A stretch of DNA of 64,000 nucleotides from Natrialbaceae archaeon AArc-T1-2 (GTDB lineage: Archaea; Halobacteriota; Halobacteria; Halobacteriales; Natrialbaceae): the NCBI RefSeq assembly GCF_030273315.1, contig NZ_CP127174.1, positions 2,976,001-3,040,000 of the forward strand, in the 5' to 3' direction. The position numbers were made by a program, and so were the translations under genes. Below the pieces are notes generated by a model. The model did no database searches. It had not been told where the DNA came from and saw only the letters and a list, made by a program, of their open reading frames with translations. Shown one piece after another: positions 1 to 64,000 of the stretch (positions are counted from its first letter, which is position 1; the number at the start of each line of letters is the position of its first letter).

Positions 1-1245
1 GAACTGCTCGAGAACGAGCGATTCCCGCTCGGTTCGTTCGACGAACTGGAACGGGCCGCTGCCGATCGGCGGGACGTTGTCGGTGACGACGGCCTCCGTC
101 GTTCCCGGTGTGGTGCCGAATCCGGCCACGTCGGCGTCGTTTGTCCGGTCGGTCCAGACGTGTTCCGGCAGAATCGGGACGGTAAACGCCCGCTCGCCGA
201 CCGCGGGGGTGGCGTCGACGTCGATGGTGAGAGTCAGAGTATCTTCGGGGTCGACAGCAACCGACGAGACGGCTGCGGCCCGGCCACGATACAGCGGCGG
301 CGGTGACGGGGCCTCGCTCTCGCCGAGCGACGTGTCCTCGAGGAACCGGTAGGTGAACGCGACGTCGTCGGCCGTCAGCACCTCGCCGTCGTGCCACCGG
401 CAGTCGTCCCGGAGCGTGACCGTCGCGGTCGAGCCGTCCCACTCCCACTCCGACGCGAGCCACGGTCTGACCTCGTCGTCGACGGCCGTCCCGAGCGAAT
501 CGTAGACGAGCGAGACGAGCGGCCCCTCACCCCGATACTCGACCGAGAGCGGGTTGAGATTTATGGTCGGACGCGTGTCGGTGATCGCACCGGCAAACGA
601 GTCGTCGTTTGCGAGCGGGTCGAGACCGAGATAGCCGAGTCGGGTCGTCGGGTGATCGTCGCCCCACCCTTCGAAGCGATCCGTCCGGACGATGCGTCGT
701 TCGATCGGCATGCAGATCGGGACGAACGGCTGTTCGTTCGCGACTCCGGTGAGGATTTCGGCGACTTCTTCCCGCCGCTGGTCACCGTCGAGGTCGCGCT
801 GGGCCTCGAGACGCTCGTCGAACGCCATGCTGGTAAAGCCGAACGGATTTTGCCAGCCGGACTCGTCGGCGTACCTCGAGTGTAACAACTCGTAGAGAAA
901 GTCGGGATCGACGTCGCCCGGATGACGGCCGACGTAGAGGTCGAAGTCGTGGTTGACGAGGACGGTTCGCAGAAATTCGACCTGTGCGAGGTACTCGATC
1001 GAGACGTCGATGCCGACTGCCTCGAGAGCGTCACCGAGCAACGAGGCGAGCTGGACCAGCTCGGTGTCGTAGTCCGAGGGGACGGTCGCGATCGTCATCG
1101 ACAACTGATCGGTCGGGTTTCGCCCGAGCACATTTCGGGTCTGGCGGACGCAGCCACTCGCCGCGACCGTCAGTCCGGTCGCTGTAGCTGAGAGGAGGGA
1201 TCGACGGCTCGGAGAGCCGTTCGAACGGGGGGTGGCGGGTGCCAT
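1..1245 (-). CDS. ABC-type peptide/nickel family substrate-binding lipoprotein (SBP_bac_5), truncated by window edge
   Basis: Reading leftward from ATG at 1245, an open frame of 415 codons continues to base 1. The start MAPATPRSNGSPSRRSLL is followed by a short hydrophobic stretch ending in AASGC, which fits a twin-arginine-type signal with a lipobox cysteine at about residue 32. The interior has features of extracellular solute-binding family 5: WHDGEVLTADDVAFTYRFL near residue 290 is the family's typical region, and DVDPDFLYELLHS lies in the first lobe. By family it would bind oligopeptides or similar solutes outside the cell and pass them to an ABC permease, whose genes would be beyond the left edge. 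Substrate cannot be told from sequence. The C-terminal part is missing only because the window starts here. Confidence 0.88.
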   Translation of the reverse strand, partial: MAPATPRSNGSPSRRSLLSATATGLTVAASGCVRQTRNVLGRNPTDQLSMTIATVPSDYDTELVQLASLLGDALEAVGIDVSIEYLAQVEFLRTVLVNHDFDLYVGRHPGDVDPDFLYELLHSRYADESGWQNPFGFTSMAFDERLEAQRDLDGDQRREEVAEILTGVANEQPFVPICMPIERRIVRTDRFEGWGDDHPTTRLGYLGLDPLANDDSFAGAITDTRPTINLNPLSVEYRGEGPLVSLVYDSLGTAVDDEVRPWLASEWEWDGSTATVTLRDDCRWHDGEVLTADDVAFTYRFLEDTSLGESEAPSPPPLYRGRAAAVSSVAVDPEDTLTLTIDVDATPAVGERAFTVPILPEHVWTDRTNDADVAGFGTTPGTTEAVVTDNVPPIGSGPFQFVERTERESLVLEQF

Positions 1246-1449
1246 TTGCCTTTTCTGTAGATTCGGGGCTGCGATACAACAGTATTGCGTCTCTCTTTTT
1301 TGTATGTCTAGTATAACGTTCCGAGTGTACGAGTACGCGTGTGTTAGAAATGTAACCCAGCGAGCAAAACGGTTCTGGAACGTCGTACGCGTCTCTGACC
1401 GTCGGGCCGAAGAGCAAGACAGATAGGACGTCCCTCCTAACGGCCGACA

Positions 1450-2049
1450 ATGGCTACTGCAGACGCGCAACGGCGGCTGCGAGAGAACCCCCTCGGTGCG
1501 ACGGCGATCCTGACGGTCGTCGGGTACGTGCTGGTGATCGGGACGTTCCTCGTCGACGTTCCGATATATCCCGATCTCACGCTCGCCGAAGTCAACGCCC
1601 TGACACACGCGATCGCGGTCATCAACGCCGCGACGACGGTGTTGCTCGTGGCGGGGTGGTACTGGATTCGAAACGACGAGGTCGACAAACACCGACTCGC
1701 GATGGTCGGAGCGTTCGGACTCATCTTGCTTTTTCTCGTCGTCTACCTGGTCCGGGTCGGTGGCGGCGGCGAGAAGTACATCACGGGCGTCTCCGATCCC
1801 GTCTACTACTCGTATCTCGCCATGCTCGGGATCCACATCCTGCTGTCGATCGTCGCCGTTCCGGTCGTCCTCTATGCGCTGATTCTCGGGCTGACGCACA
1901 CGCCGGCCGAGCTGCGCGGAACTGCCCACGCGAGCGTCGGTCGGATCGCCGCTGCCTCGTGGATCCTGAGCCTCGTCCTCGGGGTCGTCACCTACGTGAT
2001 GCTCAATCACATCTACGCCTATGAGTTCGAGCCGATGGTGATCGGCTAG
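1450..2049 (+). CDS. DUF420 family membrane protein
   Basis: A 199-residue protein with about five hydrophobic segments (roughly residues 18-36, 53-70, 84-102, 120-148, 170-188). It matches the DUF420 family pattern, with KHRLAM after the second segment and HASVGR between the fourth and fifth; such conserved histidines are typical of that family. DUF420 proteins are often found with haem-copper oxidase genes, but none is next to this one, so an oxidase-assembly role is only inference. The ATG at 1450 lies downstream of an AT-richer stretch (1290-1440) divergent from the ABC substrate-binding gene, so both promoters probably lie in 1246-1449. Confidence 0.82.
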   Translation: MATADAQRRLRENPLGATAILTVVGYVLVIGTFLVDVPIYPDLTLAEVNALTHAIAVINAATTVLLVAGWYWIRNDEVDKHRLAMVGAFGLILLFLVVYLVRVGGGGEKYITGVSDPVYYSYLAMLGIHILLSIVAVPVVLYALILGLTHTPAELRGTAHASVGRIAAASWILSLVLGVVTYVMLNHIYAYEFEPMVIG

Positions 2050-2151
2050 GCTCGAGCGTCGCCGTCGGCCGTGAACGGAGCTTCCTCGAACTACGATCAG
2101 AATGCTCGAACTATCTGCAGCGTTCTCTTTCGCTTCGCATTTCATACTCCG

Positions 2152-2459
2152 TCACTCCGACGTCCCCGCAACGACACACCGCTCGGGGTGACCAGCGCGA
2201 CCCAGAAAGAAGACGAGAAGCACGAGACCGCCGATCCGAAGGAGCGTGCCGTCGTACGGAAGAAGCGCCAGCCCGCCAGTCGTTCCCAGAAACCCGAGCA
2301 ATCCGGCACCACAGCTCGCACAGCCCGACGCGAGGAGCCCGGGAAGTACGCCGGAGAGATCGGTCAGGCTCGAGGCACCCGCGTCCGTACCTGTGCGGCG
2401 ACGTTGACGGTCGCGACGCCCGTGAGCACGGCATAGTAGTCTGTATCAGACGGTTCGGT
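2152..2459 (-). pseudogene. Decayed C-terminal fragment of a membrane protein, frameshifted
   Basis: Immediately after the stop of the YciF-like gene, the minus strand reads DYYAVLTGVATVNVAAQ in one frame (about 2459-2390). It then continues in the next frame as DAGASSLTDLSGVLPGLLASGC and on through ASCGAGLLGFLGTTGGLALL to GTSE and a TGA at 2152-2154. Both parts are hydrophobic and look like one membrane protein with a CASCG motif, but joining them needs a frameshift near 2387, and there is no obvious start codon. This looks like a pseudogene whose 5' part has been lost. The parent family was not identified. A sequencing indel is an alternative explanation for the shift, but not for the missing N-terminus. 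Confidence 0.55.
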
Positions 2460-2928
2460 GTCGCTCGACGTATCCCTGCATCTTTTCGAGCGCGGCTTCG
2501 GCCTCGGTCCGATTCTGCTCGAGACGCTCTCGAACCCCGGGAGGGAGTTCGAGATTCCCGGCCAGAAGAAGCAGCCGGTCGAGAAGCGTAATCTCGATGC
2601 GCTCGTTGATCGTCCCGATCCCGATCGCATCGAGGTCACGGAGGTCGTCGCGTTCGACCTCGTGTACGAACTCGTCTTTCTCCGCGAGGAGTCCCTCCAT
2701 GATCGGACTGCCCCTCTCGGTCGGCGATTTATCGAGGATGTCGAATATTTCCTCGATGCGGGTGATCTGTGTCACCGTATCCTCCCGATGACCGGCGAAC
2801 AGATCGCTGACCTCGGCGCTAGCTGCCGCCTCCGACAGATCACCGTGAAGGTCGAGAATCTCGACCTCGGCGTGGTACAGCTTCTGTAACTCCCGTTCGA
2901 ACATGTCGGCTTCGGTTCTAATGCTCAT
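2446..2928 (-). CDS. YciF-like (DUF892) ferritin-fold protein
   Basis: A 160-residue, mostly helical, acidic protein. The opening MFERELQKLYHAEVEILD resembles the LYHAE motif of the DUF892/YciE-YciF family, whose members form ferritin-like four-helix bundles and are linked to stress. Helical segments with Glu and His suitable for a di-metal site occur along residues 10-30 and 45-70 (AGHREDT, RIEEIF). Two starts are possible, MSIRTEAD at 2928 and MFERELQ at 2904; the upstream one is listed. The gene is followed directly by a decayed membrane-protein fragment. Ferroxidase activity is not established. Confidence 0.7.
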   Translation of the reverse strand: MSIRTEADMFERELQKLYHAEVEILDLHGDLSEAAASAEVSDLFAGHREDTVTQITRIEEIFDILDKSPTERGSPIMEGLLAEKDEFVHEVERDDLRDLDAIGIGTINERIEITLLDRLLLLAGNLELPPGVRERLEQNRTEAEAALEKMQGYVERHRTV

Positions 2929-2994
2929 GCGCTTCTCGTACTGTCGGACCCGGATCGATCCTGACTGTCACGCCGGCCGGGCCGCCGAAGACGG

Positions 2995-3573
2995 CTACTC
3001 TTCATCGACGATCACCTCCCGGAGGCAGTCCTGTACGTCTGCGGTATCGATCCTGTCGCTCTCTATCAGAAGGCGTAGCTCCGCCGGAGAGACATCGTTT
3101 CCCGCTTTCAGATCCGACAGGACCGCCGCGACCGACGCCCGAGTTGCTTCGACTGTCAGATCGACGTCCTCGACGAGGATCCCGTCCCGTTTTCCGGCTC
3201 GATATACGGCGTCCGCTAACAGCTGTTCTGCCAGCGGTTCGGATTCTGTGGGTCCCTCTCGGATCATCGCCTCCGTAATTCCGGTACTGTACAGAATAAA
3301 CGCGAGCCCATCTCGCAACCCGTTCGTGAACGCTTCGTCGTCATCGGTTTCGAGGCCCCGGTCGTCTACCCCTTCGAAGAGTTTCGATCGCTCGGCCTCC
3401 TCGAGATGTTCGACGAGAAGCGTGAAATCGAGGATCGTACTGTAGATTCGCTGTCGGATATCGCGTCGGCGCTGGTACCGCTGTTGTTTGGCGTGCTCGC
3501 CTTCGTACGATTTCTCGCCGGTGAGCCAGCGACGGTCTTCGGTCGTCAGCATCGCGTTCTTCCGGCTCGTCAT
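2995..3573 (-). CDS. Conserved haloarchaeal protein of unknown function
   Basis: A 192-residue soluble acidic protein. The N-terminus, ending in LTTEDRRWLTGEKSYEGEHA and a run of basic residues (KQQRYQRRRDIRQRI), has the look of a family-wide conserved block in halophiles. The remainder is helical with a C-terminal segment (SPAELRLLIESDRIDTADV) resembling a small regulatory fold. No catalytic motif or membrane segment is visible. Alternative upstream starts lie in a different frame. The gene is separated by 66 bases from the YciF-like gene on the same strand and could be cotranscribed with it. No function is assigned. Confidence 0.65.
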   Translation of the reverse strand: MTSRKNAMLTTEDRRWLTGEKSYEGEHAKQQRYQRRRDIRQRIYSTILDFTLLVEHLEEAERSKLFEGVDDRGLETDDDEAFTNGLRDGLAFILYSTGITEAMIREGPTESEPLAEQLLADAVYRAGKRDGILVEDVDLTVEATRASVAAVLSDLKAGNDVSPAELRLLIESDRIDTADVQDCLREVIVDEE

Positions 3574-3630
3574 ACCATGTCCGTGGTGGTCGCACTCGCC
3601 ACGGGTAAACGCACCGGCTAGTAAATGCTA

Positions 3631-3651
3631 TCTCATATATAGTCTATGAGA
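3631..3651. promoter_or_regulatory. Perfect inverted repeat upstream of the ChrA-type gene
   Basis: TCTCATA (3631-3637) and TATGAGA (3645-3651) form a perfect 7-bp inverted repeat with a 7-base AT-rich spacer. It sits in the divergent space between the 3573 gene and the ChrA-type gene, in an AT-rich patch that could also serve as a TATA region. It has the geometry of an operator for a dimeric regulator. Which gene it controls is unknown. Confidence 0.4.
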
Positions 3652-3684
3652 ATCTATTTACTGGTGCAGCGTAACACGCCGCAT

Positions 3685-3765
3685 ATGGACACGAGAGAGA
3701 ACATGACGTTCTCCTCCGTCGGGCGGGCCACGATCCGTCGGCAGGCGTTGCGAGGTGAGCGATGA
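3685..3765 (+). CDS. Possible 26-residue leader peptide overlapping the ChrA-type start
   Basis: An ATG at 3685 opens MDTRENMTFSSVGRATIRR and ends with TGA at 3763-3765, overlapping the ATG of the transporter gene by four bases (ATGA). This arrangement allows translational coupling. The peptide matches no family I know and may be chance, but its stop-start overlap and its position just downstream of an AT-rich promoter-like patch make it worth listing. Confidence 0.3.
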   Translation: MDTRENMTFSSVGRATIRRQALRGER

Positions 3766-5120
3766 CCGAAACGACAGCGAGTGACGTCGGGCATACCTAT
3801 CGCGGGGAGACGACGTCGGCGAAGTTACTCGAAATTGCCCGCTATTTCCTGTTCATCGGTATCGTCGGCTTCGGCGGTCCCCTCGTCCACATCGCGATGA
3901 TGGAAGACGACCTCGTCGGCGAGGACAGCAAGGGCTGGACCGACGAGTCGATCTTCATGGAGGGACTCGCGATCTGTAACATGTTGCCGGGTCCAGCCTC
4001 GACACAGCTCGGTATCTTCATGGGCTGGATCTACGCCGGGAACCTCGGTGCGCTGGTGGCCGGCTTCTTTTTCATGCTCCCGACGTTTCTCATCGTCGTG
4101 TTCTTCTCGTGGCTGTACTTCGCCTACCAGGAGCTGCCCGCGGTCGAGGCGATGTTCTACGGAATCAACCCCGTCGTGATCGGTCTCATCGTCGGCGCAG
4201 CGTGGTCGATGGCCCAGAGTGCACTCGCTGAAGGGCGCGGACACCACGAGTTCGACGTCGGTTCCGAAACGTGGTCGATCGACTTCCTTCTCGTCGGATT
4301 ACTCGCTGCGGCCGTCGTCGCCACCGCGACGCTAGGTTCGAACCCCGTCGTCCAGTTCGTTCTCGCCGGGGTCGTCGCCGTCGCGATCTATCGCTCGAGG
4401 TGGGTGCGCGAGAACCTCCGTCGAGTCACTCTCTGGTCCGTCGTCGCCGCTGTTCTCGGAGCGTTGTTCGCGTTCCGCGATCGTCTGCTGGACCTGCTCG
4501 GTCCCGCCGTGCGCCGAACGGTCGAGGCGAGTCCCCTCTGGGGTGCGCTGCTCGCGCTGTGGTCGAACCCCTGGGTCCAGCTGTTCGCCTTCATGGTGTA
4601 CACCGGCTCGTTCATCTACGGCGGCGGACTCGTCTTGATTCCCTTTATCGAACTCTACGTCGTTCGGGAGTTCGGCTGGATGACCGGTCGGGAGTTCGTC
4701 GACGGGATCGCGATCGGTCAGCTCTCACCCGGTCCAGTGGTGATGACGACGGCGTTCGTCGGCTACAAGCTCATCCTCGACGTCACCGGCGGGCTGGTCT
4801 GGGTGGCCGTCGTCGGGGCGCTCGTCGCGACGATCGGGGCCTTTGGCCCCTCCTTTGCGTTCATCATGGGCTTTTTCCCGTACTTCGCGAAGGTCCGCGA
4901 GAACGATGTCGTCCAGACGGCGCTTACGGGCGTCAACGCTGCGGTCGTCGGGGCGATTCTCGGCGCGACGGTGACCCTCGCCGTCGAGTCGTTCGTCGAC
5001 GTCTTCACCGTGGTACTGGCGCTCGTCACCGTTGGACTGTTCGTACGCGGACTCCACGCCGCCTATCTCATCGTCGGGGGCGGAGCCGTCGGAATGGCGT
5101 GGTACTTCCTCGTTCTGTAA
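3762..5120 (+). CDS. chrA: ChrA-type chromate transporter (CHR family)
   Basis: A 452-residue multi-pass membrane protein with the two homologous CHR halves of the long-chain family. In the first half GFGGPLVHIAMMEDDLV (about residues 36-52) and MLPGPASTQLG are the typical CHR signatures. In the second, GGGLVLIPFIE and DGIAIGQLSPGPVVMTTAF (about residues 287-333) repeat them. Family members export chromate using the membrane potential, giving chromate resistance. The halves are joined by a segment around residues 160-230. The ATG at 3762 overlaps a possible leader peptide. Substrate is inferred from family only. Confidence 0.88.
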   Translation: MTETTASDVGHTYRGETTSAKLLEIARYFLFIGIVGFGGPLVHIAMMEDDLVGEDSKGWTDESIFMEGLAICNMLPGPASTQLGIFMGWIYAGNLGALVAGFFFMLPTFLIVVFFSWLYFAYQELPAVEAMFYGINPVVIGLIVGAAWSMAQSALAEGRGHHEFDVGSETWSIDFLLVGLLAAAVVATATLGSNPVVQFVLAGVVAVAIYRSRWVRENLRRVTLWSVVAAVLGALFAFRDRLLDLLGPAVRRTVEASPLWGALLALWSNPWVQLFAFMVYTGSFIYGGGLVLIPFIELYVVREFGWMTGREFVDGIAIGQLSPGPVVMTTAFVGYKLILDVTGGLVWVAVVGALVATIGAFGPSFAFIMGFFPYFAKVRENDVVQTALTGVNAAVVGAILGATVTLAVESFVDVFTVVLALVTVGLFVRGLHAAYLIVGGGAVGMAWYFLVL

Positions 5121-5205
5121 CGGAGACGGCGGCGACTGCATCGACGACTCGAGCCGGCGTCTCGAGGGGACAATTCTCAAGGCCGCCCGGCGGGAAGGTG
5201 TTTCC

Positions 5206-7392
5206 ATGAGCGAGTCGGACGACGACGGCGTGAGCCTCACCGTGCGTGCAGCCGAGAAACGCGACGCTGGCCGCGGCGTCGCCCGCATCCCCGAGATGGC
5301 ACGGCGACAGCTGGGCGTGTTGAGTGGCGACAACGTCGTCATCGAGGGCAAGCAGGCGACGGTCGCCAAGATGTGGCCGGCGGATCCGACTGCGCCGGAA
5401 AACGCCGTCCAGATCGACGCCGACACTCGCGCGAACGCGGGCGTTCACGTCGGCGACACCGCCACCGTCCGCACGACGGAACGCTCGACGATCCGTGAGG
5501 CCGAGGCGGTGACGCTTGCGGCCCCGTCGTCGATCAGTGAGGCCGAGTCCGACCTCGCCGACCGGGTCGTCGAGGGGAAACTCAGAAACCGGCCGATCAA
5601 AGAGGGCGAACAGGTTCGCCTCGAAGGCGTCGCCCCCGAGCCGTTTACCGTCCTCGAGACGGAGCCGCCGGGTGACGTCCGCATCACGGGCTCGACGACG
5701 ATCCGGATCGTCGAGAGCGAAGCGTCGACGGCGACTGCCGGCACGACGGACACCGACGAGGGTACCGACGGGGACCTCGAACCACCGTCTGGCGTAACCT
5801 ACGAGGACATCGGCGGACTCGACGACGAACTCGAGCTCGTCCGGGAGATGATCGAACTCCCGCTGTCGGAGCCCGAACTGTTCCAGCGACTCGGCGTCGA
5901 TCCGCCCTCGGGCGTTCTGCTGTATGGCCCGCCGGGCACCGGCAAGACCCTGATCGCCCGGGCGGTCGCCAACGAGGTCGACGCCCACTTCGTCTCGATT
6001 TCGGGTCCCGAGATCATGTCGAAGTACAAAGGCGAAAGCGAAGAACGGCTCAGAGAGACCTTCGAGGAGGCCCGTGAGCAAGCGCCCTCGATCCTGTTTT
6101 TCGACGAGATCGACTCGATCGGGAGCACCCGCGACGGCGACGGCGACGCGGAAAACCGCGTCGTCGCCCAGCTGTTGACGTTGATGGACGGGCTGGAGGG
6201 TCGCGAGGAGGTGATCGTCATCGGCGCGACGAACCGCGTCGACACGCTCGATCCAGCCCTCCGACGCGGCGGGCGCTTCGACCGCGAGATCGAGATCGGC
6301 GTCCCGGACGAGGGCGGCCGCACGGAGATCCTCGAGGTCCACACCCGCGGGATGCCACTCGCCGCGGACGTCTCGATCGAGACGATCGCGAGTCGAACCC
6401 ACGGCTTCGTCGGGGCCGACCTCGAGTCGGTTGCGAGCGAGGCGGCCATGGCCGCGCTTCGGCGACGGCCGACCGACGAGGACGCCCGGGCGGAGTGGAA
6501 CCGCGATCCCGAAGTCCGCAAGACCGACTTCGACGCCGCACTCGCCTCGGTCGAACCCTCCGCGATGCGTGAGTACGTCGCCGAGTCGCCCGGGACGGAC
6601 TTCGACGACGTCGGCGGTCTCGAGGAGGCGAAATCGACCCTTCGAGAGTCCGTCGAGTGGCCCCTGACGTACGACCGACTGTTCGAGCAGACGAACACGG
6701 ATCCGCCCTCGGGCGTCTTGTTGTACGGGCCGCCGGGAACCGGCAAGACGTTGCTCGCGCGGGCGCTCGCAGGCGAGACCGACGTCAACTTCGTCCGCGT
6801 CGACGGCCCCGAAATCGTCGACCGCTACGTCGGGGAAAGCGAGAAGGCGATCCGGAAGGTCTTCGAGCGCGCCCGTCAGGCCGCCCCTTCGATCGTCTTC
6901 TTCGACGAGATCGACGCCATCGCCGGAACCCGCGGCGAGAGCCACGAGGTGACCGAACGCGTCGTCTCCCAGCTGCTGACCGAACTCGACGGCATGAGTG
7001 AGAACCCGAACCTCGTCGTGCTGGCGGCGACGAACCGGAAAGACGAGATCGACCCCGCCCTGTTACGTCCCGGCCGGCTCGACACCCACGTGCTCGTCCC
7101 CGACCCCGACCGGGGGGCACGTGAGAAGATCCTCGCGGTCCACGCGCGGGAGAAACCCCTCGCCGACGACGTCGACCTCGCGGCGCTGGCCGCCGACCTC
7201 GAGGGCTATACCGGTGCCGACATCGAGGCGATCGTCCGGAACGCTTCGATGAACGCTATCCGCGAGGTCGCCGAGGAGTACGGCCCGGCGGCGGCGAACG
7301 AGCGCGCCGACGAGATCGTCATCGAACGCCGTCACCTCGAGGCCGCCCGGGAGGGTGTCGAGCCGACCAACGGCGGTATCGGTCGCGAGTAG
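5206..7392 (+). CDS. CDC48/VAT-like AAA+ ATPase
   Basis: A 728-residue protein with the full CDC48/p97 layout. An N-domain (residues 1-190) has LTVRAAEKRDAGRGVARI and the double-psi barrel pattern. D1 has Walker A GPPGTGKT (about 243-250) and Walker B ILFFDEID. D2 has GPPGTGKT (about 510-517) and IVFFDEID, and each module has an ATNR sensor stretch. It is expected to form a hexameric ring that unfolds ubiquitin-like-tagged or damaged proteins using ATP, often handing them to the proteasome. The open frame extends upstream into the end of the previous gene, but ATG at 5206 begins MSESDDDGVSLTV, the normal family start. Haloarchaea usually carry several paralogues, so no exact symbol is given. 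Confidence 0.93.
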   Translation: MSESDDDGVSLTVRAAEKRDAGRGVARIPEMARRQLGVLSGDNVVIEGKQATVAKMWPADPTAPENAVQIDADTRANAGVHVGDTATVRTTERSTIREAEAVTLAAPSSISEAESDLADRVVEGKLRNRPIKEGEQVRLEGVAPEPFTVLETEPPGDVRITGSTTIRIVESEASTATAGTTDTDEGTDGDLEPPSGVTYEDIGGLDDELELVREMIELPLSEPELFQRLGVDPPSGVLLYGPPGTGKTLIARAVANEVDAHFVSISGPEIMSKYKGESEERLRETFEEAREQAPSILFFDEIDSIGSTRDGDGDAENRVVAQLLTLMDGLEGREEVIVIGATNRVDTLDPALRRGGRFDREIEIGVPDEGGRTEILEVHTRGMPLAADVSIETIASRTHGFVGADLESVASEAAMAALRRRPTDEDARAEWNRDPEVRKTDFDAALASVEPSAMREYVAESPGTDFDDVGGLEEAKSTLRESVEWPLTYDRLFEQTNTDPPSGVLLYGPPGTGKTLLARALAGETDVNFVRVDGPEIVDRYVGESEKAIRKVFERARQAAPSIVFFDEIDAIAGTRGESHEVTERVVSQLLTELDGMSENPNLVVLAATNRKDEIDPALLRPGRLDTHVLVPDPDRGAREKILAVHAREKPLADDVDLAALAADLEGYTGADIEAIVRNASMNAIREVAEEYGPAAANERADEIVIERRHLEAAREGVEPTNGGIGRE

Positions 7393-7504
7393 GCCGTGTC
7401 CCGTCCCCGAACGCGGGTTGCGGTCGGCGATAGTCGCTTTCGAAACATCTCACGCGAAGTGGCGATGCCAACGTCTACATAGCTCGCCGGGGACGGCTAC
7501 GGCG

Positions 7505-7876
7505 ATGACTGACGAGCCCGCACGCAGCCGACGAACGAGCGATCCGTTCGAGCAAAGCGAGCGCATTCTCGAGGCCACCGGCGGGACGATCGACGCCCAC
7601 GAGCAGCTACTGGCGTCCTGGCGTGCGAGTCTCGAGGCCCAGCGAACGCTGCTCGGTGCCTGGACGACCGCCATCGGCGGCCGACAGGTCGATCGAGAGC
7701 GCACGACGGATTCCGATCACGAGCCGGTTACACGAACCGTCGACTATGACGGTGGCACCGAACAGGCGACCCCGGCCACCGCGGACCGGCTGTACGCCCT
7801 CGAGCGACGACAGGACGCCCTCGAGCGGAAGGTCGATCGTATTCTGGACGCGATCGAGGAGTCGGAGCGGCCGTGA
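7505..7876 (+). CDS. Hypothetical protein with predicted C-terminal coiled coil
   Basis: A 123-residue protein starting MTDEPARSRRTSDPFEQSER. The N-terminal third (HEQLLASWRASLEAQRTLLGAW) is an amphipathic helix, and the C-terminus (ADRLYALERRQDALERKVDR) has heptad spacing of a coiled coil. The size and helical layout recall phasin-like or filament-associated proteins, but no signature confirms this. It lies between the AAA+ gene and the NTP pyrophosphatase gene on the same strand, with separate gaps of over 100 bases, so cotranscription is uncertain. Confidence 0.6.
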   Translation: MTDEPARSRRTSDPFEQSERILEATGGTIDAHEQLLASWRASLEAQRTLLGAWTTAIGGRQVDRERTTDSDHEPVTRTVDYDGGTEQATPATADRLYALERRQDALERKVDRILDAIEESERP

Positions 7877-7982
7877 GACGTCGCCAGCGGCGACCGTCGC
7901 CGGTCGTGCAGTAACCGCGTACCACGTCCGGGACATCGCTGGAACCGACGAGGCTTTGAGGTCGCCGGTCCCCGCCTCGGGT

Positions 7983-8528
7983 ATGGCCATCCAGTTCGTC
8001 ACGGGTAACGAAGGAAAGGTCCGGGAAGCGCGCAGCTACCTCGAGGACGTCGCCTCCGTCGAGCAGGTCTCGTACGACTACACCGAGATCCAAAGCGACG
8101 ACCTCGCAGAAATCGCCGCCTACGGCGCGCGCGAGGCCTACGCGGAACTCGGCGGTGACGGGGTCCTCGTCGGCGACGCGGGGCTGTTCGTCGAGGCGCT
8201 CGAGGGGTTCCCGGGACCGTACTCGGCGTACGTCGAAGAGACGATCGGGATCGAAGGCGTCTGGCAGCTCGCGAGCGAACGGGAAAACCGGCGGGCGTAC
8301 TTCCGGACGGTGCTCGCATTCGCCGACGAGGGCGGTGTCGAGACGTTCGACGGATCGGTCGGCGGCACGTTAGTCGCGCCACGCGGCGAGGGTGGGTTCG
8401 GCTACGATCCGATCTTCGCGTACAACGGCCAGACGCTCGCGGAGATGAGCACCGAAGAGAAAAACGCGATCTCACACCGCGGGCGGGCGCTCGCGACGTT
8501 CGCGGACTGGTACGCAGACCGGGCGTGA
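7983..8528 (+). CDS. rdgB: XTP/dITP diphosphatase (RdgB/HAM1 family)
   Basis: A 181-residue protein with the hallmarks of Ham1-like non-canonical purine NTP pyrophosphatase: FVTGNEGKVREA at residues 5-16, the metal-binding VGDAGLFVEAL around 61-71, the FPGPYSAYV substrate loop, GGFGYDPIF and a C-terminal SHRGRAL. It would hydrolyse XTP, dITP and similar damaged nucleotides to monophosphates and pyrophosphate, keeping them out of nucleic acids. In many archaeal and eukaryotic homologues the metal motif is DTSLE-like; here it is DAGLF, a haloarchaeal variant. ATG at 7983 gives the usual family start MAIQFVTGNEGK. Confidence 0.9.
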   Translation: MAIQFVTGNEGKVREARSYLEDVASVEQVSYDYTEIQSDDLAEIAAYGAREAYAELGGDGVLVGDAGLFVEALEGFPGPYSAYVEETIGIEGVWQLASERENRRAYFRTVLAFADEGGVETFDGSVGGTLVAPRGEGGFGYDPIFAYNGQTLAEMSTEEKNAISHRGRALATFADWYADRA

Positions 8529-8546
8529 CTCGAGCCGCGAGCGTCG

Positions 8547-10448
8547 TCACCGGTCGACGGTCCGCTCTCGCACCGTCATCCCCTTGCGACCGAGGTGCTG
8601 GAGTTGTTTTCGGGCGAACTCCTCCTCGCGGGTGCCGCGGGTCGCGAGCACGTAGACGAGCGCGCCGCCGGCCGGTCGCATCGTCCGTCCGGCACGCTGG
8701 GTCCCCTGCCGGCGCGAGCCACCCAGCCCAGAGGCGACGATTGCGAGGTCGGCGGTGGGCAGGTCGATCCCCTCGTCGCCGACGCGAGAGACGACGAGGA
8801 CGTCCAGTTCGCCGTTTCGGAACGACGCGAGTAGCCGCCGGCGTTCGTGGTGGGGCGTCTCTCCCGAGAGAAAGGGGATCTCGAGGGCATCGGCGACCGC
8901 CCGGCCCTGCGCTAAGTAGTCGACGAAGACGATCACGTTCGCGTCGGGGTGTGCCGACAGCAGGTACCGGATTTCGTCGATCTTCGCGCTGTTCGTCGCC
9001 GCGAGCTGGCGTTTCTCCCGCCCCTCGGCGGCCGCGTAGGCGTTTCTGTCTTCCTCGTCCCAGGGAACGTAGCGGATCTCGAGTTCGGGTTCGGCGACGA
9101 AGCCGGCCTCGAAGAGGGCTTCCCAGTCGGTGCCGATCGGTGGCCCGACGAGGGTGAAGATCTCGGCCTGGCGGTCGTCCTCCCGGATCGGCGACGCTGA
9201 CAGGCCGAGGCGATGCCGGGACTGCAGGCGCGTGCTCCGCGAGTAGACGTCGCTTGGAACGTGATGGACCTCGTCGAAGACGATCAGGCCCCACTCCCGG
9301 TCGTCGAACAGCGACCGGTGGCGATCCATCCCGGCGATCTGGTAGGTGGCGATCGTCACTGGCCGGACCTCCTTGCGGCCGCCGTGGTACTGGCCGACCT
9401 GGTCGGGCTCGAGGCTGGTGTTCGCGAGCAGGGCGTCCTCCCACTGGCGGACGAGGTCCCGGCTGGGGGCGAGAATCAGCGTCTCGCCCTCGATCCGGGC
9501 GAGGACGCCCATCGCGGCGACGGTCTTGCCGCTGCCGGGTGGGCCAACCAGCACGCCCTCGCCGGCCTCGAGGAAGCGCTCGACCCACGTCCGCTGGTAC
9601 TCCCGCAGGCTCACTCGGAGGTCGACGGGGAGCTCTTCGCCTTCCTCGAGGTCGCGCTCGTCCTGGACGGGGTAGCCGGCCTCGTAGAGAATGCGCTTGA
9701 TCGCGGCCGCGGCCCCCTCCTGGACCCAGGCCTCGGTCTCGGAGATCGGTGCGTGGAGCTGGTCCTCGTCGAGTTTCTCGCGGGCGACGTTGCCCATCAC
9801 TTCGGCGCTTTCGGCCTCGAGGACGGTGTAGCCGTCCGGGTGGGTGCGGAGTCGGAACTGCCGGGCCCGGTCGTACTGGCTTCGTACCCACTCCTCGAGG
9901 TCGGCCGAGCGCTCGCCGAGTGCCTGGCGCATCGTCCGCGCCAGCGCCGCGAAGGAGTCGTGGGGAGCCTGCCAGACGTCCTCCGGGCGGACGACGTAGC
10001 GGTAGCCACCCTCGCCGTTCGTATCCGCGAGGTGGGCGAACTGCGAGAGCTGTGCCCGAGTGAACTGGCTCGGCCGATCGACGACGACCTCGCGTCGCTT
10101 CGGGAAGACGACCACGCGCTCGCGGTCGGTGAGGTCCTCGAGTTCGCTCGGGTACCAGACGACGGGGTCGGCCGCGACGGAGAGCCGTTCGACCTCGCCG
10201 CGGTCGGCAAGGGCCGCGAGTCGGTCGCTCGCCTCCTCGTGGGAGATCCCGAGGGTACGCGCGACCGCACCGGCGGTGAGGACGGGCCGGCCCTCGTGCT
10301 GGCAGACGTCGTGAAACGACGAGAGCTCGAGGTCGTCGCCGTTGGCCGCCAGCCGTGAATCGCTGCCGCCAGTCGACGCCTCCGCGGTGTCCTCGAGCGA
10401 TCGATCGTCGACGCCGCCACTCGTGGATGGATCACGATCGTCGGTCAC
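8547..10448 (-). CDS. XPB/Rad25-like superfamily 2 DNA helicase
   Basis: A 633-residue protein. An N-terminal winged-helix-like stretch (GAVARTLGISHEEASDRLAAL, about residues 60-80) is followed by a variable region. The helicase core comes next: Q/Ia-like LREYQRTWVERFL, Walker A GPPGSGKT (about 302-309), the XPB-type box II FDEVHH, motif III LSASPIRED, and C-terminal motifs VVSRVGDEGIDLPTADLAIV and QRAGRTMRP. XPB helicases translocate on double-stranded DNA and act in repair or promoter opening in other organisms. I chose the GTG at 10448 (VTDDRDPS), since upstream residues lie over a divergent promoter region. The gene converges with the RdgB-type gene, leaving an 18-base gap. Confidence 0.85.
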   Translation of the reverse strand: MTDDRDPSTSGGVDDRSLEDTAEASTGGSDSRLAANGDDLELSSFHDVCQHEGRPVLTAGAVARTLGISHEEASDRLAALADRGEVERLSVAADPVVWYPSELEDLTDRERVVVFPKRREVVVDRPSQFTRAQLSQFAHLADTNGEGGYRYVVRPEDVWQAPHDSFAALARTMRQALGERSADLEEWVRSQYDRARQFRLRTHPDGYTVLEAESAEVMGNVAREKLDEDQLHAPISETEAWVQEGAAAAIKRILYEAGYPVQDERDLEEGEELPVDLRVSLREYQRTWVERFLEAGEGVLVGPPGSGKTVAAMGVLARIEGETLILAPSRDLVRQWEDALLANTSLEPDQVGQYHGGRKEVRPVTIATYQIAGMDRHRSLFDDREWGLIVFDEVHHVPSDVYSRSTRLQSRHRLGLSASPIREDDRQAEIFTLVGPPIGTDWEALFEAGFVAEPELEIRYVPWDEEDRNAYAAAEGREKRQLAATNSAKIDEIRYLLSAHPDANVIVFVDYLAQGRAVADALEIPFLSGETPHHERRRLLASFRNGELDVLVVSRVGDEGIDLPTADLAIVASGLGGSRRQGTQRAGRTMRPAGGALVYVLATRGTREEEFARKQLQHLGRKGMTVRERTVDR

Positions 10449-10533
10449 TACCGACCGGTAACGGCGACGCGGGTAAACCGGTTGCGCTCGAGTGGGTCGA
10501 TGATATATGCGGGTGGACGGCATACACCTGTGT

Positions 10534-10710
10534 ATGTTCCGTGCGATCCTGCCGGAAGGTCAGATCATCTGTGAGCGATACGACCGCGCCGAAAACGGCA
10601 TCGAACTCTACGACGAGGACGACGAGTTCGTCGCCTTCGTGCCGTACAACAACCTGCACGCACTGATGAACGAGGATGTCTACACGGAGAACGAACGCTC
10701 GATCATGTAG
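10534..10710 (+). CDS. Small conserved-looking haloarchaeal protein
   Basis: A 58-residue acidic protein beginning MFRAILPEGQIICERYDRAE and ending NERSIM. An in-frame ATG at 10507 would add nine residues, but the 10534 start gives a compact beta-strand-rich protein with clean codon usage. The gene is divergent from the helicase and converges with the TFB gene after a 17-base gap. It has no recognised domain. A PNNLHAL-like segment (VPYNNLHALM) ends a predicted strand. Function unknown. Confidence 0.6.
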   Translation: MFRAILPEGQIICERYDRAENGIELYDEDDEFVAFVPYNNLHALMNEDVYTENERSIM

Positions 10711-10727
10711 CGTGATCTCGGACTCGA

Positions 10728-11675
10728 CTACGGCGAGCGATCGATCGCCTCGAGCTGTTCGCGATACCGGTTCCGGACGGTGACGACGGTCGTCTGTGCG
10801 GTGTCTGCCACCGCCCGTTGCGGAACGGTCTCCTCACAGAGCAGGCCAGCGGCGTAGATGGCGGCCGCGGCGTAACCGGTCGGCGACTTCCCCGAGTGCA
10901 GCCCCTGATCGGTCGTCTCGTCGATGATCTCGACGGCTGTCGTCTCCACGTCCTTGCTGACGTCAAGCTCCGAGCAAAAGCGAGGAACGAACTGGCTTGG
11001 ATCGGTCGGCTCGAGGTTGATGTCAAGTTCCGAAGCGACGTAGCGGTAGGTGCGCCCGATCTCGCGCTGGTCGACGCGGGCGACCGCGGTGACCTCCTCG
11101 AGACTGCGAGGGATGTCCTCTTTCCGGCAGGCGGTGTACAGCGCCGAGGTCGCGACGCCTTCGATCGATCGGCCGCGGATGAGATCTTGCTCGAGTGCCT
11201 GCCGGTAGATGACGCTTGCGGTCTCTTTGACGGGGTCGGGAACGCCCAGGGCGCTGACCATCCGATCGATCTCCGAGAGCGCGTACTTCAGATTTCGTTC
11301 GCCAGCGTTTTTCGTCCGAATTCGTTCCTGCCAGACCCGCAGTCGATGGAGCTGGCCGTGTTTGTCGGCGGACATCGAGTGGCCGTTTGCGTCCCGGTTT
11401 CGCCAGTCGATCGTCGTCGTCAGCCCGCGATCGTGCATCGACTGGGTAAGCGGTGCGCCGACACGAGAGAGTTCCTCGTGTTCGGTAGCGGTAAACGCCC
11501 GCCACTCGGGGCCGTAATCGATAGGATCTTCGCTGAGGACGAGGCCACAGTCCCGACAGACCCGCTCGCCACGATCCGGGTCGTGGACGATCGTGTCGGT
11601 CTCGCAGTCGGGACACCGCCCGGCCTCGGTCGCCTGCGATTCGTGTCTGACGCGATTGGTGATCGACTGCGTCAT
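10728..11675 (-). CDS. tfb: Transcription initiation factor TFB
   Basis: A 315-residue archaeal TFIIB homologue. The N-terminal zinc ribbon is CPDCETD near residue 21 followed by CRDCGLVL near 39. A B-reader/linker region (WRAFTATEHEELSRVGAPL) and two cyclin-like repeats follow (about 120-205 and 215-310), each with the YRQA or GYAAAAIYAA helices of the family. TFB binds the TBP-DNA complex and recruits RNA polymerase. Haloarchaea carry many TFBs with different promoter preferences, so the number cannot be assigned. ATG at 11675 is the only good start. Confidence 0.93.
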   Translation of the reverse strand: MTQSITNRVRHESQATEAGRCPDCETDTIVHDPDRGERVCRDCGLVLSEDPIDYGPEWRAFTATEHEELSRVGAPLTQSMHDRGLTTTIDWRNRDANGHSMSADKHGQLHRLRVWQERIRTKNAGERNLKYALSEIDRMVSALGVPDPVKETASVIYRQALEQDLIRGRSIEGVATSALYTACRKEDIPRSLEEVTAVARVDQREIGRTYRYVASELDINLEPTDPSQFVPRFCSELDVSKDVETTAVEIIDETTDQGLHSGKSPTGYAAAAIYAAGLLCEETVPQRAVADTAQTTVVTVRNRYREQLEAIDRSP

Positions 11676-12547
11676 CAGTGCCTTCAGGCATCCTCGCCGT
11701 CACTGTAAGGGGCTTACATGGTTTCGCGAGAAACCGAATCTTACCGCGGACGTGTCCGCTCGGAAAGAGAAGAGAGATCCGACGCTGGTCTTCGAGTGTG
11801 TCCCCGTGGTGGATGGCGAACCGACGATACCGTGTCCCATCGGTTGCGGTGGGCGGAGGTTCGCGAGAACGCTCCTCCCGGACGGGAGTGTGCGAACGAC
11901 GAACATGAAACTGGCGTATCGTTACGACTGTACGTCGGAAGAAATCCGATCGTTCGACGTGTAATACCCGTTTATCGTCACGGATGATCGTGTTTGACAC
12001 GCCGAACCGTCGCCCTTATTTAAGTATCGGTGGCCACACGGAACGGTTCGAAACGGCGTCGTATCGACCGACCTCGTCAATATATTCATATGCTTTATCT
12101 CCGTCCAACGCGTTCGTGCTCACGTCGTCCGTTTCGGCGTATCTCGAGGGTACGCTCGCGAACGCGGTCTATACTCCCGTCGCCTGACGCCGATATCCGT
12201 GGCCGGTCGCGCGATACAGCAGGTGTCGTCGGTCCCATCGTCGGCATCGGGAGACCATCACGAGAAGCGATAGGTAACCGAGACGTCGAGACTGGAAGAC
12301 GGAACGTATCCCTGTTGCAGCCGCTGCGAAACGTGACTGTGTTTATTAGTTTCTACGTTGCCCTCCAAATTGGTGTGTCAAACGTGCCTGCGTGCCACCC
12401 GTCACCGGAAACGTCGTTGCTGGCGATACCGTTATGGGGACAGACGTCGGATGTCTCCGATGAACAACCAGATGCTACCGACCGACCGAATCACTGGCAA
12501 TCGACGGGTATCGGCGTAACGCCTGTTTACGACGAGGTCGTCAACTA
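11676..12547. other. Long intergenic region between TFB and the DUF7344 gene
   Basis: 872 bases with no strong gene. The first part holds a weak candidate small CDS (listed separately). From about 12000 the base composition becomes more AT-rich, with TTATTTAAGTA near 12018 and TATATTCATATGCTTTAT near 12081 that could be TATA-type promoter elements. Frames in 12030-12540 have poor haloarchaeal codon bias and no recognisable motifs. I see no RNA gene. Confidence 0.5.
11752..11964 (+). CDS. Possible small protein with a CPIGCGG motif
   Basis: From GTG at 11752 there is a frame of 70 codons. Its middle, TLVFECVPVVDGEPTIPC, then PIGCGGRRF and TTNMKLAYRYDCTSEE, looks more protein-like than the alternative frames, and four cysteines could bind zinc. 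The start is weak, with no clear ATG, and the frame also extends upstream toward the TFB start, so this may be a decayed gene or chance. No family is recognised. Confidence 0.3.
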   Translation: MSARKEKRDPTLVFECVPVVDGEPTIPCPIGCGGRRFARTLLPDGSVRTTNMKLAYRYDCTSEEIRSFDV

Positions 12548-13141
12548 ATGTCGTCGATCGATACGTCACTGCCCGAGGAAATCACGTCCGTCACCGAAGA
12601 CGAGGACGACCAGCTTTCGAAAGACGTCATCTTCGAACTGTTGAAAAACCGCCGGCGACGAGAAGTCCTCACCTACCTGCTCGAGGCCGACGATACGGTC
12701 ACGCTGGGTGAACTCGCAGAACAGATCGCCGCCTGGGAAAACGATACGGACGTCAATGCGTTGAGCTCCGATCAGCGAAAACGGGTTTACGTTGCGCTCT
12801 ATCAGACGCATCTGCCGAAGATGGACGACGCCGGTATCATCGAGTACGATCAGGACCGGGGCCTGATCGAACTCTCCGACAACGCCGATCTGTTGATGAT
12901 GTATCTCGACACCGACACCCACCGGACGGATCGGTGGGACCGGTGGTACGCCCTCGTAAGCGTCGTCGGCGCGGCAGCGATTACGGCCGCAGTTCTCGGC
13001 GTCCCGCCGTTCTCGTTCGTCCCGTCGGTCGCGGTCGCAGTCGTCGTCGTCGTCGCGTTTCTTTCCCTCTCGATCGCACACGTCGCCGTGAACCACCGTC
13101 GCAACCAGGACGTCGACGGCAAGCTCTCCCGGATCGAGTGA
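12548..13141 (+). CDS. DUF7344 winged-helix membrane protein
   Basis: A 197-residue protein with a soluble regulatory-type domain and two C-terminal transmembrane segments. Residues 25-110 match the haloarchaeal DUF7344 pattern (IFELLKNRRRREVLTYLLE, then TLGELAEQIAAWEN and the YVALYQTHLPKMDDAGI helix), which resembles a winged helix-turn-helix. Residues about 138-180 contain two hydrophobic helices (VVGAAAITAAVLGVPPF and VAVAVVVVVAFLSLS). Proteins of this type are thought to be membrane-tethered regulators. Ligand and targets are unknown. Confidence 0.82.
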   Translation: MSSIDTSLPEEITSVTEDEDDQLSKDVIFELLKNRRRREVLTYLLEADDTVTLGELAEQIAAWENDTDVNALSSDQRKRVYVALYQTHLPKMDDAGIIEYDQDRGLIELSDNADLLMMYLDTDTHRTDRWDRWYALVSVVGAAAITAAVLGVPPFSFVPSVAVAVVVVVAFLSLSIAHVAVNHRRNQDVDGKLSRIE

Positions 13142-13209
13142 CGAGAAGGGTTTTTACCGGTCGATCCCCTACCCTCGACCGGCTCCCGACGTCTCCAGTA
13201 CCGGAGCAG

Positions 13210-13255
13210 TTCGCGTGCCAGCAACTCGTTCCCGGCGCGGGAGCCATCTTCGCTT
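13210..13255. repeat. Left copy of a decayed repeat flanking the glycan block
   Basis: TCGCGTGCCAGC, a short variable spacer, then TCCCGGCGCGGGA and CC. The same arrangement recurs in the same orientation at about 18774-18820, with only a few differences. Read on the minus strand, the copies encode GSRAGNELLARE (here) and GSRAGIESLARD (other copy), so they may be remains of one protein-coding sequence. They enclose the GT4-to-flippase genes. Confidence 0.45.
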
Positions 13256-13330
13256 CGGACTGGCGCTTCTCTTGGAGTCGAACCTGCGGGCTGATACTGT
13301 CGACGTACAGCCGATGGTATGACCGACCGC

Positions 13331-14491
13331 TTACTCTGTCGTCGACACCCGTGAATTAGTCGGCCGTCTGCGGTCGCATCCGGTCGCCTCGAGTACGTCG
13401 GCACAGAACGACTCCAGTCGCTCGGCCTGGGCCTCCCAGGTGTACTCGAGGGCGCGCTCGCGGGCCCGTTTGCCGAATCGCTCGCGTCGGTCGGAGTCGG
13501 TGACGAGGCTCGAGAGGCGGTCCGCGAGCCCGGAGACGTCACCGACCTGGACGAGGTAGCCGGTCTCGTCGTCGTCTGCGTACGCCTCGATCGCCTCGAG
13601 CTCGCTCGTCACGATCGGTGTTCCACACGCCATCGCCTCGAGGTTCGCCATCCCGAAACTCTCCGTGTGTGAGGGCAGACAGAAGACGTCCGACGCGGTG
13701 TAATAGCCCGGCAGGTCGAGGTGTGAGACCTCGCCCTCGAGGATCACGTCGTCCCCGATTCCCAGATCTCGAGACGCCTTTCGGACGGCGGGCGTCTCCC
13801 CTGCGCCGACGAGACGAAGCTCCGCGGGCTCGTCGAGCCGTGCAAACGCCTCGAGCAGGTCGAAGATGCCCTTCTCGGGCACGAGTCGACCGACGAACAG
13901 CACGGTCGGTCGGTCGCTCGAGAAGGCGGGATCGACGTCGGGACGAAACCGCGTCTCGTCGACGCCGGGCGGGACGACCGCGTCGACCTCGTAGCCGAAC
14001 GTCCGGGACACCGTTCGGGCCGTGGCCGTGGAGTTAGCGACGATCCAGTCGGTCCGGGAGAGCCGTTCGCGCGCTCTGGCACCGAGGCCGACGCTCGCGA
14101 GGCCGTGAATGCCGTAGATCGTGGGGACGTCCACGAGATGCGACAGGAGCAGGTCGTCGAGAAACTGGTACGTTATCAACACGTCGACGTGGCGCTCGAC
14201 GTGCTCGAGGAGACCGTTTCGCAGTCCCCACAGGGTCATCGCGAGTTTGGCCTGGCTCTGGGGGCCGAGCGGGAGCAAGCGTTCGAGGGGATCGGGGACG
14301 GAACCGGTGAACGACGGCGTCGTGACCACCTCGGCGTCCGAGCGAGCGAGCAGGTCGGCGATCTCTCCCGTCTGGGTGTAGACGTACACCTCGTGGTCGG
14401 CTGCGAGCTCCGCGGCGACGTGTTGGGTGTAGACTGCGATTCCACCGGCGTGTCGGGTCCCCGCGGAGTCGTGATAGAAGCCGATTCGCAT
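13331..14491 (-). CDS. GT4-family glycosyltransferase
   Basis: A 386-residue GT-B fold enzyme. The N-terminal motif HAGGIAVYTQHVAAELA (about 15-31) resembles the acceptor-side G-G pattern of GT4. The donor-binding half has VLFVGRLVPEKGIFDLLEAF (about 195-214), GIGDDVILEGEVSHLDLPGY and the EX7E-like ESFGMANLEAMACGTPIV (about 284-301). It would transfer a sugar from a nucleotide-activated donor on the cytoplasmic side during surface glycan or glycoprotein assembly. The gene starts three bases after the end of the preceding phosphatase-superfamily gene, so they are very likely cotranscribed. Sugar specificity is unknown. Confidence 0.88.
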   Translation of the reverse strand: MRIGFYHDSAGTRHAGGIAVYTQHVAAELAADHEVYVYTQTGEIADLLARSDAEVVTTPSFTGSVPDPLERLLPLGPQSQAKLAMTLWGLRNGLLEHVERHVDVLITYQFLDDLLLSHLVDVPTIYGIHGLASVGLGARARERLSRTDWIVANSTATARTVSRTFGYEVDAVVPPGVDETRFRPDVDPAFSSDRPTVLFVGRLVPEKGIFDLLEAFARLDEPAELRLVGAGETPAVRKASRDLGIGDDVILEGEVSHLDLPGYYTASDVFCLPSHTESFGMANLEAMACGTPIVTSELEAIEAYADDDETGYLVQVGDVSGLADRLSSLVTDSDRRERFGKRARERALEYTWEAQAERLESFCADVLEATGCDRRRPTNSRVSTTE

Positions 14492-14494
14492 GCG

Positions 14495-15472
14495 TCAGGC
14501 GTACCCGAGCGAACGCAGTCGGTCGGTGACGACACCCTCGTCTGCGTCGGCGTCTGCGTCGGCGTCGACCGGCGGCTCGGCGACCGTCCGGCGGCGCTCG
14601 TCGCGTTCACTCTCGAGCCAGGGTACCGCGAGCAGCTCCTCGTGATGGAGCCCGCGTGGATGGCCGTACATCCGGATCGGAATCGGGAACCCTCGTTCCC
14701 CGACGAGGTTGCCGTGATCCGACGTGACCACGCTCTTTCCCGAGAGCGTCTCGAGCAGCTCCTCGACGTGAGGGAGAACGAGGTCGAGGTTCTCCCGGTA
14801 GGCGGCGAGTACCTGCTCGCGACCGACTTCGTCGCCGTAGACCAATCCGAACCAGGGATTCGGCGCGTCGCTTCGGTCGTCGTCTGCAAGGTGGGCGTCG
14901 ATCCCGGTGTGAGCGAACGTCCGACCCGTCGGCCCTAGGAACGGAAAGTGGGGCTGCATGAAATGAACCAGCAGACGTTTCTCGGGGTAGCGTTCGTGGG
15001 CCGCGATCGCCTCTTCGACGACCGCCTCGGGGTGGACCGTCCCCGTCTCCTCGTCCCAGCGGGTCTCGAGCAGGTCGACGACGGCGTGGAACGTCCCCTC
15101 GGGAAGCTGGTAGACGTGAGGGTTTGCGGTGACGTAGACGGTGTCGTGGAGGTTCCGTCCCGCGAAGTTCTGTTCCATGAACTCCCAGCTGTCGCTGCCC
15201 TTCGAGCGAACCCGACGGAGCTCGCCCTCGAGGTCGGCGCGGGCGGCGAAGAGGTCGTACCGACAGGCGTCCAGTATCAGGAGGTTGTCCCAGTCGGCGG
15301 CGATCACGTCGACGCCCCGGTCCGCGCCCGCGAACGCGTTCAGGACGGTTCGCGTTCGCGAGTTGACGCCCAGTGCGAGGGTAAACAGCTCTCTCCGAAG
15401 GAGCTCGGGATTCCGGAGGACCCGCTTCAGGTTCGCTGCGGTGTATCGCCCCGGCAGGATCGAGTCGACCAT
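14495..15472 (-). CDS. Sulfatase/alkaline phosphatase superfamily protein
   Basis: A 325-residue member of the alkaline-phosphatase-like fold. LLILDACRYDLF (about 64-75) supplies the metal Asp and nucleophile region, and VVTSDHGNLVGERG (about 252-265) carries the second metal site. The ending RLRSLGYA is frequent in haloarchaeal sulfatase-like proteins. The tail holds a short DADADADADE repeat. I chose ATG at 15472 (MVDSILPGRYTAANLKR); longer readings run through intergenic sequence. It sits directly upstream of the glycosyltransferase gene and may act on sulfate or phosphate groups of surface glycans. Substrate not known. Confidence 0.75.
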   Translation of the reverse strand: MVDSILPGRYTAANLKRVLRNPELLRRELFTLALGVNSRTRTVLNAFAGADRGVDVIAADWDNLLILDACRYDLFAARADLEGELRRVRSKGSDSWEFMEQNFAGRNLHDTVYVTANPHVYQLPEGTFHAVVDLLETRWDEETGTVHPEAVVEEAIAAHERYPEKRLLVHFMQPHFPFLGPTGRTFAHTGIDAHLADDDRSDAPNPWFGLVYGDEVGREQVLAAYRENLDLVLPHVEELLETLSGKSVVTSDHGNLVGERGFPIPIRMYGHPRGLHHEELLAVPWLESERDERRRTVAEPPVDADADADADEGVVTDRLRSLGYA

Positions 15473-15558
15473 ACTACTCGAGTACGCCGGCGGCGAACCC
15501 GTTGTTATGCTCCCGGAACGAAACGCTAGCCACGCCCTAGTGCACTTGCAAGCGTCGA

Positions 15559-15602
15559 CTGATGAGTGAAACCGGTCAACCGCACTCGGTTTCACCCATC
15601 AG
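15559..15602. terminator. Strong hairpin between the two sulfatase-like genes
   Basis: CTGATGAGTGAAACCG (15559-15574) pairs with CGGTTTCACCCATCAG (15587-15602) across 15 of 16 positions, with a 12-base loop. It lies in the gap between two genes read leftward, so it could end transcription of the upstream sulfatase gene or act as a processing or control site for the downstream one. There is no clear T-run. Confidence 0.5.
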
Positions 15603-15639
15603 TTCAGGCTTTGAACGCCAGTAGACCCGATGGGAGCGC

Positions 15640-17046
15640 TCAGGCGTAGCCGAGTTTCTCGAGTCGATCCTGGACGGCGGCGTCGACGGCGTCTTCACTC
15701 TCGCCGTCTTCGGCCAGCCGTCGCTTGGCCGACGCCGCGTCCTCGTCGAAGTACTCCTCGGCCCACGGTGGGACCGACGCGTCGTCCTCGACCCGACGCT
15801 GCCAGCACGGCCGCGCGGGGTCGAGACCGTACGCTCTCGCGTTTCCGAGCGAGTCCCAGACGACCTTTCGTCCGTCCTCGTAGGCCGCCCGCATCAGCCG
15901 GTCCCAGTACTCCCGACGCTCCGGCGGCTCGGGTCCCGCGCTCATGCCAACGTGTTCGGCGACCACGCGGTCGCGGGTGAGGTCGACGACCTCCTCCCGG
16001 GCGAACGCCGCGAGGAGATCGCCGAGTTCGAGGTGAGAGACGTAGCCATCTTCGATCTCCGGGTAGCCGTCGGGTGGGTTGACGACCGCGAGCGGGACGT
16101 GTAACAGCCCCTCTGAAAGGCTGCTCTTGTGGCGGACGTGCCCCTCCTCGCAGGGGTAGCCCTGATTCTCGCCGTGGTCTGCCGTGATCACGACCGTCGT
16201 CTCCAGGGCGGTGTTCGTCTCGAGCCAGGCGAGGAAGGGCGTAATCGTCCGATCGAGGTAGTCGACGGTGGCGTCGTACAGCTCGCGACGCGTCTCGAGG
16301 AACGACTCGTGGTCGTCGGTCGCCTCCATCAGCTCCCAGACGGAGCGTTCGTACGTCGTGAATCCGTTCGACGCCGAGTGTAGCGAGCGGTCGAACCCGC
16401 GAATGTGCTGCAGTGGTGTGTGAGCCTCCATAAACGTCGTAAAGAGGAACAACGGCTCTCTGGACGTCGTGATCGATCGTTTGCTCTCTTTGATCACGGC
16501 ACGTGCGCCGTCGTCGAACAGCTTCGGGACCGGCGCGTCCGCCGAGACGGTATCGAGAAAGCCGACCGCGCCGTTTGCGAGACTCTCGAGCGGACGATCG
16601 TGTCTCACTGCCTCCCGGAGAAACTCGAGGTAGGCGCTCGGACCGGACGCATCCGACTCTGCGGTCAGCGAAGCCGGATCGAGCGCGTCGGGATACCGGT
16701 TCGACTCCGTCACGTCCGCGAACCGATCGAAGAACCGGTCGAAGCCAAACGCCGAGCCGGCGAAGGCGTTCGTGCTCACGCCGATCGCCTCGTGGCCCTC
16801 GAATGCCTCGCGTGCGAGGAACGTCTCGGAGGGGTCGATGCTCGAGACGCGTTTGTCGTGGGTGCAGACACCGTGGTCGTGTGCCAGGTCGCCGGTGAGC
16901 ATGCTCGCGTAGCTCGGGGCGCTCCAGGAACTCGCGGCACGACACTGTTCGTAGGACAGCTCGATCCGCCGGTCGAGCCGACGGGCGTAGGCGTCGAACG
17001 TGTCCTTTCGGACGGAATCCAGACAGAGCAAGACGACGTTTCGCAT
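15640..17046 (-). CDS. Sulfatase-family hydrolase
   Basis: A 468-residue protein of the sulfatase branch. The metal Asp region is VVLLCLDSVRKDTF (4-17). The nucleophile motif is SAPSYASMLTG (42-52), where Ser stands in place of the formylglycine precursor and Tyr46 replaces the usual Arg of the C/S-x-P-x-R motif. VITADHGENQGY (about 288-299) forms the second metal site. The Arg loss means sulfatase activity cannot be assumed; phosphodiesterase or phosphoglycerol transferase-like chemistry is possible. Ends KLGYA like its neighbour. The gene is divergent from the flippase gene, with a 161-base gap. Confidence 0.8.
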   Translation of the reverse strand: MRNVVLLCLDSVRKDTFDAYARRLDRRIELSYEQCRAASSWSAPSYASMLTGDLAHDHGVCTHDKRVSSIDPSETFLAREAFEGHEAIGVSTNAFAGSAFGFDRFFDRFADVTESNRYPDALDPASLTAESDASGPSAYLEFLREAVRHDRPLESLANGAVGFLDTVSADAPVPKLFDDGARAVIKESKRSITTSREPLFLFTTFMEAHTPLQHIRGFDRSLHSASNGFTTYERSVWELMEATDDHESFLETRRELYDATVDYLDRTITPFLAWLETNTALETTVVITADHGENQGYPCEEGHVRHKSSLSEGLLHVPLAVVNPPDGYPEIEDGYVSHLELGDLLAAFAREEVVDLTRDRVVAEHVGMSAGPEPPERREYWDRLMRAAYEDGRKVVWDSLGNARAYGLDPARPCWQRRVEDDASVPPWAEEYFDEDAASAKRRLAEDGESEDAVDAAVQDRLEKLGYA

Positions 17047-17207
17047 AGCGGCGGCTGTCGGCGAGTGCGATCATTGTTACGCACCTGTTATCCACACGAC
17101 GACAAAGCCCGCTGGGGTGTAGGAGAGCCGTTCGCCGTCGAGCGTCGCCCGTCAGCGCGCCCGTAACCGGCCCACTACTAAATGAACGAATCGGGAACGC
17201 CCGGTGG

Positions 17208-18704
17208 ATGGCCGACGATTCTTCTGGCAAGACCGGACTGGCGTCGCTACGATCGGTCGCAGACGGCGCGTCGCTTCACTACGTCGGGACTCTCGTCGTC
17301 AACGTCAGCGGCTTTCTGCTGAACCTCGTGTTGACCCGGACGCTCGGGGCGAGCGTCTACGGCATCTACGCCTACGGGACGATGGTACTCGCCTCGGTGC
17401 TGACGTTCGCGAACTTCGGGACGGACGTCTCGGCGACGCGATACCTGTCGGCGAACCACGACAACAGAGCCTACCAGAACCGGACGCTCGGACTCGCCTA
17501 CCTCACCACGATCGCCATCAGCGTTCTCATCGCGGCGATCCTCTACGTCGCCGCGCCGACGATAAACGCCTACACGCTCGAGGAGCCGCTGTTTACCCCC
17601 GCGATGCAGGTGTTCGCGATCGCGCTCCCGTTCCAGGCGTTGGTCCACATCGTCTCGAGTACGTTCCGCGGACTCGAGCGAGCCGTCGACAAGACCGTGG
17701 TGATGGTTCTCGGACCGACGCTGCAACTCGTCGCCGTCGTGGCTGCCGTCGCCGTCGGCTACTCGCTGCTCGGCGTCGCCGCAGCCTACGCGCTCGCGTG
17801 TCTCATGGCGTTTCTGATCGCTATCTGGTATGCCTTCTGGCGGACGAATCTGCGTCCGTCCGTCGAGTTCGACCGGCAGGAGGTCGCCGACTTCTACAAC
17901 TACTCGGCTCCGCTTTCGCTCTCGAAAGCGAGTTCGTTCCTGTTCAAACGCGTCGACGTCTTCATGGTCGGGATCTTCCTGACCTCGGCGAGCGTCGGCA
18001 TCTACAACATCGCCGTCTTGATCGCGGGGATCATCGCCATGCCGCTTATCGGCATCAACCAGCTGTTTCCGCCCGTCGCCTCCCGGCTGTACGCCGAGGA
18101 CGATCGCGGGCAACTCGAGTCGGTGTACGAGACGGTGACCCGGTGGTCGATCACGGCCTCGCTGATCGTCGCCCTGCCGCTTGTCGTCTACCGGACCGAG
18201 GTGCTCGCACTGTTTGGCCCCGAGTTCGTCGCCGGAACCGCCGTCGTCACGCTGTTCGTCGCCGGACAGCTGTTCAACGCCGCCGCCGGCCCCGCAAACG
18301 ACCTGTTGACGATGACCGACCACCAGTACGTCGTCATGACGAACCACCTCGTGCTCGGGGTCGGCAACGTCGTTCTCAACTACTACTTCATCCTCGAGTT
18401 CGGTCTCGTCGGCGCGGCGATCGCAACCGCGGGCGTGCTGGCGTCGCTCAACGTCGTCCGTGCGCTTCAGGTCTGGTATCTCGAGGGACTGGTCGGTTAC
18501 TCGGTCGATCTCTGGAAACCCCTTGCTGCAACCGCCGCCAGCGCCTTCGTGATGTTCGTCGTCGGACTGTACCTCGGCGGGCTCGTCGCTGTCGTCGTCG
18601 GAAGTGCGGCCGGCGTCGGTACCTTCCTCGCCGCGTTGTATCGGTTCGGACTCGAAGAACAAGATGTCGAACTCGCGGGCGATTATCTCGAACTGATGTC
18701 GTAA
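17208..18704 (+). CDS. Oligosaccharide flippase (MOP/MATE-type polysaccharide exporter)
   Basis: A 498-residue protein with about 12-14 hydrophobic segments. The N-terminus HYVGTLVVNVSGFLLNLVLT and the following TLGASVYGIYAYGTM are typical of Wzx-like and haloarchaeal AglR-like flippases. The second half opens with SAPLSLSKASSFLFKRVDVF (about residues 226-245), the usual internal repeat. It would move lipid-linked oligosaccharides across the membrane for surface glycosylation. Its place beside the GT4 and sulfatase-like genes supports this. ATG at 17208 follows an AT-rich stretch near 17178. Confidence 0.88.
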   Translation: MADDSSGKTGLASLRSVADGASLHYVGTLVVNVSGFLLNLVLTRTLGASVYGIYAYGTMVLASVLTFANFGTDVSATRYLSANHDNRAYQNRTLGLAYLTTIAISVLIAAILYVAAPTINAYTLEEPLFTPAMQVFAIALPFQALVHIVSSTFRGLERAVDKTVVMVLGPTLQLVAVVAAVAVGYSLLGVAAAYALACLMAFLIAIWYAFWRTNLRPSVEFDRQEVADFYNYSAPLSLSKASSFLFKRVDVFMVGIFLTSASVGIYNIAVLIAGIIAMPLIGINQLFPPVASRLYAEDDRGQLESVYETVTRWSITASLIVALPLVVYRTEVLALFGPEFVAGTAVVTLFVAGQLFNAAAGPANDLLTMTDHQYVVMTNHLVLGVGNVVLNYYFILEFGLVGAAIATAGVLASLNVVRALQVWYLEGLVGYSVDLWKPLAATAASAFVMFVVGLYLGGLVAVVVGSAAGVGTFLAALYRFGLEEQDVELAGDYLELMS

Positions 18705-18773
18705 CGTCCACGCCGGTGTCGGACTTTCCCCCGTCACTGAACCCACCACAGCCGACGCCCGTCGTCGCCTCGA

Positions 18774-18820
18774 GTTCGACAGTCGCGTGCCAGCGATTCG
18801 ATCCCGGCGCGGGATCCGTT
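18774..18820. repeat. Right copy of a decayed repeat flanking the glycan block
   Basis: Matches the left copy near 13210 (TCGCGTGCCAGC, then TCCCGGCGCGGGA and a trailing CC) in the same orientation. The inner TCCCG-GCG-CGGGA is itself an inverted repeat. It lies in the 188-base gap between the convergent flippase and beta-helix genes. Confidence 0.45.
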
Positions 18821-18892
18821 TCGTGAACTCGAGCGACGGTCGTGGCGTCGGCACGCCCGTCTATCGGATGGCGCAGCACGATCCGCGACTCG

Positions 18893-20947
18893 TTACTGAT
18901 CTCGTGCGTTGTACTCGACGTCGACGTTCGCCTCGCCGAGTACCGTGACGTCTTCGACCTCGCCGTCGAACCAGTAGGCGTCGTTCCAGTCGGCGACGAC
19001 GCCGCGGACGGTTCCGTCGGAGACGACGGCCTTGTGGTTCGCGTCACCGGCGCTCGCCTTGGCGAGGGTGCCATCGACGTGGATCGAGTAGACGCTCGGA
19101 CCCGACGCCTCGGTGCCGTCGACGACCAGCGCGTGCGGAAGTCGTTCGTCTTCGCCGTACTCGTCGGAATCGATCTCCTCACCGTCGACTCTCACCGTTG
19201 CACTCCCCTCGGTGACGGTGATGGCTGTAATCGTCCCGGCGAAGTGAAACCGCTGGACGTCCTCCGTGATCGAACTCTCGACGGTGGTCCCCGAGACGAC
19301 CGTCACGTCGTCGTCGCCGTCGTACTCGATCTCGCCGTCGACCGTTACCTCGTAGCTTGCGGGCTCGTCGCCGGCTTCGATCTCGAGGGTGTGAGGCAAC
19401 CGGTCACCGTACTCGTCGGGATCGAGCTCCTCGCCGTCGAGGACGACCGTCGCCGGTCCGTCGACGGTGAGTTCCTCGAGGTCGCCGTCGAACCGCCACG
19501 CGTCCTTCCAGTTCGCGACGACGCCCGAGGCGGTGCCGTCTTCGACGGTCGCCTCGTCGTCGACGGTCGCACCCTCGTCCGTCGAGGGGGCGACGTCGCC
19601 GGAGACGACGAACTCGTATCGCGTGGTGGCTTCCTCGCTGCCGTCGAAGAGGAGCACGTTCGCGTCGCTGTCGTCATCGTCGCGGTCGTCAGGATCGATC
19701 TCCTCGCCGTCGAGAGCGAACGTCGCGGGACCGTCTGCCTCGAGCGTCTCGAGATCGCCGTCGAACGCCCAGGCGTCGACCCCTCCGTAGACGCGGCCGG
19801 TGGCCTGGGCCTCGTCGTCCGCGATCGAGATGTTGTCGTTGATCGTCGCGCCGTCGTACGCGGAGGGTTCGATCGGGCCGCCGTCGACGGTGAGCTCGTA
19901 GTCGGTCGGCTCGCCCGGTTCACCGTCGGCGACGAGGACGTGGTCGCGTTCGTCGGCCGGATCCGTCTCGTCGGTCTCGTCCGGATCTGACGGTGCGTCA
20001 CCGCTCGATCCCGAGCCGCCGCTTGCGGCTTCCTCAGCCGACGTCGGACAGCCGTCGGGAACGACGTCCTCGGGATCGCGGCCGTTGCCGGAGACGAGAT
20101 TGATGGTGCTGCCGTTTGACTCGACGAGGCCGTCGTCCCACTCGGTGTCGTAGACCTCGACCTCCGAGCCACGGTTGCTCGCGCCGCCGACGAGTGCGTT
20201 GTGTCGGCCGTTCATCACGAAGTGACAGTCACGGACCTCGACGGGACCGGGGGCCCACGCCCACAGACCGCGGCCATTCTGGCCACCGCCGTCGTTGACG
20301 GCGACGCTGTTCGTCACCTGGCCGCGGGCGAGTCGGTAGTGTGCGACCCAGGAGTTCTTCGAGTAACAGCCGTCGATGTGGACGGTGCCGCTGCCACCGG
20401 GGGGCGAGCAGTAGAAGGAGTTGTCGCCCATGCCCTCGACGTAGACGTTTTTGATCTCGAGGTGGCCGCTGTGTCGCGGCGCGACGTAGATCCCGAGTCC
20501 GGCGCGGCTCTGGTTAATCGCGCCGTCGCCGAGGTAGACGTTCTCGATGCGACCGGTCGATCCGGCGTCGACCGAACAGCCGATGTACGAGCCACGGGCC
20601 TTGTGCGGCCCGACGACGCCGATGTTTCGGATCGTCCAGTCCGAGCCGTTCACCCTGAACCTGACCTGTGCGTTGTTCGCGCGCTGGTCGTAGAGTACGT
20701 TTTCGTGTGTTTCACCGTCGTCGAGTCGTACCGTCCGGAGCTCGCCCGGCTCGAGCTCGACGACCTCGTACTCGTCGGCGGCCGCAGTGCCGGCTGCAGC
20801 CGTGCCTGCAGCCACAGCCGCGGTCGCGCCAGCGAGTTTGAGATACGATCGTCGGTGAAGTAATCCGTCATTACCGCCTCCAGTCGGACCCTCGTCCGAC
20901 GAGCGGTCCGCGTGGTAATCGTCCAGTACCGAAGGTTCGCGTGCCAT
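18893..20947 (-). CDS. Tat-exported right-handed beta-helix protein with C-terminal repeats
   Basis: A 684-residue secreted acidic protein. LLHRRSYLKLAGATAAVAAG (about 29-48) is a twin-arginine signal. Residues about 60-320 form a parallel beta-helix-type domain with asparagine- and glycine-rich turns (GCSVDAGSTGRIENVYLGDG, GMGDNSFYCSPPGGSGTVHI). A Ser/Asp-rich linker (about 321-345) leads to four imperfect repeats of about 85 residues, each with an opening like YELTVDGG and an ending like DGPATFALDGEEIDP. The beta-helix part is shared closely with the gene at 21333. Carbohydrate binding, lyase or adhesion roles are all possible. It uses a promoter module shared with two other genes. Confidence 0.85.
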   Translation of the reverse strand: MAREPSVLDDYHADRSSDEGPTGGGNDGLLHRRSYLKLAGATAAVAAGTAAAGTAAADEYEVVELEPGELRTVRLDDGETHENVLYDQRANNAQVRFRVNGSDWTIRNIGVVGPHKARGSYIGCSVDAGSTGRIENVYLGDGAINQSRAGLGIYVAPRHSGHLEIKNVYVEGMGDNSFYCSPPGGSGTVHIDGCYSKNSWVAHYRLARGQVTNSVAVNDGGGQNGRGLWAWAPGPVEVRDCHFVMNGRHNALVGGASNRGSEVEVYDTEWDDGLVESNGSTINLVSGNGRDPEDVVPDGCPTSAEEAASGGSGSSGDAPSDPDETDETDPADERDHVLVADGEPGEPTDYELTVDGGPIEPSAYDGATINDNISIADDEAQATGRVYGGVDAWAFDGDLETLEADGPATFALDGEEIDPDDRDDDDSDANVLLFDGSEEATTRYEFVVSGDVAPSTDEGATVDDEATVEDGTASGVVANWKDAWRFDGDLEELTVDGPATVVLDGEELDPDEYGDRLPHTLEIEAGDEPASYEVTVDGEIEYDGDDDVTVVSGTTVESSITEDVQRFHFAGTITAITVTEGSATVRVDGEEIDSDEYGEDERLPHALVVDGTEASGPSVYSIHVDGTLAKASAGDANHKAVVSDGTVRGVVADWNDAYWFDGEVEDVTVLGEANVDVEYNARDQ

Positions 20948-21332
20948 GCAGTTCGGGTAATCAGACTATACTCGCATAAACCTTACTTCCGATAGATCGG
21001 TTAAATTTACGTATATTCAATTGTTCATTACGTACATCTCGATCAATCTTCCGTATTTATTCACGAATATATATAACAGGCCGACGCTCAGTCGGGCGAG
21101 TAATATCGTATTACCCGCCGCTTACGCTCGAATCGGCGCTGAATCGCCGACAGTCGTCACGATCCGACAGCTAGCCGGGACAGAAGGCGGTCGAACGACC
21201 GTCACGAAAAATCAAAACGGCGTCGAACGAAGCGTCAGGGGGACGAGACGGCGGAGGGCCGAGCGTCAGGGGGACGAATGCGGCGTCGAGTGGAGGGGTG
21301 GAGTGGAGGGTGACGCCGAGTGTCAGTGGGGG
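20948..21332. other. Intergenic region between the paralogous beta-helix genes
   Basis: The left side (20948-21010) is the promoter of the beta-helix gene to its left, with the shared module. The centre (21000-21120) is AT-rich. Toward 21220-21290 there is a direct repeat, AGCGTCAGGGGGACGA, seen twice about 32 bases apart, followed by a G-rich stretch with GTGGAGGGGTGGAGTGGAG. No gene is supported. Confidence 0.5.
20954..20984 (-). promoter_or_regulatory. Shared promoter module, copy 1
   Basis: On the minus strand AAGGTTTAT (20976-20984) is followed after exactly 16 bases by TACCCG (20954-20959), with the start codon a few bases further. A third block, AAATTTAA, lies 16 bases upstream of AAGGTTTAT. 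The TTTAT part fits an archaeal TATA box. The same spacing is seen at copies 2 and 3. Confidence 0.6.
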
Positions 21333-22295
21333 TTAGAACAGTCGGTCGCGCAGGGGCGATTCGTCCGTTTCGGAGCTCGTCTGGCCGTCGCCGCTTGCTG
21401 CCTCCTCGGGGGAGGTCGGACAGCCGTCGGGAACGACGTCCTCGGGGTCGCGGCCGTTGCCGGAGACGAACTCGATGGTACTGCCGTTAGACTCGACGAC
21501 GCCGGTGTCCCACTCGGTGTCGGTAACTTCGATGCGCGAGCCCTGGTTGCTCGCGCCGCCGACGAACGCGTTGTGGCGGTCGTTCATCAGGAGGTGACAG
21601 TTCTCGACCTCGACGGGACCCGGAGCCCAGGCCCAGATACCCCGGCCGTCGTGGTCCTCGCCGTCGTTGACGGCGACACAGTTGGTAACTTTCCCCTGTG
21701 CGAGTCGATAGTGTGCGACCCAGGAGTTCTTCGAGTAACAGCGGTCGATGTGAACGGTGCCGCTGCCGCCGGGGGGCGAACAGTAGAAGGAGTTGTCACC
21801 CATCCCCTGAATGTTGACGCGTTCGACGTCGAGGTGGCCGTTGTGCTGGGGCGAGACCCACATACCGAGGCCGGCCCGGTGCTGGTCGATCGCGCCGTCG
21901 CCGAGGTAGACGTTCTCGATCGTACTGGTGTTGCCGCCGGTGTCGGCGACGCCGAACTGGGCACCCTCGGCGACGTTCTCGCCGGCGATGCCGATGTTAC
22001 GGACCGTCCAGTCCGTACCCTGGGCGACGATGACGACCTGTGCGCCGTCGGCCGTCTGGTCGTAGAGTTTGTTCTCGAGCGTTTCGCCGTCGCCGACTTG
22101 GACCTCGTGTCGTTCGCCGGGCTCGAGTTCGACGACCTCGTACTCGTCGGCGGACGCGGTTCCGAGCGCTGCCGCACCGGTCGTCGCCGTCGCAACTGCA
22201 GCGAGCGAGCGAACGTAGGAACGACGCGTTAATCGCGAGTTACTGCGTTCGTTCAGGGCGGTCTCGGTCTCGGTATCGCGGGGGTTCTGCGCCAT
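21333..22295 (-). CDS. Tat-exported beta-helix protein, shorter paralogue
   Basis: A 320-residue secreted protein closely related to the N-terminal half of the 18893 gene. It has a twin-arginine signal (RLTRRSYVRSLAAVATATTG, about 22-41) and the same blocks, such as DEYEVVELEPGE, GMGDNSFYCSPPGGSGTVHI, KNSWVAHYRLAQG and NGRDPEDVVPDGCPTS. It stops shortly after the shared VVPDGCPTS segment, so it lacks the four C-terminal repeats. I chose ATG at 22295 (MAQNPRDT), which sits correctly after the shared promoter module; a longer reading runs through the promoter. It is probably a tandem duplicate. Confidence 0.84.
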   Translation of the reverse strand: MAQNPRDTETETALNERSNSRLTRRSYVRSLAAVATATTGAAALGTASADEYEVVELEPGERHEVQVGDGETLENKLYDQTADGAQVVIVAQGTDWTVRNIGIAGENVAEGAQFGVADTGGNTSTIENVYLGDGAIDQHRAGLGMWVSPQHNGHLDVERVNIQGMGDNSFYCSPPGGSGTVHIDRCYSKNSWVAHYRLAQGKVTNCVAVNDGEDHDGRGIWAWAPGPVEVENCHLLMNDRHNAFVGGASNQGSRIEVTDTEWDTGVVESNGSTIEFVSGNGRDPEDVVPDGCPTSPEEAASGDGQTSSETDESPLRDRLF

Positions 22296-22301
22296 TGCAT
22301 T

Positions 22302-22332
22302 CGGGTAACCCCGCGTTTTCTCTATAAACCTT
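22302..22332 (-). promoter_or_regulatory. Shared promoter module, copy 2
   Basis: On the minus strand AAGGTTTAT (22324-22332) is followed after 16 bases by TACCCG (22302-22307), just before the start of the shorter beta-helix gene. AAATTTAA lies 16 bases upstream of AAGGTTTAT, as in copy 1. Confidence 0.6.
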
Positions 22333-22767
22333 TCCTTGTGGATCCCTATTAAATTTATTGAATGTAAATAATACACTACGCAAATGGAACGGCATTTTGG
22401 ATATTTCTTCGCGAATTAAATACAGTGTCCGGTCGCCGACGATCCGGATGAGTCGAACGAAAAGGGCCAGTTACGCGGATGAAACGGAACGGAAATAGAC
22501 TGTTACTCGAGGGAATAGCCGTTCTCCGTCGTGAATTCGGTCAGTAGCGTCGGCCGGGCTGCTCGAATATCTTCCGGTGCTCGCAGTCGAAATCGGGTCG
22601 GACGTTCGACGGTTCGCGGCCGTAATCGATTAGTTAGACGACCGGTTCGATCGGCGATAGGCGACAATCATCGATTGTCCGTACCATTCCCGATCGTGTG
22701 GTGGTCCGTGCGAGCGAGTCATACCGGACCGGAAAGTCAGTCCGAATCGATCGGGCGTCGTCCGGGC
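22333..22767. other. Intergenic region downstream of the membrane protein gene
   Basis: Holds AT-rich promoter-upstream sequence of the beta-helix gene (22333-22420), then G+C-rich sequence without a supported gene up to the end of the 22768 gene. I see no hairpin stronger than chance, and no RNA gene. Confidence 0.45.
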
Positions 22768-24555
22768 TCACTCGTCGGACTCGATGGCGTACATCCGGAA
22801 CTCCTCGTTCGAGACCACCTTGTTCGCGTTCGGGGACGCATCGACGCCCTCGAGAGCCGCTTCGCTGTGGTGGAGTTCCTGATAGACCTCGAACTCTCGG
22901 GTCTCGTCGTACTCCGTGGCGACGAAGTAGTACTCGCCGTCTCCGTACGCGCCGCTGTAGTTTCCGGACTCGAACTCGTCGACGTCGACTCGTCCGTCGT
23001 CGACGCCCTCGTAGTTGCCACGTTCGTCCCCTTCGACCCCATTGAGCCCGTCACCGTACCGGTTGACGCCGAAGCCGAGCCCCGCGTAGGGGCGGTCGTC
23101 GCCATGTTCGAGTGCCGACCCGTAGCCGCTTACTTTCTGATCGGTGACGTGCTGGGTCGGCGAGTAGATGTACGGCGACGCGAAGACGACCGGCAGCGAG
23201 AGAACGAGACAGGTCCCGAGCAGTATCGCAGCGAGCGTGTTCGACCCGGGCCTCGGAAGCAAGCCTGCGAGCCGTCCGAAGCCGTGGGCGAGGCCGATGC
23301 CGGCGAGGATCGTCCCGAGGACGTAGATGAACCCGACCTGTCGGAACGCCATCGCCTGGGTACCGAAGAAGTAGACGACGAAGATTACGGACAGCGGAAT
23401 CGAGGCGACACCGAAGTACGTGACGAACGCCTTCGACTCGCGGTCGGTTCGCGTCCAGCCGAGCCAGGTGAGCAGTACGAACAGCCCGACGACGACGGCG
23501 ACGAGCGCGCTGACGAGAAACAGCTTCGTGAACAGTTCGGGGACGCTGCCGCCGATCTCCGCGAGCGACGTCTCTCGCTGTTCGACCTCTTCACCCGTAC
23601 CGACGTCCTGGGTGAGCAGACCGTATATCAATCCCGCGAACGCCTGCCGAAACCGTTCGTTGCTCGCCGACCAGACGAGGAAAAAGCCGCCGAGAACGAC
23701 CGTGTGAGCGTACGCTGTCGGCTGTTCGACGATCGGGTGAGAGACGTACCGGTGACGAGCCACGAACTGGATCAGCGAAATCGTCGCCAACACGAGCACG
23801 ACGTTTACCATCTGCTGGGGGTGGACGAACAACAGTCCGGCACCAGTCACGAGCACGACCACGCCGTACGGCGAGACGCCGAACGGCAACGCCGTGTGGT
23901 CGCCGTGACGCCGCAGATACGCGACGATCGCGAAGATCACGACGGGAGCGAAAAACAACGCGTTGGAGTTCGTATGCACGCTCGTGTGCGTCGCGATGTT
24001 GTTGATCGGCAGGACGAACCAGGAGACGATCGCGGCGAATCCGACGGCGGCCGCGTTGCCGGTTATGTCACGCACCACGAGCGGAACGAACACGACGAAC
24101 AGGACGAACACGACCACGAGCGAGAAAAGGAGGGCTCGCTCGAGGGGAACGCCGCCGACGAGGTGGATGATCGCCCCGAGGCTGTGCATTCCGGGATAAA
24201 ACAGCTCGTAGGGTGCGAGCGAGCCGTCGACGATGTCTGTCGTCCAGCCGAGGTGTGTAAGCGCGTCGCCCATCCCGGAAAAGCGGTAGTTCCTGGTGAG
24301 CGGAAGGCTCACGATCGACGTGATCGCCGTCGCGCCGAGTGCGATTCCAAGCGCCTGGTACCGACCGCGACAGGCGAGTGTCACGCCGAGTGCAACGGCG
24401 AAGGCAACCGCGATCCCGACCCAGGTCACAGTCGGCGTTCCGGCGTAGATCGACGCCTCGTACCCGTCGGGCGGAGACGCTCTCGCGACGGCGACTGCCA
24501 CCGCGATCGAGAGAAACCCGACCGAGAGGAGCCAGTTCAATGCAGGACGTGTCAT
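22768..24555 (-). CDS. Large multi-pass membrane protein, possible GT-C-type glycosyltransferase
   Basis: A 595-residue protein with about 12-14 transmembrane segments between residues 5 and 430, then an acidic extracellular-type tail (about 440-595) rich in Gly, Tyr and Asp. The layout, with a long early loop between helices (YRFSGMGDALTHLGWTTDIVDG, broken here at residues about 92-113) and Asp and His residues there, resembles GT-C glycosyltransferases that use lipid-linked sugars, but the standard DXD motif is not obvious. It sits next to the beta-helix and flippase genes, consistent with a surface-glycan role. Function is inferred from layout only. Confidence 0.6.
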   Translation of the reverse strand: MTRPALNWLLSVGFLSIAVAVAVARASPPDGYEASIYAGTPTVTWVGIAVAFAVALGVTLACRGRYQALGIALGATAITSIVSLPLTRNYRFSGMGDALTHLGWTTDIVDGSLAPYELFYPGMHSLGAIIHLVGGVPLERALLFSLVVVFVLFVVFVPLVVRDITGNAAAVGFAAIVSWFVLPINNIATHTSVHTNSNALFFAPVVIFAIVAYLRRHGDHTALPFGVSPYGVVVLVTGAGLLFVHPQQMVNVVLVLATISLIQFVARHRYVSHPIVEQPTAYAHTVVLGGFFLVWSASNERFRQAFAGLIYGLLTQDVGTGEEVEQRETSLAEIGGSVPELFTKLFLVSALVAVVVGLFVLLTWLGWTRTDRESKAFVTYFGVASIPLSVIFVVYFFGTQAMAFRQVGFIYVLGTILAGIGLAHGFGRLAGLLPRPGSNTLAAILLGTCLVLSLPVVFASPYIYSPTQHVTDQKVSGYGSALEHGDDRPYAGLGFGVNRYGDGLNGVEGDERGNYEGVDDGRVDVDEFESGNYSGAYGDGEYYFVATEYDETREFEVYQELHHSEAALEGVDASPNANKVVSNEEFRMYAIESDE

Positions 24556-24846
24556 GTCTCGACGTCGTCCACTCCGGCGGTCGATCCAGCGGACCCGTCA
24601 CAGCCATCCGAACGACTACCGATACACATGTGCCGCGACGGTCTGTGACGCGGTAATTTGTTATCCACAGAATAGCTGCGGATGCCCTCGAACCCGCTGC
24701 AGTAGTTCAGGAATACGAGCACGTCCTCGCGCCTTCGCAGACGGTACGGATTTTCGAAACGGTTCAACGATTCGGATGATTTTTACCGTCGTTCGTGATC
24801 CGTCGGGTCACGAGACGGTATCGGACGCTGCCGTTTCCCGACCACC

Positions 24847-26172
24847 ATGCAATCCGACCCGTTCGTCCGCATCGACCGAATCGACGTGACCGGAACCAGC
24901 CTCGAGTGTACTGTCCGCCCGTCGCCGTCCATGCGGCGATTCTTCACCGGCGAGCCGTTCAGAGCGCGGTACGACGTCGAGATCGAGGACGTCCCCGACG
25001 GCGTCCTCGCGATCCCCGTCCTCGCGCAGGTCTGTCCCGTCGCCTGGACCCAGGGGGCGGACGTCTACGTCGACGAAGTCGACACCACCTTCGCACACGC
25101 ACTCGAGGACGCCGAGACTGCGCTCCGTTCGCTGTACCCGGAGTTTATGCTCGGCGGGGATCTCCAGGTCCGGGAGACCGTCGACGTCGCGCCCGACAGT
25201 AGCGGCGACGACAGTGCGAGCGGCCTGCTGTTTACCGGCGGCGTCGATTCGACGTGTTCGCTCGTCCGCCACCGCGAGGAAGCGCCCACGCTGATCAGCG
25301 TCCGGGGGTGGACGGTCAGGCCCGACCCGGTCGACGACGGCAAGTGGGCCGACCTTCGGTCGCGGGTCACCCGCGTCGCCGACCGACGCGACCTCGAGGC
25401 GTCGTTTGTCGAGTCGAACATGCTCGCGACGCTCGACAACCCCATGTTGCTCGCACACTTCGGCCACCGGGTCGACGGCGGCTGGTACAGCTCCGTCGGC
25501 CACGGGCTCGGTCTGCTCGGGCTCTGTGCGCCGCTCGCGTACGCACGCGGGCTCGAGAACCTCTACGTCGCTGCCACCCACTGGGAAGGCGTCGACCTCG
25601 AGTGGGGTTCCCGGCCGGAAATCGACGACCACGTTCGCTGGGCTGGCACGCAGTGTCATCACGACGGCTACGAGCTGACCCGCCAGGAACGGATCGACGC
25701 CATCGCTGCGTTCGTTCGCGAGACCGGCGACGACCTCGAGCTCCAGACCTGTAACGACCGGATGGACGGCAACTGCAGCGCCTGCGAGAAGTGTTACCGC
25801 ACGATGGTCGGCTTGCGCCTGTCGGGACTCGACCCCAACGACCACGGCTACCGGTTCGCAGACGCCGACTACGCCGACCTCCGGCGATCGTTCGAACGCG
25901 GCGAGTGGGTCCTCGGCGAGGACGAACGCATCATGTGGGCCGACATCCGCGACCGCGTCCGCGAGACCGAGCCCCGCTCGCCCGTCGAGCGGGCGTTCTT
26001 CGCGTGGCTCGAGGAGGTCGACCTCGAGGACCTCGTCGCGGATGCGGAGCCGCCGCTGTCACATCGGCTGCTGCGGGCGACCGCACGGAACGCGCCACAC
26101 GGCGTCTACAACGCACTCTATCCGGCCTGGACGGCGGCGAAGGTGGGAACGCGTCGCCTCGGGCTACGCTAG
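24847..26172 (+). CDS. PP-loop superfamily protein with a cysteine cluster
   Basis: A 441-residue protein. The PP-loop nucleotide-binding motif is LLFTGGVDSTCSLVRH (about 126-141). Further on, a cysteine cluster CNDRMDGNCSACEKCYR (about 302-318) resembles the zinc site of QueC-like enzymes. Family members activate a carbonyl group with ATP. The open context is the glycan island, so a role in sugar or cell-wall amidation is possible, but QueC itself is much shorter and this is not it. ATG at 24847 follows an AT-rich region with TTTTTACC near 24781. Confidence 0.65.
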   Translation: MQSDPFVRIDRIDVTGTSLECTVRPSPSMRRFFTGEPFRARYDVEIEDVPDGVLAIPVLAQVCPVAWTQGADVYVDEVDTTFAHALEDAETALRSLYPEFMLGGDLQVRETVDVAPDSSGDDSASGLLFTGGVDSTCSLVRHREEAPTLISVRGWTVRPDPVDDGKWADLRSRVTRVADRRDLEASFVESNMLATLDNPMLLAHFGHRVDGGWYSSVGHGLGLLGLCAPLAYARGLENLYVAATHWEGVDLEWGSRPEIDDHVRWAGTQCHHDGYELTRQERIDAIAAFVRETGDDLELQTCNDRMDGNCSACEKCYRTMVGLRLSGLDPNDHGYRFADADYADLRRSFERGEWVLGEDERIMWADIRDRVRETEPRSPVERAFFAWLEEVDLEDLVADAEPPLSHRLLRATARNAPHGVYNALYPAWTAAKVGTRRLGLR

Positions 26173-26232
26173 CGGATCCGAGACGGAGATCCGTCCGGAT
26201 CATATATACTTCCGCGCGCCCGAGTCCCGAGC

Positions 26233-27138
26233 ATGCGCGTTGCTATCCTGGGCTGTGGCTACGTCGGTCGCGAGCTCGGCCGGCAGCTGCTCGCGGCGGG
26301 ACACGATCCGATCGGGGTCAGGCGGTCGAGCGAGGGGGTCGCAGCGATCGAATCGGACGGCTTCGAGGGCGTGCAGGCGGACGTCACGGAGTCGCCCTCG
26401 CTTGCGGTCGTGCCGGACGTAGACGGCGTCGTCTTCGCCGCCAGCAGCGGCGGCCGCGACGCCGAGGCCGCCCGCGAGATCTACGTCGATGGTCTCGAGA
26501 CGGCGATCGAGGCGTTCGGTACGCGGGAGGACCCACCCGAACGGTTCGTTTACACCTCCTCGACGGGCGTCTACGGCGACCACGGCGGCGACTGGGTCGA
26601 CGAGGAGACGCCGATCGAGCCGACGACCGACAAGACCGAGGTGCTCGCCGAGGCCGAACGAATCGCTCTCGAGGTTCCCGATCGGTACGGTATCGACGGG
26701 ACCGTCGCCCGCTTTGCAGGGCTGTACGGTCCCGATAGGTACCGCCTCGAGCGCTACCTCGAGGGGCCAGTCACGGAGGGCTACCTGAACATGATCCACC
26801 GCGACGACGCCGCCGGCGCAGTTCGATTCCTGCTCACCGACGACCTCGCACGCGAGGAGACGGTGCTCGTGGTCGACGACGAGCCGGCAGATCGCTGGAC
26901 GTTCGCCGACTGGCTGGCCGAACAGTGTGGGCTCGAGCCGCCCGAGAAGCGGACGACCGACGAACGCCTCGCCGAGGACGATCTCTCGGAGGCGACGCGT
27001 CGTCGCGTATCGACGAGCAAGCGGTGCTCGAACGCCACACTCCGGGGACTGGGCTATGATCTCGTGTATCCGACCTACCGCGAGGGGTATCGCGACGCGA
27101 TCGAGCAGTTCCGTCGCGAACGTGGACGTCGACCGTAA
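26233..27138 (+). CDS. NAD(P)-binding sugar epimerase/dehydratase-like SDR
   Basis: A 301-residue extended or atypical SDR. The Rossmann motif is VAILGCGYVGRELGRQL (3-19). YTSSTGVYGDHGGDW (about 106-120) contains the Ser/Thr and Tyr region. FAGLYGPDRY follows. The conserved YxxxK motif is not clearly present, which is typical of the YeeZ-type branch. Substrate could be a nucleotide sugar or another carbonyl compound. It stands alone with a 51-base gap to the DHH gene. Confidence 0.75.
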   Translation: MRVAILGCGYVGRELGRQLLAAGHDPIGVRRSSEGVAAIESDGFEGVQADVTESPSLAVVPDVDGVVFAASSGGRDAEAAREIYVDGLETAIEAFGTREDPPERFVYTSSTGVYGDHGGDWVDEETPIEPTTDKTEVLAEAERIALEVPDRYGIDGTVARFAGLYGPDRYRLERYLEGPVTEGYLNMIHRDDAAGAVRFLLTDDLAREETVLVVDDEPADRWTFADWLAEQCGLEPPEKRTTDERLAEDDLSEATRRRVSTSKRCSNATLRGLGYDLVYPTYREGYRDAIEQFRRERGRRP

Positions 27139-27140
27139 CA

Positions 27141-27173
27141 AACGACCAACGAGGGAGAAAGTTCTTGGTCGTT
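27141..27173. terminator. Hairpin between the SDR and DHH genes
   Basis: AACGACCAA (27141-27149) and TTGGTCGTT (27165-27173) are perfect complements with a 15-base loop. The position is just after the SDR stop and 17 bases before the DHH start, so it could be a terminator or a translation-blocking structure. Confidence 0.4.
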
Positions 27174-27190
27174 CACTTTGACTGTGGCGT

Positions 27191-28372
27191 ATGAGCGACC
27201 GGATCGTCCGGACGACCGCTGACGGGGCGACCGCACCGCTCGTCGTCGACGGGACGACCGACGCGCTCCAGGACGTCGATCCGCTCGTGCTCTCGCTCGC
27301 CGTCGTCGTCGTGTTCGTTGCCGTCCTCGGTGGCTGGTGGCTCGTCCGCTGGTTCCGGCGACCCGTGGGGATCCGCCTCCAGCGCGTCCTCGAAGGGTAC
27401 GACGACGTGACGGTGTTGATGCACCCGAACCCGGATCCGGACTCGATGGCGTCCGCGATGGGTGTCGCACGGATCGCCGAGTCGGTCGACACCGACGTGA
27501 CGTTGCAGTACGCCGGCGAGATCCGCCACCAGGAAAACCGTGCGTTCCGGACGGTGCTCGAACTCGATCTGGAGACGATAGAGACGAGTACCGATCTCGC
27601 CTCCGAGGCGGTCGTCCTGGTCGATCACAACACCGCCCGTGGGTTCGCCGGCGCACAGCGGATCGAGCCGATCGGCGTCGTCGATCATCATCCCGGAAAC
27701 GGGACGGGGACGGAGTTTACGGACGTCAGAACCGACTACGGCGCGGCATCGACGATCGTCGTCGAGTATCTTCAGGACATCGACGGGATCGGAGACGAGG
27801 ACGACGACGGACCCGGCATCTCGCCGGAACTAGCGACCGGACTCTTGTACGGCATTCTCTCCGATACGAACCACCTGACAAAGGGATGTTCCGCGGCCGA
27901 GTTCGAGGCCGCCGCGTTCCTCTTTCCGGGGATCGACGAGGACCTGCTCGATCGGATCGCGAACCCGCAGGTCTCGGACGAAGTGTTACAGATCAAAGCC
28001 GACGCGATCACGGACAAACGCGTCGAAGGGTCGTTTGCGGTCTGTGACGTCGGCCAGATCGGAAACGTCGACGCGATCCCACAGGCCGCAGACGAACTCG
28101 TGCAACTCGAAGGCGTCACTGCCGTGGTCGTCTACGGTGAGAACGACGGGACGCTTCATCTCTCCGGGCGCTCGCGCGACGACCGGGTCCACATGGGCGA
28201 GACGCTCCGACACGTCGTCAGCGACATCCCGATGGCAAGCGCCGGCGGTCACGCGCGGATGGGCGGCGGACAGCTCTCGCTCGATCACATGCAGGGGATC
28301 GGGCCCTCGAGCGGCCTCGACAGAGACGAGTTCGAAGATCGACTGTTCGCGGCGCTGTCGGGCGAGCGATGA
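27191..28372 (+). CDS. Membrane-anchored DHH-family phosphoesterase
   Basis: A 393-residue protein. A hydrophobic segment at about 36-58 (LSLAVVVVFVAVLGGWWLV) precedes the DHH domain. Motif I is MHPNPDPDSMASAMG (about 78-92), motif II LVDHNTA, motif III VVDHHPGNG (about 163-171), and the DHHA1 ending is SAGGHARMGGGQ. Such proteins cleave phosphodiester bonds in nanoRNA or cyclic dinucleotides; the membrane anchor recalls GdpP-type enzymes, though no PAS or GGDEF domain is present. Substrate not proven. Confidence 0.85.
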   Translation: MSDRIVRTTADGATAPLVVDGTTDALQDVDPLVLSLAVVVVFVAVLGGWWLVRWFRRPVGIRLQRVLEGYDDVTVLMHPNPDPDSMASAMGVARIAESVDTDVTLQYAGEIRHQENRAFRTVLELDLETIETSTDLASEAVVLVDHNTARGFAGAQRIEPIGVVDHHPGNGTGTEFTDVRTDYGAASTIVVEYLQDIDGIGDEDDDGPGISPELATGLLYGILSDTNHLTKGCSAAEFEAAAFLFPGIDEDLLDRIANPQVSDEVLQIKADAITDKRVEGSFAVCDVGQIGNVDAIPQAADELVQLEGVTAVVVYGENDGTLHLSGRSRDDRVHMGETLRHVVSDIPMASAGGHARMGGGQLSLDHMQGIGPSSGLDRDEFEDRLFAALSGER

Positions 28373-28397
28373 GGGCGATCGAGTCCGGAATCCGGTA

Positions 28398-28826
28398 TCA
28401 GACCGTAAAGACGGGACAGCCACAGGTCCGGAGCACGCGGTCGGCGACGCTGCCGATGTGTGGCAGTTCGGCTTCTCCCTCACCGTGTTTCCCCATCACG
28501 ACGAGGTCGGCGTCGACCGCATCGGCCACTGTGACGATCTCCTCGTGTGGCATGCCACGTCTGCAGTGAACCTCCGTGTCCAGATCGTGCTCGCGGGCGC
28601 GCTCTGCGAGCGCTTCCAGATCGGCGAGCGCCTCGTCTTCGGCGTCCTCGAGCGTGAGTTCGTAGTTCGAGAGCGCTGGCGTGTCTCCGTGGCGGATCTT
28701 GTCGATAATGTGAACGAAGTGGACGTCCGCATCGTTGTCGGCGGCGATCGAGAGTCCGTGTTCGACGCCGCGTTCGGCCGGTCGGCTACCGTCGGTCGGA
28801 ATCAAGATTGTGTCGTAGGTCGGCAT
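28398..28826 (-). CDS. UspA-family universal stress protein
   Basis: A 142-residue protein starting MPTYDTILIPTDGS, the usual UspA opening. The ATP-binding pattern G-x2-G-x9-G occurs in VVMGKHGEGEAELPHIGSVA (about 109-128), ending in CPVFTV. The longer reading from 28904 runs into intergenic sequence, so ATG at 28826 is preferred. It likely binds ATP and responds to stress; the precise role is unknown. Confidence 0.88.
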   Translation of the reverse strand: MPTYDTILIPTDGSRPAERGVEHGLSIAADNDADVHFVHIIDKIRHGDTPALSNYELTLEDAEDEALADLEALAERAREHDLDTEVHCRRGMPHEEIVTVADAVDADLVVMGKHGEGEAELPHIGSVADRVLRTCGCPVFTV

Positions 28827-29134
28827 ATCTTCCGCTGGGTCGTCCAGCGAGGTGAAACTACCGACCGCCGTATTCTCCTCGGCCGACCCTTCACTCGAGC
28901 ACACGCCACGTCCACATCACGCTTATACTGTCGGTCATACATACGTACCCTACCTGTGAGAGCGGACGGGCTGACATGCGCTGCAACGCCGGTTCTGGCA
29001 CACGCCAGTTCATCGGTCCACGACCGACAGTATTAACAGCGGCGGGTGTTCGCTGATGAGGGCGATCCCGAGAGCACGATAGAGCGTCCTCACAGGGAGT
29101 GCCGGAGAGAGACACGAAGGAATCGAACGGTCGT
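28827..29134. other. Intergenic region between UspA and the acidic-protein gene
   Basis: 308 bases. The part near UspA should hold its promoter (minus strand). The rest is G+C-rich with no clear gene, hairpin or RNA feature. Confidence 0.4.
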
Positions 29135-29716
29135 CTACGGTGAGAACAGCCGCCGGATCCTGGCGAGGATACCGCCGTCGTCGGCTCCGTCTGCACCGTC
29201 ATCGTCCGAATTCGGCTCCCGTGTCGCTGTCGCCGTCGTCCCCTCCTCTCCCGACTTCGCGAGCGGACCGTCGGCCGGTTCCGGTTCGGCTGCCACGTCC
29301 GCCGAGTCCGGCCCCGCCTCGAGGTCCTCGAGCGAGAGGTCGAGTTCGTCGACCTCAGGCGTCGGCTCGCGGTCGGCTCCGGCTTCGGCGCTGCGAACGT
29401 CCGCGCCAGTTACGTCGCCGCGCTCGACTCGTGTGGCAAGGTCGTCCGCCGCCGACTCGAGATCGGCCGGTGGCGACTCGGCGCTTGGATCATCGTCGTC
29501 TGCCGGCTCGTCCTCGATCCGGACGCCTCCGTCCTCGCCGTCGGCTGGCGTCGTCTCGTCCCCGTCTGGCATCGAGGAGATCGACTCGAGGATGTCGTCG
29601 ACGCCCTGATCCGAGACGACGCGCCGTGGTCCACCGCCGGGAGACATCGGGTCGCTGCCGTCGTCCGTGTCGGTCGCGGTGTCCTCGTTGTCCGCGCGTT
29701 CCTCGTCGTCGCTCAT
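29135..29716 (-). CDS. Highly acidic hypothetical protein
   Basis: A 193-residue protein made mostly of Asp, Glu, Ala and Pro, probably disordered, with a short positively charged C-terminus (ILARIRRLFSP) that could form an amphipathic membrane- or partner-binding helix. An N-terminal helix DQGVDDILESISSM is the only other structured-looking part. I chose ATG at 29716 (MSDDEERAD). Function unknown. Confidence 0.55.
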   Translation of the reverse strand: MSDDEERADNEDTATDTDDGSDPMSPGGGPRRVVSDQGVDDILESISSMPDGDETTPADGEDGGVRIEDEPADDDDPSAESPPADLESAADDLATRVERGDVTGADVRSAEAGADREPTPEVDELDLSLEDLEAGPDSADVAAEPEPADGPLAKSGEEGTTATATREPNSDDDGADGADDGGILARIRRLFSP

Positions 29717-29767
29717 CGTCCACACCTGTCGGCTGCGTCGTTATATACTATCGGACGTACCTGTGTG

Positions 29768-29801
29768 ACGATTCTCGCCACCCCGAGGCGGCGAGAATCG
29801 T
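29768..29801 (-). terminator. Terminator hairpin after the YihY gene
   Basis: ACGATTCTCGCC (29768-29779) and GGCGAGAATCGT (29790-29801) are perfect complements with a 10-base loop, extended by GTG and CAC around a one-base bulge. It lies between the stop of the YihY gene (29836) and the start of the acidic-protein gene (29716), both on the minus strand. Confidence 0.55.
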
Positions 29802-29835
29802 TCACGACGTACGTCCGGCAGTATAACTCCGGGCA

Positions 29836-30618
29836 TCACGCGGCGGCGTCCGGTCGTGCGAGGACCACGTTGATCACGGCTCCGAGCAGGATTAGGATAC
29901 CGGCGAAGTACAGCCAGGTGACGAACAACAACACGGCACCGATGGCACCGTAGGCCTCGTAGCGAGCGGCATTTGCGGCGTAGAGTTGAAAGCCGGCCTG
30001 GAGGACCACCCAGCCGACGGCGGCGAAGGCGGCTCCGGGAACGACCTCGACGAGGCCTACTGGAACCGGTGGAAGGACGTAGTACACCGGGAGAAAGGCG
30101 AGAAAGAGCCCGAGTAACAGGGCGAGCCAGCCGAGCGAGCCGGCGGCGGGGATCTCGTCCGCGACGATCCCGAGGACGACGCCGATGACGATCATCAACG
30201 CGATCGCACCCGCGACCGCGAGGACGACCACGATGCCGTCACGAAGCTCCTCGAGTAGGGAGTCCTCGCCTGCCGTGCCGTAGACCTCGTCGAAGGCCTT
30301 GCTGAGTCCCCGAAACACCTTCAGGCCACCCCAGGTCGCGACGGCGAGTGCAACGATCGACGCTTCCGCACGGCCCGCCTCGGTCGTCAGTGCAGCAGTG
30401 ACGAGGTCTTCACCGGCCGCGGGAAGCAAGTCGCCGGCGGCGTCGATCAACCGTTCGGCGAGTTCCTCTCCGCCGAGCAGCGAGCCAACCACGAGCGCCA
30501 GCAACACGAGCGGGATCAACGAGACGAACGCGTAGTACGCGAAACCGGCCGCGAGAAGCGTGATTTCGCGGTCGCTCGCGGTCCGGTATATCCCCTCGAG
30601 CGTCTCCCGGGCGTTCAT
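29836..30618 (-). CDS. YihY/BrkB-family inner membrane protein
   Basis: A 260-residue membrane protein with about six hydrophobic segments. Its opening MNARETLEGIYRTASDREI and AAGFAYYAFVSLIPLVLLAL are typical of the YihY/virulence factor BrkB family (earlier misnamed RNase BN), and GGLKVFRGLSKAFDEVY is another family block. The longer reading upstream covers the divergent hisF promoter, so ATG at 30618 is used. Function of the family is not well established. Confidence 0.85.
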   Translation of the reverse strand: MNARETLEGIYRTASDREITLLAAGFAYYAFVSLIPLVLLALVVGSLLGGEELAERLIDAAGDLLPAAGEDLVTAALTTEAGRAEASIVALAVATWGGLKVFRGLSKAFDEVYGTAGEDSLLEELRDGIVVVLAVAGAIALMIVIGVVLGIVADEIPAAGSLGWLALLLGLFLAFLPVYYVLPPVPVGLVEVVPGAAFAAVGWVVLQAGFQLYAANAARYEAYGAIGAVLLFVTWLYFAGILILLGAVINVVLARPDAAA

Positions 30619-30735
30619 ACCGTCTCCGACGGTGTCTCCGGCAAAGAGTATGCAAGCCGTACACCCGAATTCGCCGCGCAGGCAGCAGATCCAGACGGCT
30701 TTACTACCTCTGGCGTCTACGTCCGCCACACGCAC

Positions 30736-31551
30736 ATGGGCCTGACCAAACGCATCATCCCCTGTATCGACGTCGACATCGACGACGACGGCGACCCGGC
30801 GGTCTACACCGGCGTTCACTTCGAGGACCTCGAGTACACGGGCGATCCGGTCGCGATGGCACGCGAGTACAACGAAGCTGGCGCGGACGAGTTCGTCTTT
30901 CTCGACATCACGGCCTCTGCCGAGGGCCGGGAGACGATGCTCGATGTCGTCGAGCAGGTCGCCGACGAGGTGTTCATCCCGCTCACGGTCGGCGGCGGCA
31001 TCCGGACGACCGAGGACATCAAAGAGACCCTGCGTGCCGGCGCGGACAAGGTCTCGATCACGACCGGCGCGCTCGAACGTCCCGAACTGATCAACGACGG
31101 CGCGTCGGCGTTTGGCAGCCAGTGTATCGTCATCAGCGTCGACGCCCGTCGCCGGTACGACGAGGCCGGCGAACACTACGTCGAAGTCGACGGCGAGTCC
31201 GTCTGGTTCGAGTGCACGAAAAAGGGGGGGCGTGAAGGAACGGGAATCGACGTCCTCGAGTGGGCCGCCGAGGCCGAATCCCGTGGCGCGGGCGAGCTGT
31301 TCGTCAACTCGATCGACCGGGACGGGACGAAAGACGGCTACGACATCCCACTGACGAAAGCGGTCTGTGAGACCGTCGACACGCCGGTCATCGCCTCCTC
31401 GGGCTGTGGGAAGCCCGAACACATGCACGAGGTGTTCACCGAGGCCGGAGCCGACGCGGCGCTTGCGGCGTCGATCTTTCACTTCGACGAGTACTCGATC
31501 GGCGAGGTCAAAGCGTACCTCGACGAGCGGGACGTGCCGGTCCGGTTGTAG
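30736..31551 (+). CDS. hisF: Imidazole glycerol phosphate synthase, cyclase subunit HisF
   Basis: A 271-residue TIM-barrel enzyme. RIIPCIDVD (6-14) holds the catalytic Asp, [11 protein letters not shown] (about 85-95) and [11 protein letters not shown] are phosphate-binding loops, and [12 protein letters not shown] (about 194-205) contains the second catalytic Asp. With HisH it makes imidazole glycerol phosphate and AICAR in histidine synthesis. hisH and other his genes are not in this window, so the pathway is scattered here. ATG at 30736 is clear. Confidence 0.95.
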
Positions 31552-31685
31552 CCGCTCGATATCCCGGAACGACGGCCGACCAAGCGGCTAATCGGCTGTT
31601 TCTCGTCGCTGTGTGCCGTGGTATATCCGACGAATCGAATACGCATACCGGTACACCTTTCCGTCTTCCACCTCCATCGTAACGT

Positions 31686-31862
31686 ATGGGTTTTGGTAGC
31701 TACGACGAATCCGAACAACAACAGCAGACGGCAGACGATGACGAGGACGTCGAAGCCGTCAACGTCCACGAGAACGACCACGAAGGGGAGCTGTCTTTCG
31801 AGTCCGACCTCTCGACGGACGAACTCGTCTCCCAGCTCGGGGAGATGAAAGACGAAGAGTAA
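31686..31862 (+). CDS. Small acidic DUF5786-like protein
   Basis: A 58-residue protein opening MGFGSYDESEQQ and ending LGEMKDEE. The MGxGSYDESE start is characteristic of a haloarchaeal small-protein family (DUF5786, as I recall). No catalytic motif is seen. The gene stands alone after hisF, with a 134-base gap and an AT-rich stretch near 31620 as likely promoter. Function unknown. Confidence 0.75.
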   Translation: MGFGSYDESEQQQQTADDDEDVEAVNVHENDHEGELSFESDLSTDELVSQLGEMKDEE

Positions 31863-32037
31863 GTCGACTTCTCTCGGACCGACGTCGCGGATTCTGCTGG
31901 TCACAGACCAGTGTTCAGGGGACGAGCACCCATGCTGAAGTTCTCCGACACGTCGGCCATGCCTGTCCCCCGCCGTTCGAGTGAAGGCAGGGCCACGTCG
32001 CTATCGACGAGCATCGGTCAATACGACGCCACCACGG

Positions 32038-32730
32038 TCACGCAATCGTCCGACGACAGAGATCGTCGATCGCTCGGCGGAGTCGCTGTGAAATCGCGGA
32101 TTTCGAGACGCCAAACCGCCGTGCGAGTTCGGCTTGTGAGATCTCCCGTGGCACCTTGAAATACCCCTCTTCGTAGGCGACGCTAAGCAACTCCGATTGC
32201 TCGGGTGTGAGACCGACGATGGTGTCGTTCTCCTCGTCTGCCGTCTGCAGGTACGTGACCTGGAAGGCGACGTCTCGGTCCTGACAGCGGTCGTTGAGCG
32301 CGACAAGTGCATCCCGATCCGGAAGCCACAACTGCACGGTCCAGCCGTCCCGACGGCCCGTTTGATCGAGGATTCGCCCCCCGACCTCGGCCGTCGCCGG
32401 AACGTACGTGATCGCGCGATCGGTAAGCGTGACGCGGTAGACGTGTCGATCGGAGTCACGACGGATGAGGATCGGATCGACCACGGTCGGATCGTCCTCG
32501 AGCCCCGCCTCGAACTCCTCGAACGCGGAGGCGTAGGCGGTGAGATACAACAGCGTGTGGTCTCCGTCGACGGTCGTCTGGTAGTCGGGTTCGACCATCA
32601 CGTCCGATCCACGCCGGAGCGTCGGCCGCAACAAGAGATCGGGGTGGTCGAGCTGGACCGCTGCGACGACACCGTCTCCGACCTGCGATTGAAGTTTCGC
32701 ACGGCCGGCTCCGATGGCGTTCGTGCTCAC
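32038..32730 (-). CDS. Bat-type helix-turn-helix transcription regulator
   Basis: A 230-residue protein with the haloarchaeal bacterio-opsin-activator-like layout. A sensor-type N-terminal part (about 1-160) is followed by the HTH-10 domain: GLTPEQSELLSVAYEEGYFK and then the helix-turn-helix AELARRFGVSKSAISQRLRR (about 202-221). I chose GTG at 32730: it has a GGAGGTG ribosome site seven bases before it and its GTGA overlaps the stop of a short upstream leader peptide. It probably controls nearby surface genes sharing the promoter module, which is inference. Confidence 0.85.
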   Translation of the reverse strand: MSTNAIGAGRAKLQSQVGDGVVAAVQLDHPDLLLRPTLRRGSDVMVEPDYQTTVDGDHTLLYLTAYASAFEEFEAGLEDDPTVVDPILIRRDSDRHVYRVTLTDRAITYVPATAEVGGRILDQTGRRDGWTVQLWLPDRDALVALNDRCQDRDVAFQVTYLQTADEENDTIVGLTPEQSELLSVAYEEGYFKVPREISQAELARRFGVSKSAISQRLRRAIDDLCRRTIA

Positions 32731-32816
32731 CGTTTCACCTCCGTTCTCGATTCCGTTGGACCGTCCAACGAACGACCCCCGTAGTGATAGACCAGTACCG
32801 CAAGTTCGCGTGCCAT
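32727..32816 (-). CDS. 29-residue leader peptide, homologous to the start of the beta-helix gene
   Basis: ATG at 32816 opens MARELAVLVYHYGGRSLDG and runs to a TGA at 32727-32729 that overlaps the GTG start of the Bat-type regulator. The DNA of its first 60 bases matches the first codons of the gene at 20947 (MAREPSVLDDYHADRSSDEG), starting with an identical 13-base run from the ATG. The regulator is in another frame, so the peptide's translation could be coupled to it. It is probably a captured gene start now serving as a leader. Confidence 0.55.
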   Translation of the reverse strand: MARELAVLVYHYGGRSLDGPTESRTEVKR

Positions 32817-32821
32817 GCAAC

Positions 32822-32852
32822 CGGGTACTATCACGATACGTGTATAAACCTT
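32822..32852 (-). promoter_or_regulatory. Shared promoter module, copy 3
   Basis: On the minus strand AAGGTTTAT (32844-32852) is followed after 16 bases by TACCCG (32822-32827), then the leader ATG at 32816. A TAATTCAA-like block lies 16 bases upstream of AAGGTTTAT, matching AAATTTAA in copies 1 and 2 with substitutions. Confidence 0.6.
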
Positions 32853-33015
32853 TCTCAGACAAAATCTATTGAATTAACATAATATAACTTGTTTCTTACT
32901 GAACTATCACACAATCTTCTACGTTTCGTCGCGAGTATATGTCCGCTGTCGCGTCGATCGAACGAGTCGTGCTGTCCGCTTCTCGGTGACTGACGTCCGC
33001 GTTCGACCCGCGAAC

Positions 33016-33687
33016 TCAGACCGGAAGCGTACCCACGACGCCGAGATAGATCTGGGCAAGCCCCGCGACGATCATTACACCGCCGGCGACCCGCTCGAGC
33101 GTCCCGATGTATGCCGATAGCCGGCCCGCGCCCGCGACCAGCCCCATCCCGGTTGCGACGGTCACCGCGAGCATGAGTGCGGCGACGATCCCGGCGTAGG
33201 TCGCCATTACGAGGACCGCACCGCTGGTCGAGAGCGTCACCGCCCGGCCGACGACGCCGACGAAAAGCGGCGCGACACAGCCGGCCGCCGCCAGTGCGTA
33301 GCCGGTTCCGAAGATTCCGAACCCGAGCACGCTCGAGCGACGTTTTGGCAGGGTCATCGACAGCGACGGTGCACGGTCGACGACGACGAGAACGCCGAAG
33401 ACGACCAGAAGCGCGCCGACGACCGGCTCGAGGATCGTGACGCGCGAGAAGGCCGCGTGTCCGATCGAGAACGCCACCGCCGTGAGGACGGCGAACGTCG
33501 CGAGGATGCCAACGCTTGCGGCGATACCCCGACTGATCGCGCCGCCAAGTGAGGCGTCGCCGTCGGTCTGGCTGACGTAAAATCCCACGTAGCCGGGCAA
33601 CAGCGGGTACGCACACGGGGAGAAAAACGTCGCGACGCCCATCGTAGCCGCGAATCCGATCGTTCCGAGTACTGCAGCATCGAACAT
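33016..33687 (-). CDS. CcdA-type thiol-disulfide transport membrane protein
   Basis: A 223-residue protein with six membrane segments. FFSPCAYPLLPGYVGFYV (about 21-38) and AAAGCVAPLFVG (about 130-141) carry the paired cysteines and prolines of CcdA/DsbD-like proteins, which move reducing power across the membrane to extracellular thioredoxin-like partners. The gene ends the Sco-TlpA-TlpA-CcdA operon, which suits a role in cytochrome oxidase or haem protein assembly. Confidence 0.88.
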   Translation of the reverse strand: MFDAAVLGTIGFAATMGVATFFSPCAYPLLPGYVGFYVSQTDGDASLGGAISRGIAASVGILATFAVLTAVAFSIGHAAFSRVTILEPVVGALLVVFGVLVVVDRAPSLSMTLPKRRSSVLGFGIFGTGYALAAAGCVAPLFVGVVGRAVTLSTSGAVLVMATYAGIVAALMLAVTVATGMGLVAGAGRLSAYIGTLERVAGGVMIVAGLAQIYLGVVGTLPV

Positions 33688-33689
33688 CG

Positions 33690-34241
33690 TCAGGTATCAC
33701 CCTCGGTGACGGTACTGGCGGCCTGGACGGCGTCGACGATCTCGTCGACCGACTTGTCGCCCGCCTCGGTCAGGTGTGGCGTCCCTCGCTCGTCGAGGAC
33801 GACCGTCACGGGGACGCTGATGGCGTCGTAGCGTTCACCGAGTTCCAGGTCCGGATCGTGGCCAACCGGCCACTCGCCGCCGTGTTCGTCCCACCACTCG
33901 ACGAGCGTGTCCTCCTCGACGGTTCCACCGGGATCGTTCGACACCGCCAGAAACTGCACGTCGTCCTCGAGTTCCGCCCGTGCCTCCCGAAGCGTCGGCA
34001 GCTGGCGCTCGCAGTGAGAACAGGAGGTCAGGAAGAACTCGAGGACCATCACCTGTCCCGGCTGTGGAACGGCCATCGTCCCGGCCTCGCTGCCCGGCGC
34101 GTCGATCGTCTCGACCGTGATCGGGTCGTCGTCGTACGTTTCGGGCTCGTCGTCACCGTTGAACGCGTCGGTCGTAACCGCACCCACGCCAGCGAGGACG
34201 GCGACGCTTCCGAGCCCGGCGATGAGTTCTCGTCGTCGCAT
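33690..34241 (-). CDS. TlpA-like extracellular thioredoxin-fold protein (second copy)
   Basis: A 183-residue protein. MRRRELIAGLGSVAVLAG is a twin-arginine-like signal anchor. The thioredoxin fold includes MVLEFFLTSCSHCERQLP (about 66-83) with a CSHC redox site, and the cis-Pro loop is ISVPVTVVLDERG. It is a close paralogue of the gene directly upstream. It likely receives electrons from the adjoining CcdA-type protein. Confidence 0.85.
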   Translation of the reverse strand: MRRRELIAGLGSVAVLAGVGAVTTDAFNGDDEPETYDDDPITVETIDAPGSEAGTMAVPQPGQVMVLEFFLTSCSHCERQLPTLREARAELEDDVQFLAVSNDPGGTVEEDTLVEWWDEHGGEWPVGHDPDLELGERYDAISVPVTVVLDERGTPHLTEAGDKSVDEIVDAVQAASTVTEGDT

Positions 34242-34259
34242 CTATGAGTGGACCATTGG

Positions 34260-34841
34260 TTAGTTCGACTCGTCGGTCGGTTCCTCGATCGCGGCGACGG
34301 TACCGTCGACGGCGTCGACGAGTTCCTCAACCGTCTTCCGGCCGGTATTGTTCCAGTGGACGTCCCCCGCGCCGTCGATGACGACGGTTTCCGGGACGCC
34401 CGTGACACCGTACCGTTCGAACAGGTCGACGCTCTCGTCGCGACCGACGGACCAGTCGCCGTCGTAGTCGGCCCACCACTCGGCGAGTTCTGCGTTCTCG
34501 ATGCTGCGTTCGTGCGTCACCGACAGGAAGCGAACGTCGTTGTCGTCGTCGAGTGCTGCTCTCGCCTCGGCAAGCACCGGCATCATGTCCTGACAGACGC
34601 CACAGGTCGTCATGAAGAAATCGAGGACCATCACCTGTCCCGGCTGTGGGACAGCCATCGTCCCGGCCTCGCTGCCCGGCGCGTCGACCGTCTCGATCTC
34701 GATCGGATCGTCGCTGTAGTCTCCCCTATCGGCGTCATCGCCACCGTCGCCGGCCGACGGCAGCCCCTGTGTTGCGACGACGCCACCGCCAGCGAGCACG
34801 GCCAGGCTGCCGACGCCTGCGATGAGATCGCGCCGTCTCAT
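34260..34841 (-). CDS. TlpA-like extracellular thioredoxin-fold protein (first copy)
   Basis: A 193-residue protein beginning MRRRDLIAGVGSLAVLAG, a twin-arginine-like signal. The redox site is CGVC within FMTTCGVCQDMMP, and the cis-Pro loop is VTGVPETVVID. I chose ATG at 34841, whose ATGA overlaps the stop of the Sco-type gene; a longer reading runs into that gene. DNA identity to its neighbour around the MAVPQPGQVMVL region is very high, pointing to a recent tandem duplication or conversion. Confidence 0.85.
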   Translation of the reverse strand: MRRRDLIAGVGSLAVLAGGGVVATQGLPSAGDGGDDADRGDYSDDPIEIETVDAPGSEAGTMAVPQPGQVMVLDFFMTTCGVCQDMMPVLAEARAALDDDNDVRFLSVTHERSIENAELAEWWADYDGDWSVGRDESVDLFERYGVTGVPETVVIDGAGDVHWNNTGRKTVEELVDAVDGTVAAIEEPTDESN

Positions 34842-35554
34842 CCCTCGACCACCGTCCCGAGGTCGTCGCTGATCGTCGACCACTCGACGCTCGTCGCGTT
34901 CGGATACGCGCGTTCGACGATCCCGTCTTTGTTGACGAGCAGGATCAGGTTGTAGTGGACGATGTCGTACTCGCCCTCGAGGTCGTCGCCATCGTCGTCG
35001 GTCTCGTTGTGGTCGTGGTCCTCCAGGGCCTCGTTTCGCAGCGTCAGCCCGAACTTCTCGTCGAGGATGTCCCGTGCCTCGAAGAAGTTCTCCGGACGCA
35101 GGAAGTGCCAGTTACCAGCCTCGAGGTCGACGTCCTGTATCTCCGCTTCCTCACGGAGTGTGTCTTCGGTGTCTCTGTCCGGATCGAACGTCATCGCCAG
35201 AAAGGCCGTTTCGTCGGCGTACCCGCCATCGATCGCGTCGTGTTGTGCGTGAGCGAGCCGCGAGAGCAACATCGGACACGAATCGTCGTGGCAGTTCGTG
35301 TAGATAAACGTCAGCAAGAACGCGCGCTCGCCCTCGAAGCCCTCGGTCGAGACCTCCTCGCCGAGCAGCGGGTCGGGAAGCGAAAGCGACGGAAACTCGT
35401 CGCCGTGGGTGGGATGGGTGGAGGCACTCAGGTCCTGTTCCGGCGGCCCGAGTACCGTCCGACTGGAGCCCACGCCGGGGACGGTCTCGAGACAGCCTGC
35501 GACGCCGGCCATACCCGCGATCCCGAGCGACCGAAGATACGTACGCCTGTCCAT
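34838..35554 (-). CDS. Sco1/SenC-family lipoprotein
   Basis: A 238-residue protein. MDRRTYLRSLGIAGMAGVAGC is a Tat-like signal ending in a lipobox cysteine (residue 21; the stretch is shown to residue 20 plus C). The Sco fold contains FIYTNCHDDSCPMLLSRL (about 83-100), where the two cysteines are spaced CX4CP rather than the usual CX3CP, and a metal His lies in YDIVHYNLILLV. Sco proteins carry copper or thiols for cytochrome oxidase CuA assembly. It starts the four-gene redox operon. ATG at 35554. Confidence 0.82.
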   Translation of the reverse strand: MDRRTYLRSLGIAGMAGVAGCLETVPGVGSSRTVLGPPEQDLSASTHPTHGDEFPSLSLPDPLLGEEVSTEGFEGERAFLLTFIYTNCHDDSCPMLLSRLAHAQHDAIDGGYADETAFLAMTFDPDRDTEDTLREEAEIQDVDLEAGNWHFLRPENFFEARDILDEKFGLTLRNEALEDHDHNETDDDGDDLEGEYDIVHYNLILLVNKDGIVERAYPNATSVEWSTISDDLGTVVEG

Positions 35555-35703
35555 GCCCGAGGGATATGGAGCGAACGAGCAAAGGCACATTGGTTCGTTC
35601 CTCAAAACTGAGCCGTCGTGACGGTGGGTGGTGGCCTCGCTCGTTCGTGCGTCACGGCATCGGGAACACCGGCCACGGATGGATACAATACTTGAGAGTG
35701 CCC

Positions 35704-35728
35704 AATATTGTGTTTGATGTACAATATT
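35704..35728. promoter_or_regulatory. Perfect inverted repeat between the Sco-type gene and a divergent small gene
   Basis: AATATTGT (35704-35711) and ACAATATT (35721-35728) are perfect complements with a 9-base spacer, in an AT-rich divergent promoter region. This is a typical operator shape for a dimeric regulator. It is 85 bases from the 35813 start and 150 bases from the Sco-type start. Confidence 0.45.
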
Positions 35729-35812
35729 ACAGGAGTTTTGGTACGATCGTCGAAAACATCGGGAAGTGGCCAAAAGGTTTTATGACAGCTGATGGAGTGA
35801 TTAACGGTACCG

Positions 35813-36115
35813 ATGGGGAGGACCGTATACGCGTGCAGTGACGGAACGTACTACGGAGACGTACAGGTCTGGGAACGATTCGAATCTGGAGCGTGGCAAC
35901 CGTGCTGTTGGGACGACGACTCCGGCACGGAGTGGGTCGTAACGAGCGACGGCGACTTGCTCACTCTGCTGCCTGTCTCGCGCGCTGACCTTCCCAACCG
36001 GACGGGCGTCGAACGCGTCGCAGCCGGCGTCGTCGTCACCGGAGACCGAAACGTTCCCGATCGGACACAATCCTCGTCGGCCCGCCCGTTCACCGTATCG
36101 GCGAGCGATCGCTAG
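35813..36115 (+). CDS. Small hypothetical protein
   Basis: A 100-residue protein starting MGRTVYACSDGTYYGDVQVW, with beta-strand character and three cysteines (CSDG, QPCCWDDD). An AAGGTTTTAT element about 35 bases upstream could be its TATA box. It is divergent from the redox operon and convergent with the acidic-protein operon. No family recognised. Confidence 0.55.
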   Translation: MGRTVYACSDGTYYGDVQVWERFESGAWQPCCWDDDSGTEWVVTSDGDLLTLLPVSRADLPNRTGVERVAAGVVVTGDRNVPDRTQSSSARPFTVSASDR

Positions 36116-36129
36116 TCGTCGCGCCCGAC

Positions 36130-36873
36130 TCAGTTTTCGGTTTCGCTCGACCGGTTCCGGTCGGGCATCGTCGAGTGTCGCGTCACGCTCCGAACGTCCG
36201 GTCGCTCCGATGGCGGCGGCGCTATCGTCGAGTACGTCGTCGGGTTCCGCGACGAATCCGCTCCGGACGGAATCCAGTCGTCCTCTTCGCTCGCCTCGTC
36301 ACCGCCGCCGTCATCGTCGCCACCGTCGTCGGTATCGCTCGCCACCGTCTCGAGTCGATCACGGAACCCACGGACGTCGTCGCCGAACTTCTCGAGCGTC
36401 GACCGCACCGTCTCCCGAAATTCACCCTCGAGGTCGTCGACCGCCCCTTCGTCGGTCTCGGCCCCGTCTTCGGTCTCCGTCCTCGGCTCGTCGGCCGTCC
36501 GTTCGTCGACCGCTTCTTGGAGGGTCGAAAGCGACTGTCGTCGCTCGGACTCGTCCTCGCTGTCGGCGAGTTTGGCGAGCGTGAGGAGCGCACGGAGCGT
36601 CGCGACCCGTTCGCGCTCGCCGTGGACGATAGCTTCGGGAATCGACGCCGGCTCGCTCCCGTCCGACAGTTCTGCCAGTCCGAGCGCGGCGAGTAGCTCG
36701 TCGGCGTCCGTCGTCTCGAGGAGGTCGCTGGCGTCGTCTGCGGTCTCGTGCAGACCGTCCTCGAACGTTTCGTGAAGTTCGTCCTCGCTTGCATTTCCAG
36801 GTGTCGGCACCGACTCGAGAGCCGCCTCCGCCTCCGCGAGCAGGTCGCTCGCCCGTTCGTCTACTCCGGTCAC
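36130..36873 (-). CDS. Acidic helical protein of the four-gene acidic operon (fourth gene)
   Basis: A 247-residue very acidic protein. The first two-thirds are helical with heptad-like stretches (ASDLLAEAEAALESV, ELLAALGLAELSD, RVATLRALLTLAKLADSED, EFRETVRSTLEKFGDDVRGF), while the end (about 190-247) is Ser/Pro-rich and disordered. GTG at 36873 has a GGAGGTGA ribosome site just upstream and follows the third gene by 28 bases. No family recognised; it may bind the glycine-zipper proteins encoded with it. Confidence 0.55.
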   Translation of the reverse strand: MTGVDERASDLLAEAEAALESVPTPGNASEDELHETFEDGLHETADDASDLLETTDADELLAALGLAELSDGSEPASIPEAIVHGERERVATLRALLTLAKLADSEDESERRQSLSTLQEAVDERTADEPRTETEDGAETDEGAVDDLEGEFRETVRSTLEKFGDDVRGFRDRLETVASDTDDGGDDDGGGDEASEEDDWIPSGADSSRNPTTYSTIAPPPSERPDVRSVTRHSTMPDRNRSSETEN

Positions 36874-36901
36874 GGCTCGGTCACCTCCGGCAATCGGGCG
36901 A

Positions 36902-37594
36902 TCACGATTCCTCCGTGACCGTCTCGACGATCCGGTCTGTCATCTCCTCTCTGCTGAGGTTCGCTTTCACGCCGACATCTTTCGCGACCGACTGCAGGTC
37001 CTCGTAGGACATCACCTCGAGGAAGTCCTCGAGGGTCTCTCGTCGGAGGTTCTCGAGGTCCTCGACGGCGGTCTGGTCGTCTGCGTCTCCGGCTTCGGCC
37101 TCGGCTTCGACCGCGGCCGACGTATCCGCGTCCGGCTCTGGGGCGTCGGATTCGCCGGTCTCATCCTCCGTCTCGGCGGCTTCGGCGTCTTCCGTCGCAT
37201 CCTCGCGTTCGCCGGTCGGCACCGCATCGGTCAGTTGCTCGCCGAGGCCACCGTCGTCACCCAGAGTCCGCAGGAGCGACCCGACCGTCTCGCTGGCACC
37301 GAACCCGCGGACGGCATCTCGGATCGCCTCGAGGACGGCCTCCTTGAGGTCGGCCAGAATCGCTCGCAGTCGTTTCTCCTGTTCGAACCCTTCCGCAATC
37401 GTCGCGTGAGCCTCCCGACCGATCTCTCTTCCCAGCTCGCGGCCGAGCCGTTCGCCGAACTCGCGACCGACTGACGCACCGACTTTCGCCGTGTCAATCT
37501 CTGCTTCGAGACTGCCGTCACCGAGGAGGTCGCCGACGTCGAGCTGGTTGGTCACTTCCTCGGTGACGACGTCGGTCAGGTCGGAGTCACTCAC
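36902..37594 (-). CDS. Glycine-zipper protein with a SAP-like C-terminus (third gene of acidic operon)
   Basis: A 230-residue protein. An N-terminal segment has regular glycines (VGASVGREFGERLGRELGRE, about 38-57), the GxxxG pattern that packs helices together. The middle is an acidic low-complexity stretch. The C-terminus (LEDFLEVMSYEDLQSVAKDV, then a helix ending in NLSREEMTDRIVE) resembles a SAP-like helix-turn-helix. A GAGGTG ribosome site at 37601-37606 is correctly placed for GTG at 37594 (MSDSDLTD), not for the earlier GTG at 37603. Function unknown. Confidence 0.55.
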   Translation of the reverse strand: MSDSDLTDVVTEEVTNQLDVGDLLGDGSLEAEIDTAKVGASVGREFGERLGRELGREIGREAHATIAEGFEQEKRLRAILADLKEAVLEAIRDAVRGFGASETVGSLLRTLGDDGGLGEQLTDAVPTGEREDATEDAEAAETEDETGESDAPEPDADTSAAVEAEAEAGDADDQTAVEDLENLRRETLEDFLEVMSYEDLQSVAKDVGVKANLSREEMTDRIVETVTEES

Positions 37595-37657
37595 GGTGAC
37601 CACCTCGAGCCGGAGTGCGACTGAACCGGCGTGTCGCTCGTGGAGTCTCGCATCGAG

Positions 37658-38068
37658 TTACCCCTCGTTGCCGTCGTCTTCGGACTCCGATTCGTTCTCC
37701 TCGCCCCCGTTTCCGTCGTCCGCGTCGGCTTCCGACTCGCGTTCCTCCTCGTCGGATTCGTCCGTTTCGGCCTCGTCGTCCGGCTCTTCCTCGACGTCTT
37801 CTTCGGGTTCGGCTTCGCTTTCCGCTTCGGCCTCCGCCTCTCCATCGCCGAGAACCTCCTCGACGAGCGTCTCGCTGATCGTCCGGCCGAGCACCTCGCC
37901 GACCGCCCGTCCGACGATCTCGCCGACGATGCCGCCGATCGTCTCGCCGAGGTTCTCGTCGTCTTCGAGCTGGTCTTCCCACTGGGTTCCCTCGAACAGT
38001 TCTTCGACCTCGATTTCGTCGGCGATCCGTTCGTAATCGAGTCGCTCTACTAACGTTTCGTCGCTCAT
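37658..38068 (-). CDS. Glycine-zipper protein with acidic tail (second gene of acidic operon)
   Basis: A 136-residue protein. The central helix GETIGGIVGEIVGRAVGEVL (about 41-60) has repeated GxxxG spacing and is amphipathic, suggesting oligomerisation or membrane contact. The last half is nearly all Glu, Asp, Ala and Ser. ATG at 38068 overlaps the stop of the previous gene (ATGA), so translation is probably coupled. Confidence 0.55.
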   Translation of the reverse strand: MSDETLVERLDYERIADEIEVEELFEGTQWEDQLEDDENLGETIGGIVGEIVGRAVGEVLGRTISETLVEEVLGDGEAEAEAESEAEPEEDVEEEPDDEAETDESDEEERESEADADDGNGGEENESESEDDGNEG

Positions 38069-38958
38069 GACTGGGCCTCGGCCTGTTGATCGCTCTCTGA
38101 TTCCGGCTCCTGTTCCATCTGTTCTTCCGCGTCAGCTCCCTCGTCGGTCGCCTTGCTCGCAGTCGACTCGGCCTGTTCGACGAGCTGGTTGATCGCCGTC
38201 TTGACGACCGTCGCAACGACCTGCTCGAGCGGCAGGGCCGCGATCGCCCCGCTTACTTTCGCTCGGATCCATCCGGTTATCGAGGAGACGACGCCGCGCA
38301 ACCGGTCAGCGATCGCGGAGAGGACCCCGCCACGTGCCCCATCTTCTCCATCCTGTTCGGCTCCGTTCGCTTCGCCGCCGACGCCAGGAAGCACGCCGAG
38401 GAGTCGATCCGTCACGCCACCGAGCAGCGACCCACCGCCGCCGAGTAGCCCGGACACCGCAGACAACAGGTTCCCGAGCAGGTTCTTCTCGCCCGGCCGG
38501 GCCGACACGTCGAGGTTGACCTCGTTCAGGGTGACCTCGAGACCGAGCACGTCGAGGAACAACCCGTCGAGATCGAGGTGAGCGACGCCAGCGGTGTCTT
38601 CGTCTTCGTACGTCGCTTCGGCGTCGGTGCCGTGTTCGTCGGAATCCATCTCCGTCTCGTCGTCCGTTGTCGGCTCTTCACCTTCCGTCTCCTCGCCTTC
38701 CAGCTCGTTCCCTGCCGTCGTCTCGTCGTCTCCCGTTTCCGATTCGCCGTTCTCCGTTTCTGCCGTCTCCACTTCGTCGCCCGACTCGTCGTCGCCGTCT
38801 TCGGAAGACGCCGTCTCTCCCTCGCTCGTACCACCGTCGGTCACCAGTCGCCGAGTCGGGCTCGACAGAAGAGGCGTCGCGCGCCCACCTGTGACGTCCC
38901 GAGGCCCGGCCCACTTGGAACCCGGACGGTCGTGATTGCGTTCGTGTTCGCTATCCAT
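38065..38958 (-). CDS. Acidic protein with a hydrophobic LGNLL-type core (first gene of acidic operon)
   Basis: A 297-residue protein. A disordered acidic N-terminus (about 1-125) leads to a hydrophobic block with LDLDGLFLDVLGLEVTLNEV and then PGEKNLLGNLLSAVSGLLGG (about 154-173), which resembles a short domain seen in other bacterial and haloarchaeal secreted or surface proteins, as far as I can recall. A further helix (AIAALPLEQVVATVVKTAIN) and an acidic end follow. No signal peptide is seen. It leads the operon; ATG at 38958. Confidence 0.55.
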   Translation of the reverse strand: MDSEHERNHDRPGSKWAGPRDVTGGRATPLLSSPTRRLVTDGGTSEGETASSEDGDDESGDEVETAETENGESETGDDETTAGNELEGEETEGEEPTTDDETEMDSDEHGTDAEATYEDEDTAGVAHLDLDGLFLDVLGLEVTLNEVNLDVSARPGEKNLLGNLLSAVSGLLGGGGSLLGGVTDRLLGVLPGVGGEANGAEQDGEDGARGGVLSAIADRLRGVVSSITGWIRAKVSGAIAALPLEQVVATVVKTAINQLVEQAESTASKATDEGADAEEQMEQEPESESDQQAEAQS

Positions 38959-39073
38959 GAACGAAAACCAACGATAGATACGACGAGCGAGCGTGTGGGA
39001 GTTCGGCTTGCGTGTGCTGCAGTCGCACGGCCAGTGGCCAGCAGCACCGACGAAGGGCTCGCAGCCGTCGCTA

Positions 39074-40120
39074 TCAGGCCCGCTCGAGCGGAGCGTGCTC
39101 GAGTCGGTATCCCGACGGCGTCTCCCGGACGGCCTCGACTTCCCGGAGTCGGATCTCCCGTTCCATCTTCGTCATCACGGGAAAGTCGTAGTGTTCGGCG
39201 TCGTAGCCCAGTTCGTCGCCGTCCGCGCGACGCCGACTGACGAACGCGCGGTGATCCTCGAGTCTGGTCTGGGCCACCGACCGGGACAGTTCCACGACGT
39301 CTCCGACCCGGTCTTCGAACACCGAGACGAACTCTGACTCGAGTTCGTAGCCGACCGAATCGCGAGCGCCACACATCGCCGCGAGCGTGGTCGTCCCGGT
39401 CCCCCAGAACGGATCGAGGACGGTGTCGCCGTAGGCCGAGTACATACAGATCAGCCGGTACGGGATCTCGAGGGGGAACGCGCCGGATCGCTCCCGCAGG
39501 TCGTCTCGCTCGAGTGCCTGCAGTTCGCCTCTGACGTCGGTCCAGACGTCCGAAAACCAGCGGTTGCGCTCCTCCCAGAAGTACGCGGCCTCGTAGCGGC
39601 GGTCGACACACGGCTCGAAGCTGCGACTCTCCCCACCCTTGCGAAAGACCAGCACGTACTCGTGTTCCAGCGTGACGTAGGCATTCGGCGGCAGGGTGCC
39701 GCTACCCATGAACTTCGCGGCGCTGTTTGCCGGCTTGCGCCAGAGGACGTCGGGGAGGGGATCGAATCCGCGGCGTTCGAACGCCTCGAGGATCCGGGCG
39801 TGGTTCGGATAAACGCGAAAGCTCCCGTCGACGGTCCGGGTCGCGTCGCCGACGTTGATGCAGGCGATGCCGCCGTCGACGAGTACGCGCTCGAGTTCGT
39901 CCCAGACGCGGTCGAGCTGGGCGTGCATCGTCTCGAACGCCGCCTGCCCGTCGCCGGCCTCGAGTGCCTCCTCGACGGCCGGGTCGAACTCGGCGAAGAG
40001 CTCGTCCCAGAGCTCGATCATCGGGTACGGTGGCGAGGTGACCACGAGTTCGATCGAGTCGTCTTCGAGTTCCGACAGTTCCCTCGAGTCGCCGACGACG
40101 ACGCGGTGGGACGTCTCCAT
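39074..40120 (-). CDS. Beta-class DNA methyltransferase (likely orphan)
   Basis: A 348-residue site-specific DNA methyltransferase of N4-cytosine/N6-adenine type. Motif IV TSPPYP (28-33) comes before motif I DPFWGTGTTTLAA (about 237-249), the order of the beta class. DVLWRKPANSAAKFMGSG is a target-recognition-side segment. No restriction gene is adjacent. It resembles the haloarchaeal CTAG-type modification methylase known as Zim, but the specificity is not shown by sequence alone. ATG at 40120. Confidence 0.85.
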   Translation of the reverse strand: METSHRVVVGDSRELSELEDDSIELVVTSPPYPMIELWDELFAEFDPAVEEALEAGDGQAAFETMHAQLDRVWDELERVLVDGGIACINVGDATRTVDGSFRVYPNHARILEAFERRGFDPLPDVLWRKPANSAAKFMGSGTLPPNAYVTLEHEYVLVFRKGGESRSFEPCVDRRYEAAYFWEERNRWFSDVWTDVRGELQALERDDLRERSGAFPLEIPYRLICMYSAYGDTVLDPFWGTGTTTLAAMCGARDSVGYELESEFVSVFEDRVGDVVELSRSVAQTRLEDHRAFVSRRRADGDELGYDAEHYDFPVMTKMEREIRLREVEAVRETPSGYRLEHAPLERA

Positions 40121-40424
40121 TGGGCTACAGTGTCGCCGTCATCCCCTTAGGTGCTTCCGTTGACTCGTTGGGAATCCCCAGCGTTCTCCATTAAGCGATC
40201 GCAGATCTCGAGGGAGCGGACCCGGCCGAGCTACCGCCGATGTACGACTGCATAGATGGGATGCTCGAGAACCTCTTTTCGCATCCTCCCGCACCGACGC
40301 ACAGATGGAGATCGAGTTCACCTATATGACATACCGGATTGCTATCGAGCAGGACGGGACCGCGACGTTCGTGAGTGCAGAATGAGTTCCCCGACTCGAG
40401 ACGGCACGCCGCTTCGAGTGACAC
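40121..40424. other. Intergenic region with one tiny open frame
   Basis: 304 bases between the methyltransferase start and the stop of the AsnC-TRASH gene, both minus strand. The left part should carry the methyltransferase promoter. A 26-codon frame on the plus strand is listed separately. No RNA gene or strong hairpin is seen. Confidence 0.4.
40305..40385 (+). CDS. Possible 26-residue peptide
   Basis: MEIEFTYMTYRIAIEQDGTA ending in VSAE and TGA. It could be a remnant of a longer gene or chance. There is no metal-binding motif despite its place next to a TRASH regulator. Confidence 0.2.
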   Translation: MEIEFTYMTYRIAIEQDGTATFVSAE

Positions 40425-41015
40425 TCAGGCCGACTCCGAGAGGCTCGCGTACCGCTCTTCGAAGCTCGAGCGACAGACCGGACAGCAGAAGTGGTATCGC
40501 TCGCCGTCGATCACGACGGAGTCGCCGTTGCTCGTGACGGGGTTGCCACACTCGGCACACTCGAGTGCGAGGTCGGCGTCGCCGACCGAGGGCGACCAGC
40601 GCCGTTGCTCGATCAGGTGGATCCGGTAGGACTCCACAGCCTCGAGGTCGACTGCCTCCCCGAGCAGCGCCCGAGCCCGGGTCGGCTGGACGGTCGCGAC
40701 CGCGAGCAGCCTGCTGTCGGCGGTCTCGATGACGTGTTCGACCCAGTCGGTCTCGGCGAGTTGTGAACTGACCCCGTCGTCGGCTCCCGGCTGGAGGTCG
40801 AGGTCGACAAGAACCTCGACGCCGTCGGTGATCGTCGATCGATCGAGGTCGACGGTGAACCGTTCGATGACGCCAAGTTCCTCGAGGCGGTCGATCCGAT
40901 CCGAGACCGTCGGCGCCGACCGGTCGACGCGCTCGGCGATGTCGCTGTATGGTCGGCGCGCGTCCTCGACGAGCAACCGGAGGATCTCGAGGTCCGTCTC
41001 GTCAAGCGTGCTCAT
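40425..41015 (-). CDS. AsnC/Lrp-type regulator with a TRASH metal-binding domain
   Basis: A 196-residue regulator. Residues 5-50 form the AsnC-type winged helix (TDLEILRLLVEDARRPYSDI, APTVSDRIDRLEELGVIERF), followed by a ligand-type region and a C-terminal TRASH domain: CAECGNPV (about 153-160) and FCCPVCRSSFEERY (about 174-187), cysteines suited to copper or another soft metal. In many haloarchaea this regulator lies beside a copper-exporting ATPase, which is missing here. Confidence 0.88.
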   Translation of the reverse strand: MSTLDETDLEILRLLVEDARRPYSDIAERVDRSAPTVSDRIDRLEELGVIERFTVDLDRSTITDGVEVLVDLDLQPGADDGVSSQLAETDWVEHVIETADSRLLAVATVQPTRARALLGEAVDLEAVESYRIHLIEQRRWSPSVGDADLALECAECGNPVTSNGDSVVIDGERYHFCCPVCRSSFEERYASLSESA

Positions 41016-41286
41016 AACGGACGTTAGGAGAGCCGTCGCTTACGACTTTCGTCCGCGAAGCCAGGTCGCTTTCGCGTCGCCGGAGCCGAAACCGATCCTT
41101 TCGAGACGGTACGCACCGGTTTCCGAACCGTATCAGCCTCTTACTAATATCGGATCCGGTGAACGTTCGTCACGTATCCCTGTCACCCTGTGCCCATCAC
41201 CGTCCACGTTCCATTCCCTCCCCCCTACCCCCAGACGACAGGGATACAGGGCCGATTTTTATGCCTCCCGCGTCCAAACACCACGT

Positions 41287-41667
41287 ATGGCTCTCGAAAC
41301 CATGCGGCCGACCCCGACGTGGGACGCCGTCGCCTACGAGGACACCGTCGAGGTACTCGCTGCCCACCGCGACGAACTCACCTACAAGATCTGGGGCGGC
41401 GACTGGTGTAAGGACTGCCGCGCTCTGTTGCCCGACTTCGGTGCCGCACTCGAGGCCGCCGACGTCCCGGACGAGCGCATCGAGGAGTTCGCCGTCGATC
41501 GGGACAAGCAGGGCCCGGGCGTCGAGGCGTACGACGTCGAGTACATCCCGACGATCGTCGTCGAGCGCGCAAACGGCGAGGAACTCGTCCGCTTCGTCGA
41601 GGAAGAGGACCGTCCGCCGGCCGTCTGGCTCGCCGACGAGATCGAAGCAGCGCTCGAGACGGCCTGA
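41287..41667 (+). CDS. Thioredoxin-fold protein
   Basis: A 126-residue cytoplasmic thioredoxin-like protein. The redox site is WGGDWCKDCRALLPDFG (about 36-52), CKDC instead of CGPC. EYIPTIVVERANGEELVRF supplies the cis-Pro loop (YIPT). ATG at 41287 follows a TTTTTATG element about 27 bases upstream, a plausible TATA box. It may reduce disulfides; partner unknown. Confidence 0.82.
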   Translation: MALETMRPTPTWDAVAYEDTVEVLAAHRDELTYKIWGGDWCKDCRALLPDFGAALEAADVPDERIEEFAVDRDKQGPGVEAYDVEYIPTIVVERANGEELVRFVEEEDRPPAVWLADEIEAALETA

Positions 41668-41721
41668 TCGTCGCGTTCCGTCGCTCTCTTCTACCGGCCA
41701 CCGTAACCACCTCTCGAGCGG

Positions 41722-44013
41722 CTAGAAGCCGAACGGTCCGTCCTCGGTCTCGTCCTCGTCCTCGTCCTCGTCGCCGGCCGTGTCGTCGCCGTCGGCGTCC
41801 GTCGGGTTCAGCCACTTGGCCTCCGTCTCGTCGTCTTCGGCGCTCTCATCGACTTCGTCCTCGTCCTCGTCCTCGTCCTCGTCCGCCGGATCGACCTCGC
41901 CGATCCATTCGAGCGCCGCTTCGACATCCTGAACGGGTGGCGAACACGTCCGAGCCCGACAGACGTACAGCGTCGGCTCGCCCTCGCGTGCCTCGCGGTC
42001 GGCCCAGATCGTCGGTGGCTCCTCGAGGTCGAGTGCCTCGAGCCAGTCCTCGAGTCCGTCCGCAGTCGGCGGTCGACGCGCGAGCAGTCGGTCGGGGAGG
42101 TAGGCCTCGCCGAAACGGTCGCGCCACCCCCGGGGAAGCTCCGCCGCGGCGACCGTGATCTCGAGTTCGCCCGCGTTGTACTGGTCGGCGGCGAGACAGA
42201 GCGTGACGAACGCCAGCGGACTGCCCTCGAGGCGGTCGGCGTGAGTCTGCAAGACGGTGCCGGCGACTTGCTCGAAGTCCGCGTCGGCGAAGTGAGACAG
42301 CGAGAGCAAGACGTCGACGGCCACGCCGGTCGAAGACGGCGTCGAGGCGTCGTCGAGCTCCTGGGGTCGAGTGACCAGCGACTCGCCGCTCTCGGGGGTG
42401 AAATACAGCGTCCCGGCCTCGGGATCGAAGAACTCGGCCTCGATCGCCCGGGCGAGTTCGAGCGCGAACGCGAGGTGGTCGACGTTGCCTGTGGCCTGGT
42501 AACAGTCGAGTGCCCCGCGGGCGAGGAACGCGTAGTCCTCGAGGTAGCCGTCGACGGCGACGTCCCCATCCTTGTACCGCCTGTTGAGCCGGCTCGTTTC
42601 CGCGTCCCAGAGCTGCTCGCGGACGAACTCGAGGGCGTCGACGGCCTGGGCTACGTAGGCGTCATCGCCGAGGACGATCGCGCCCTCCGCGAGCGTCGAG
42701 ATCATGAGTCCGTTCCAGCCCGCGAGGACCTTCTCGTCGCGGGCGGGGCGGGACCGCTCTTCCCGAGCGTCGAAGATCTCCTCGTGGGCCGACTCGAGTC
42801 GCCTCTCGACGTCGCTCTCCTCGAGGTCGAGGACGTCCGCGAGGTCCGCGATCGAGGTCGTGACGTTCAACACCGTATCGCCCTCGAAGTTGCCGTCTTC
42901 GGAGATGCCATAGCGGTACCGGAACAGCTTCGCGTCGGTCTCGTCGTCGACGGCCTCGGTTACCTTCTCGGGCGTCCAGACGTAGAAGTGTCCCTCCTCT
43001 TGCTCGCCCTCCTCGTTCTCGTTTCTGGCGTCGAGCGTGCTGAAGAAGCCGCCGTCCTCGTGGGTCATCTCGCGGTCGAGGAATTCGAACGTTTGCTCGA
43101 CGACTTCGGCGTAGCGGTCGTCGCCGGTGAGCTGGTAGCCGGCGAGAAACGCCCGCGGGATCTCGGCGTTGTCGTACAGCATCTTCTCGAAGTGAGGCAC
43201 CGTCCACTGCCGATCGACGCAGTAGCGATGGAAGCCGCCGCCGACGTGGTCGTAGAGTCCGCCGTTTGCCATCGCATCGAGCGCGTCGGTGACCGTCTCG
43301 AGGTACGCCTCCTCGCCCGTCCGGTCGTAGGTGCGAGCGAGCGCGTGGAGCCGTGACGTCTGGGGGAACTTCGGCCCGCTCGAGGCCCCGAAGCCGCCGT
43401 ATTTGGGGTCTGCGTCGTCGTTCGCTTCGCTGGCGGCCGTCTCGAGGACGCCGCTTGACGGCGGCGCACCACCGCGCATTGCCGACGGCGTCGACTCGAG
43501 GCGGTCTTTCGTCGCCTTCGTCCACTGGTCGGCACGCTGTTCGACGTCGTCGCGTCTGTTCTCCCAGGCGTCGGTGACCTCTTCGAGGACCTCGAGGAAC
43601 CCGGGAACGCCGCGTTTGCGACGTTTCGGATAGTAGGTACCGACGAAGAAGGGTTTCCCCTCCGGCGTGAGCCACACCGAAAGCGGCCAGCCGCCCTGTT
43701 CTGTCATGATCTGACAGACGGTCATGTAGATGCTGTCGATGTCCGGGCGTTCCTCCCGGTCGACTTTGATCGGGACGAAGCTCTCGTTGAGCGTTTCGGC
43801 GACCTCCTCGTCGGCGAAGCTCTCTTCTTCCATGACGTGACACCAGTGACACGCCGAGTAGCCGATCGACAGAAAGATCGGAACGTCGTGTTCGCGGGCC
43901 CGTTCGAGGGCCTCGTCGTCCCACGGCTGCCAGTTGACGGGATTGTCCGCGTGCTGGCGGAGATACGGGCTCTCCTCTTCGTCTAAGCGATTTCGCTGGG
44001 TCGGAGTTTCCAT
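41722..44013 (-). CDS. DUF255 thioredoxin-domain protein (YyaL/SSP411-like)
   Basis: A 763-residue protein. An N-terminal thioredoxin-like domain opens with NRLDEEESPYLRQHADNPVN and has the redox pair CHWC in SIGYSACHWCHVMEEESF (about 48-65). The rest forms an alpha/alpha toroid-like domain (GGIYDH-like NGGLYDHVGGGFHRY at about 250). The tail (about 715-763) is an acidic Glu/Asp repeat region unlike the family, probably a halophilic addition. ATG at 44013; longer readings include unrelated upstream sequence. The biochemical role of the family is unclear. Confidence 0.88.
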   Translation of the reverse strand: METPTQRNRLDEEESPYLRQHADNPVNWQPWDDEALERAREHDVPIFLSIGYSACHWCHVMEEESFADEEVAETLNESFVPIKVDREERPDIDSIYMTVCQIMTEQGGWPLSVWLTPEGKPFFVGTYYPKRRKRGVPGFLEVLEEVTDAWENRRDDVEQRADQWTKATKDRLESTPSAMRGGAPPSSGVLETAASEANDDADPKYGGFGASSGPKFPQTSRLHALARTYDRTGEEAYLETVTDALDAMANGGLYDHVGGGFHRYCVDRQWTVPHFEKMLYDNAEIPRAFLAGYQLTGDDRYAEVVEQTFEFLDREMTHEDGGFFSTLDARNENEEGEQEEGHFYVWTPEKVTEAVDDETDAKLFRYRYGISEDGNFEGDTVLNVTTSIADLADVLDLEESDVERRLESAHEEIFDAREERSRPARDEKVLAGWNGLMISTLAEGAIVLGDDAYVAQAVDALEFVREQLWDAETSRLNRRYKDGDVAVDGYLEDYAFLARGALDCYQATGNVDHLAFALELARAIEAEFFDPEAGTLYFTPESGESLVTRPQELDDASTPSSTGVAVDVLLSLSHFADADFEQVAGTVLQTHADRLEGSPLAFVTLCLAADQYNAGELEITVAAAELPRGWRDRFGEAYLPDRLLARRPPTADGLEDWLEALDLEEPPTIWADREAREGEPTLYVCRARTCSPPVQDVEAALEWIGEVDPADEDEDEDEDEVDESAEDDETEAKWLNPTDADGDDTAGDEDEDEDETEDGPFGF

Positions 44014-44106
44014 GCCGGACGTACGGACGACGGCGGGAAAAACACAACGGGAACCGCCGAATTGCGGATCGAGCCGTTTTTGATCGGTCATGGCGTCGAT
44101 ACGACT

Positions 44107-44793
44107 GTGCTGTCGGTCGAACTCCACGTGCACTCGTCGCTGTCCTACGACGGCAGAGACTCGGTCGATCTCATTCTCCAGCAGGCCCGGGCCGTCGGGC
44201 TCGACGCCGTCGCGATCACCGACCACGACGAGATCGACGCCAGTCTCGCAGCGGTCGAACACGCCCCGGCGTACGGGCTGGTTGGGATCCCGGGAATGGA
44301 GATCTCGAGCAAGGCGGGTCACGTCCTCGGACTCGGGATCGAAGAGACCGTCCCCGCGGGCCTGCCCTTCGGCGAGACGATCGCGCGGGTCCGAGAACAG
44401 GGCGGTATCGCCATCGTCCCGCACCCGTTTCAGGAGTCACGCCACGGCGTGTTGGCGAAGATCTCCCGCGAAGAACTCGCGCGGGCCGACGCAATCGAGG
44501 TCTACAACTCGCGGCTGCTCACCGGCCGCTCGAACCGCCAGGCAGAACGGTACGCTCGCTCGCGAAACCTCCCGATGACCGCAGGCAGTGACGCACACGT
44601 CAGCGAGATGGTCGGCCAGGCGGTGACCCGGGTCGGCGCCGACGAGCGAGACGCCGACGCGATCCTCGAGGCGATCGCCGACGGTCGGACCGCCGTCGAG
44701 GGCAAACGCACCCCCTGGCACATCAGCTTCCGACAGGCCGCCGGCGGGGCGAAACGACGGGTGAAAAGCCGCGTGACGGAGCTGTTCGAATGA
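44107..44793 (+). CDS. PHP-domain phosphoesterase
   Basis: A 228-residue PHP enzyme. All four motifs are present: ELHVHSSLSYDG, AITDHDEID, PGMEIS with PHPF, and GSDAH near the end. Such domains hydrolyse phosphoesters with two or three metals, as in histidinol phosphatase or polymerase proofreading domains. The ATG nearby is out of frame; GTG at 44107 opens VLSVELHVHSS with the usual family start. The stop overlaps the next gene (ATGA), so the two are coupled. Confidence 0.85.
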   Translation: MLSVELHVHSSLSYDGRDSVDLILQQARAVGLDAVAITDHDEIDASLAAVEHAPAYGLVGIPGMEISSKAGHVLGLGIEETVPAGLPFGETIARVREQGGIAIVPHPFQESRHGVLAKISREELARADAIEVYNSRLLTGRSNRQAERYARSRNLPMTAGSDAHVSEMVGQAVTRVGADERDADAILEAIADGRTAVEGKRTPWHISFRQAAGGAKRRVKSRVTELFE

Positions 44794-45887
44794 TTCGTGG
44801 TACCGGCCCCGAAACCGTCCGGAGCGCTCTCGAGTCCGGCGACCCCCTGCCGGGTACGACGGGGTTCGCCGGCGAACTCGATGGCCGGCTGGTGCGGGAC
44901 GTTCTCGGGCGCGTGCCGCTGTACCTCGAGGACGAGGCCAGCCTCGCCCACGCCGACGACGGGCGCGTCTGGGCGTTTTCCCCCGCCGAACTCGCCGATC
45001 CCGTTCCGGTCCCCGCAGGTACCGTCCTCGAGGACGACGGCCGAACCCGCGTCTGGGAGCTTCCGGCCCCCGAGCCCGAAGCCGACCACGAGCGCGCCCT
45101 CGAGGCCGTCGATCAGGCGATTCGGAGCGCGGCGGCTGTGACCCCGGACGACGTCGCGGTCGCGTTCTCCGGCGGGATCGACTCGGCACTCCTCGCGTCC
45201 CTGCTCGACGCCCCGCTTTACGTCGTCGGCTTCCCCGACAGCCACGACGTCGAAGCGGCCCGGACCGCCGCCGAGGCGATGGGACGTGACCTTACGGTCG
45301 TCGACCTCGAGCCCGCCGATCTCGAGCGTGCGGTACCCCACGTGGCGCGGGCGACCGGACGCACGAACGCGATGGACGTCCAGATCGCACTGGGGCTGTA
45401 TCTCGTCGCCGAACGCGTCGCCGACGACGGCTTCGATCGGCTCGCAGTCGGCCAGGGAGCGGACGAATTGTTCGGCGGCTACGAGAAGGTCGCCCGACTC
45501 GATCACCGCGTCGAGGCCGACACCGTCCGGGGGGCGGTCCGCGAGCAGATCCGGACGCTTCCCGAGCAGTTGCCACGAGACGTCTTAGCGATCGAGGCGG
45601 CCGGGATCGAGCCCGTCGCGCCCTTTCTCCACGACGTGGTCGTCGAGGCTGCACTCGCGTTGCCGACCGAGTTGCTCATCGACGACGAGACGCGAAAGCG
45701 CGGCCTGCGACTCGTCGCGAGGGAGTATCTGCCTGCGTCGGTCGCCGACCGGGACAAAAAGGCCGTCCAGTACGGCAGTCTCATCGCTCGAGAGCTCGAC
45801 CGGCTGGCTCGCCAGGCCGGGTACAAACGCCGGATGGACGATCACGTCACGAAGTACGTCCGGTCGTTGCTCGAGAAGTCATACTGA
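44790..45887 (+). CDS. Asparagine-synthase-like ATP-PPi enzyme without glutaminase domain
   Basis: A 365-residue protein with the C-terminal AsnB-type fold. The PP-loop is VAFSGGIDSALLASLLDAP (about 128-146). GQGADELFGGYEKVARLD (about 218-235) is the conserved second block, and KAVQYGSL follows near the end. The N-terminal Cys of the glutamine amidotransferase domain is missing (it starts MIRGTGPE), so ammonia must come from elsewhere or the reaction differs. It is translationally coupled to the PHP gene. Confidence 0.82.
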   Translation: MIRGTGPETVRSALESGDPLPGTTGFAGELDGRLVRDVLGRVPLYLEDEASLAHADDGRVWAFSPAELADPVPVPAGTVLEDDGRTRVWELPAPEPEADHERALEAVDQAIRSAAAVTPDDVAVAFSGGIDSALLASLLDAPLYVVGFPDSHDVEAARTAAEAMGRDLTVVDLEPADLERAVPHVARATGRTNAMDVQIALGLYLVAERVADDGFDRLAVGQGADELFGGYEKVARLDHRVEADTVRGAVREQIRTLPEQLPRDVLAIEAAGIEPVAPFLHDVVVEAALALPTELLIDDETRKRGLRLVAREYLPASVADRDKKAVQYGSLIARELDRLARQAGYKRRMDDHVTKYVRSLLEKSY

Positions 45888-45901
45888 CTGCTGTACGTCC
45901 A

Positions 45902-45941
45902 TACCGGGGCAACCGCAAGACAGGGTGCGGTTGCCCCGGTA
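45902..45941. terminator. Perfect 16-bp hairpin between convergent genes
   Basis: TACCGGGGCAACCGCA (45902-45917) and TGCGGTTGCCCCGGTA (45926-45941) are perfect complements with an 8-base loop. It lies between the ends of two convergent genes (asparagine-synthase-like, ACT protein) and probably ends transcription from both sides. No long T-run follows. Confidence 0.65.
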
Positions 45942-45961
45942 CATAGTTACAACAATCCGTA

Positions 45962-46465
45962 TCACTGTAGCTCGATCTTGCGGACGAACTCGAACTCCCG
46001 GAGTTCGGTGATGAGCTCGCCGGGCAGCGCCTGGTCGGTGACGAGATAGAGTCGCGGGTCGTCGGTGAACTCGGGGTCCTCGCTGATCGTCTGGCGGATC
46101 GAGACGTCGTGGTCGGCGAGCGTTCCGGTGACGGCGGCGACGATCCCCTTTCGGTCGGCGTCGATCGGTTCGATCGTCAGCACCGTCAGATCGAGCACCG
46201 GCGCGAGGTCCATCAGGCTCGGCACCTGCGAGATGTTCTGGAAGATCCGTCTGAGTTCGGGATCCTCGAGGATGGCGTCCGTCGTCGAATCGACGACCCG
46301 GCGGTCGACGTCGATCTCGCGGGCGATCCCCGTGTTGGGAATCTCGATGCCGCCGGAGACGACCCGCCCCTCGTCGTTGACCGAGAACCCGCGCTCGAGC
46401 AACAGCCGGATGACGGCCTGCTGGCTGGGTGACCCCTCGAACTTCTCCATGATCTCGTCGAACAT
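45962..46465 (-). CDS. ACT-domain regulatory protein
   Basis: A 167-residue protein with an N-terminal HTH-like part (SPSQQAVIRLLLERGFSVND) and a C-terminal ACT domain (LTVLTIEPIDADRKGIVAAV, about 92-111, then VSIRQTISEDPE). ACT domains bind amino acids. Homologues are described as regulators of amino acid metabolism in archaea. I chose ATG at 46465 (MFDEIMEKFEG). Confidence 0.78.
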   Translation of the reverse strand: MFDEIMEKFEGSPSQQAVIRLLLERGFSVNDEGRVVSGGIEIPNTGIAREIDVDRRVVDSTTDAILEDPELRRIFQNISQVPSLMDLAPVLDLTVLTIEPIDADRKGIVAAVTGTLADHDVSIRQTISEDPEFTDDPRLYLVTDQALPGELITELREFEFVRKIELQ

Positions 46466-46572
46466 CGCTTGGATGGTATACGAGCGCCGTCGTATAATCC
46501 CCGGCGATCGGCGACGAGAGCGTCGATCGCGTCTGACGGACGTTTTTGAGGGGCCGGATCCATCCGACGGGT

Positions 46573-47184
46573 ATGCATCCACTCCGGAGCTGTGACTTCT
46601 GTGACGCCGACGCCGTCGGGACGTTCGAACTGCTCCCCCCGGAGCTCGAGCCGAGCGAGGACGAACAGCGACGCGTCGTCCTCTGTGCTGACTGCAAGCC
46701 GCGTCTGGAGGCATTACTCGAGCCCTTACTCGCCCGTGCTGGCGCGGGATCTGAAGACGGGGGCGGAGATGGGGACGAAGACGGACGTGATCGATCGAAT
46801 GCCGACATCGACGACAGGACGGGAGAAAGCGACGCAATCACGCTCGAGAACGACCGGAGCCACGTCGTCCCGATCGAAGGCGACGAGTCCGACTCGAACG
46901 ACGCCGGAACCGACGACGTCGATCCGGTCGGCGACGACGGCGACGACGCCGACGCGGAAGACGCCGGTGACGATCCGTCCAACGGTTCCGATCGACCACC
47001 GAACGCCTACGGCAAGGCGCTCCGACTGTTGCGAAACCGTGAACTCCCGATGGACCGACGCGAGTTCGAGTCGCTCGCAGCCGGCGCGTACGACCTCGGG
47101 GACCACGAGGCCGAGTCGATCGTCGACCACGCCCTCGAGCGGGGGGAGCTGGTCCAGGACGGCACTCGACTCCGTCGTCCCTGA
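46573..47184 (+). CDS. Zinc-finger-like protein with acidic linker
   Basis: A 203-residue protein. The N-terminus has CDFC (7-10) and CADC (about 38-41), a likely zinc site. A long acidic linker (about 60-140) follows, then a helical C-terminal domain (AYGKALRLLRNRELPMDRRE, SIVDHALERGELVQDG) that resembles a winged helix. It could be a small regulator. ATG at 46573. Confidence 0.6.
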   Translation: MHPLRSCDFCDADAVGTFELLPPELEPSEDEQRRVVLCADCKPRLEALLEPLLARAGAGSEDGGGDGDEDGRDRSNADIDDRTGESDAITLENDRSHVVPIEGDESDSNDAGTDDVDPVGDDGDDADAEDAGDDPSNGSDRPPNAYGKALRLLRNRELPMDRREFESLAAGAYDLGDHEAESIVDHALERGELVQDGTRLRRP

Positions 47185-47277
47185 GCCTGGCTCCGCTCGC
47201 GACCGCCGAGTAGCAGGGCGTCGACGTGATCGAGTTCGGGGGCGGTACTATGACCCGGGCCGGCGTACGGAGCCTGC

Positions 47278-48195
47278 ATGCACGACACGATCCCCGTCAC
47301 CGAGGTGATGGTCACGGACGTCACGACGGCTCCCCCCGACAGTACGGTCACCGAAGCCGCCGAACGGATTCGCGATCGGGACGTCAGTTCGATCGTCGTC
47401 GTTCGCGAGGGTGCGCCCGTCGGCATCGTCACCGAGGGCGACTTCGCGAGACAGCTCTGCGATCGCCGGGACCTCGGCGACGCCCGCCTCGAGGACGTCA
47501 TGTCCGCGCCACTGACGACGATCGAACCGGACGCCGCCGTCAGCGACGCCGCCGATCGACTCCGCACGAGCGACGTCGAACACCTGCCGATCGTCGACGA
47601 CGGCGACCTCGTCGGCATCGTAACGGCGGCGGAGCTGTCGTATTTTATCCCCCAGCTGCTGCGTCCGCCGATCACACACGAGTCGGAGCCGCCGAAACGC
47701 GTCGTCCGGACCGACACCCAGTACGAACGCGACGACTGGACGTTCGAGTACCACGGCGCGGACGAGACGACCGTCTCCGTCGGCGACGTCGCCACGTTCT
47801 CGAAGACGGTCACCGAGGCCGACGTCGAGTCCTTCGCCGACGTCACCGGCGACACGAACCGCCTCCACCTCGAGGAGCCTTACGCCGCCGAGACCCGCTT
47901 CGGTCGCCGGATCGCACACGGCGTACTGGCACTCGGACTCGTCAGCGCGTCGCTGGCTCGGCTGCCGGGACTGACGATCTACCTCTCCCAGGAGGTCAGC
48001 TTTCGTGCTCCCATCGACGTCGACGAACGCGTGACGGCACGCTGTGAGATCGTCGACGACCTCGGAGAGTCGAAGTTTCGCGTCGCGACCGCCGTCGTCG
48101 ATTCGGACGGAGCCGAACTGCTCGAGGGCGAGGCCGTCGTGCTGGTCGACGACCTGCCACCGGCGGACGTCCTCGAGGAGGTACCGGCGGATTGA
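47278..48195 (+). CDS. CBS-pair protein fused to a MaoC-like hydratase domain
   Basis: A 305-residue fusion. Residues 1-125 form two CBS repeats (VTEAAERIRDRDVSSIVVVR, AAVSDAADRLRTSDVEHLPI). Residues about 160-300 are a hot-dog-fold MaoC dehydratase (TFSKTVTEADVESFADVTGD, then the catalytic-type HLEEPYA and RIAHGVLAL). MaoC enzymes hydrate enoyl-CoA; CBS repeats often sense adenine nucleotides. The joined form suggests an adenylate-controlled hydratase, which is inference. Confidence 0.8.
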   Translation: MHDTIPVTEVMVTDVTTAPPDSTVTEAAERIRDRDVSSIVVVREGAPVGIVTEGDFARQLCDRRDLGDARLEDVMSAPLTTIEPDAAVSDAADRLRTSDVEHLPIVDDGDLVGIVTAAELSYFIPQLLRPPITHESEPPKRVVRTDTQYERDDWTFEYHGADETTVSVGDVATFSKTVTEADVESFADVTGDTNRLHLEEPYAAETRFGRRIAHGVLALGLVSASLARLPGLTIYLSQEVSFRAPIDVDERVTARCEIVDDLGESKFRVATAVVDSDGAELLEGEAVVLVDDLPPADVLEEVPAD

Positions 48196-48294
48196 GTGCC
48201 GTCTCGAGCCGAACGCGAGGAGGGTTCGGTGTCGTACACAGCTGAAGGCAGTCCCTACAGTTATCCCGGACGGACGCGTAACTGAACCCAACGG

Positions 48295-49194
48295 ATGAAA
48301 TTCGTCGAAGAGATCGTCGTCGAGGAGTTTCTCCCGACTGTCAGGTCGCTGCTCGCCGGCGAGTTACGCGAACGAGGATTCACCCAGCGAGAAGTCGCCG
48401 ACGTCCTCGGGATCAGCCAGAGCGCCGTCTCGAAGTACGCCCACGGCGACGTCAGAATCAACGACCGCATCGCCGAGGACGATCGCGTCCGCGAACGCAT
48501 CGAACACCTCGCCGACGGGCTCGCCTCGAGCGACGTGACGCCCGTCCAGGTGCTCATCGAACTCGAGGTGTTGATTCGAGAGCTCGAAGCCGGCGGCGAC
48601 CTGCTGGCTCGCCTCCACGAAGACTCCGTCCCCGAACTCGCCGATCACGGTTCGACGTTTCGCGTCCACGATCCGGACAGCGAGGTACGAACCAGCGAGC
48701 GCGTCCTCTCGTCGCTGCGACGCGGACTGCGCGTCCTCGAGAACGCGGGCAGTTTCGCCTCGCTCATCCCGGCCGTGGGATCGAACCTCGTCGCCTGCAT
48801 TCCCGACGCCGAGGACATCGACGACGTCGCGGGCGTTCCGGGACGGATCTTCGACGTCAGGGGGCAGGCGACGGTCCCCGGCGGTCCCGAGTTCGGCGTC
48901 TCCGAACACGTCGCGACCGTCTTACTCGCCGCACGAGCGGCCGGGAGCGACGCGTCGGCGGCCGTCAACATCCGGTACGACCCGGAGCTACTCACGGCAC
49001 TTCGCGAACGAGGACACGTCCTCGCGGAGTTCGACGAAACCGACGACGTCGACGCGAGCGTTCGGGCAGTCATCGAAGCCGAGCCCGACGCGACGGTGTT
49101 GTACCAGACCGGCGGCGAGGGAATCGAACCCATCGTCTACGTCCTCGGATCCGACCCGGAGTCGGTCGCGGAGACGGTCCGATCGCTGCTATGA
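48295..49194 (+). CDS. ThiR-like regulator (HTH plus ThiN-type domain)
   Basis: A 299-residue protein. The N-terminal helix-turn-helix is RGFTQREVADVLGISQSAVS (about 28-47). The C-terminal part (about 125-299) resembles the ThiN domain (thiamine-phosphate synthase), with NIRYDPELL and QTGGEGIEPIVYVLG near its end. This layout matches the archaeal thiamine regulator ThiR, where the ThiN part senses thiamine phosphate. Targets cannot be seen here. The stop overlaps the next gene start (ATGA). Confidence 0.8.
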   Translation: MKFVEEIVVEEFLPTVRSLLAGELRERGFTQREVADVLGISQSAVSKYAHGDVRINDRIAEDDRVRERIEHLADGLASSDVTPVQVLIELEVLIRELEAGGDLLARLHEDSVPELADHGSTFRVHDPDSEVRTSERVLSSLRRGLRVLENAGSFASLIPAVGSNLVACIPDAEDIDDVAGVPGRIFDVRGQATVPGGPEFGVSEHVATVLLAARAAGSDASAAVNIRYDPELLTALRERGHVLAEFDETDDVDASVRAVIEAEPDATVLYQTGGEGIEPIVYVLGSDPESVAETVRSLL

Positions 49195-49868
49195 GCGCCT
49201 CGTCCAGTCCCGAAGACGCACAGGCGTTTTACGGTCGCTGGGCTCGCCTCTATGACTACCTGGCGCGGTTTACGCCCGGCATCGCGTCGCTCCGGCGGCG
49301 AGCGGCGGCCGCCTGTCGTCTCGAACCCGGCGACACCGTCGTCGAGATGGGCTGTGGGACGGGTGCGAACCTGCCGTTCCTGGCCGAGGCTGTCGGCACC
49401 GACGGCAGCGTACTCGGCATCGACTTCACTCGACCCGTCCTCGAGCGCGCTCGCGAACCCACCGCCGACGTCGAGAACGTCCACCTCGTCCGCGGGGACG
49501 CGACAGAACCGCCGGTGGCCGACGACGTCGACGCCGTGCTCGCGACGTTCGTCGCCGGAATGCTCCCCGAACCCGCCGCGGCGGTCGCGGACTGGTGTGA
49601 CCTCGTTTCTCCAGGTGGGCACGTCGTACTCGTCAACGCCGCCCGAAGCCGACAGCCGTACGCGCCGCCGATCAACGCTCTCTTCCGTGCCGTCGTCGTC
49701 CTCTCGACGCCGCCAACGACGAAACTCCGATACGAAGACGATCCGACCCGTCGGCTCGACGCACGAATTACGGCCGCACACGACCGGCTTCGCGACCGGG
49801 CCGACGCGATCGCCGACGAACGCCACGCGCTCGGGGTCGTTCGGCTGACCGGCGGACGAATCCCGTGA
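49191..49868 (+). CDS. Class I SAM-dependent methyltransferase
   Basis: A 225-residue methyltransferase. Motif I is VVEMGCGTGANLPFLAEAVG (about 50-69); SVLGIDFTRPVLERAREP follows. Start coupled to the ThiR-like gene through an ATGA overlap, so cotranscription is very likely. Substrate unknown; there is no sequence sign of a thiamine-related reaction. Confidence 0.85.
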   Translation: MSASSSPEDAQAFYGRWARLYDYLARFTPGIASLRRRAAAACRLEPGDTVVEMGCGTGANLPFLAEAVGTDGSVLGIDFTRPVLERAREPTADVENVHLVRGDATEPPVADDVDAVLATFVAGMLPEPAAAVADWCDLVSPGGHVVLVNAARSRQPYAPPINALFRAVVVLSTPPTTKLRYEDDPTRRLDARITAAHDRLRDRADAIADERHALGVVRLTGGRIP

Positions 49869-49899
49869 GCCCGATTCGCCTCGAGATCTCTCGCCCGGG

Positions 49900-50304
49900 C
49901 TACGACTCGAGACCGTCGTGCTCGCGGATTCGCTCGCGGATCTCGTCCGGGATCGGTGACGGTCGTTTCGTCTCGCGGTCGACGAACACGAGCGTCGTCT
50001 CGCCGGTCGCAACGCTCTCGTCGTCGGCGCGTACGTCGTAGGTCATCGTCGCGCTCGTCTCGCCCAGCCCGGTGACTTCGGCGGCGACCGTGAGGTCGTC
50101 GTCCATCGTCACCGGCCGGCCGAAAGAGATCTCGAGGGTCGCGAGGACGAAGTTGTACTCGTCGAACGCGAGTCCGAGCACCTCCTCGGCGTAGGCCGCG
50201 CGGGCTTCTTCCATGTAGCTCGCGTAGACGGCGTTGTTGACGTGATTCAGCGTATCCAGGTCGCGGTAGCGAACCGGGACGTCGACGGTGATCTCGTCTC
50301 CCAT
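49900..50304 (-). CDS. Hot-dog-fold acyl-CoA thioesterase
   Basis: A 134-residue 4HBT-type thioesterase. VRYRDLDTLNHVNNAVYASY (about 11-30) carries the catalytic Asp and the HVNN block. The ending is RIREHDGLES. I chose ATG at 50304 (MGDEITVDV). It would hydrolyse acyl-CoA. This is the last chromosomal-type gene before the provirus. Confidence 0.85.
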   Translation of the reverse strand: MGDEITVDVPVRYRDLDTLNHVNNAVYASYMEEARAAYAEEVLGLAFDEYNFVLATLEISFGRPVTMDDDLTVAAEVTGLGETSATMTYDVRADDESVATGETTLVFVDRETKRPSPIPDEIRERIREHDGLES

Positions 50305-50469
50305 GTGTCCCGGCGACGGTGCCGGCGTCAAAAGCGACTGCGGTTCGACGCCGACGGAAGACGAGAGAAACGCCCTGCTCCGGGCTGGTGGATCCGAAAC
50401 GGGACGTCCGAGAACGGGCGCGACGGGCCTTGACCCCCGCGCTTGCTGCCAGTTTCGTAGTTTCGTGAT

Positions 50470-51519
50470 TCATTGTGAACGCTGAATCTCTGTCCATCGT
50501 CGATCTGCTTTCTCGCGCTTCGAGGCGCGGTCGTAGTGCTTGTCGAGAATGTCGGTGGAGGCGTCGAGACGATCCGACACGATGCCACGGGCGATACCGT
50601 CGTTTCTGTACTTAGTCACCCGCGCTTTCCGGATATCGTGCGGTGACCGCGACGACGGGCACTTACAGGCCGTGTTGCGGGTCGTCATCAGACACGTGTC
50701 CGGGTCCTCGTCGTGTGGACACTCCTCGCCGATTTTGCAGGGGATTGTCCACCTGTATACCGTGTTTCGGAGGGTCGACGGCGAGACACGACCCTGTGCG
50801 GTCGACACCAACGGGTGCCGGCCGTGTTCGTCGGTAACCTCCTCTCGAGGACCGTCAATGTAGTCCTGAAGCGTCTGTGCTACCCGGTCGCTGATCCGGT
50901 TGACGCGCTCGCTCGCCTCGTCGTTCTTCAACGGCGTTCCGGTCTCCGGGCGGTGAACGAACCTAATCGACGGCTTTCGTCCATCGAGTTCGCAATCCTG
51001 GACGTCGAGTGCGCGAATGCCACCAAGCCGAGCGCCGGTGTGCCACATCAACAGGATCGAAACGTGGTCCCGACTCGCGTACTCGTACCGATCGAGGTAC
51101 TCGAGAAGCGGCGGCACTCGCTCCGGAACCATCGAACTGTCGCTGACTTCCTCGCCGGGCGAGAGACTCGGCAGCGGGACCTTCAGATACAGGTCCTCGT
51201 GAACGGCCTCGATCTCGCCACAGAACCGGAGGAACGAACGAATGGTGGTCAGCACCGAGTGAACCGTCTTCGGGGCGATCTCCTCGTCCTGACCCTTGGA
51301 GTAACCACCTTCGCGACGCCACACCCGGAAGTGATAGAGGTCACGGCCGGACAACTCGTTCATGTTGTCGATGCCGGCCTCCTCGCGGCACCACTCGACA
51401 AACGCTCGAAGGTGGCTCTTGTGCGAGGTACGCGTCCACTCGGCCGAGTCGTTGCGCATCGCCTCGAGGTGAAGATCGACGGCCTCCTGGGGACTGATCG
51501 GCTCGAGGTCGTCGCTCAC
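50470..51519 (-). CDS. Tyrosine recombinase, provirus integrase
   Basis: A 349-residue integrase. Likely catalytic residues are R164 in HTGARLGG, H294 and R297 in SPHDIR, and Y329 in DKHYDRAS. Between them a cysteine-rich insertion (C261, C267, C276, C285, C287) may bind zinc. The type resembles integrases of temperate haloarchaeal pleolipoviruses such as SNJ2. It overlaps the upstream PadR-like gene (ATGA), so they form one unit. The gene lies at the left end of the provirus. Confidence 0.88.
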   Translation of the reverse strand: MSDDLEPISPQEAVDLHLEAMRNDSAEWTRTSHKSHLRAFVEWCREEAGIDNMNELSGRDLYHFRVWRREGGYSKGQDEEIAPKTVHSVLTTIRSFLRFCGEIEAVHEDLYLKVPLPSLSPGEEVSDSSMVPERVPPLLEYLDRYEYASRDHVSILLMWHTGARLGGIRALDVQDCELDGRKPSIRFVHRPETGTPLKNDEASERVNRISDRVAQTLQDYIDGPREEVTDEHGRHPLVSTAQGRVSPSTLRNTVYRWTIPCKIGEECPHDEDPDTCLMTTRNTACKCPSSRSPHDIRKARVTKYRNDGIARGIVSDRLDASTDILDKHYDRASKREKADRRWTEIQRSQ

Positions 51520-52229
51520 TGCTCCTCACCCCAGTTCGTCGGGCGACCCTTCGGCCCAACGCCCATGCGCGAGTCCTCGGCGTCGTCGCGCTCGAGCAGG
51601 TGGTCGGAAACGTCGGTCTGGATAGCGGTTCCCGAACGCTGCCGTGGCTCGTGGTCGGCGAAGTGGTGCTCGTCGACGCGGGCGGCGAGGTCGTCCATCG
51701 ACGCCAGCAGTTCGCACAGGACGGCGTTCTGGTAGCGCAGTTCCGTCGCGATCGCCTCCATCGCCTCGGTCTGGCGCTCGAGGGCGTCGGCCTGGCGCTC
51801 GAGGGCGTGGAACTCGTCGCTCATGCGTCCTCCGTCGGTCATCGCGACCGACAGTCCACAGGCGTCGACGAGTTCGAGTGCGCGCTCCTCGAGCATCGCT
51901 TTCGCCTCGTCGGTGAGGGTGTAGCTGTTCGTCCGGTCGTCGAGTTTGGCCTTCTCGACGAACCCGGCCGCAACGAGGTCGTTGAGGTTCGGATAGAGGT
52001 AGCCGCCCGCGACCTCGCCGTGGCGGTCCTCGAGGGCGCGCCCGATGGCCATCCCGTAGGGCGTCTCGTCGGTGCGCTCGAGGCGGGCGATCGCCGCCAG
52101 GACGTCGCGCTGGAAGCCGGTGAGATCTCCCCACGCGGTGCCGCCGTCGGCGACGAGTCGCTGGTCGGAAACAGTCGATGCCGCTGGTCGGTCGGGGCTT
52201 TCAAGGCCCCGTGAATCGTCGTCGTACAT
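51516..52229 (-). CDS. PadR-like winged-helix protein
   Basis: A 237-residue protein. GDLTGFQRDVLAAIARLERT and the following HGEVAGGYLYPNLNDLVAAG (about 70-89) are PadR-like, and the TLTDEAKAMLEER helix ends the domain. A long coiled-coil (FHALERQADALERQTEAMEA) follows. It is coupled to the integrase gene; in related elements a small gene next to the integrase helps excision, so a directionality role is plausible but inferred. ATG at 52229. Confidence 0.7.
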   Translation of the reverse strand: MYDDDSRGLESPDRPAASTVSDQRLVADGGTAWGDLTGFQRDVLAAIARLERTDETPYGMAIGRALEDRHGEVAGGYLYPNLNDLVAAGFVEKAKLDDRTNSYTLTDEAKAMLEERALELVDACGLSVAMTDGGRMSDEFHALERQADALERQTEAMEAIATELRYQNAVLCELLASMDDLAARVDEHHFADHEPRQRSGTAIQTDVSDHLLERDDAEDSRMGVGPKGRPTNWGEEQ

Positions 52230-52481
52230 GGCTTGCGTACCATCCCTACGCGAGCCGCGCGGACCCGGTGTCCCAAGCACCGGTCCGCATTTTACTGACG
52301 GACCCAACGGACAGTCGGGTCCACGTGAAGCTCGCGTCACCCAATAGTCTATACTACAGTTACATAAATCTAAGCTTACCTTAGCTTCTGTATAGCCCAA
52401 GATCTTTAAAGTGAGATAGTTCTCTATAATACCTAAGCCAATGCTCGATTTCAAGAACCTGAGATGGCCATAACTATAGTG

Positions 52482-52742
52482 ATGAGAAAGCGTGCTGAAT
52501 GGATGACAAGGTCGGATGACGAAATTCTCGAGTATCTCGAATCTGAAGGGGCTGGAACGCCGAAGCTGATTTCTGAATCGACTGGCAGGAACAACAACTA
52601 CATCACGACGCGTCTTCGGAAGCTCGAGTCGTACGGACTGGTTGAACGTCCGTCTCGAGGGTTCTATACGCTCTCTGGAGTGGGTGAGAAGTACCTCGAG
52701 GGAGATCTCGACGCCTCGGAACTCGAGCCGGACGGGGAGTAA
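52482..52742 (+). CDS. Small winged-helix regulator
   Basis: An 86-residue protein starting MRKRAEWMTRSDDEILEYLE with a winged-helix pattern (KLISESTGRNNNYITTRLRK, LVERPSRGFYTLS), similar in type to repressors of haloarchaeal viruses. An earlier ATG at 52464 would add six residues. It is divergent from the PadR-like gene with an AT-rich gap (52330-52450) that likely holds both promoters, as expected of a lysogeny switch. Confidence 0.7.
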   Translation: MRKRAEWMTRSDDEILEYLESEGAGTPKLISESTGRNNNYITTRLRKLESYGLVERPSRGFYTLSGVGEKYLEGDLDASELEPDGE

Positions 52743-52747
52743 CCGAT

Positions 52748-53035
52748 TCACGCGTCCACCCCCTCGAGTCCGAGCCGGCGTAACAGCGGTTCGATCCACG
52801 CGGGCAGCTCGCCGTCACGATTCTCGTAACCGTCGGCGTCTAAGTCGAACATGGGCACGGCGACGTCCTCGTTCACGCCGAAGACCCACCGACGGCCGCC
52901 CTCGATGCGGACGTCGACACGGGCGTGGTTGTCCGGATCGCCGGTGATCTCGACGTCGACGGAGCGACCGTCCTCGAGATCGGTCGTCACTCGTCGCAAC
53001 TTTCGGTCGGGACTGTCATCGGTTCTGACAGACAT
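52748..53035 (-). CDS. Small hypothetical protein of the provirus
   Basis: A 95-residue beta-rich acidic protein. I chose ATG at 53035 (MSVRTDDSPDRKLRRV); the longer reading runs through the iteron-like repeats. The end is PLLRRLGLEGVDA. It converges with the winged-helix gene, gap five bases. No family recognised. Confidence 0.55.
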   Translation of the reverse strand: MSVRTDDSPDRKLRRVTTDLEDGRSVDVEITGDPDNHARVDVRIEGGRRWVFGVNEDVAVPMFDLDADGYENRDGELPAWIEPLLRRLGLEGVDA

Positions 53036-53078
53036 GTGTGGGTGAACGCCGGATATGGAATAAACGCTGACCCGTGGA

Positions 53079-53250
53079 TGGGCGGAAAACGGGCCGAAAA
53101 CCGCTCTCCGTGTCGAAAAGAACCGTTTCACGGCCTCTACTCCGATGGACGGAAAGCCGAAATCGTGGGCGGAAACTGAACGGAAGTGCGCTACCCGCCG
53201 AAATCGGACGGCTCGAGGGCGCTACGCGAATGGGCGGAAATGAACGGAAA
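53079..53250. repeat. Iteron-like direct repeats next to orc1/cdc6
   Basis: TGGGCGGAAA occurs at 53079, 53166 and 53231, TGGACGGAAA at 53146, and the related TGAACGGAA at 53177 and 53241, all in the same orientation within 172 bases. The gap between the Orc1/Cdc6 gene end and the small gene's start contains no other gene. Such arrays usually bind a replication initiator; the adjacent Orc1/Cdc6 makes that likely here, but it is inference. Confidence 0.5.
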
Positions 53251-53267
53251 GCAAAGGTGAATCACGA

Positions 53268-54275
53268 TCAGGGCTCGGTGACGCGATAGACCTTCCCTCT
53301 CCCACAGCCGTCGGTGGCGATCAACTCGTACTTGTCCTCGAGCGATCCCAGATACCGCCGTCGGGTGCTGTTGCCCTTCGGTTCCGAACAGCGTTGCTCG
53401 TAGGTCTCGCGAAGCTCCGTCGCTCCGATCTCGCCGGCCGCCTCGATGATGTCGTACAACAGCCGCTTGTGCGTTCCGAGGTCGTCGACGCGATCGCGAC
53501 GGATCTCCTCGCGGGCGTCGTCTTCGACACGACCGACGACGTCGACGGTGATCTCGCGTTCGTCACTCGAGTCGACGACCGTCGCGGCCTGGCGAAGAAT
53601 CGCGATCGCTTCGCGGGCGTCGCCGGCGGCCGCATCGGCGATCTCGGCGATCGCCGCCGACGTGATCACGCCGGGAGCCAGCCCCGCCCGAATGCGCGCC
53701 CGGAGGATGTCGACCAGCTGGGCGTGGCTGTACTTCTCGAGGGCGACCGTCGTCATCGAGCGAAGGCGACTCTGGACGCGGCTGTCGGTTCGGGCGAGCA
53801 GGTCGTCCTCGTCGATAGTGATCACGATCATCGTCACGTTCGGGACGTCGTACAGCGCGTGGACGACCGTCTCGTCCTCGAGGCAATCCACTTCGTCGAG
53901 GATCACGAGCACCTGCCCATCGAACTCGCGAAACTGGTCGTAGAACTCGCTCGAGGGCGTGCCGTCGGTCGAGAGGTGTGCCGCGAGGCCGGCCGTCCGA
54001 ACGAGTCGCTGGAGCACCGCGTTCGTCGACGAGTCCGACATGCAGTTGACGTACCCCCACCGAAAGTTCACCGCCTGCCGCTCGAGGCGTTCGGCGACGT
54101 ACTTCGCAAGCGTCGTCTTTCCCGACCCGCTCGGCCCATAGATGAACGTGTGCTCACCCGGCGACTCGTGGGTGATCGGGCGCAACGCCGCCGTGAGGTG
54201 TGAAATCTGCCCGTCGCGATGCTCGAGTTCCGAAGGAACGAATGAGCGGCGAAGGGCTCGAGCGTCTGTGATCAT
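53268..54275 (-). CDS. Orc1/Cdc6-family replication initiator of the provirus
   Basis: A 335-residue AAA+ initiator. Walker A is IYGPSGSGKTTLAKYVA (about 45-61), Walker B VLVILDEVDCLED (about 122-134), and the C-terminal winged helix lies in about 265-335 (RLLYDIIEAAGEIGATELRE). The smaller size and location among viral genes suggest a provirus-borne initiator rather than a chromosomal one. It is read toward the iteron-like array. ATG at 54275. Confidence 0.88.
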   Translation of the reverse strand: MITDARALRRSFVPSELEHRDGQISHLTAALRPITHESPGEHTFIYGPSGSGKTTLAKYVAERLERQAVNFRWGYVNCMSDSSTNAVLQRLVRTAGLAAHLSTDGTPSSEFYDQFREFDGQVLVILDEVDCLEDETVVHALYDVPNVTMIVITIDEDDLLARTDSRVQSRLRSMTTVALEKYSHAQLVDILRARIRAGLAPGVITSAAIAEIADAAAGDAREAIAILRQAATVVDSSDEREITVDVVGRVEDDAREEIRRDRVDDLGTHKRLLYDIIEAAGEIGATELRETYEQRCSEPKGNSTRRRYLGSLEDKYELIATDGCGRGKVYRVTEP

Positions 54276-54562
54276 ACGCTATCGCTATCAGTAGCTGGTA
54301 TTAATTACTGCTGATAGAACGGGTGGATGAGATAAAAAGGTGATCGTGGTTACAGCTTACTAAACACTATTGGCATGACTATGATAACATCCAACATTGT
54401 ATTCTGGAGCCCTATATGATATATAACTGTCCAGTATTAACACTTGTGTAATTGTGATGTAATTGGTGGAGATTGCTTGGCTATGCACTCAGCATCACTC
54501 ATTACCCAATTATCGACTTGAGCAGACGAAAGAAAACAAAGAAGCTGTCTCGTGAGGCGTGG
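54276..54562. other. AT-rich intergenic region
   Basis: 287 bases with much lower G+C than the surroundings, including TACAGCTTACTAAACACTAT near 54351. It lies upstream of orc1/cdc6 (promoter) and downstream of the pilin-like gene, both minus strand. No repeats as clear as those at 53079-53250 are seen; an origin element cannot be excluded. Confidence 0.4.
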
Positions 54563-55078
54563 TTAGTTGTCGTCGACTTCTGCGTCTTCCCACTCAACTG
54601 TGTCGGAAGAAACGACCGTGGTCACGCCTTCATCAGTCTCTGCAGTCACGACGACCTCTCCAGCAACGGATTCGTCGCCTTCACCTTCGACAGGGTCATA
54701 ATCACTATCATCAACCCACTCATCATAATTTTCAGCATCGAACGTCACGCTGTCACCAACTGAATCAAGCGTTTCCTCTGCAGTTGCCTCTCCAGTATCA
54801 TCAACCTGACTGAGCGTGATATTTATTGTCACCCTCTCCGAGTTACCCTCGGACTGCCACGTAACCTGGGTCTCTGCATCGGTAACACTATTATCAACGG
54901 ACACACCTGCTTGAGCTTCACTATCGATTGAGTCACCAAGATCCAGCACGAAGGCAGCGATCACGGCGGCCAGGATGACTGTTATGGCCACCATGAGTAT
55001 CACCCCAATGACAGGAGAGACAGCCCGTTCGTCTTCACTTCCCACCAGTTTCCGTGTTACCTTCTTTCCATCTAACAT
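54563..55078 (-). CDS. Archaeal type IV pilin-like protein
   Basis: A 171-residue protein. SEDERAVSPVIGVILMVAIT (about 14-33) has the type III signal peptide and hydrophobic helix of haloarchaeal pilins, processed by PibD. The rest is an acidic beta-type domain (VSVDNSVTDAETQVTWQSEG). I chose ATG at 55078 (MLDGKKVTRK). Lower G+C and codon choice differ from neighbours, pointing to recent gain. It could be a surface protein that alters host adhesion or virus entry. Confidence 0.78.
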   Translation of the reverse strand: MLDGKKVTRKLVGSEDERAVSPVIGVILMVAITVILAAVIAAFVLDLGDSIDSEAQAGVSVDNSVTDAETQVTWQSEGNSERVTINITLSQVDDTGEATAEETLDSVGDSVTFDAENYDEWVDDSDYDPVEGEGDESVAGEVVVTAETDEGVTTVVSSDTVEWEDAEVDDN

Positions 55079-55383
55079 GTTTACGTGTTCGGTTGTCACA
55101 CCATCTCGGCAAGAAGACTTTTGTTCCCAGTGGTATGATCACCACATGACGCCGATGGGGGGTCTACTGGCCCACGGTCGTCACCCTTCCTGCCGTTTTG
55201 GCGTGATGGTCAATACTCCTAACCGATGGTATATAAAACTAGATGATAGTCAGGAGATCCAGAGACTTAGCGGCGGTGATAGGCTATCACATCTGATAAT
55301 CGACATACTGAATACCGATTCAAGCCCTCGCTGAACGACCCGTCAGCCAGAACCCTTTAGCGATCCGACACCAAACCACGAGC
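55079..55383. other. AT-rich divergent intergenic region
   Basis: 305 bases between the pilin-like gene (minus) and the 55384 gene (plus). It should hold both promoters. GGTATATAAAAC near 55230 is a good TATA-like element. No other gene supported. Confidence 0.45.
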
Positions 55384-56181
55384 ATGTCCGACTCGCCACT
55401 CTCGGAGCGCGCACTCGCCGACACCTTCGACGGCGGCCACTACGTCGATGCATGGGAGGCCGTCGAACAGTATCGCTCGGTGATGTCCTACTCCTCGCGA
55501 CACCCCACTATGGGCTCGAGTGCGCTCGCCGCCCGATTCGACGACGTCCCTCGCGGGCGAATCCGAACGTGGCTCGACGGGGGTTCCCCCGACCCCGTGC
55601 GCGCGATCGACACCGCCCATGAGTACGGCTGGCTCCACGCCGGGTTCGATGACGAGACGTTTTCGGGACTGAATGCACTCGTCGCAAACGTCTTCTCCGG
55701 CGGATCGATCGCTGGACAGTACTACCAGCCGTCGTTCGCACTCACCCAACACGGCGAGCAAGCGCACGTAATCGACGCGCTCGAGTTAGCCGGAATCGAC
55801 TACCGGATCGTCGACGATCGTGACGGCCGTGCCGACGAGGCTCGACCGACCGAGGACGGCACGGTTCTGGGACGTACGCTGGCGGCACTCGGCGCACCCG
55901 TCGGTCCGAAAGCCGGGAAACGGCTGGCGCTTCCCGACTACCTCGAGGACGCACCGGACGAGACGCGAGAACGGTTCGTGCATGCGTATCTCGAGAACCG
56001 CGCGGTCGAACGCGAAGGCAAGGACACGCTGACGGTTCGCGAGGAACGCAACCGGGAGTACCTGACGTCGCTGGCCGACCTCATCGAGGACGTCGCCGAC
56101 GGTCCGGTCCGACTCGGTGAGAGAGACATCATCATCTCTGCCGATGCAGCTCGAAGCCTCGAGGGTTTGGTGACCCAGTGA
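55384..56181 (+). CDS. Provirus protein of unknown function
   Basis: A 265-residue protein. ALAARFDDVPRGRIRTWLDG (about 47-66) resembles an HTH, and EREGKDTLTVREERNREYLT suggests a helical C-terminal part. The central region (ALELAGIDYRIVDDRDGRAD) is reminiscent of a nucleotide or DNA-binding fold, but no catalytic motif is certain. It is likely an early gene of the provirus. Confidence 0.55.
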   Translation: MSDSPLSERALADTFDGGHYVDAWEAVEQYRSVMSYSSRHPTMGSSALAARFDDVPRGRIRTWLDGGSPDPVRAIDTAHEYGWLHAGFDDETFSGLNALVANVFSGGSIAGQYYQPSFALTQHGEQAHVIDALELAGIDYRIVDDRDGRADEARPTEDGTVLGRTLAALGAPVGPKAGKRLALPDYLEDAPDETRERFVHAYLENRAVEREGKDTLTVREERNREYLTSLADLIEDVADGPVRLGERDIIISADAARSLEGLVTQ

Positions 56182-56196
56182 GAGAACTGACTGTCG

Positions 56197-56457
56197 TTAT
56201 CGATACCGACTCTCGACACTCGTCCGGTATCGCAACCCGAGCACGGAGGTGTTCGCGATCGCCTGGATCGTCTCGGGGTCGTACTCGTCGCGGGCGTTCT
56301 GGATGTTCTGTTCGGACTCGAGCAGGTGGGTCAACGCCGCGTCGATCACCACGGACATCGGCGGGTCGTCGTACTCGTCGGCGGCGACGATCGCACTCGC
56401 CTTGTCGAGCTTGCGCTGGCGTTCGTCGGTGAGCTTGAGGCTGGTTCGCGTGGTCAT
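56197..56457 (-). CDS. Ribbon-helix-helix-like DUF7386 protein
   Basis: An 86-residue protein. SLKLTDERQRKLDKASAIVA (about 6-25) and PMSVVIDAALTHLLESEQNI form a ribbon-helix-helix-type pattern, seen in a haloviral small-protein family (DUF7386 as I recall). It likely binds DNA as a dimer. The start MTTRTSLKLT at 56457 has a short AT-rich upstream region. Confidence 0.68.
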   Translation of the reverse strand: MTTRTSLKLTDERQRKLDKASAIVAADEYDDPPMSVVIDAALTHLLESEQNIQNARDEYDPETIQAIANTSVLGLRYRTSVESRYR

Positions 56458-56470
56458 GTCTTAACTGGAG

Positions 56471-56628
56471 GTATGCACGGGGGGTCGGTTCGCGTCGCTC
56501 GCGGGTGAGCAACCGGTCGGTGCGTTATGAAGGGGTGTCGGGGTGCCGGCGTGATCGGCGCGGACTCCCGGCCCGATCGGAGCGATTCTATGCACCGCGG
56601 CCCACCGCCCACGGCTCGCAGGTGCATA
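56471..56628. promoter_or_regulatory. Repeated TATGCACC-type elements
   Basis: GTATGCAC (56471-56478), TATGCACC (56589-56596) and the reverse-oriented GGTGCATA (56621-56628) lie in the gap upstream of the RHH-like gene. The last two form an 8-bp inverted pair with a 24-base spacer. They could be operators for the neighbouring small regulators. Confidence 0.3.
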
Positions 56629-56702
56629 CATCGCGGTCTCCGTATACATTCGCGAGCAACCCCCAGGGGTCGGACTCGAGACCGCCATCGACGGGGCTGC
56701 GT

Positions 56703-56882
56703 TCATAGTTCCTCGACTAACTCGAGGGTCCACTCACCATCCCCGACGTGGCGCACGTGGAGGTAGTGTTCACCGTCGACGTCGCCGTTTTCGTCGACGA
56801 GTCCCTCGACCTGGAGGTCTCCTTTCGGCAGGGTGATCCCGGCGGAATCGCGGTCCAACTGGCGTAGTTTATTCAGTGCCAT
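56703..56882 (-). CDS. Small AbrB-like provirus protein
   Basis: A 59-residue protein starting [20 protein letters not shown], followed by a beta-rich stretch ([20 protein letters not shown]). The opening resembles SpoVT/AbrB-type swapped-hairpin DNA-binding proteins. I chose ATG at 56882; a longer reading runs over the divergent VP3-like promoter. Confidence 0.6.
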
Positions 56883-56970
56883 GACCCGGGGGGCAATCCG
56901 CCGTGTAATAAAGTTGGTGAACCTCTGTTTCCCTGACGTTTTAGCCGGGTTGGATCGACGGCGCGGTCGT

Positions 56971-57402
56971 ATGGCGCTCACATTGCCACAGAAGTACGTC
57001 CCGTCGGCAGTTCGGCGGGAAGATGGTATCGATCTGAACGACGCGATCCTGGCACCGATCTGGGTGCTGGCGTCGGTCGTCACCGCGGGCGTGTTCGCCG
57101 TCGAGATGCTCGCCCCGATCGGCGCGTCGATGTCCGACCCGCTCTACAGCGCGCACGGAACGGACATCACCTACTCGTTCGTGATCGGGATGGTCGTCGT
57201 CGTCACCGCCTGGCTCACGAACGAACAGACGCCCGAAGAGTGGACCGACGTCGAGACGGTGGTGCTGTTGCTCGCGATCATCCTGAACATCCTCGGCGAG
57301 CTGGTGCCGCTTGTCTCGGTGACGATTCACGACTACTGGCCGCTCGGCTGGCTGCTCGTGATGCTCAACGGTGCCGCCTTCTACATCATCGCCTACAAGT
57401 GA
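56971..57402 (+). CDS. Pleolipovirus VP3-like multi-TM virion membrane protein
   Basis: A 143-residue protein with four hydrophobic segments (about 29-48, 67-83, 92-112, 122-140). Size and segment number match the small internal membrane protein of pleolipoviruses (VP3-like), and it comes first in the virion module, directly before the large spike gene. Assignment rests on size, topology and order. ATG at 56971; gap six bases to the next gene. Confidence 0.7.
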
Positions 57403-57408
57403 TCAAAA

Positions 57409-59475
57409 ATGAGTGCTACAGACGCTAAGACGGACGAATCAGCCCATAACAGCCCACAGCCCACACAAGCGACCGACCGTGAGGTTCGCGAGGCACTCGA
57501 GGGCGATCGTACCGGCGACGGCATCACCCGCCGACAGGCACTCCGACGTGGCGCGACGACGGCCGGCGCGATCGCGGCGATCGGCGCGGGAGGCTCGAAG
57601 GTCGCTCCGCAATACGCTCCGATCGGCCGGGCACAGGCGGCCCCACCGCTCGCTGGAGCGGTAATGATCGGGGCATATGCGGGGGCGAGGTATACGTACT
57701 CCCAACTACGCGATGAGGACCCTGATATAGACTCGGACGATGTTATCGAGGATCAAATATATCATGCAGCCGAGACGCTATCAACAGGTCGTGAGTCTGT
57801 TGAGGCCGAGGTCGAGGCTCAATATACCGATGGAGACGGAAGCCGGACCGAGAATCCAGAGAACACTCCATACGGTCGCGCTGCGTATCAGGATATCCGC
57901 GCAGCGGTCGCTCGTGCTGCGGTCGACGGCGACGGCGAGTCAGACGCTATATCAGCATCTCACGACGCACTCGACCGCCGGACTACCATCGCAGTGATAA
58001 ATCAGATATCGAGATGGAACGACCTCATAAACGGCCTCGCTGAACAGATCACTCTCGGGATCGAGGAGGGCGTTCACGTCTTGCACTCGCAGGACGACGA
58101 CACGGAGAGGTTTACCGACCGATCAGTATCGGACATAGAGGAGGAATATGGGAGTGATTACGTCTCGTCTGACCCCGACGGGGATGCACGCATTACCCCT
58201 GTTGAGGCGTCCCAGGTCAATGACGATAGTTATGCGATCTGGGAGTGGGACCTAGATCTTCCTGTCGATCCTGATGAGATCGACGAGTATGATGGAGACT
58301 CCTATTCGATCTATGCCCTGTGCCCAACTATCGGCGAGGATATGCTGTTCCATCCGCTAGATGACCTATCTGACCTGTCTGTCGATGACTGGACTGGAGA
58401 CCACCCCGTCGTGAGGCGAGACGCTATTTGGGCACATCATAGCGATCTGCCCACGATCAGGCTCATCACGCTGGAGGTAGATGGGGGTTATAGACTGTCT
58501 CTCAGAGCGATCAATGAGGCGTATATTAATATCCAGTCAGACATCCCGGATTTAGTGGAGTCTCTATATGCTGGATTTGCCCAGGGCGAACTCGACCCTG
58601 CCGACATCCTGAGCAGCCAAGGTATCGTGGACCAATTCGCCGACTCGAGCGAGCAATCCCGCCTCGCCGCGGAACTGCTCGCGGTCGGTGCCGAGGTGCC
58701 CGACGAGACGGGGTACCGCGCCACAATCTCGCATCCCGACCTCGAGGCTGACGAACTCGAGGGACTGCTGTATCCGCAGTTCGGCGACGCCGAACCCGTC
58801 TCGATCACGCCGGGCACCGTGCTCGAGTCGGACGACTACGACATGGCGTATTTCGGCTACGAAAGCGCCATCGACGACTCGTTTGAAACCGAACTGCTGT
58901 CGGGTGACGAACCGCTCGAGGTGATCGACACCGACGGCCTCGAGGACCAGCAGACAGTAGACGGAGCCGGCGATACGGCCGGCGACGACGGCCGCGTGAT
59001 CGTCCACGAGGGCGACGACCCACCGGAGCCGATCGCCGACCCGACGCACGAGGATTACGACGGCTGGAAGATCCGCGTCTACGGCGAGACCAACGATCAC
59101 ACGGCCGACCTGACGGACGTGATCGAGGACGGAGACGACTACGTGCTCGAGCAGACTGACCTCGAGTATGGCGAGACAGTCGAGTCGGTCGAGATCGTCC
59201 CGTCGGTCGACTACTCCCGTAGCATCGACTACGTGGCAGACCCCACGGAGGTCGACAGTGAGGAGACGATCGAGCGCATGGATAATCTGCGCGATCAGGT
59301 CGACGAACTCGAGGAAGCCCTGGACGACGATGACGACGGCGGCGTCGCACTCCCGGGGATGCCGGACGATCCCTTCGAGGCTGGCGGTGCCCTGGCGGGG
59401 TTCGCGATAATCGCCGTGGTGATCACGGCGGTCGTCGGGTTCGTCACCAGTAACATCCCGTTCCTGGGGGACTGA
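57409..59475 (+). CDS. Pleolipovirus-type spike protein
   Basis: A 688-residue surface protein. DGITRRQALRRGATTAGAIA (about 37-56) is a twin-arginine signal. A long acidic ectodomain follows, then a coiled coil (NLRDQVDELEEALDDDDDGG, about 626-645) and a C-terminal membrane anchor (about 661-680). That is the layout of VP4-like spikes that bind the host and drive fusion. Codon use shifts: about 57660-58610 is AT-richer with ATA and TAT codons, while later parts are G+C-rich, pointing to a mosaic gene. Confidence 0.78.
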   Translation: MSATDAKTDESAHNSPQPTQATDREVREALEGDRTGDGITRRQALRRGATTAGAIAAIGAGGSKVAPQYAPIGRAQAAPPLAGAVMIGAYAGARYTYSQLRDEDPDIDSDDVIEDQIYHAAETLSTGRESVEAEVEAQYTDGDGSRTENPENTPYGRAAYQDIRAAVARAAVDGDGESDAISASHDALDRRTTIAVINQISRWNDLINGLAEQITLGIEEGVHVLHSQDDDTERFTDRSVSDIEEEYGSDYVSSDPDGDARITPVEASQVNDDSYAIWEWDLDLPVDPDEIDEYDGDSYSIYALCPTIGEDMLFHPLDDLSDLSVDDWTGDHPVVRRDAIWAHHSDLPTIRLITLEVDGGYRLSLRAINEAYINIQSDIPDLVESLYAGFAQGELDPADILSSQGIVDQFADSSEQSRLAAELLAVGAEVPDETGYRATISHPDLEADELEGLLYPQFGDAEPVSITPGTVLESDDYDMAYFGYESAIDDSFETELLSGDEPLEVIDTDGLEDQQTVDGAGDTAGDDGRVIVHEGDDPPEPIADPTHEDYDGWKIRVYGETNDHTADLTDVIEDGDDYVLEQTDLEYGETVESVEIVPSVDYSRSIDYVADPTEVDSEETIERMDNLRDQVDELEEALDDDDDGGVALPGMPDDPFEAGGALAGFAIIAVVITAVVGFVTSNIPFLGD

Positions 59476-59477
59476 CC

Positions 59478-60026
59478 ATGCGCCGGCTTTTCGTTTTCGT
59501 GACGCTGGCAGCGGTGGCGCTGGCGATGGGCATGGGCGGCGTGAGCGCACAAGCACAGGCAGCAAACGAGACGGTCGAAAACGCGACCGACCCCGACGAA
59601 CCGACGTGTCTCGAGCCGATCGACTCCGAGACGTGCATCACCGACTGGCACTACAGCGGTGGCACGTTCACCGTCGAGATCGACGCCGACTCCCGAACCA
59701 CGATCACCTACGCCGAGTCGGGACAGATGGACGAAGGCACCGGGCAGTTCGCGACGTCGACAGTGTCCGCCCCGGACGGCGAGTCGACGCATACGATCGA
59801 CGTCCGCAACCCCGAGGGCGAGGCGGCGGTCACGTTCGCGACGCAGCTGTCCCAACGCGAGGGCGCTGGTGCGTACATCTCCACTGGAACCGAAGGGGAA
59901 GATCCGTTCAGACACTTCGGCGGCACGAGCGGGTTGCTCTCCGGCGTCGGGATGACGACCTTACTCGCCGGACTCGGGGCGTGGTACGTCGTCCGAAGCG
60001 AGGAATCCGGGGTGATCGAAGCGTGA
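59478..60026 (+). CDS. Signal-anchored provirus protein (ORF6-like)
   Basis: A 182-residue protein with an N-terminal signal (FVFVTLAAVALAMGMGGVSA, about 5-24), a beta-rich middle, and a C-terminal membrane segment (LLSGVGMTTLLAGLGAWYVV, about 153-172). It follows the spike gene in the position where pleolipoviruses carry their ORF6-like gene. Its stop overlaps the next start (GTGA). Confidence 0.7.
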   Translation: MRRLFVFVTLAAVALAMGMGGVSAQAQAANETVENATDPDEPTCLEPIDSETCITDWHYSGGTFTVEIDADSRTTITYAESGQMDEGTGQFATSTVSAPDGESTHTIDVRNPEGEAAVTFATQLSQREGAGAYISTGTEGEDPFRHFGGTSGLLSGVGMTTLLAGLGAWYVVRSEESGVIEA

Positions 60027-60835
60027 GCGACACCAGTACCACCTTCGGCGGCTGGAGCGACCGGCTCACCTACATCGCTGCCGAGGGCCAGCTCGTCGTC
60101 TTCGGCGTGCTCGTCTCGCTTGGGGTGGCACTCATCTGGTGGCGGCCGTCGCTGCCGGGCATTCCGTCGATCGTCTACGGCTGGTTAGCCGCGTTGCTCC
60201 TGCTCGGCCCGCCGCTGCTGGCGCTGTTCGTCACCGGCGCTCGGAAGCTCCGCAACCGCAACATGGTGGCCGTTCACCACATCAACGGCGTCGACGACAC
60301 CCGCCGGAAGCTCTACGTCGCCCCCGAACTCTGGAACCAGAAAACCGTCGAGGGACCGTCGCCGTATCCGGTCAACGACGGCGACGCATTCGAGGTCCGC
60401 GAGTTCGACCACCACGGCGACACCGGCGATCTCGTCGTCCGGGGCTGTTACTTCTCACAGCTGGCCGACTCCAAACTCGTCACCACCAAGGCCATGCTCG
60501 AGGACGTCCACGGCGACCTCGTCGACGCCTTCCTCGAGTACAACCGACTCCGGGGGCGCATCTCCAAGATGGGACTCGAGATTCAACGCGACGTCGTCAA
60601 CGAGGAAGCCGAAGCCGACGAACGCGGGTTGATGAACCCCCGAACGACGGTCAAGGATCGCTTCGAGGCGGCGAAGAAAGACGCCGAAGAGCGCGACCTC
60701 GACGAGATCAAAGACGTCACCGACTACGTCAGCGAGTACAGCGACGAACACGGCATCGAGACGACCGGCGGACTCCCCCAGACCCAGGCACAGGCGACGG
60801 AACAGACAGCGACCGACGGAGGAACCCATGAGTGA
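60023..60835 (+). CDS. Two-TM provirus protein (ORF7-like)
   Basis: A 270-residue protein from GTG at 60023. Two membrane helices (about 20-37 and 50-70, with WLAALLLLGPPLLALFVTGA) are followed by a soluble domain of about 195 residues, ending in a Gln/Thr-rich tail. It fits the ORF7-like gene of pleolipoviruses in order and topology. It overlaps the NTPase gene start by eight bases. Confidence 0.68.
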   Translation: MSDTSTTFGGWSDRLTYIAAEGQLVVFGVLVSLGVALIWWRPSLPGIPSIVYGWLAALLLLGPPLLALFVTGARKLRNRNMVAVHHINGVDDTRRKLYVAPELWNQKTVEGPSPYPVNDGDAFEVREFDHHGDTGDLVVRGCYFSQLADSKLVTTKAMLEDVHGDLVDAFLEYNRLRGRISKMGLEIQRDVVNEEAEADERGLMNPRTTVKDRFEAAKKDAEERDLDEIKDVTDYVSEYSDEHGIETTGGLPQTQAQATEQTATDGGTHE

Positions 60836-61994
60836 CGAACAGGACAACTACACGGTCGGCGGCTTTCGCGAGTACCAGCAGAACAACCTCGAGGCAGACC
60901 CCGAGGAGGTGCTCCCACACTCGGGGTTCGTTCGCGACGAGAAGCTCGATCGCCAGCTCACCGTCCGGGCACTCCACCACGATCCCGATCGCTGGAACGG
61001 CAAGGCGGCGAAAGACTACCTCGCCGTCGAGAAGAACCGCCAGATCCTCCAGGCCGAAGGCGGCCACACCGCCCGAAACGCCCTCGAGAACGGCGACACG
61101 GTCACCCTGAAACACTACATCGGCGACCCGTCCCAGCAGGCCGACCTGGCGGGCATCAAAGCGATCACCCGACTCCAGGAGATCGTCGCCGGTCCCGCGC
61201 CCGTGATCGTCGTGCTCGGGGAGATGGGTGCGGGCAAGACCGACTTCGCCGGACTGCTCGGCCAGCTCCGTGAGCGGTGGGTCGACGGCGATCTCCTCGT
61301 CGGCTCGAACATCCGGACGCTCGACCGGCTCGACTCGTGGGTTCGCGACGACGGCTCCGTCGAGGACGGCTGGATTCCGAACTACCCGCTGCTCGAGGAG
61401 TGGGTGCAACAGGACGGCGACCCCGTCGACAATCCCCAACAGCCGAAGCTGTTCATCGGCGACGAGTTCTCGACGAACGCTTCGGGAACCGGCGCGGACG
61501 GCCACAAGGTCCGCAAGAAGATGGGACCGCTCGTCTACAAGATCCGCAAGTACGGCGGCGCACTCATCTACATCGCACACGGCGAGTCCTCCATCCACCC
61601 GCTGCTGTGGCGCGTCGGCACGATCATCAAGAAGACGTCGCAGAAGCGAGCCGTCGTCGCCGACCGCGTCTCCGGCGGCAAGCTCGTCGACGTCGACCCT
61701 CGCCCGCTCGAGGGCATCCCACCGACCGACTGGGGCTTCCACACCCAAGACGAGGCGGACTGGTCCTGGACGGCGTCGGCCGACGACAAGGAAAACGAAG
61801 GTATCGCCGAAGAGGACGTGAAACGGGTGGCCGCCTGGACGATGGAAGAGTGTCGTCGGCAGGGGATGTCCGCCCGCGAAACCGCCGAATTCGTCCCCTA
61901 CAGCCACGCAACCGTCGCAAACTGGTGGAACGACATCGACGACGGCGGCGAGAAAAAAGAGTGGATTGACACCGTCGAGCGGGTGATCGCATGA
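60828..61994 (+). CDS. Pleolipovirus VP8-like P-loop NTPase
   Basis: A 388-residue ATPase. Walker A is VVLGEMGAGKTDFAGLLG (128-145), Walker B QPKLFIGDEFST (about 204-215). The C-terminus ends in a helix-turn-helix-like segment (GMSARETAEFVPYSHATVAN). Such NTPases are conserved in pleolipoviruses (VP8-like), function not settled. The place at the end of the virion module agrees. Confidence 0.8.
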   Translation: MSDEQDNYTVGGFREYQQNNLEADPEEVLPHSGFVRDEKLDRQLTVRALHHDPDRWNGKAAKDYLAVEKNRQILQAEGGHTARNALENGDTVTLKHYIGDPSQQADLAGIKAITRLQEIVAGPAPVIVVLGEMGAGKTDFAGLLGQLRERWVDGDLLVGSNIRTLDRLDSWVRDDGSVEDGWIPNYPLLEEWVQQDGDPVDNPQQPKLFIGDEFSTNASGTGADGHKVRKKMGPLVYKIRKYGGALIYIAHGESSIHPLLWRVGTIIKKTSQKRAVVADRVSGGKLVDVDPRPLEGIPPTDWGFHTQDEADWSWTASADDKENEGIAEEDVKRVAAWTMEECRRQGMSARETAEFVPYSHATVANWWNDIDDGGEKKEWIDTVERVIA

Positions 61995-62170
61995 CGACGA
62001 CGGGATACCTGCCTGTCAAGCGGAACCGACCGCCCTTCACTCGAGCCCACAGCCCACCGCGCCAGCCCCGGCTCCGGCCCTGGCGGGCCGGATCCGGCGG
62101 CGATGGGCGCGCGGCTCGAGGGCAGCGGAGGCGTATATATATCGGCGCGCGACGCGCGTGGTGTGCGTGA
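61991..62170 (+). CDS. Small basic provirus protein
   Basis: From ATG at 61991, overlapping the NTPase stop (ATGA), a 59-codon frame runs to TGA at 62168-62170. It is Arg/Pro-rich (KRNRPPFTRAHSPPRQPRLR) and unlike other proteins in the window, so it could be a small basic DNA-binding peptide or a chance frame. Coupling on both sides (the next gene's GTG overlaps its stop) argues for translation. Confidence 0.4.
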   Translation: MTTTGYLPVKRNRPPFTRAHSPPRQPRLRPWRAGSGGDGRAARGQRRRIYIGARRAWCA

Positions 62171-62553
62171 AATCCCGCTCGAAGCGCGCGAACCACTTCG
62201 GCACGATCGTCGAGAAGCGCATGGCGAAGAAACGACGGTTCGACCTGGAACGCTCGAGCTGGCACGACGCCCGCTTCGGGAACGGCACGCCCGTCGAAAT
62301 CAAGAGCACCATGCTCGAGCACGCCGACGGCCAGCCGGGGACGTTCAAAGTCTACCGCACGTACCACGAAAAGCTCCGGCGGGCCGACGGCTGGTACTGT
62401 TTCGCGGTGTATCGGCCACATGGTCGCTCCGGACTGACGGTCGTCAACGACAAGATGGTTCGCTCGTGCGATCTCCCGCTACTCCGGTGGCACGGTGGCG
62501 GTGATCACCGCGACACCCAACAGGCGAAGATCGCGATCTCGGATATCTTCTGA
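62167..62553 (+). CDS. PD-(D/E)XK-like nuclease-fold protein
   Basis: A 128-residue protein. RRFDLERSSWHDARFGNGTP followed by VEIKS (about 38-42 after the Asp) gives the D...ExK core of PD-(D/E)XK nucleases; AVYRPHGRSGLTVV follows. I chose GTG at 62167, which overlaps the preceding stop; several GTG codons just upstream are alternatives. Similar small proteins occur in haloarchaeal viruses, possibly acting on DNA junctions. Confidence 0.6.
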   Translation: MKSRSKRANHFGTIVEKRMAKKRRFDLERSSWHDARFGNGTPVEIKSTMLEHADGQPGTFKVYRTYHEKLRRADGWYCFAVYRPHGRSGLTVVNDKMVRSCDLPLLRWHGGGDHRDTQQAKIAISDIF

Positions 62554-62697
62554 CCCCTTCCTAAGCGGACTCGACAACGACTCTTATCGAGGTCCCGCTT
62601 TCCCCTATCGCCGCCGCATTACCCGTTCTTCCGTCTGGTATCAGCCGGCTCGTCTTTCTCGAGCGCGGCGAGCGTTATGCGAGCCGCGCAATTGCCC

Positions 62698-62713
62698 TGC
62701 CCCCTTAGGGGCA
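62698..62713 (-). terminator. Hairpin after the VapC-like gene
   Basis: TGCCCC (62698-62703) and GGGGCA (62708-62713) form a 6-bp stem with a 4-base loop just beyond the end of the VapC-like gene (stop at 62723, minus strand). A TATTTTA stretch lies between the gene and the hairpin. Confidence 0.4.
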
Positions 62714-62722
62714 TAGTGAGGG

Positions 62723-63112
62723 CTAAAATACCTTCTCGGGAGATTTCGCACCGTGGTCACGGAGTTCGGCATCGAACGAAACGAGTGTCGCATCGACAGC
62801 GTTCGCAGCAGCGAGTACCAGTGCATCCATTGGATAGAGGAGCGTCTCGTCCTGAAGGCGGTTGGCCTCGATCACGTCGGAGGCGTCCGGAAACGTGACT
62901 GTCGTCCGTGACGACACCCGCTGTTCGATCTGTTCGACCCGCTTGCGGTCGAACTGCTTTTTCTTGGCAAGGACGCTTCGAAGCTCCATGAGATTTAGCA
63001 CCGACGTGTACGTGTCATCGGCGTCGTTGAGAACGCTCACCGCAGTTTCCGACCGTTCAGTATCACGTGTGACGGCAGCGACGAGCACGTTCGTGTCGAG
63101 AAAGAGCCTCAT
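62723..63112 (-). CDS. PIN-domain VapC-like toxin
   Basis: A 129-residue PIN protein. MRLFLDTNVLVAAV carries the first Asp (residue 6), MDALVLAAANAVDATLVSFD the later acidic residues (about 95-114), and a Glu in TSVLNLMELRSVL (about 43). It would cut RNA. Its ATG overlaps the stop of an upstream small acidic gene (antitoxin). Probably a provirus maintenance module. Confidence 0.85.
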   Translation of the reverse strand: MRLFLDTNVLVAAVTRDTERSETAVSVLNDADDTYTSVLNLMELRSVLAKKKQFDRKRVEQIEQRVSSRTTVTFPDASDVIEANRLQDETLLYPMDALVLAAANAVDATLVSFDAELRDHGAKSPEKVF

Positions 63113-63261
63113 ATTCGCTCACGGACGTCCCGAACCTCTTCGACTGCATCGACTTCGATGTCGACTGCCAGCTCCTCGAGTGCGTCACCGAGTGGGACCT
63201 CTTCGTCGTCCGCTGGATCTTCTGCCATGAACTCAGCGAAGTCGTCGGTCGTGAGGCTCAT
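63109..63261 (-). CDS. VapB-like antitoxin, 50 residues
   Basis: ATG at 63261 opens MSLTTDDFAEFMAEDPADDE and ends VRDVRERI with a TGA overlapping the VapC start (ATGA). It is too short and acidic to show a clear DNA-binding fold, but its size, position and coupling match antitoxins of VapBC pairs. Confidence 0.6.
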   Translation of the reverse strand: MSLTTDDFAEFMAEDPADDEEVPLGDALEELAVDIEVDAVEEVRDVRERI

Positions 63262-63639
63262 ACTCCCGGGTTGTCGACCTGAGTGCAAAAGGTTGCTGGT
63301 GGCTCACGTACACGACAGGAGATTAGGGGTGCAGCTTCTCGCGACCGCTAATTGAATTTTCACGCGCACCGCAGGGGTGCGTTTCATCTGGATCAACTGG
63401 AGATGCACGAAGGTGGGGGTGGGGTGCCGTAATTTTTTGACTCTGTCCCCTTGGGGACACCCGCCAAGGGGTGTGTCGCGCGCAGCGCGAACGCACCCCG
63501 CTGGCGTCCCGTCGCGATCGCGACGGCGACCCCACCCTCGTGGGCTCGAGAACAACCAGAATTGTATCCGTCCGACTGTTATCCAACCTTGGTTTCTGAA
63601 ATAAAGGAAGCGAAAAGCGTTGCCACTACGAGGGCCGGT
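63262..63639. other. Hairpin-rich intergenic region
   Basis: 378 bases without a supported gene. It holds several inverted repeats: CGCACC/GGTGCG (63365-63370 with 63376-63381), TGTCCCC/GGGGACA (63444-63450 with 63453-63459), ACACCC/GGGTGT (63457-63462 with 63469-63474) and an 18-bp perfect palindrome (63509-63526). Possible replication, packaging or termination signals. Confidence 0.5.
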
Positions 63640-64000
63640 TCAGCGGTCGGCGACCGTACCGACGAATCCGCTTTCAGTGCCGCCGTCGGGTGTCTTCCAG
63701 GTCATCTGCGCCCGCCGGAGGACAGCCGGATCGTTCCCCGAGCGCACCCACTTCTCGAGGGCTTCCGTCGCGATCGCCTGGACGTCCTCGAAGCTATCGG
63801 ACTTGAGCCAGGACAGCACGGTGTCGATCCGGAGCCGGCGGGGGTCACCCGCGTCGTCGAAGACGATCTCGGCGCCGTTCGTCGCGAGCCACTCCTGGAA
63901 CGGCGAGGACTCGGCGAGGTGATCGGCCAGGCCCATGATGTGTTGCATCCGATCGGCGTAGCTTTCGATCGCGGACTCGGCGGACTCGGCGATCGCCCGT
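63640..64000 (-). CDS. Provirus protein, cut by the window edge
   Basis: The frame ending with stop at 63640 continues open to base 64000, reading RAIAESAESAIESYADRMQH into HIMGLADHLAESSPFQEW, so it does not start at the ATG at 63948. The visible part is helical (VLSWLKSDSFEDVQAIATEA). It is likely another provirus gene of unknown function. Confidence 0.6.
   Translation of the reverse strand, partial: RAIAESAESAIESYADRMQHIMGLADHLAESSPFQEWLATNGAEIVFDDAGDPRRLRIDTVLSWLKSDSFEDVQAIATEALEKWVRSGNDPAVLRRAQMTWKTPDGGTESGFVGTVADR

Follow-up and report, generated by a model that had tools for sequence, protein, structure and literature searches.

The window, as the whole 64,000-nucleotide stretch analysed is called here, comes from a salt-loving archaeon and includes a gene encoding a regulator in which a Pfam search identified two domains, BAT (PF15915, 38.6 bits against a cut-off of 25.8) and, at the C-terminus, HTH_10 (PF04967, 59.9 bits against a cut-off of 23.1). 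In the domain search no PAS/GAF sensor part, characteristic of the N-terminus of classical Bat, was found in the 230 amino acids, and the protein is a short BAT-HTH_10 form and not Bat itself. The regulator is preceded by a frame of 29 codons, whose TGA (32729-32727) overlaps the regulator GTG (32730-32728) in the sequence GTGA at 32730-32727 of the minus strand, an arrangement that the first-pass annotation had described correctly. An in-frame TTG at 32862 was rejected as the regulator start because it lies 5' of the TATA box and the homologues align from the GTG. The stability of the possible hairpin within the 29-codon frame did not exceed that of shuffled sequences (z = -0.6). The window also includes BH1, whose product has a Tat-like signal (RRSYLK), and a second related gene, BH2, located upstream of BH1. 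Neither BH1 nor BH2 had a match in Pfam, and the label "beta-helix" is taken from the first-pass annotation. Homologues of BH1 are present in 114 of the 125 genomes of the family. The features of both regions are listed in the table.

Table. Features of the regulator and BH1 regions (positions in the window).
Feature	Coordinates	Strand	Remarks
Regulator	32038..32730	-	230 aa; BAT and HTH_10 domains
Captured leader frame	32727..32816	-	ATG 32816-32814 to TGA 32729-32727; 29 codons (MARELAVLVYHYGGRSLDGPTESRTEVKR)
SD-like motif GGAGGTG	32736..32742	-	5 bases 5' of regulator GTG
Possible hairpin CGTTGGA-CGG-TCCAACG	32754..32770	-	inside captured leader; predicted fold, weak evidence
Captured core promoter	32817..32862	-	TATA box TTTATA at 32848-32843; z = 5.0 against BH1
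Operator-like site GTA-N9-TAC	32825..32839	-	GTATCGTGATAGTAC; between TATA box and leader ATG
Captured block, upstream part	32863..32975	-	z = 5.3 against BH1 upstream; similarity stops past it
BH1	18893..20947	-	ATG 20947; its lineage donated the block
BH1 promoter region	20948..21100	-	TTTAT to GTA-N9-TACC at 20956-20980

Local alignment of the 5' regions of the leader frame and BH1 gave a score of 74, against a mean of 15.9 (SD 2.6, maximum 27) in 1000 shuffles. The coding part of the leader (z = 7.2), the core promoter (z = 5.0) and the upstream part (-47 to -160; z = 5.3) were each similar to their BH1 counterparts at levels never reached in 2000 shuffles. Among the 64 ORF starts of the window BH1 alone resembles the leader closely, with a score of 61 compared with 22.5 for the next, and a 25-base start motif, allowing up to 3 mismatches, has two sites in the 3.36 Mb genome, the leader and the BH1 start. 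The flanks on either side showed no similarity to BH1 (z = -0.1 and 0.8), so the homology is confined to a block with sharp ends, at about 32728-32975 and 20860-21100, that comprises the leader plus some 160 bases 5' of it (about 245 bases). The homology of the short frame and its promoter to the start of BH1, as claimed in the first-pass annotation, was therefore confirmed by an alignment far better than random, and the block proved larger than had been stated. Within the coding part the similarity reaches about codon 20 (RSSDEGPT in the leader and RSLD-GPT in BH1), and the differences fall mostly at codon positions 1 and 2. Both promoters have haloarchaeal TATA boxes, but a chance resemblance of two AT-rich promoters is already refuted by scores that lie far outside the shuffles in both the coding and the upstream part.

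The block is found at the beta-helix starts across the Natrialbaceae, the family to which the relatives compared here belong, and in these genomes the motif ATGGCACGCGAACCTTCGGTACTGG marks the start of beta-helix-type genes. Among 108 regulator orthologues only that of the window has the block. When the 125 family genomes were searched at the DNA level using the leader region of the window as query, the matches, where inspected, were beta-helix starts, and no match was found at the regulator of another genome. This distribution bears out the proposal that a promoter and N-terminus were copied from the beta-helix gene to the regulator. Inheritance of like 5' regions by both kinds of genes, with no recent copying, would account for the GTA-N9-TAC sites that both possess, but it is very improbable: the block is present at no other regulator, the 5' region conserved among the orthologues differs from the captured one, and the similarity takes in linker codons private to the BH1 of the window. 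Compared with 48 beta-helix starts of the family, the coding part of the leader matched its own BH1 best by far (33.5 versus 22), and its upstream part was somewhat nearer to the upstream regions of G040 and G016 than to that of its own BH1. This pattern fits a copy taken from the BH1 of its own lineage, with both copies diverging afterwards.

The position that the captured sequence occupies is older than the capture. Of the 108 orthologues, 106 have an ATG-initiated frame with a TGA overlapping the GTG or ATG of the regulator; its length is exactly 21 codons in 86 of them and codon 10 encodes tyrosine in 106 of the 108. The arrangement that the first-pass annotation proposed to check in relatives is thus present as regards the overlapping frame, while the captured block is restricted to the window species; likewise, its idea that the leader originated from a captured gene start holds for the sequence but not for the leader position. 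Within the family, the window species forms a group with G040 and G016 (Natribaculum breve TRM20010) in the regulator tree, with support of 100/93. Since it is nested among leader-bearing relatives, the captured sequence replaced an old leader. The branch leading to the window regulator (32038-32730) is among the longest in the tree, with 0.6 changes per column, so this protein evolved fast since losing the old 5' region or about then.

The overlap of stop and start is by itself weak evidence for a leader because any regulator beginning with GTG-AGC or ATG-AGC includes a TGA at its start. The strong evidence for the ancestral leader comes from its fixed ATG and the kept frame. A search that required an ATG, 12 bases and a palindrome, and no frame, found 104 cases, in 103 of which the frame continues to the overlap. 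In 105 of 105 sequences the leader frame had no stop, compared with 66% expected by shuffling, and a control frame was stop-free in 57. Leader length needs 14 changes on the tree; the in-frame set admits by its definition only lengths divisible by three, and the unconditioned set adds one exception, L048 (G031:C90). In L048, from a genome that is 53% complete, the leader start and palindrome are kept, but no stop separates them from the regulator: the leader ATG opens a single frame of 238 codons, apparently a fusion of leader and regulator. The conservation of the frame in the relatives makes translation of the leader likely. A search of the open-access literature found no description of this leader, and a conserved upstream frame of this kind, with a hairpin and an operator-like site inside it, is, so far as searched, undescribed; it precedes a Bat-type regulator in about 100 species.

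Besides the invariant ATG, the ancestral leader includes a nearly invariant palindrome, GTAA-N7-TTAC. Codon 9 invariably ends in T although the amino acid it encodes varies; the palindrome ignores codon meaning and is therefore a DNA signal. Bases 35-52 could form a hairpin, with 81% standard pairs over 82 distinct leaders, compared with 72% in shuffles, in which relatedness remains, and 26-57% when the pairing was slid. In 105 orthologues the region 5' of the leader ATG includes the conserved elements TGAATA-N-GTATTG near -83 and CCGTGTATAGCGTCTAC near -48, both unlike the usual TTTATA box, and no consensus structure was predicted for this region. The window species lacks the ancestral palindrome leader, its hairpin and both upstream elements. 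No clear amino-acid constraint on the leader was detected (silent fraction 0.347 versus 0.294 expected, reached by 24 of 300), which argues against a specific peptide function. A sensory leader peptide, acting for example by attenuation or nascent-chain arrest, could explain the constant length in many species and the tyrosine always kept at codon 10, but we consider it improbable, as the invariant bases belong to a DNA palindrome indifferent to codon meaning, the amino-acid constraint is small and the peptide of the window is unrelated to the ancestral one. Furthermore, reading of the captured leader revealed neither a run of a single regulatory codon nor a terminator hairpin followed by a T run.

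The surroundings of the regulator also changed. In N. breve and G011 the gene order is SCO, two Tlp-like genes, a CcdA-like gene, about 3.5 kb, and the regulator. The gap in N. breve (L168:8256-11369) includes, directly upstream of the regulator, a 1037-amino-acid frame whose putative product reads as a sensor-like PAS/GAF protein ending in an HTH_10-like part. In the window 286 bases separate the CcdA-like gene from the regulator; no counterpart of the 1037-amino-acid protein is present between them, and its best matches in the genome are located elsewhere, at 38% or less. The disappearance of the sensor-like gene from this gap indicates that the capture was accompanied by a deletion. An inversion is suggested by the region 17208-35620 of the window, where the orientation of the regulator and the SCO/Tlp/CcdA genes to the beta-helix cluster is the reverse of that in N. 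breve and G011.

The common beta-helix promoter consists of, in order, GTCTGTAAATTTTA, GAAAGTTTAT, GTA-N9-TAC and ATG. In a set of 40 such promoters the GTA is conserved at N9 spacing with a TATA box immediately upstream, and TTAC is located 11-13 bases 5' of the ATG in 39. The spacing of GTA-N9-TAC is that of GTAA-N7-TTAC in the ancestral leaders, and hits in G003, G027 and G030 show the full GTAA-N7-TTAC of the old leaders. The pattern TTTAT-N3-6-GTA-N9-TACC occurs twice in the window genome, in the leader promoter of the regulator and in the BH1 promoter only; a stricter TATA-plus-site pattern has 14 occurrences in 61 genomes, compared with 2 for a reversed control. A TATA plus GTA-N9-TAC module is also found at G014:C1:1967800-1967827 (L184), far from the known beta-helix start of that genome, and may be a further target. 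The regulator and the beta-helix genes are both present in 107 of the 125 genomes and both absent from 10, with beta-helix genes alone in 7 and the regulator alone in 1; they are often on one contig, tens of kilobases apart. From the site in the regulator's own leader, this linkage and the co-occurrence we infer that the regulator itself binds GTA-N9-TAC. Since G027, G035 and G053 have beta-helix genes and no close regulator orthologue, another factor may bind the site. As the captured promoter brings the type of site that the old leader had, the regulator and the beta-helix genes probably still share one control, which may be exerted by the regulator itself, and autoregulation may have been kept. 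A wider and more tentative proposal, to which we give somewhat less than an even chance, is a family-wide autoregulatory module in which the regulator binds GTA-N9-TAC in the beta-helix promoters and in its own leader, its translation is coupled to the leader, and the window species has swapped the cis part. If so, that swap would have rewired transcription and translation in one step with the feedback loop kept.

We estimate a probability of about 70% for the complete explanation, in which the captured promoter and start of BH1 replaced the old leader and expression of the regulator now depends on a leaderless start and reinitiation at its GTG. The ancestral state was a promoter region and a short leader, typically of 21 codons, with a stop overlapping the regulator start; in the window lineage a copy of the BH1 promoter and first codons replaced the 5' region of the regulator, with loss of the sensor-like gene upstream. 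The comparisons demonstrate the homology, the direction of copying, the replacement and the frame conservation in the relatives. In Haloferax volcanii 72% of the protein-coding transcripts are leaderless, that is, their transcription starts within 5 bases of the start codon (PMC4983044), and SD motifs play no role in 5'-UTR initiation but serve reinitiation where genes overlap (PMC6728339). The TATA spacing of the captured promoter fits a leaderless transcript, predicted to begin at the captured ATG or immediately 5' of it. Given the Haloferax facts, a ribosome should start at this ATG, read 29 codons, terminate at the TGA and reinitiate at the overlapping GTG, aided by GGAGGTG; leaderless start, translation, reinitiation and binding by the regulator are all inferred. 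Because a leaderless promoter carries its start codon, a leader would result from the move of the promoter, and its frame must reach the regulator start. The role of such a leader would be the loading of ribosomes rather than the production of a functional peptide.

The excess of differences at codon positions 1 and 2, together with the lack of clear constraint in the relatives, means that chance alone might explain the open frame in the window. In a rival reading, the copied BH1 start is a fossil that landed upstream and decayed, its frame having no role and the regulator being expressed independently from its GTG. This would agree with the divergence of the leader from BH1 mainly by replacement changes, the SD-like motif of the regulator and its long branch, but it is unlikely given a frame open to the exact overlap, an arrangement selected in about 100 relatives, and an intact TATA box and operator-like site; moreover, SD motifs do not drive 5'-UTR initiation in Haloferax (PMC6728339).

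Where most transcripts are leaderless a promoter is hard to move without its start codon, and the window offers a natural example of an apparent joint move, after which the start codon opens a leader frame. The capture probably gave the regulator a new switch besides a new leader, and the analysis yields a predicted pair of regulator and operator for exported beta-helix-type proteins, a widespread family.

The captured pair resembles the termination-reinitiation pairs of H. volcanii (PMC6728339) in its 4-base stop-start overlap, the same direction of both frames and the SD-like motif that the window sequence shows before the second start; it differs in that its first frame is no gene but a captured fragment of 29 codons, and in that the coupling is predicted. 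Like the small upstream frames of H. volcanii (PMC4983044), the leader is a short frame directly before a gene of normal size; unlike them, it is conserved across a family, contains a palindrome and a hairpin, and was replaced in one species by a foreign promoter and start. The peptide leaders of trp-type attenuators are also short frames before a regulated gene; in this leader, however, a run of regulatory codons and a terminator-like T run are absent and the peptide is not conserved. Promoter capture by local duplication is a general process by which a gene acquires the promoter of another gene. The regulator gained the promoter of another gene too; here, however, that promoter came with its start codon and first codons, and these have taken the place of an existing leader.
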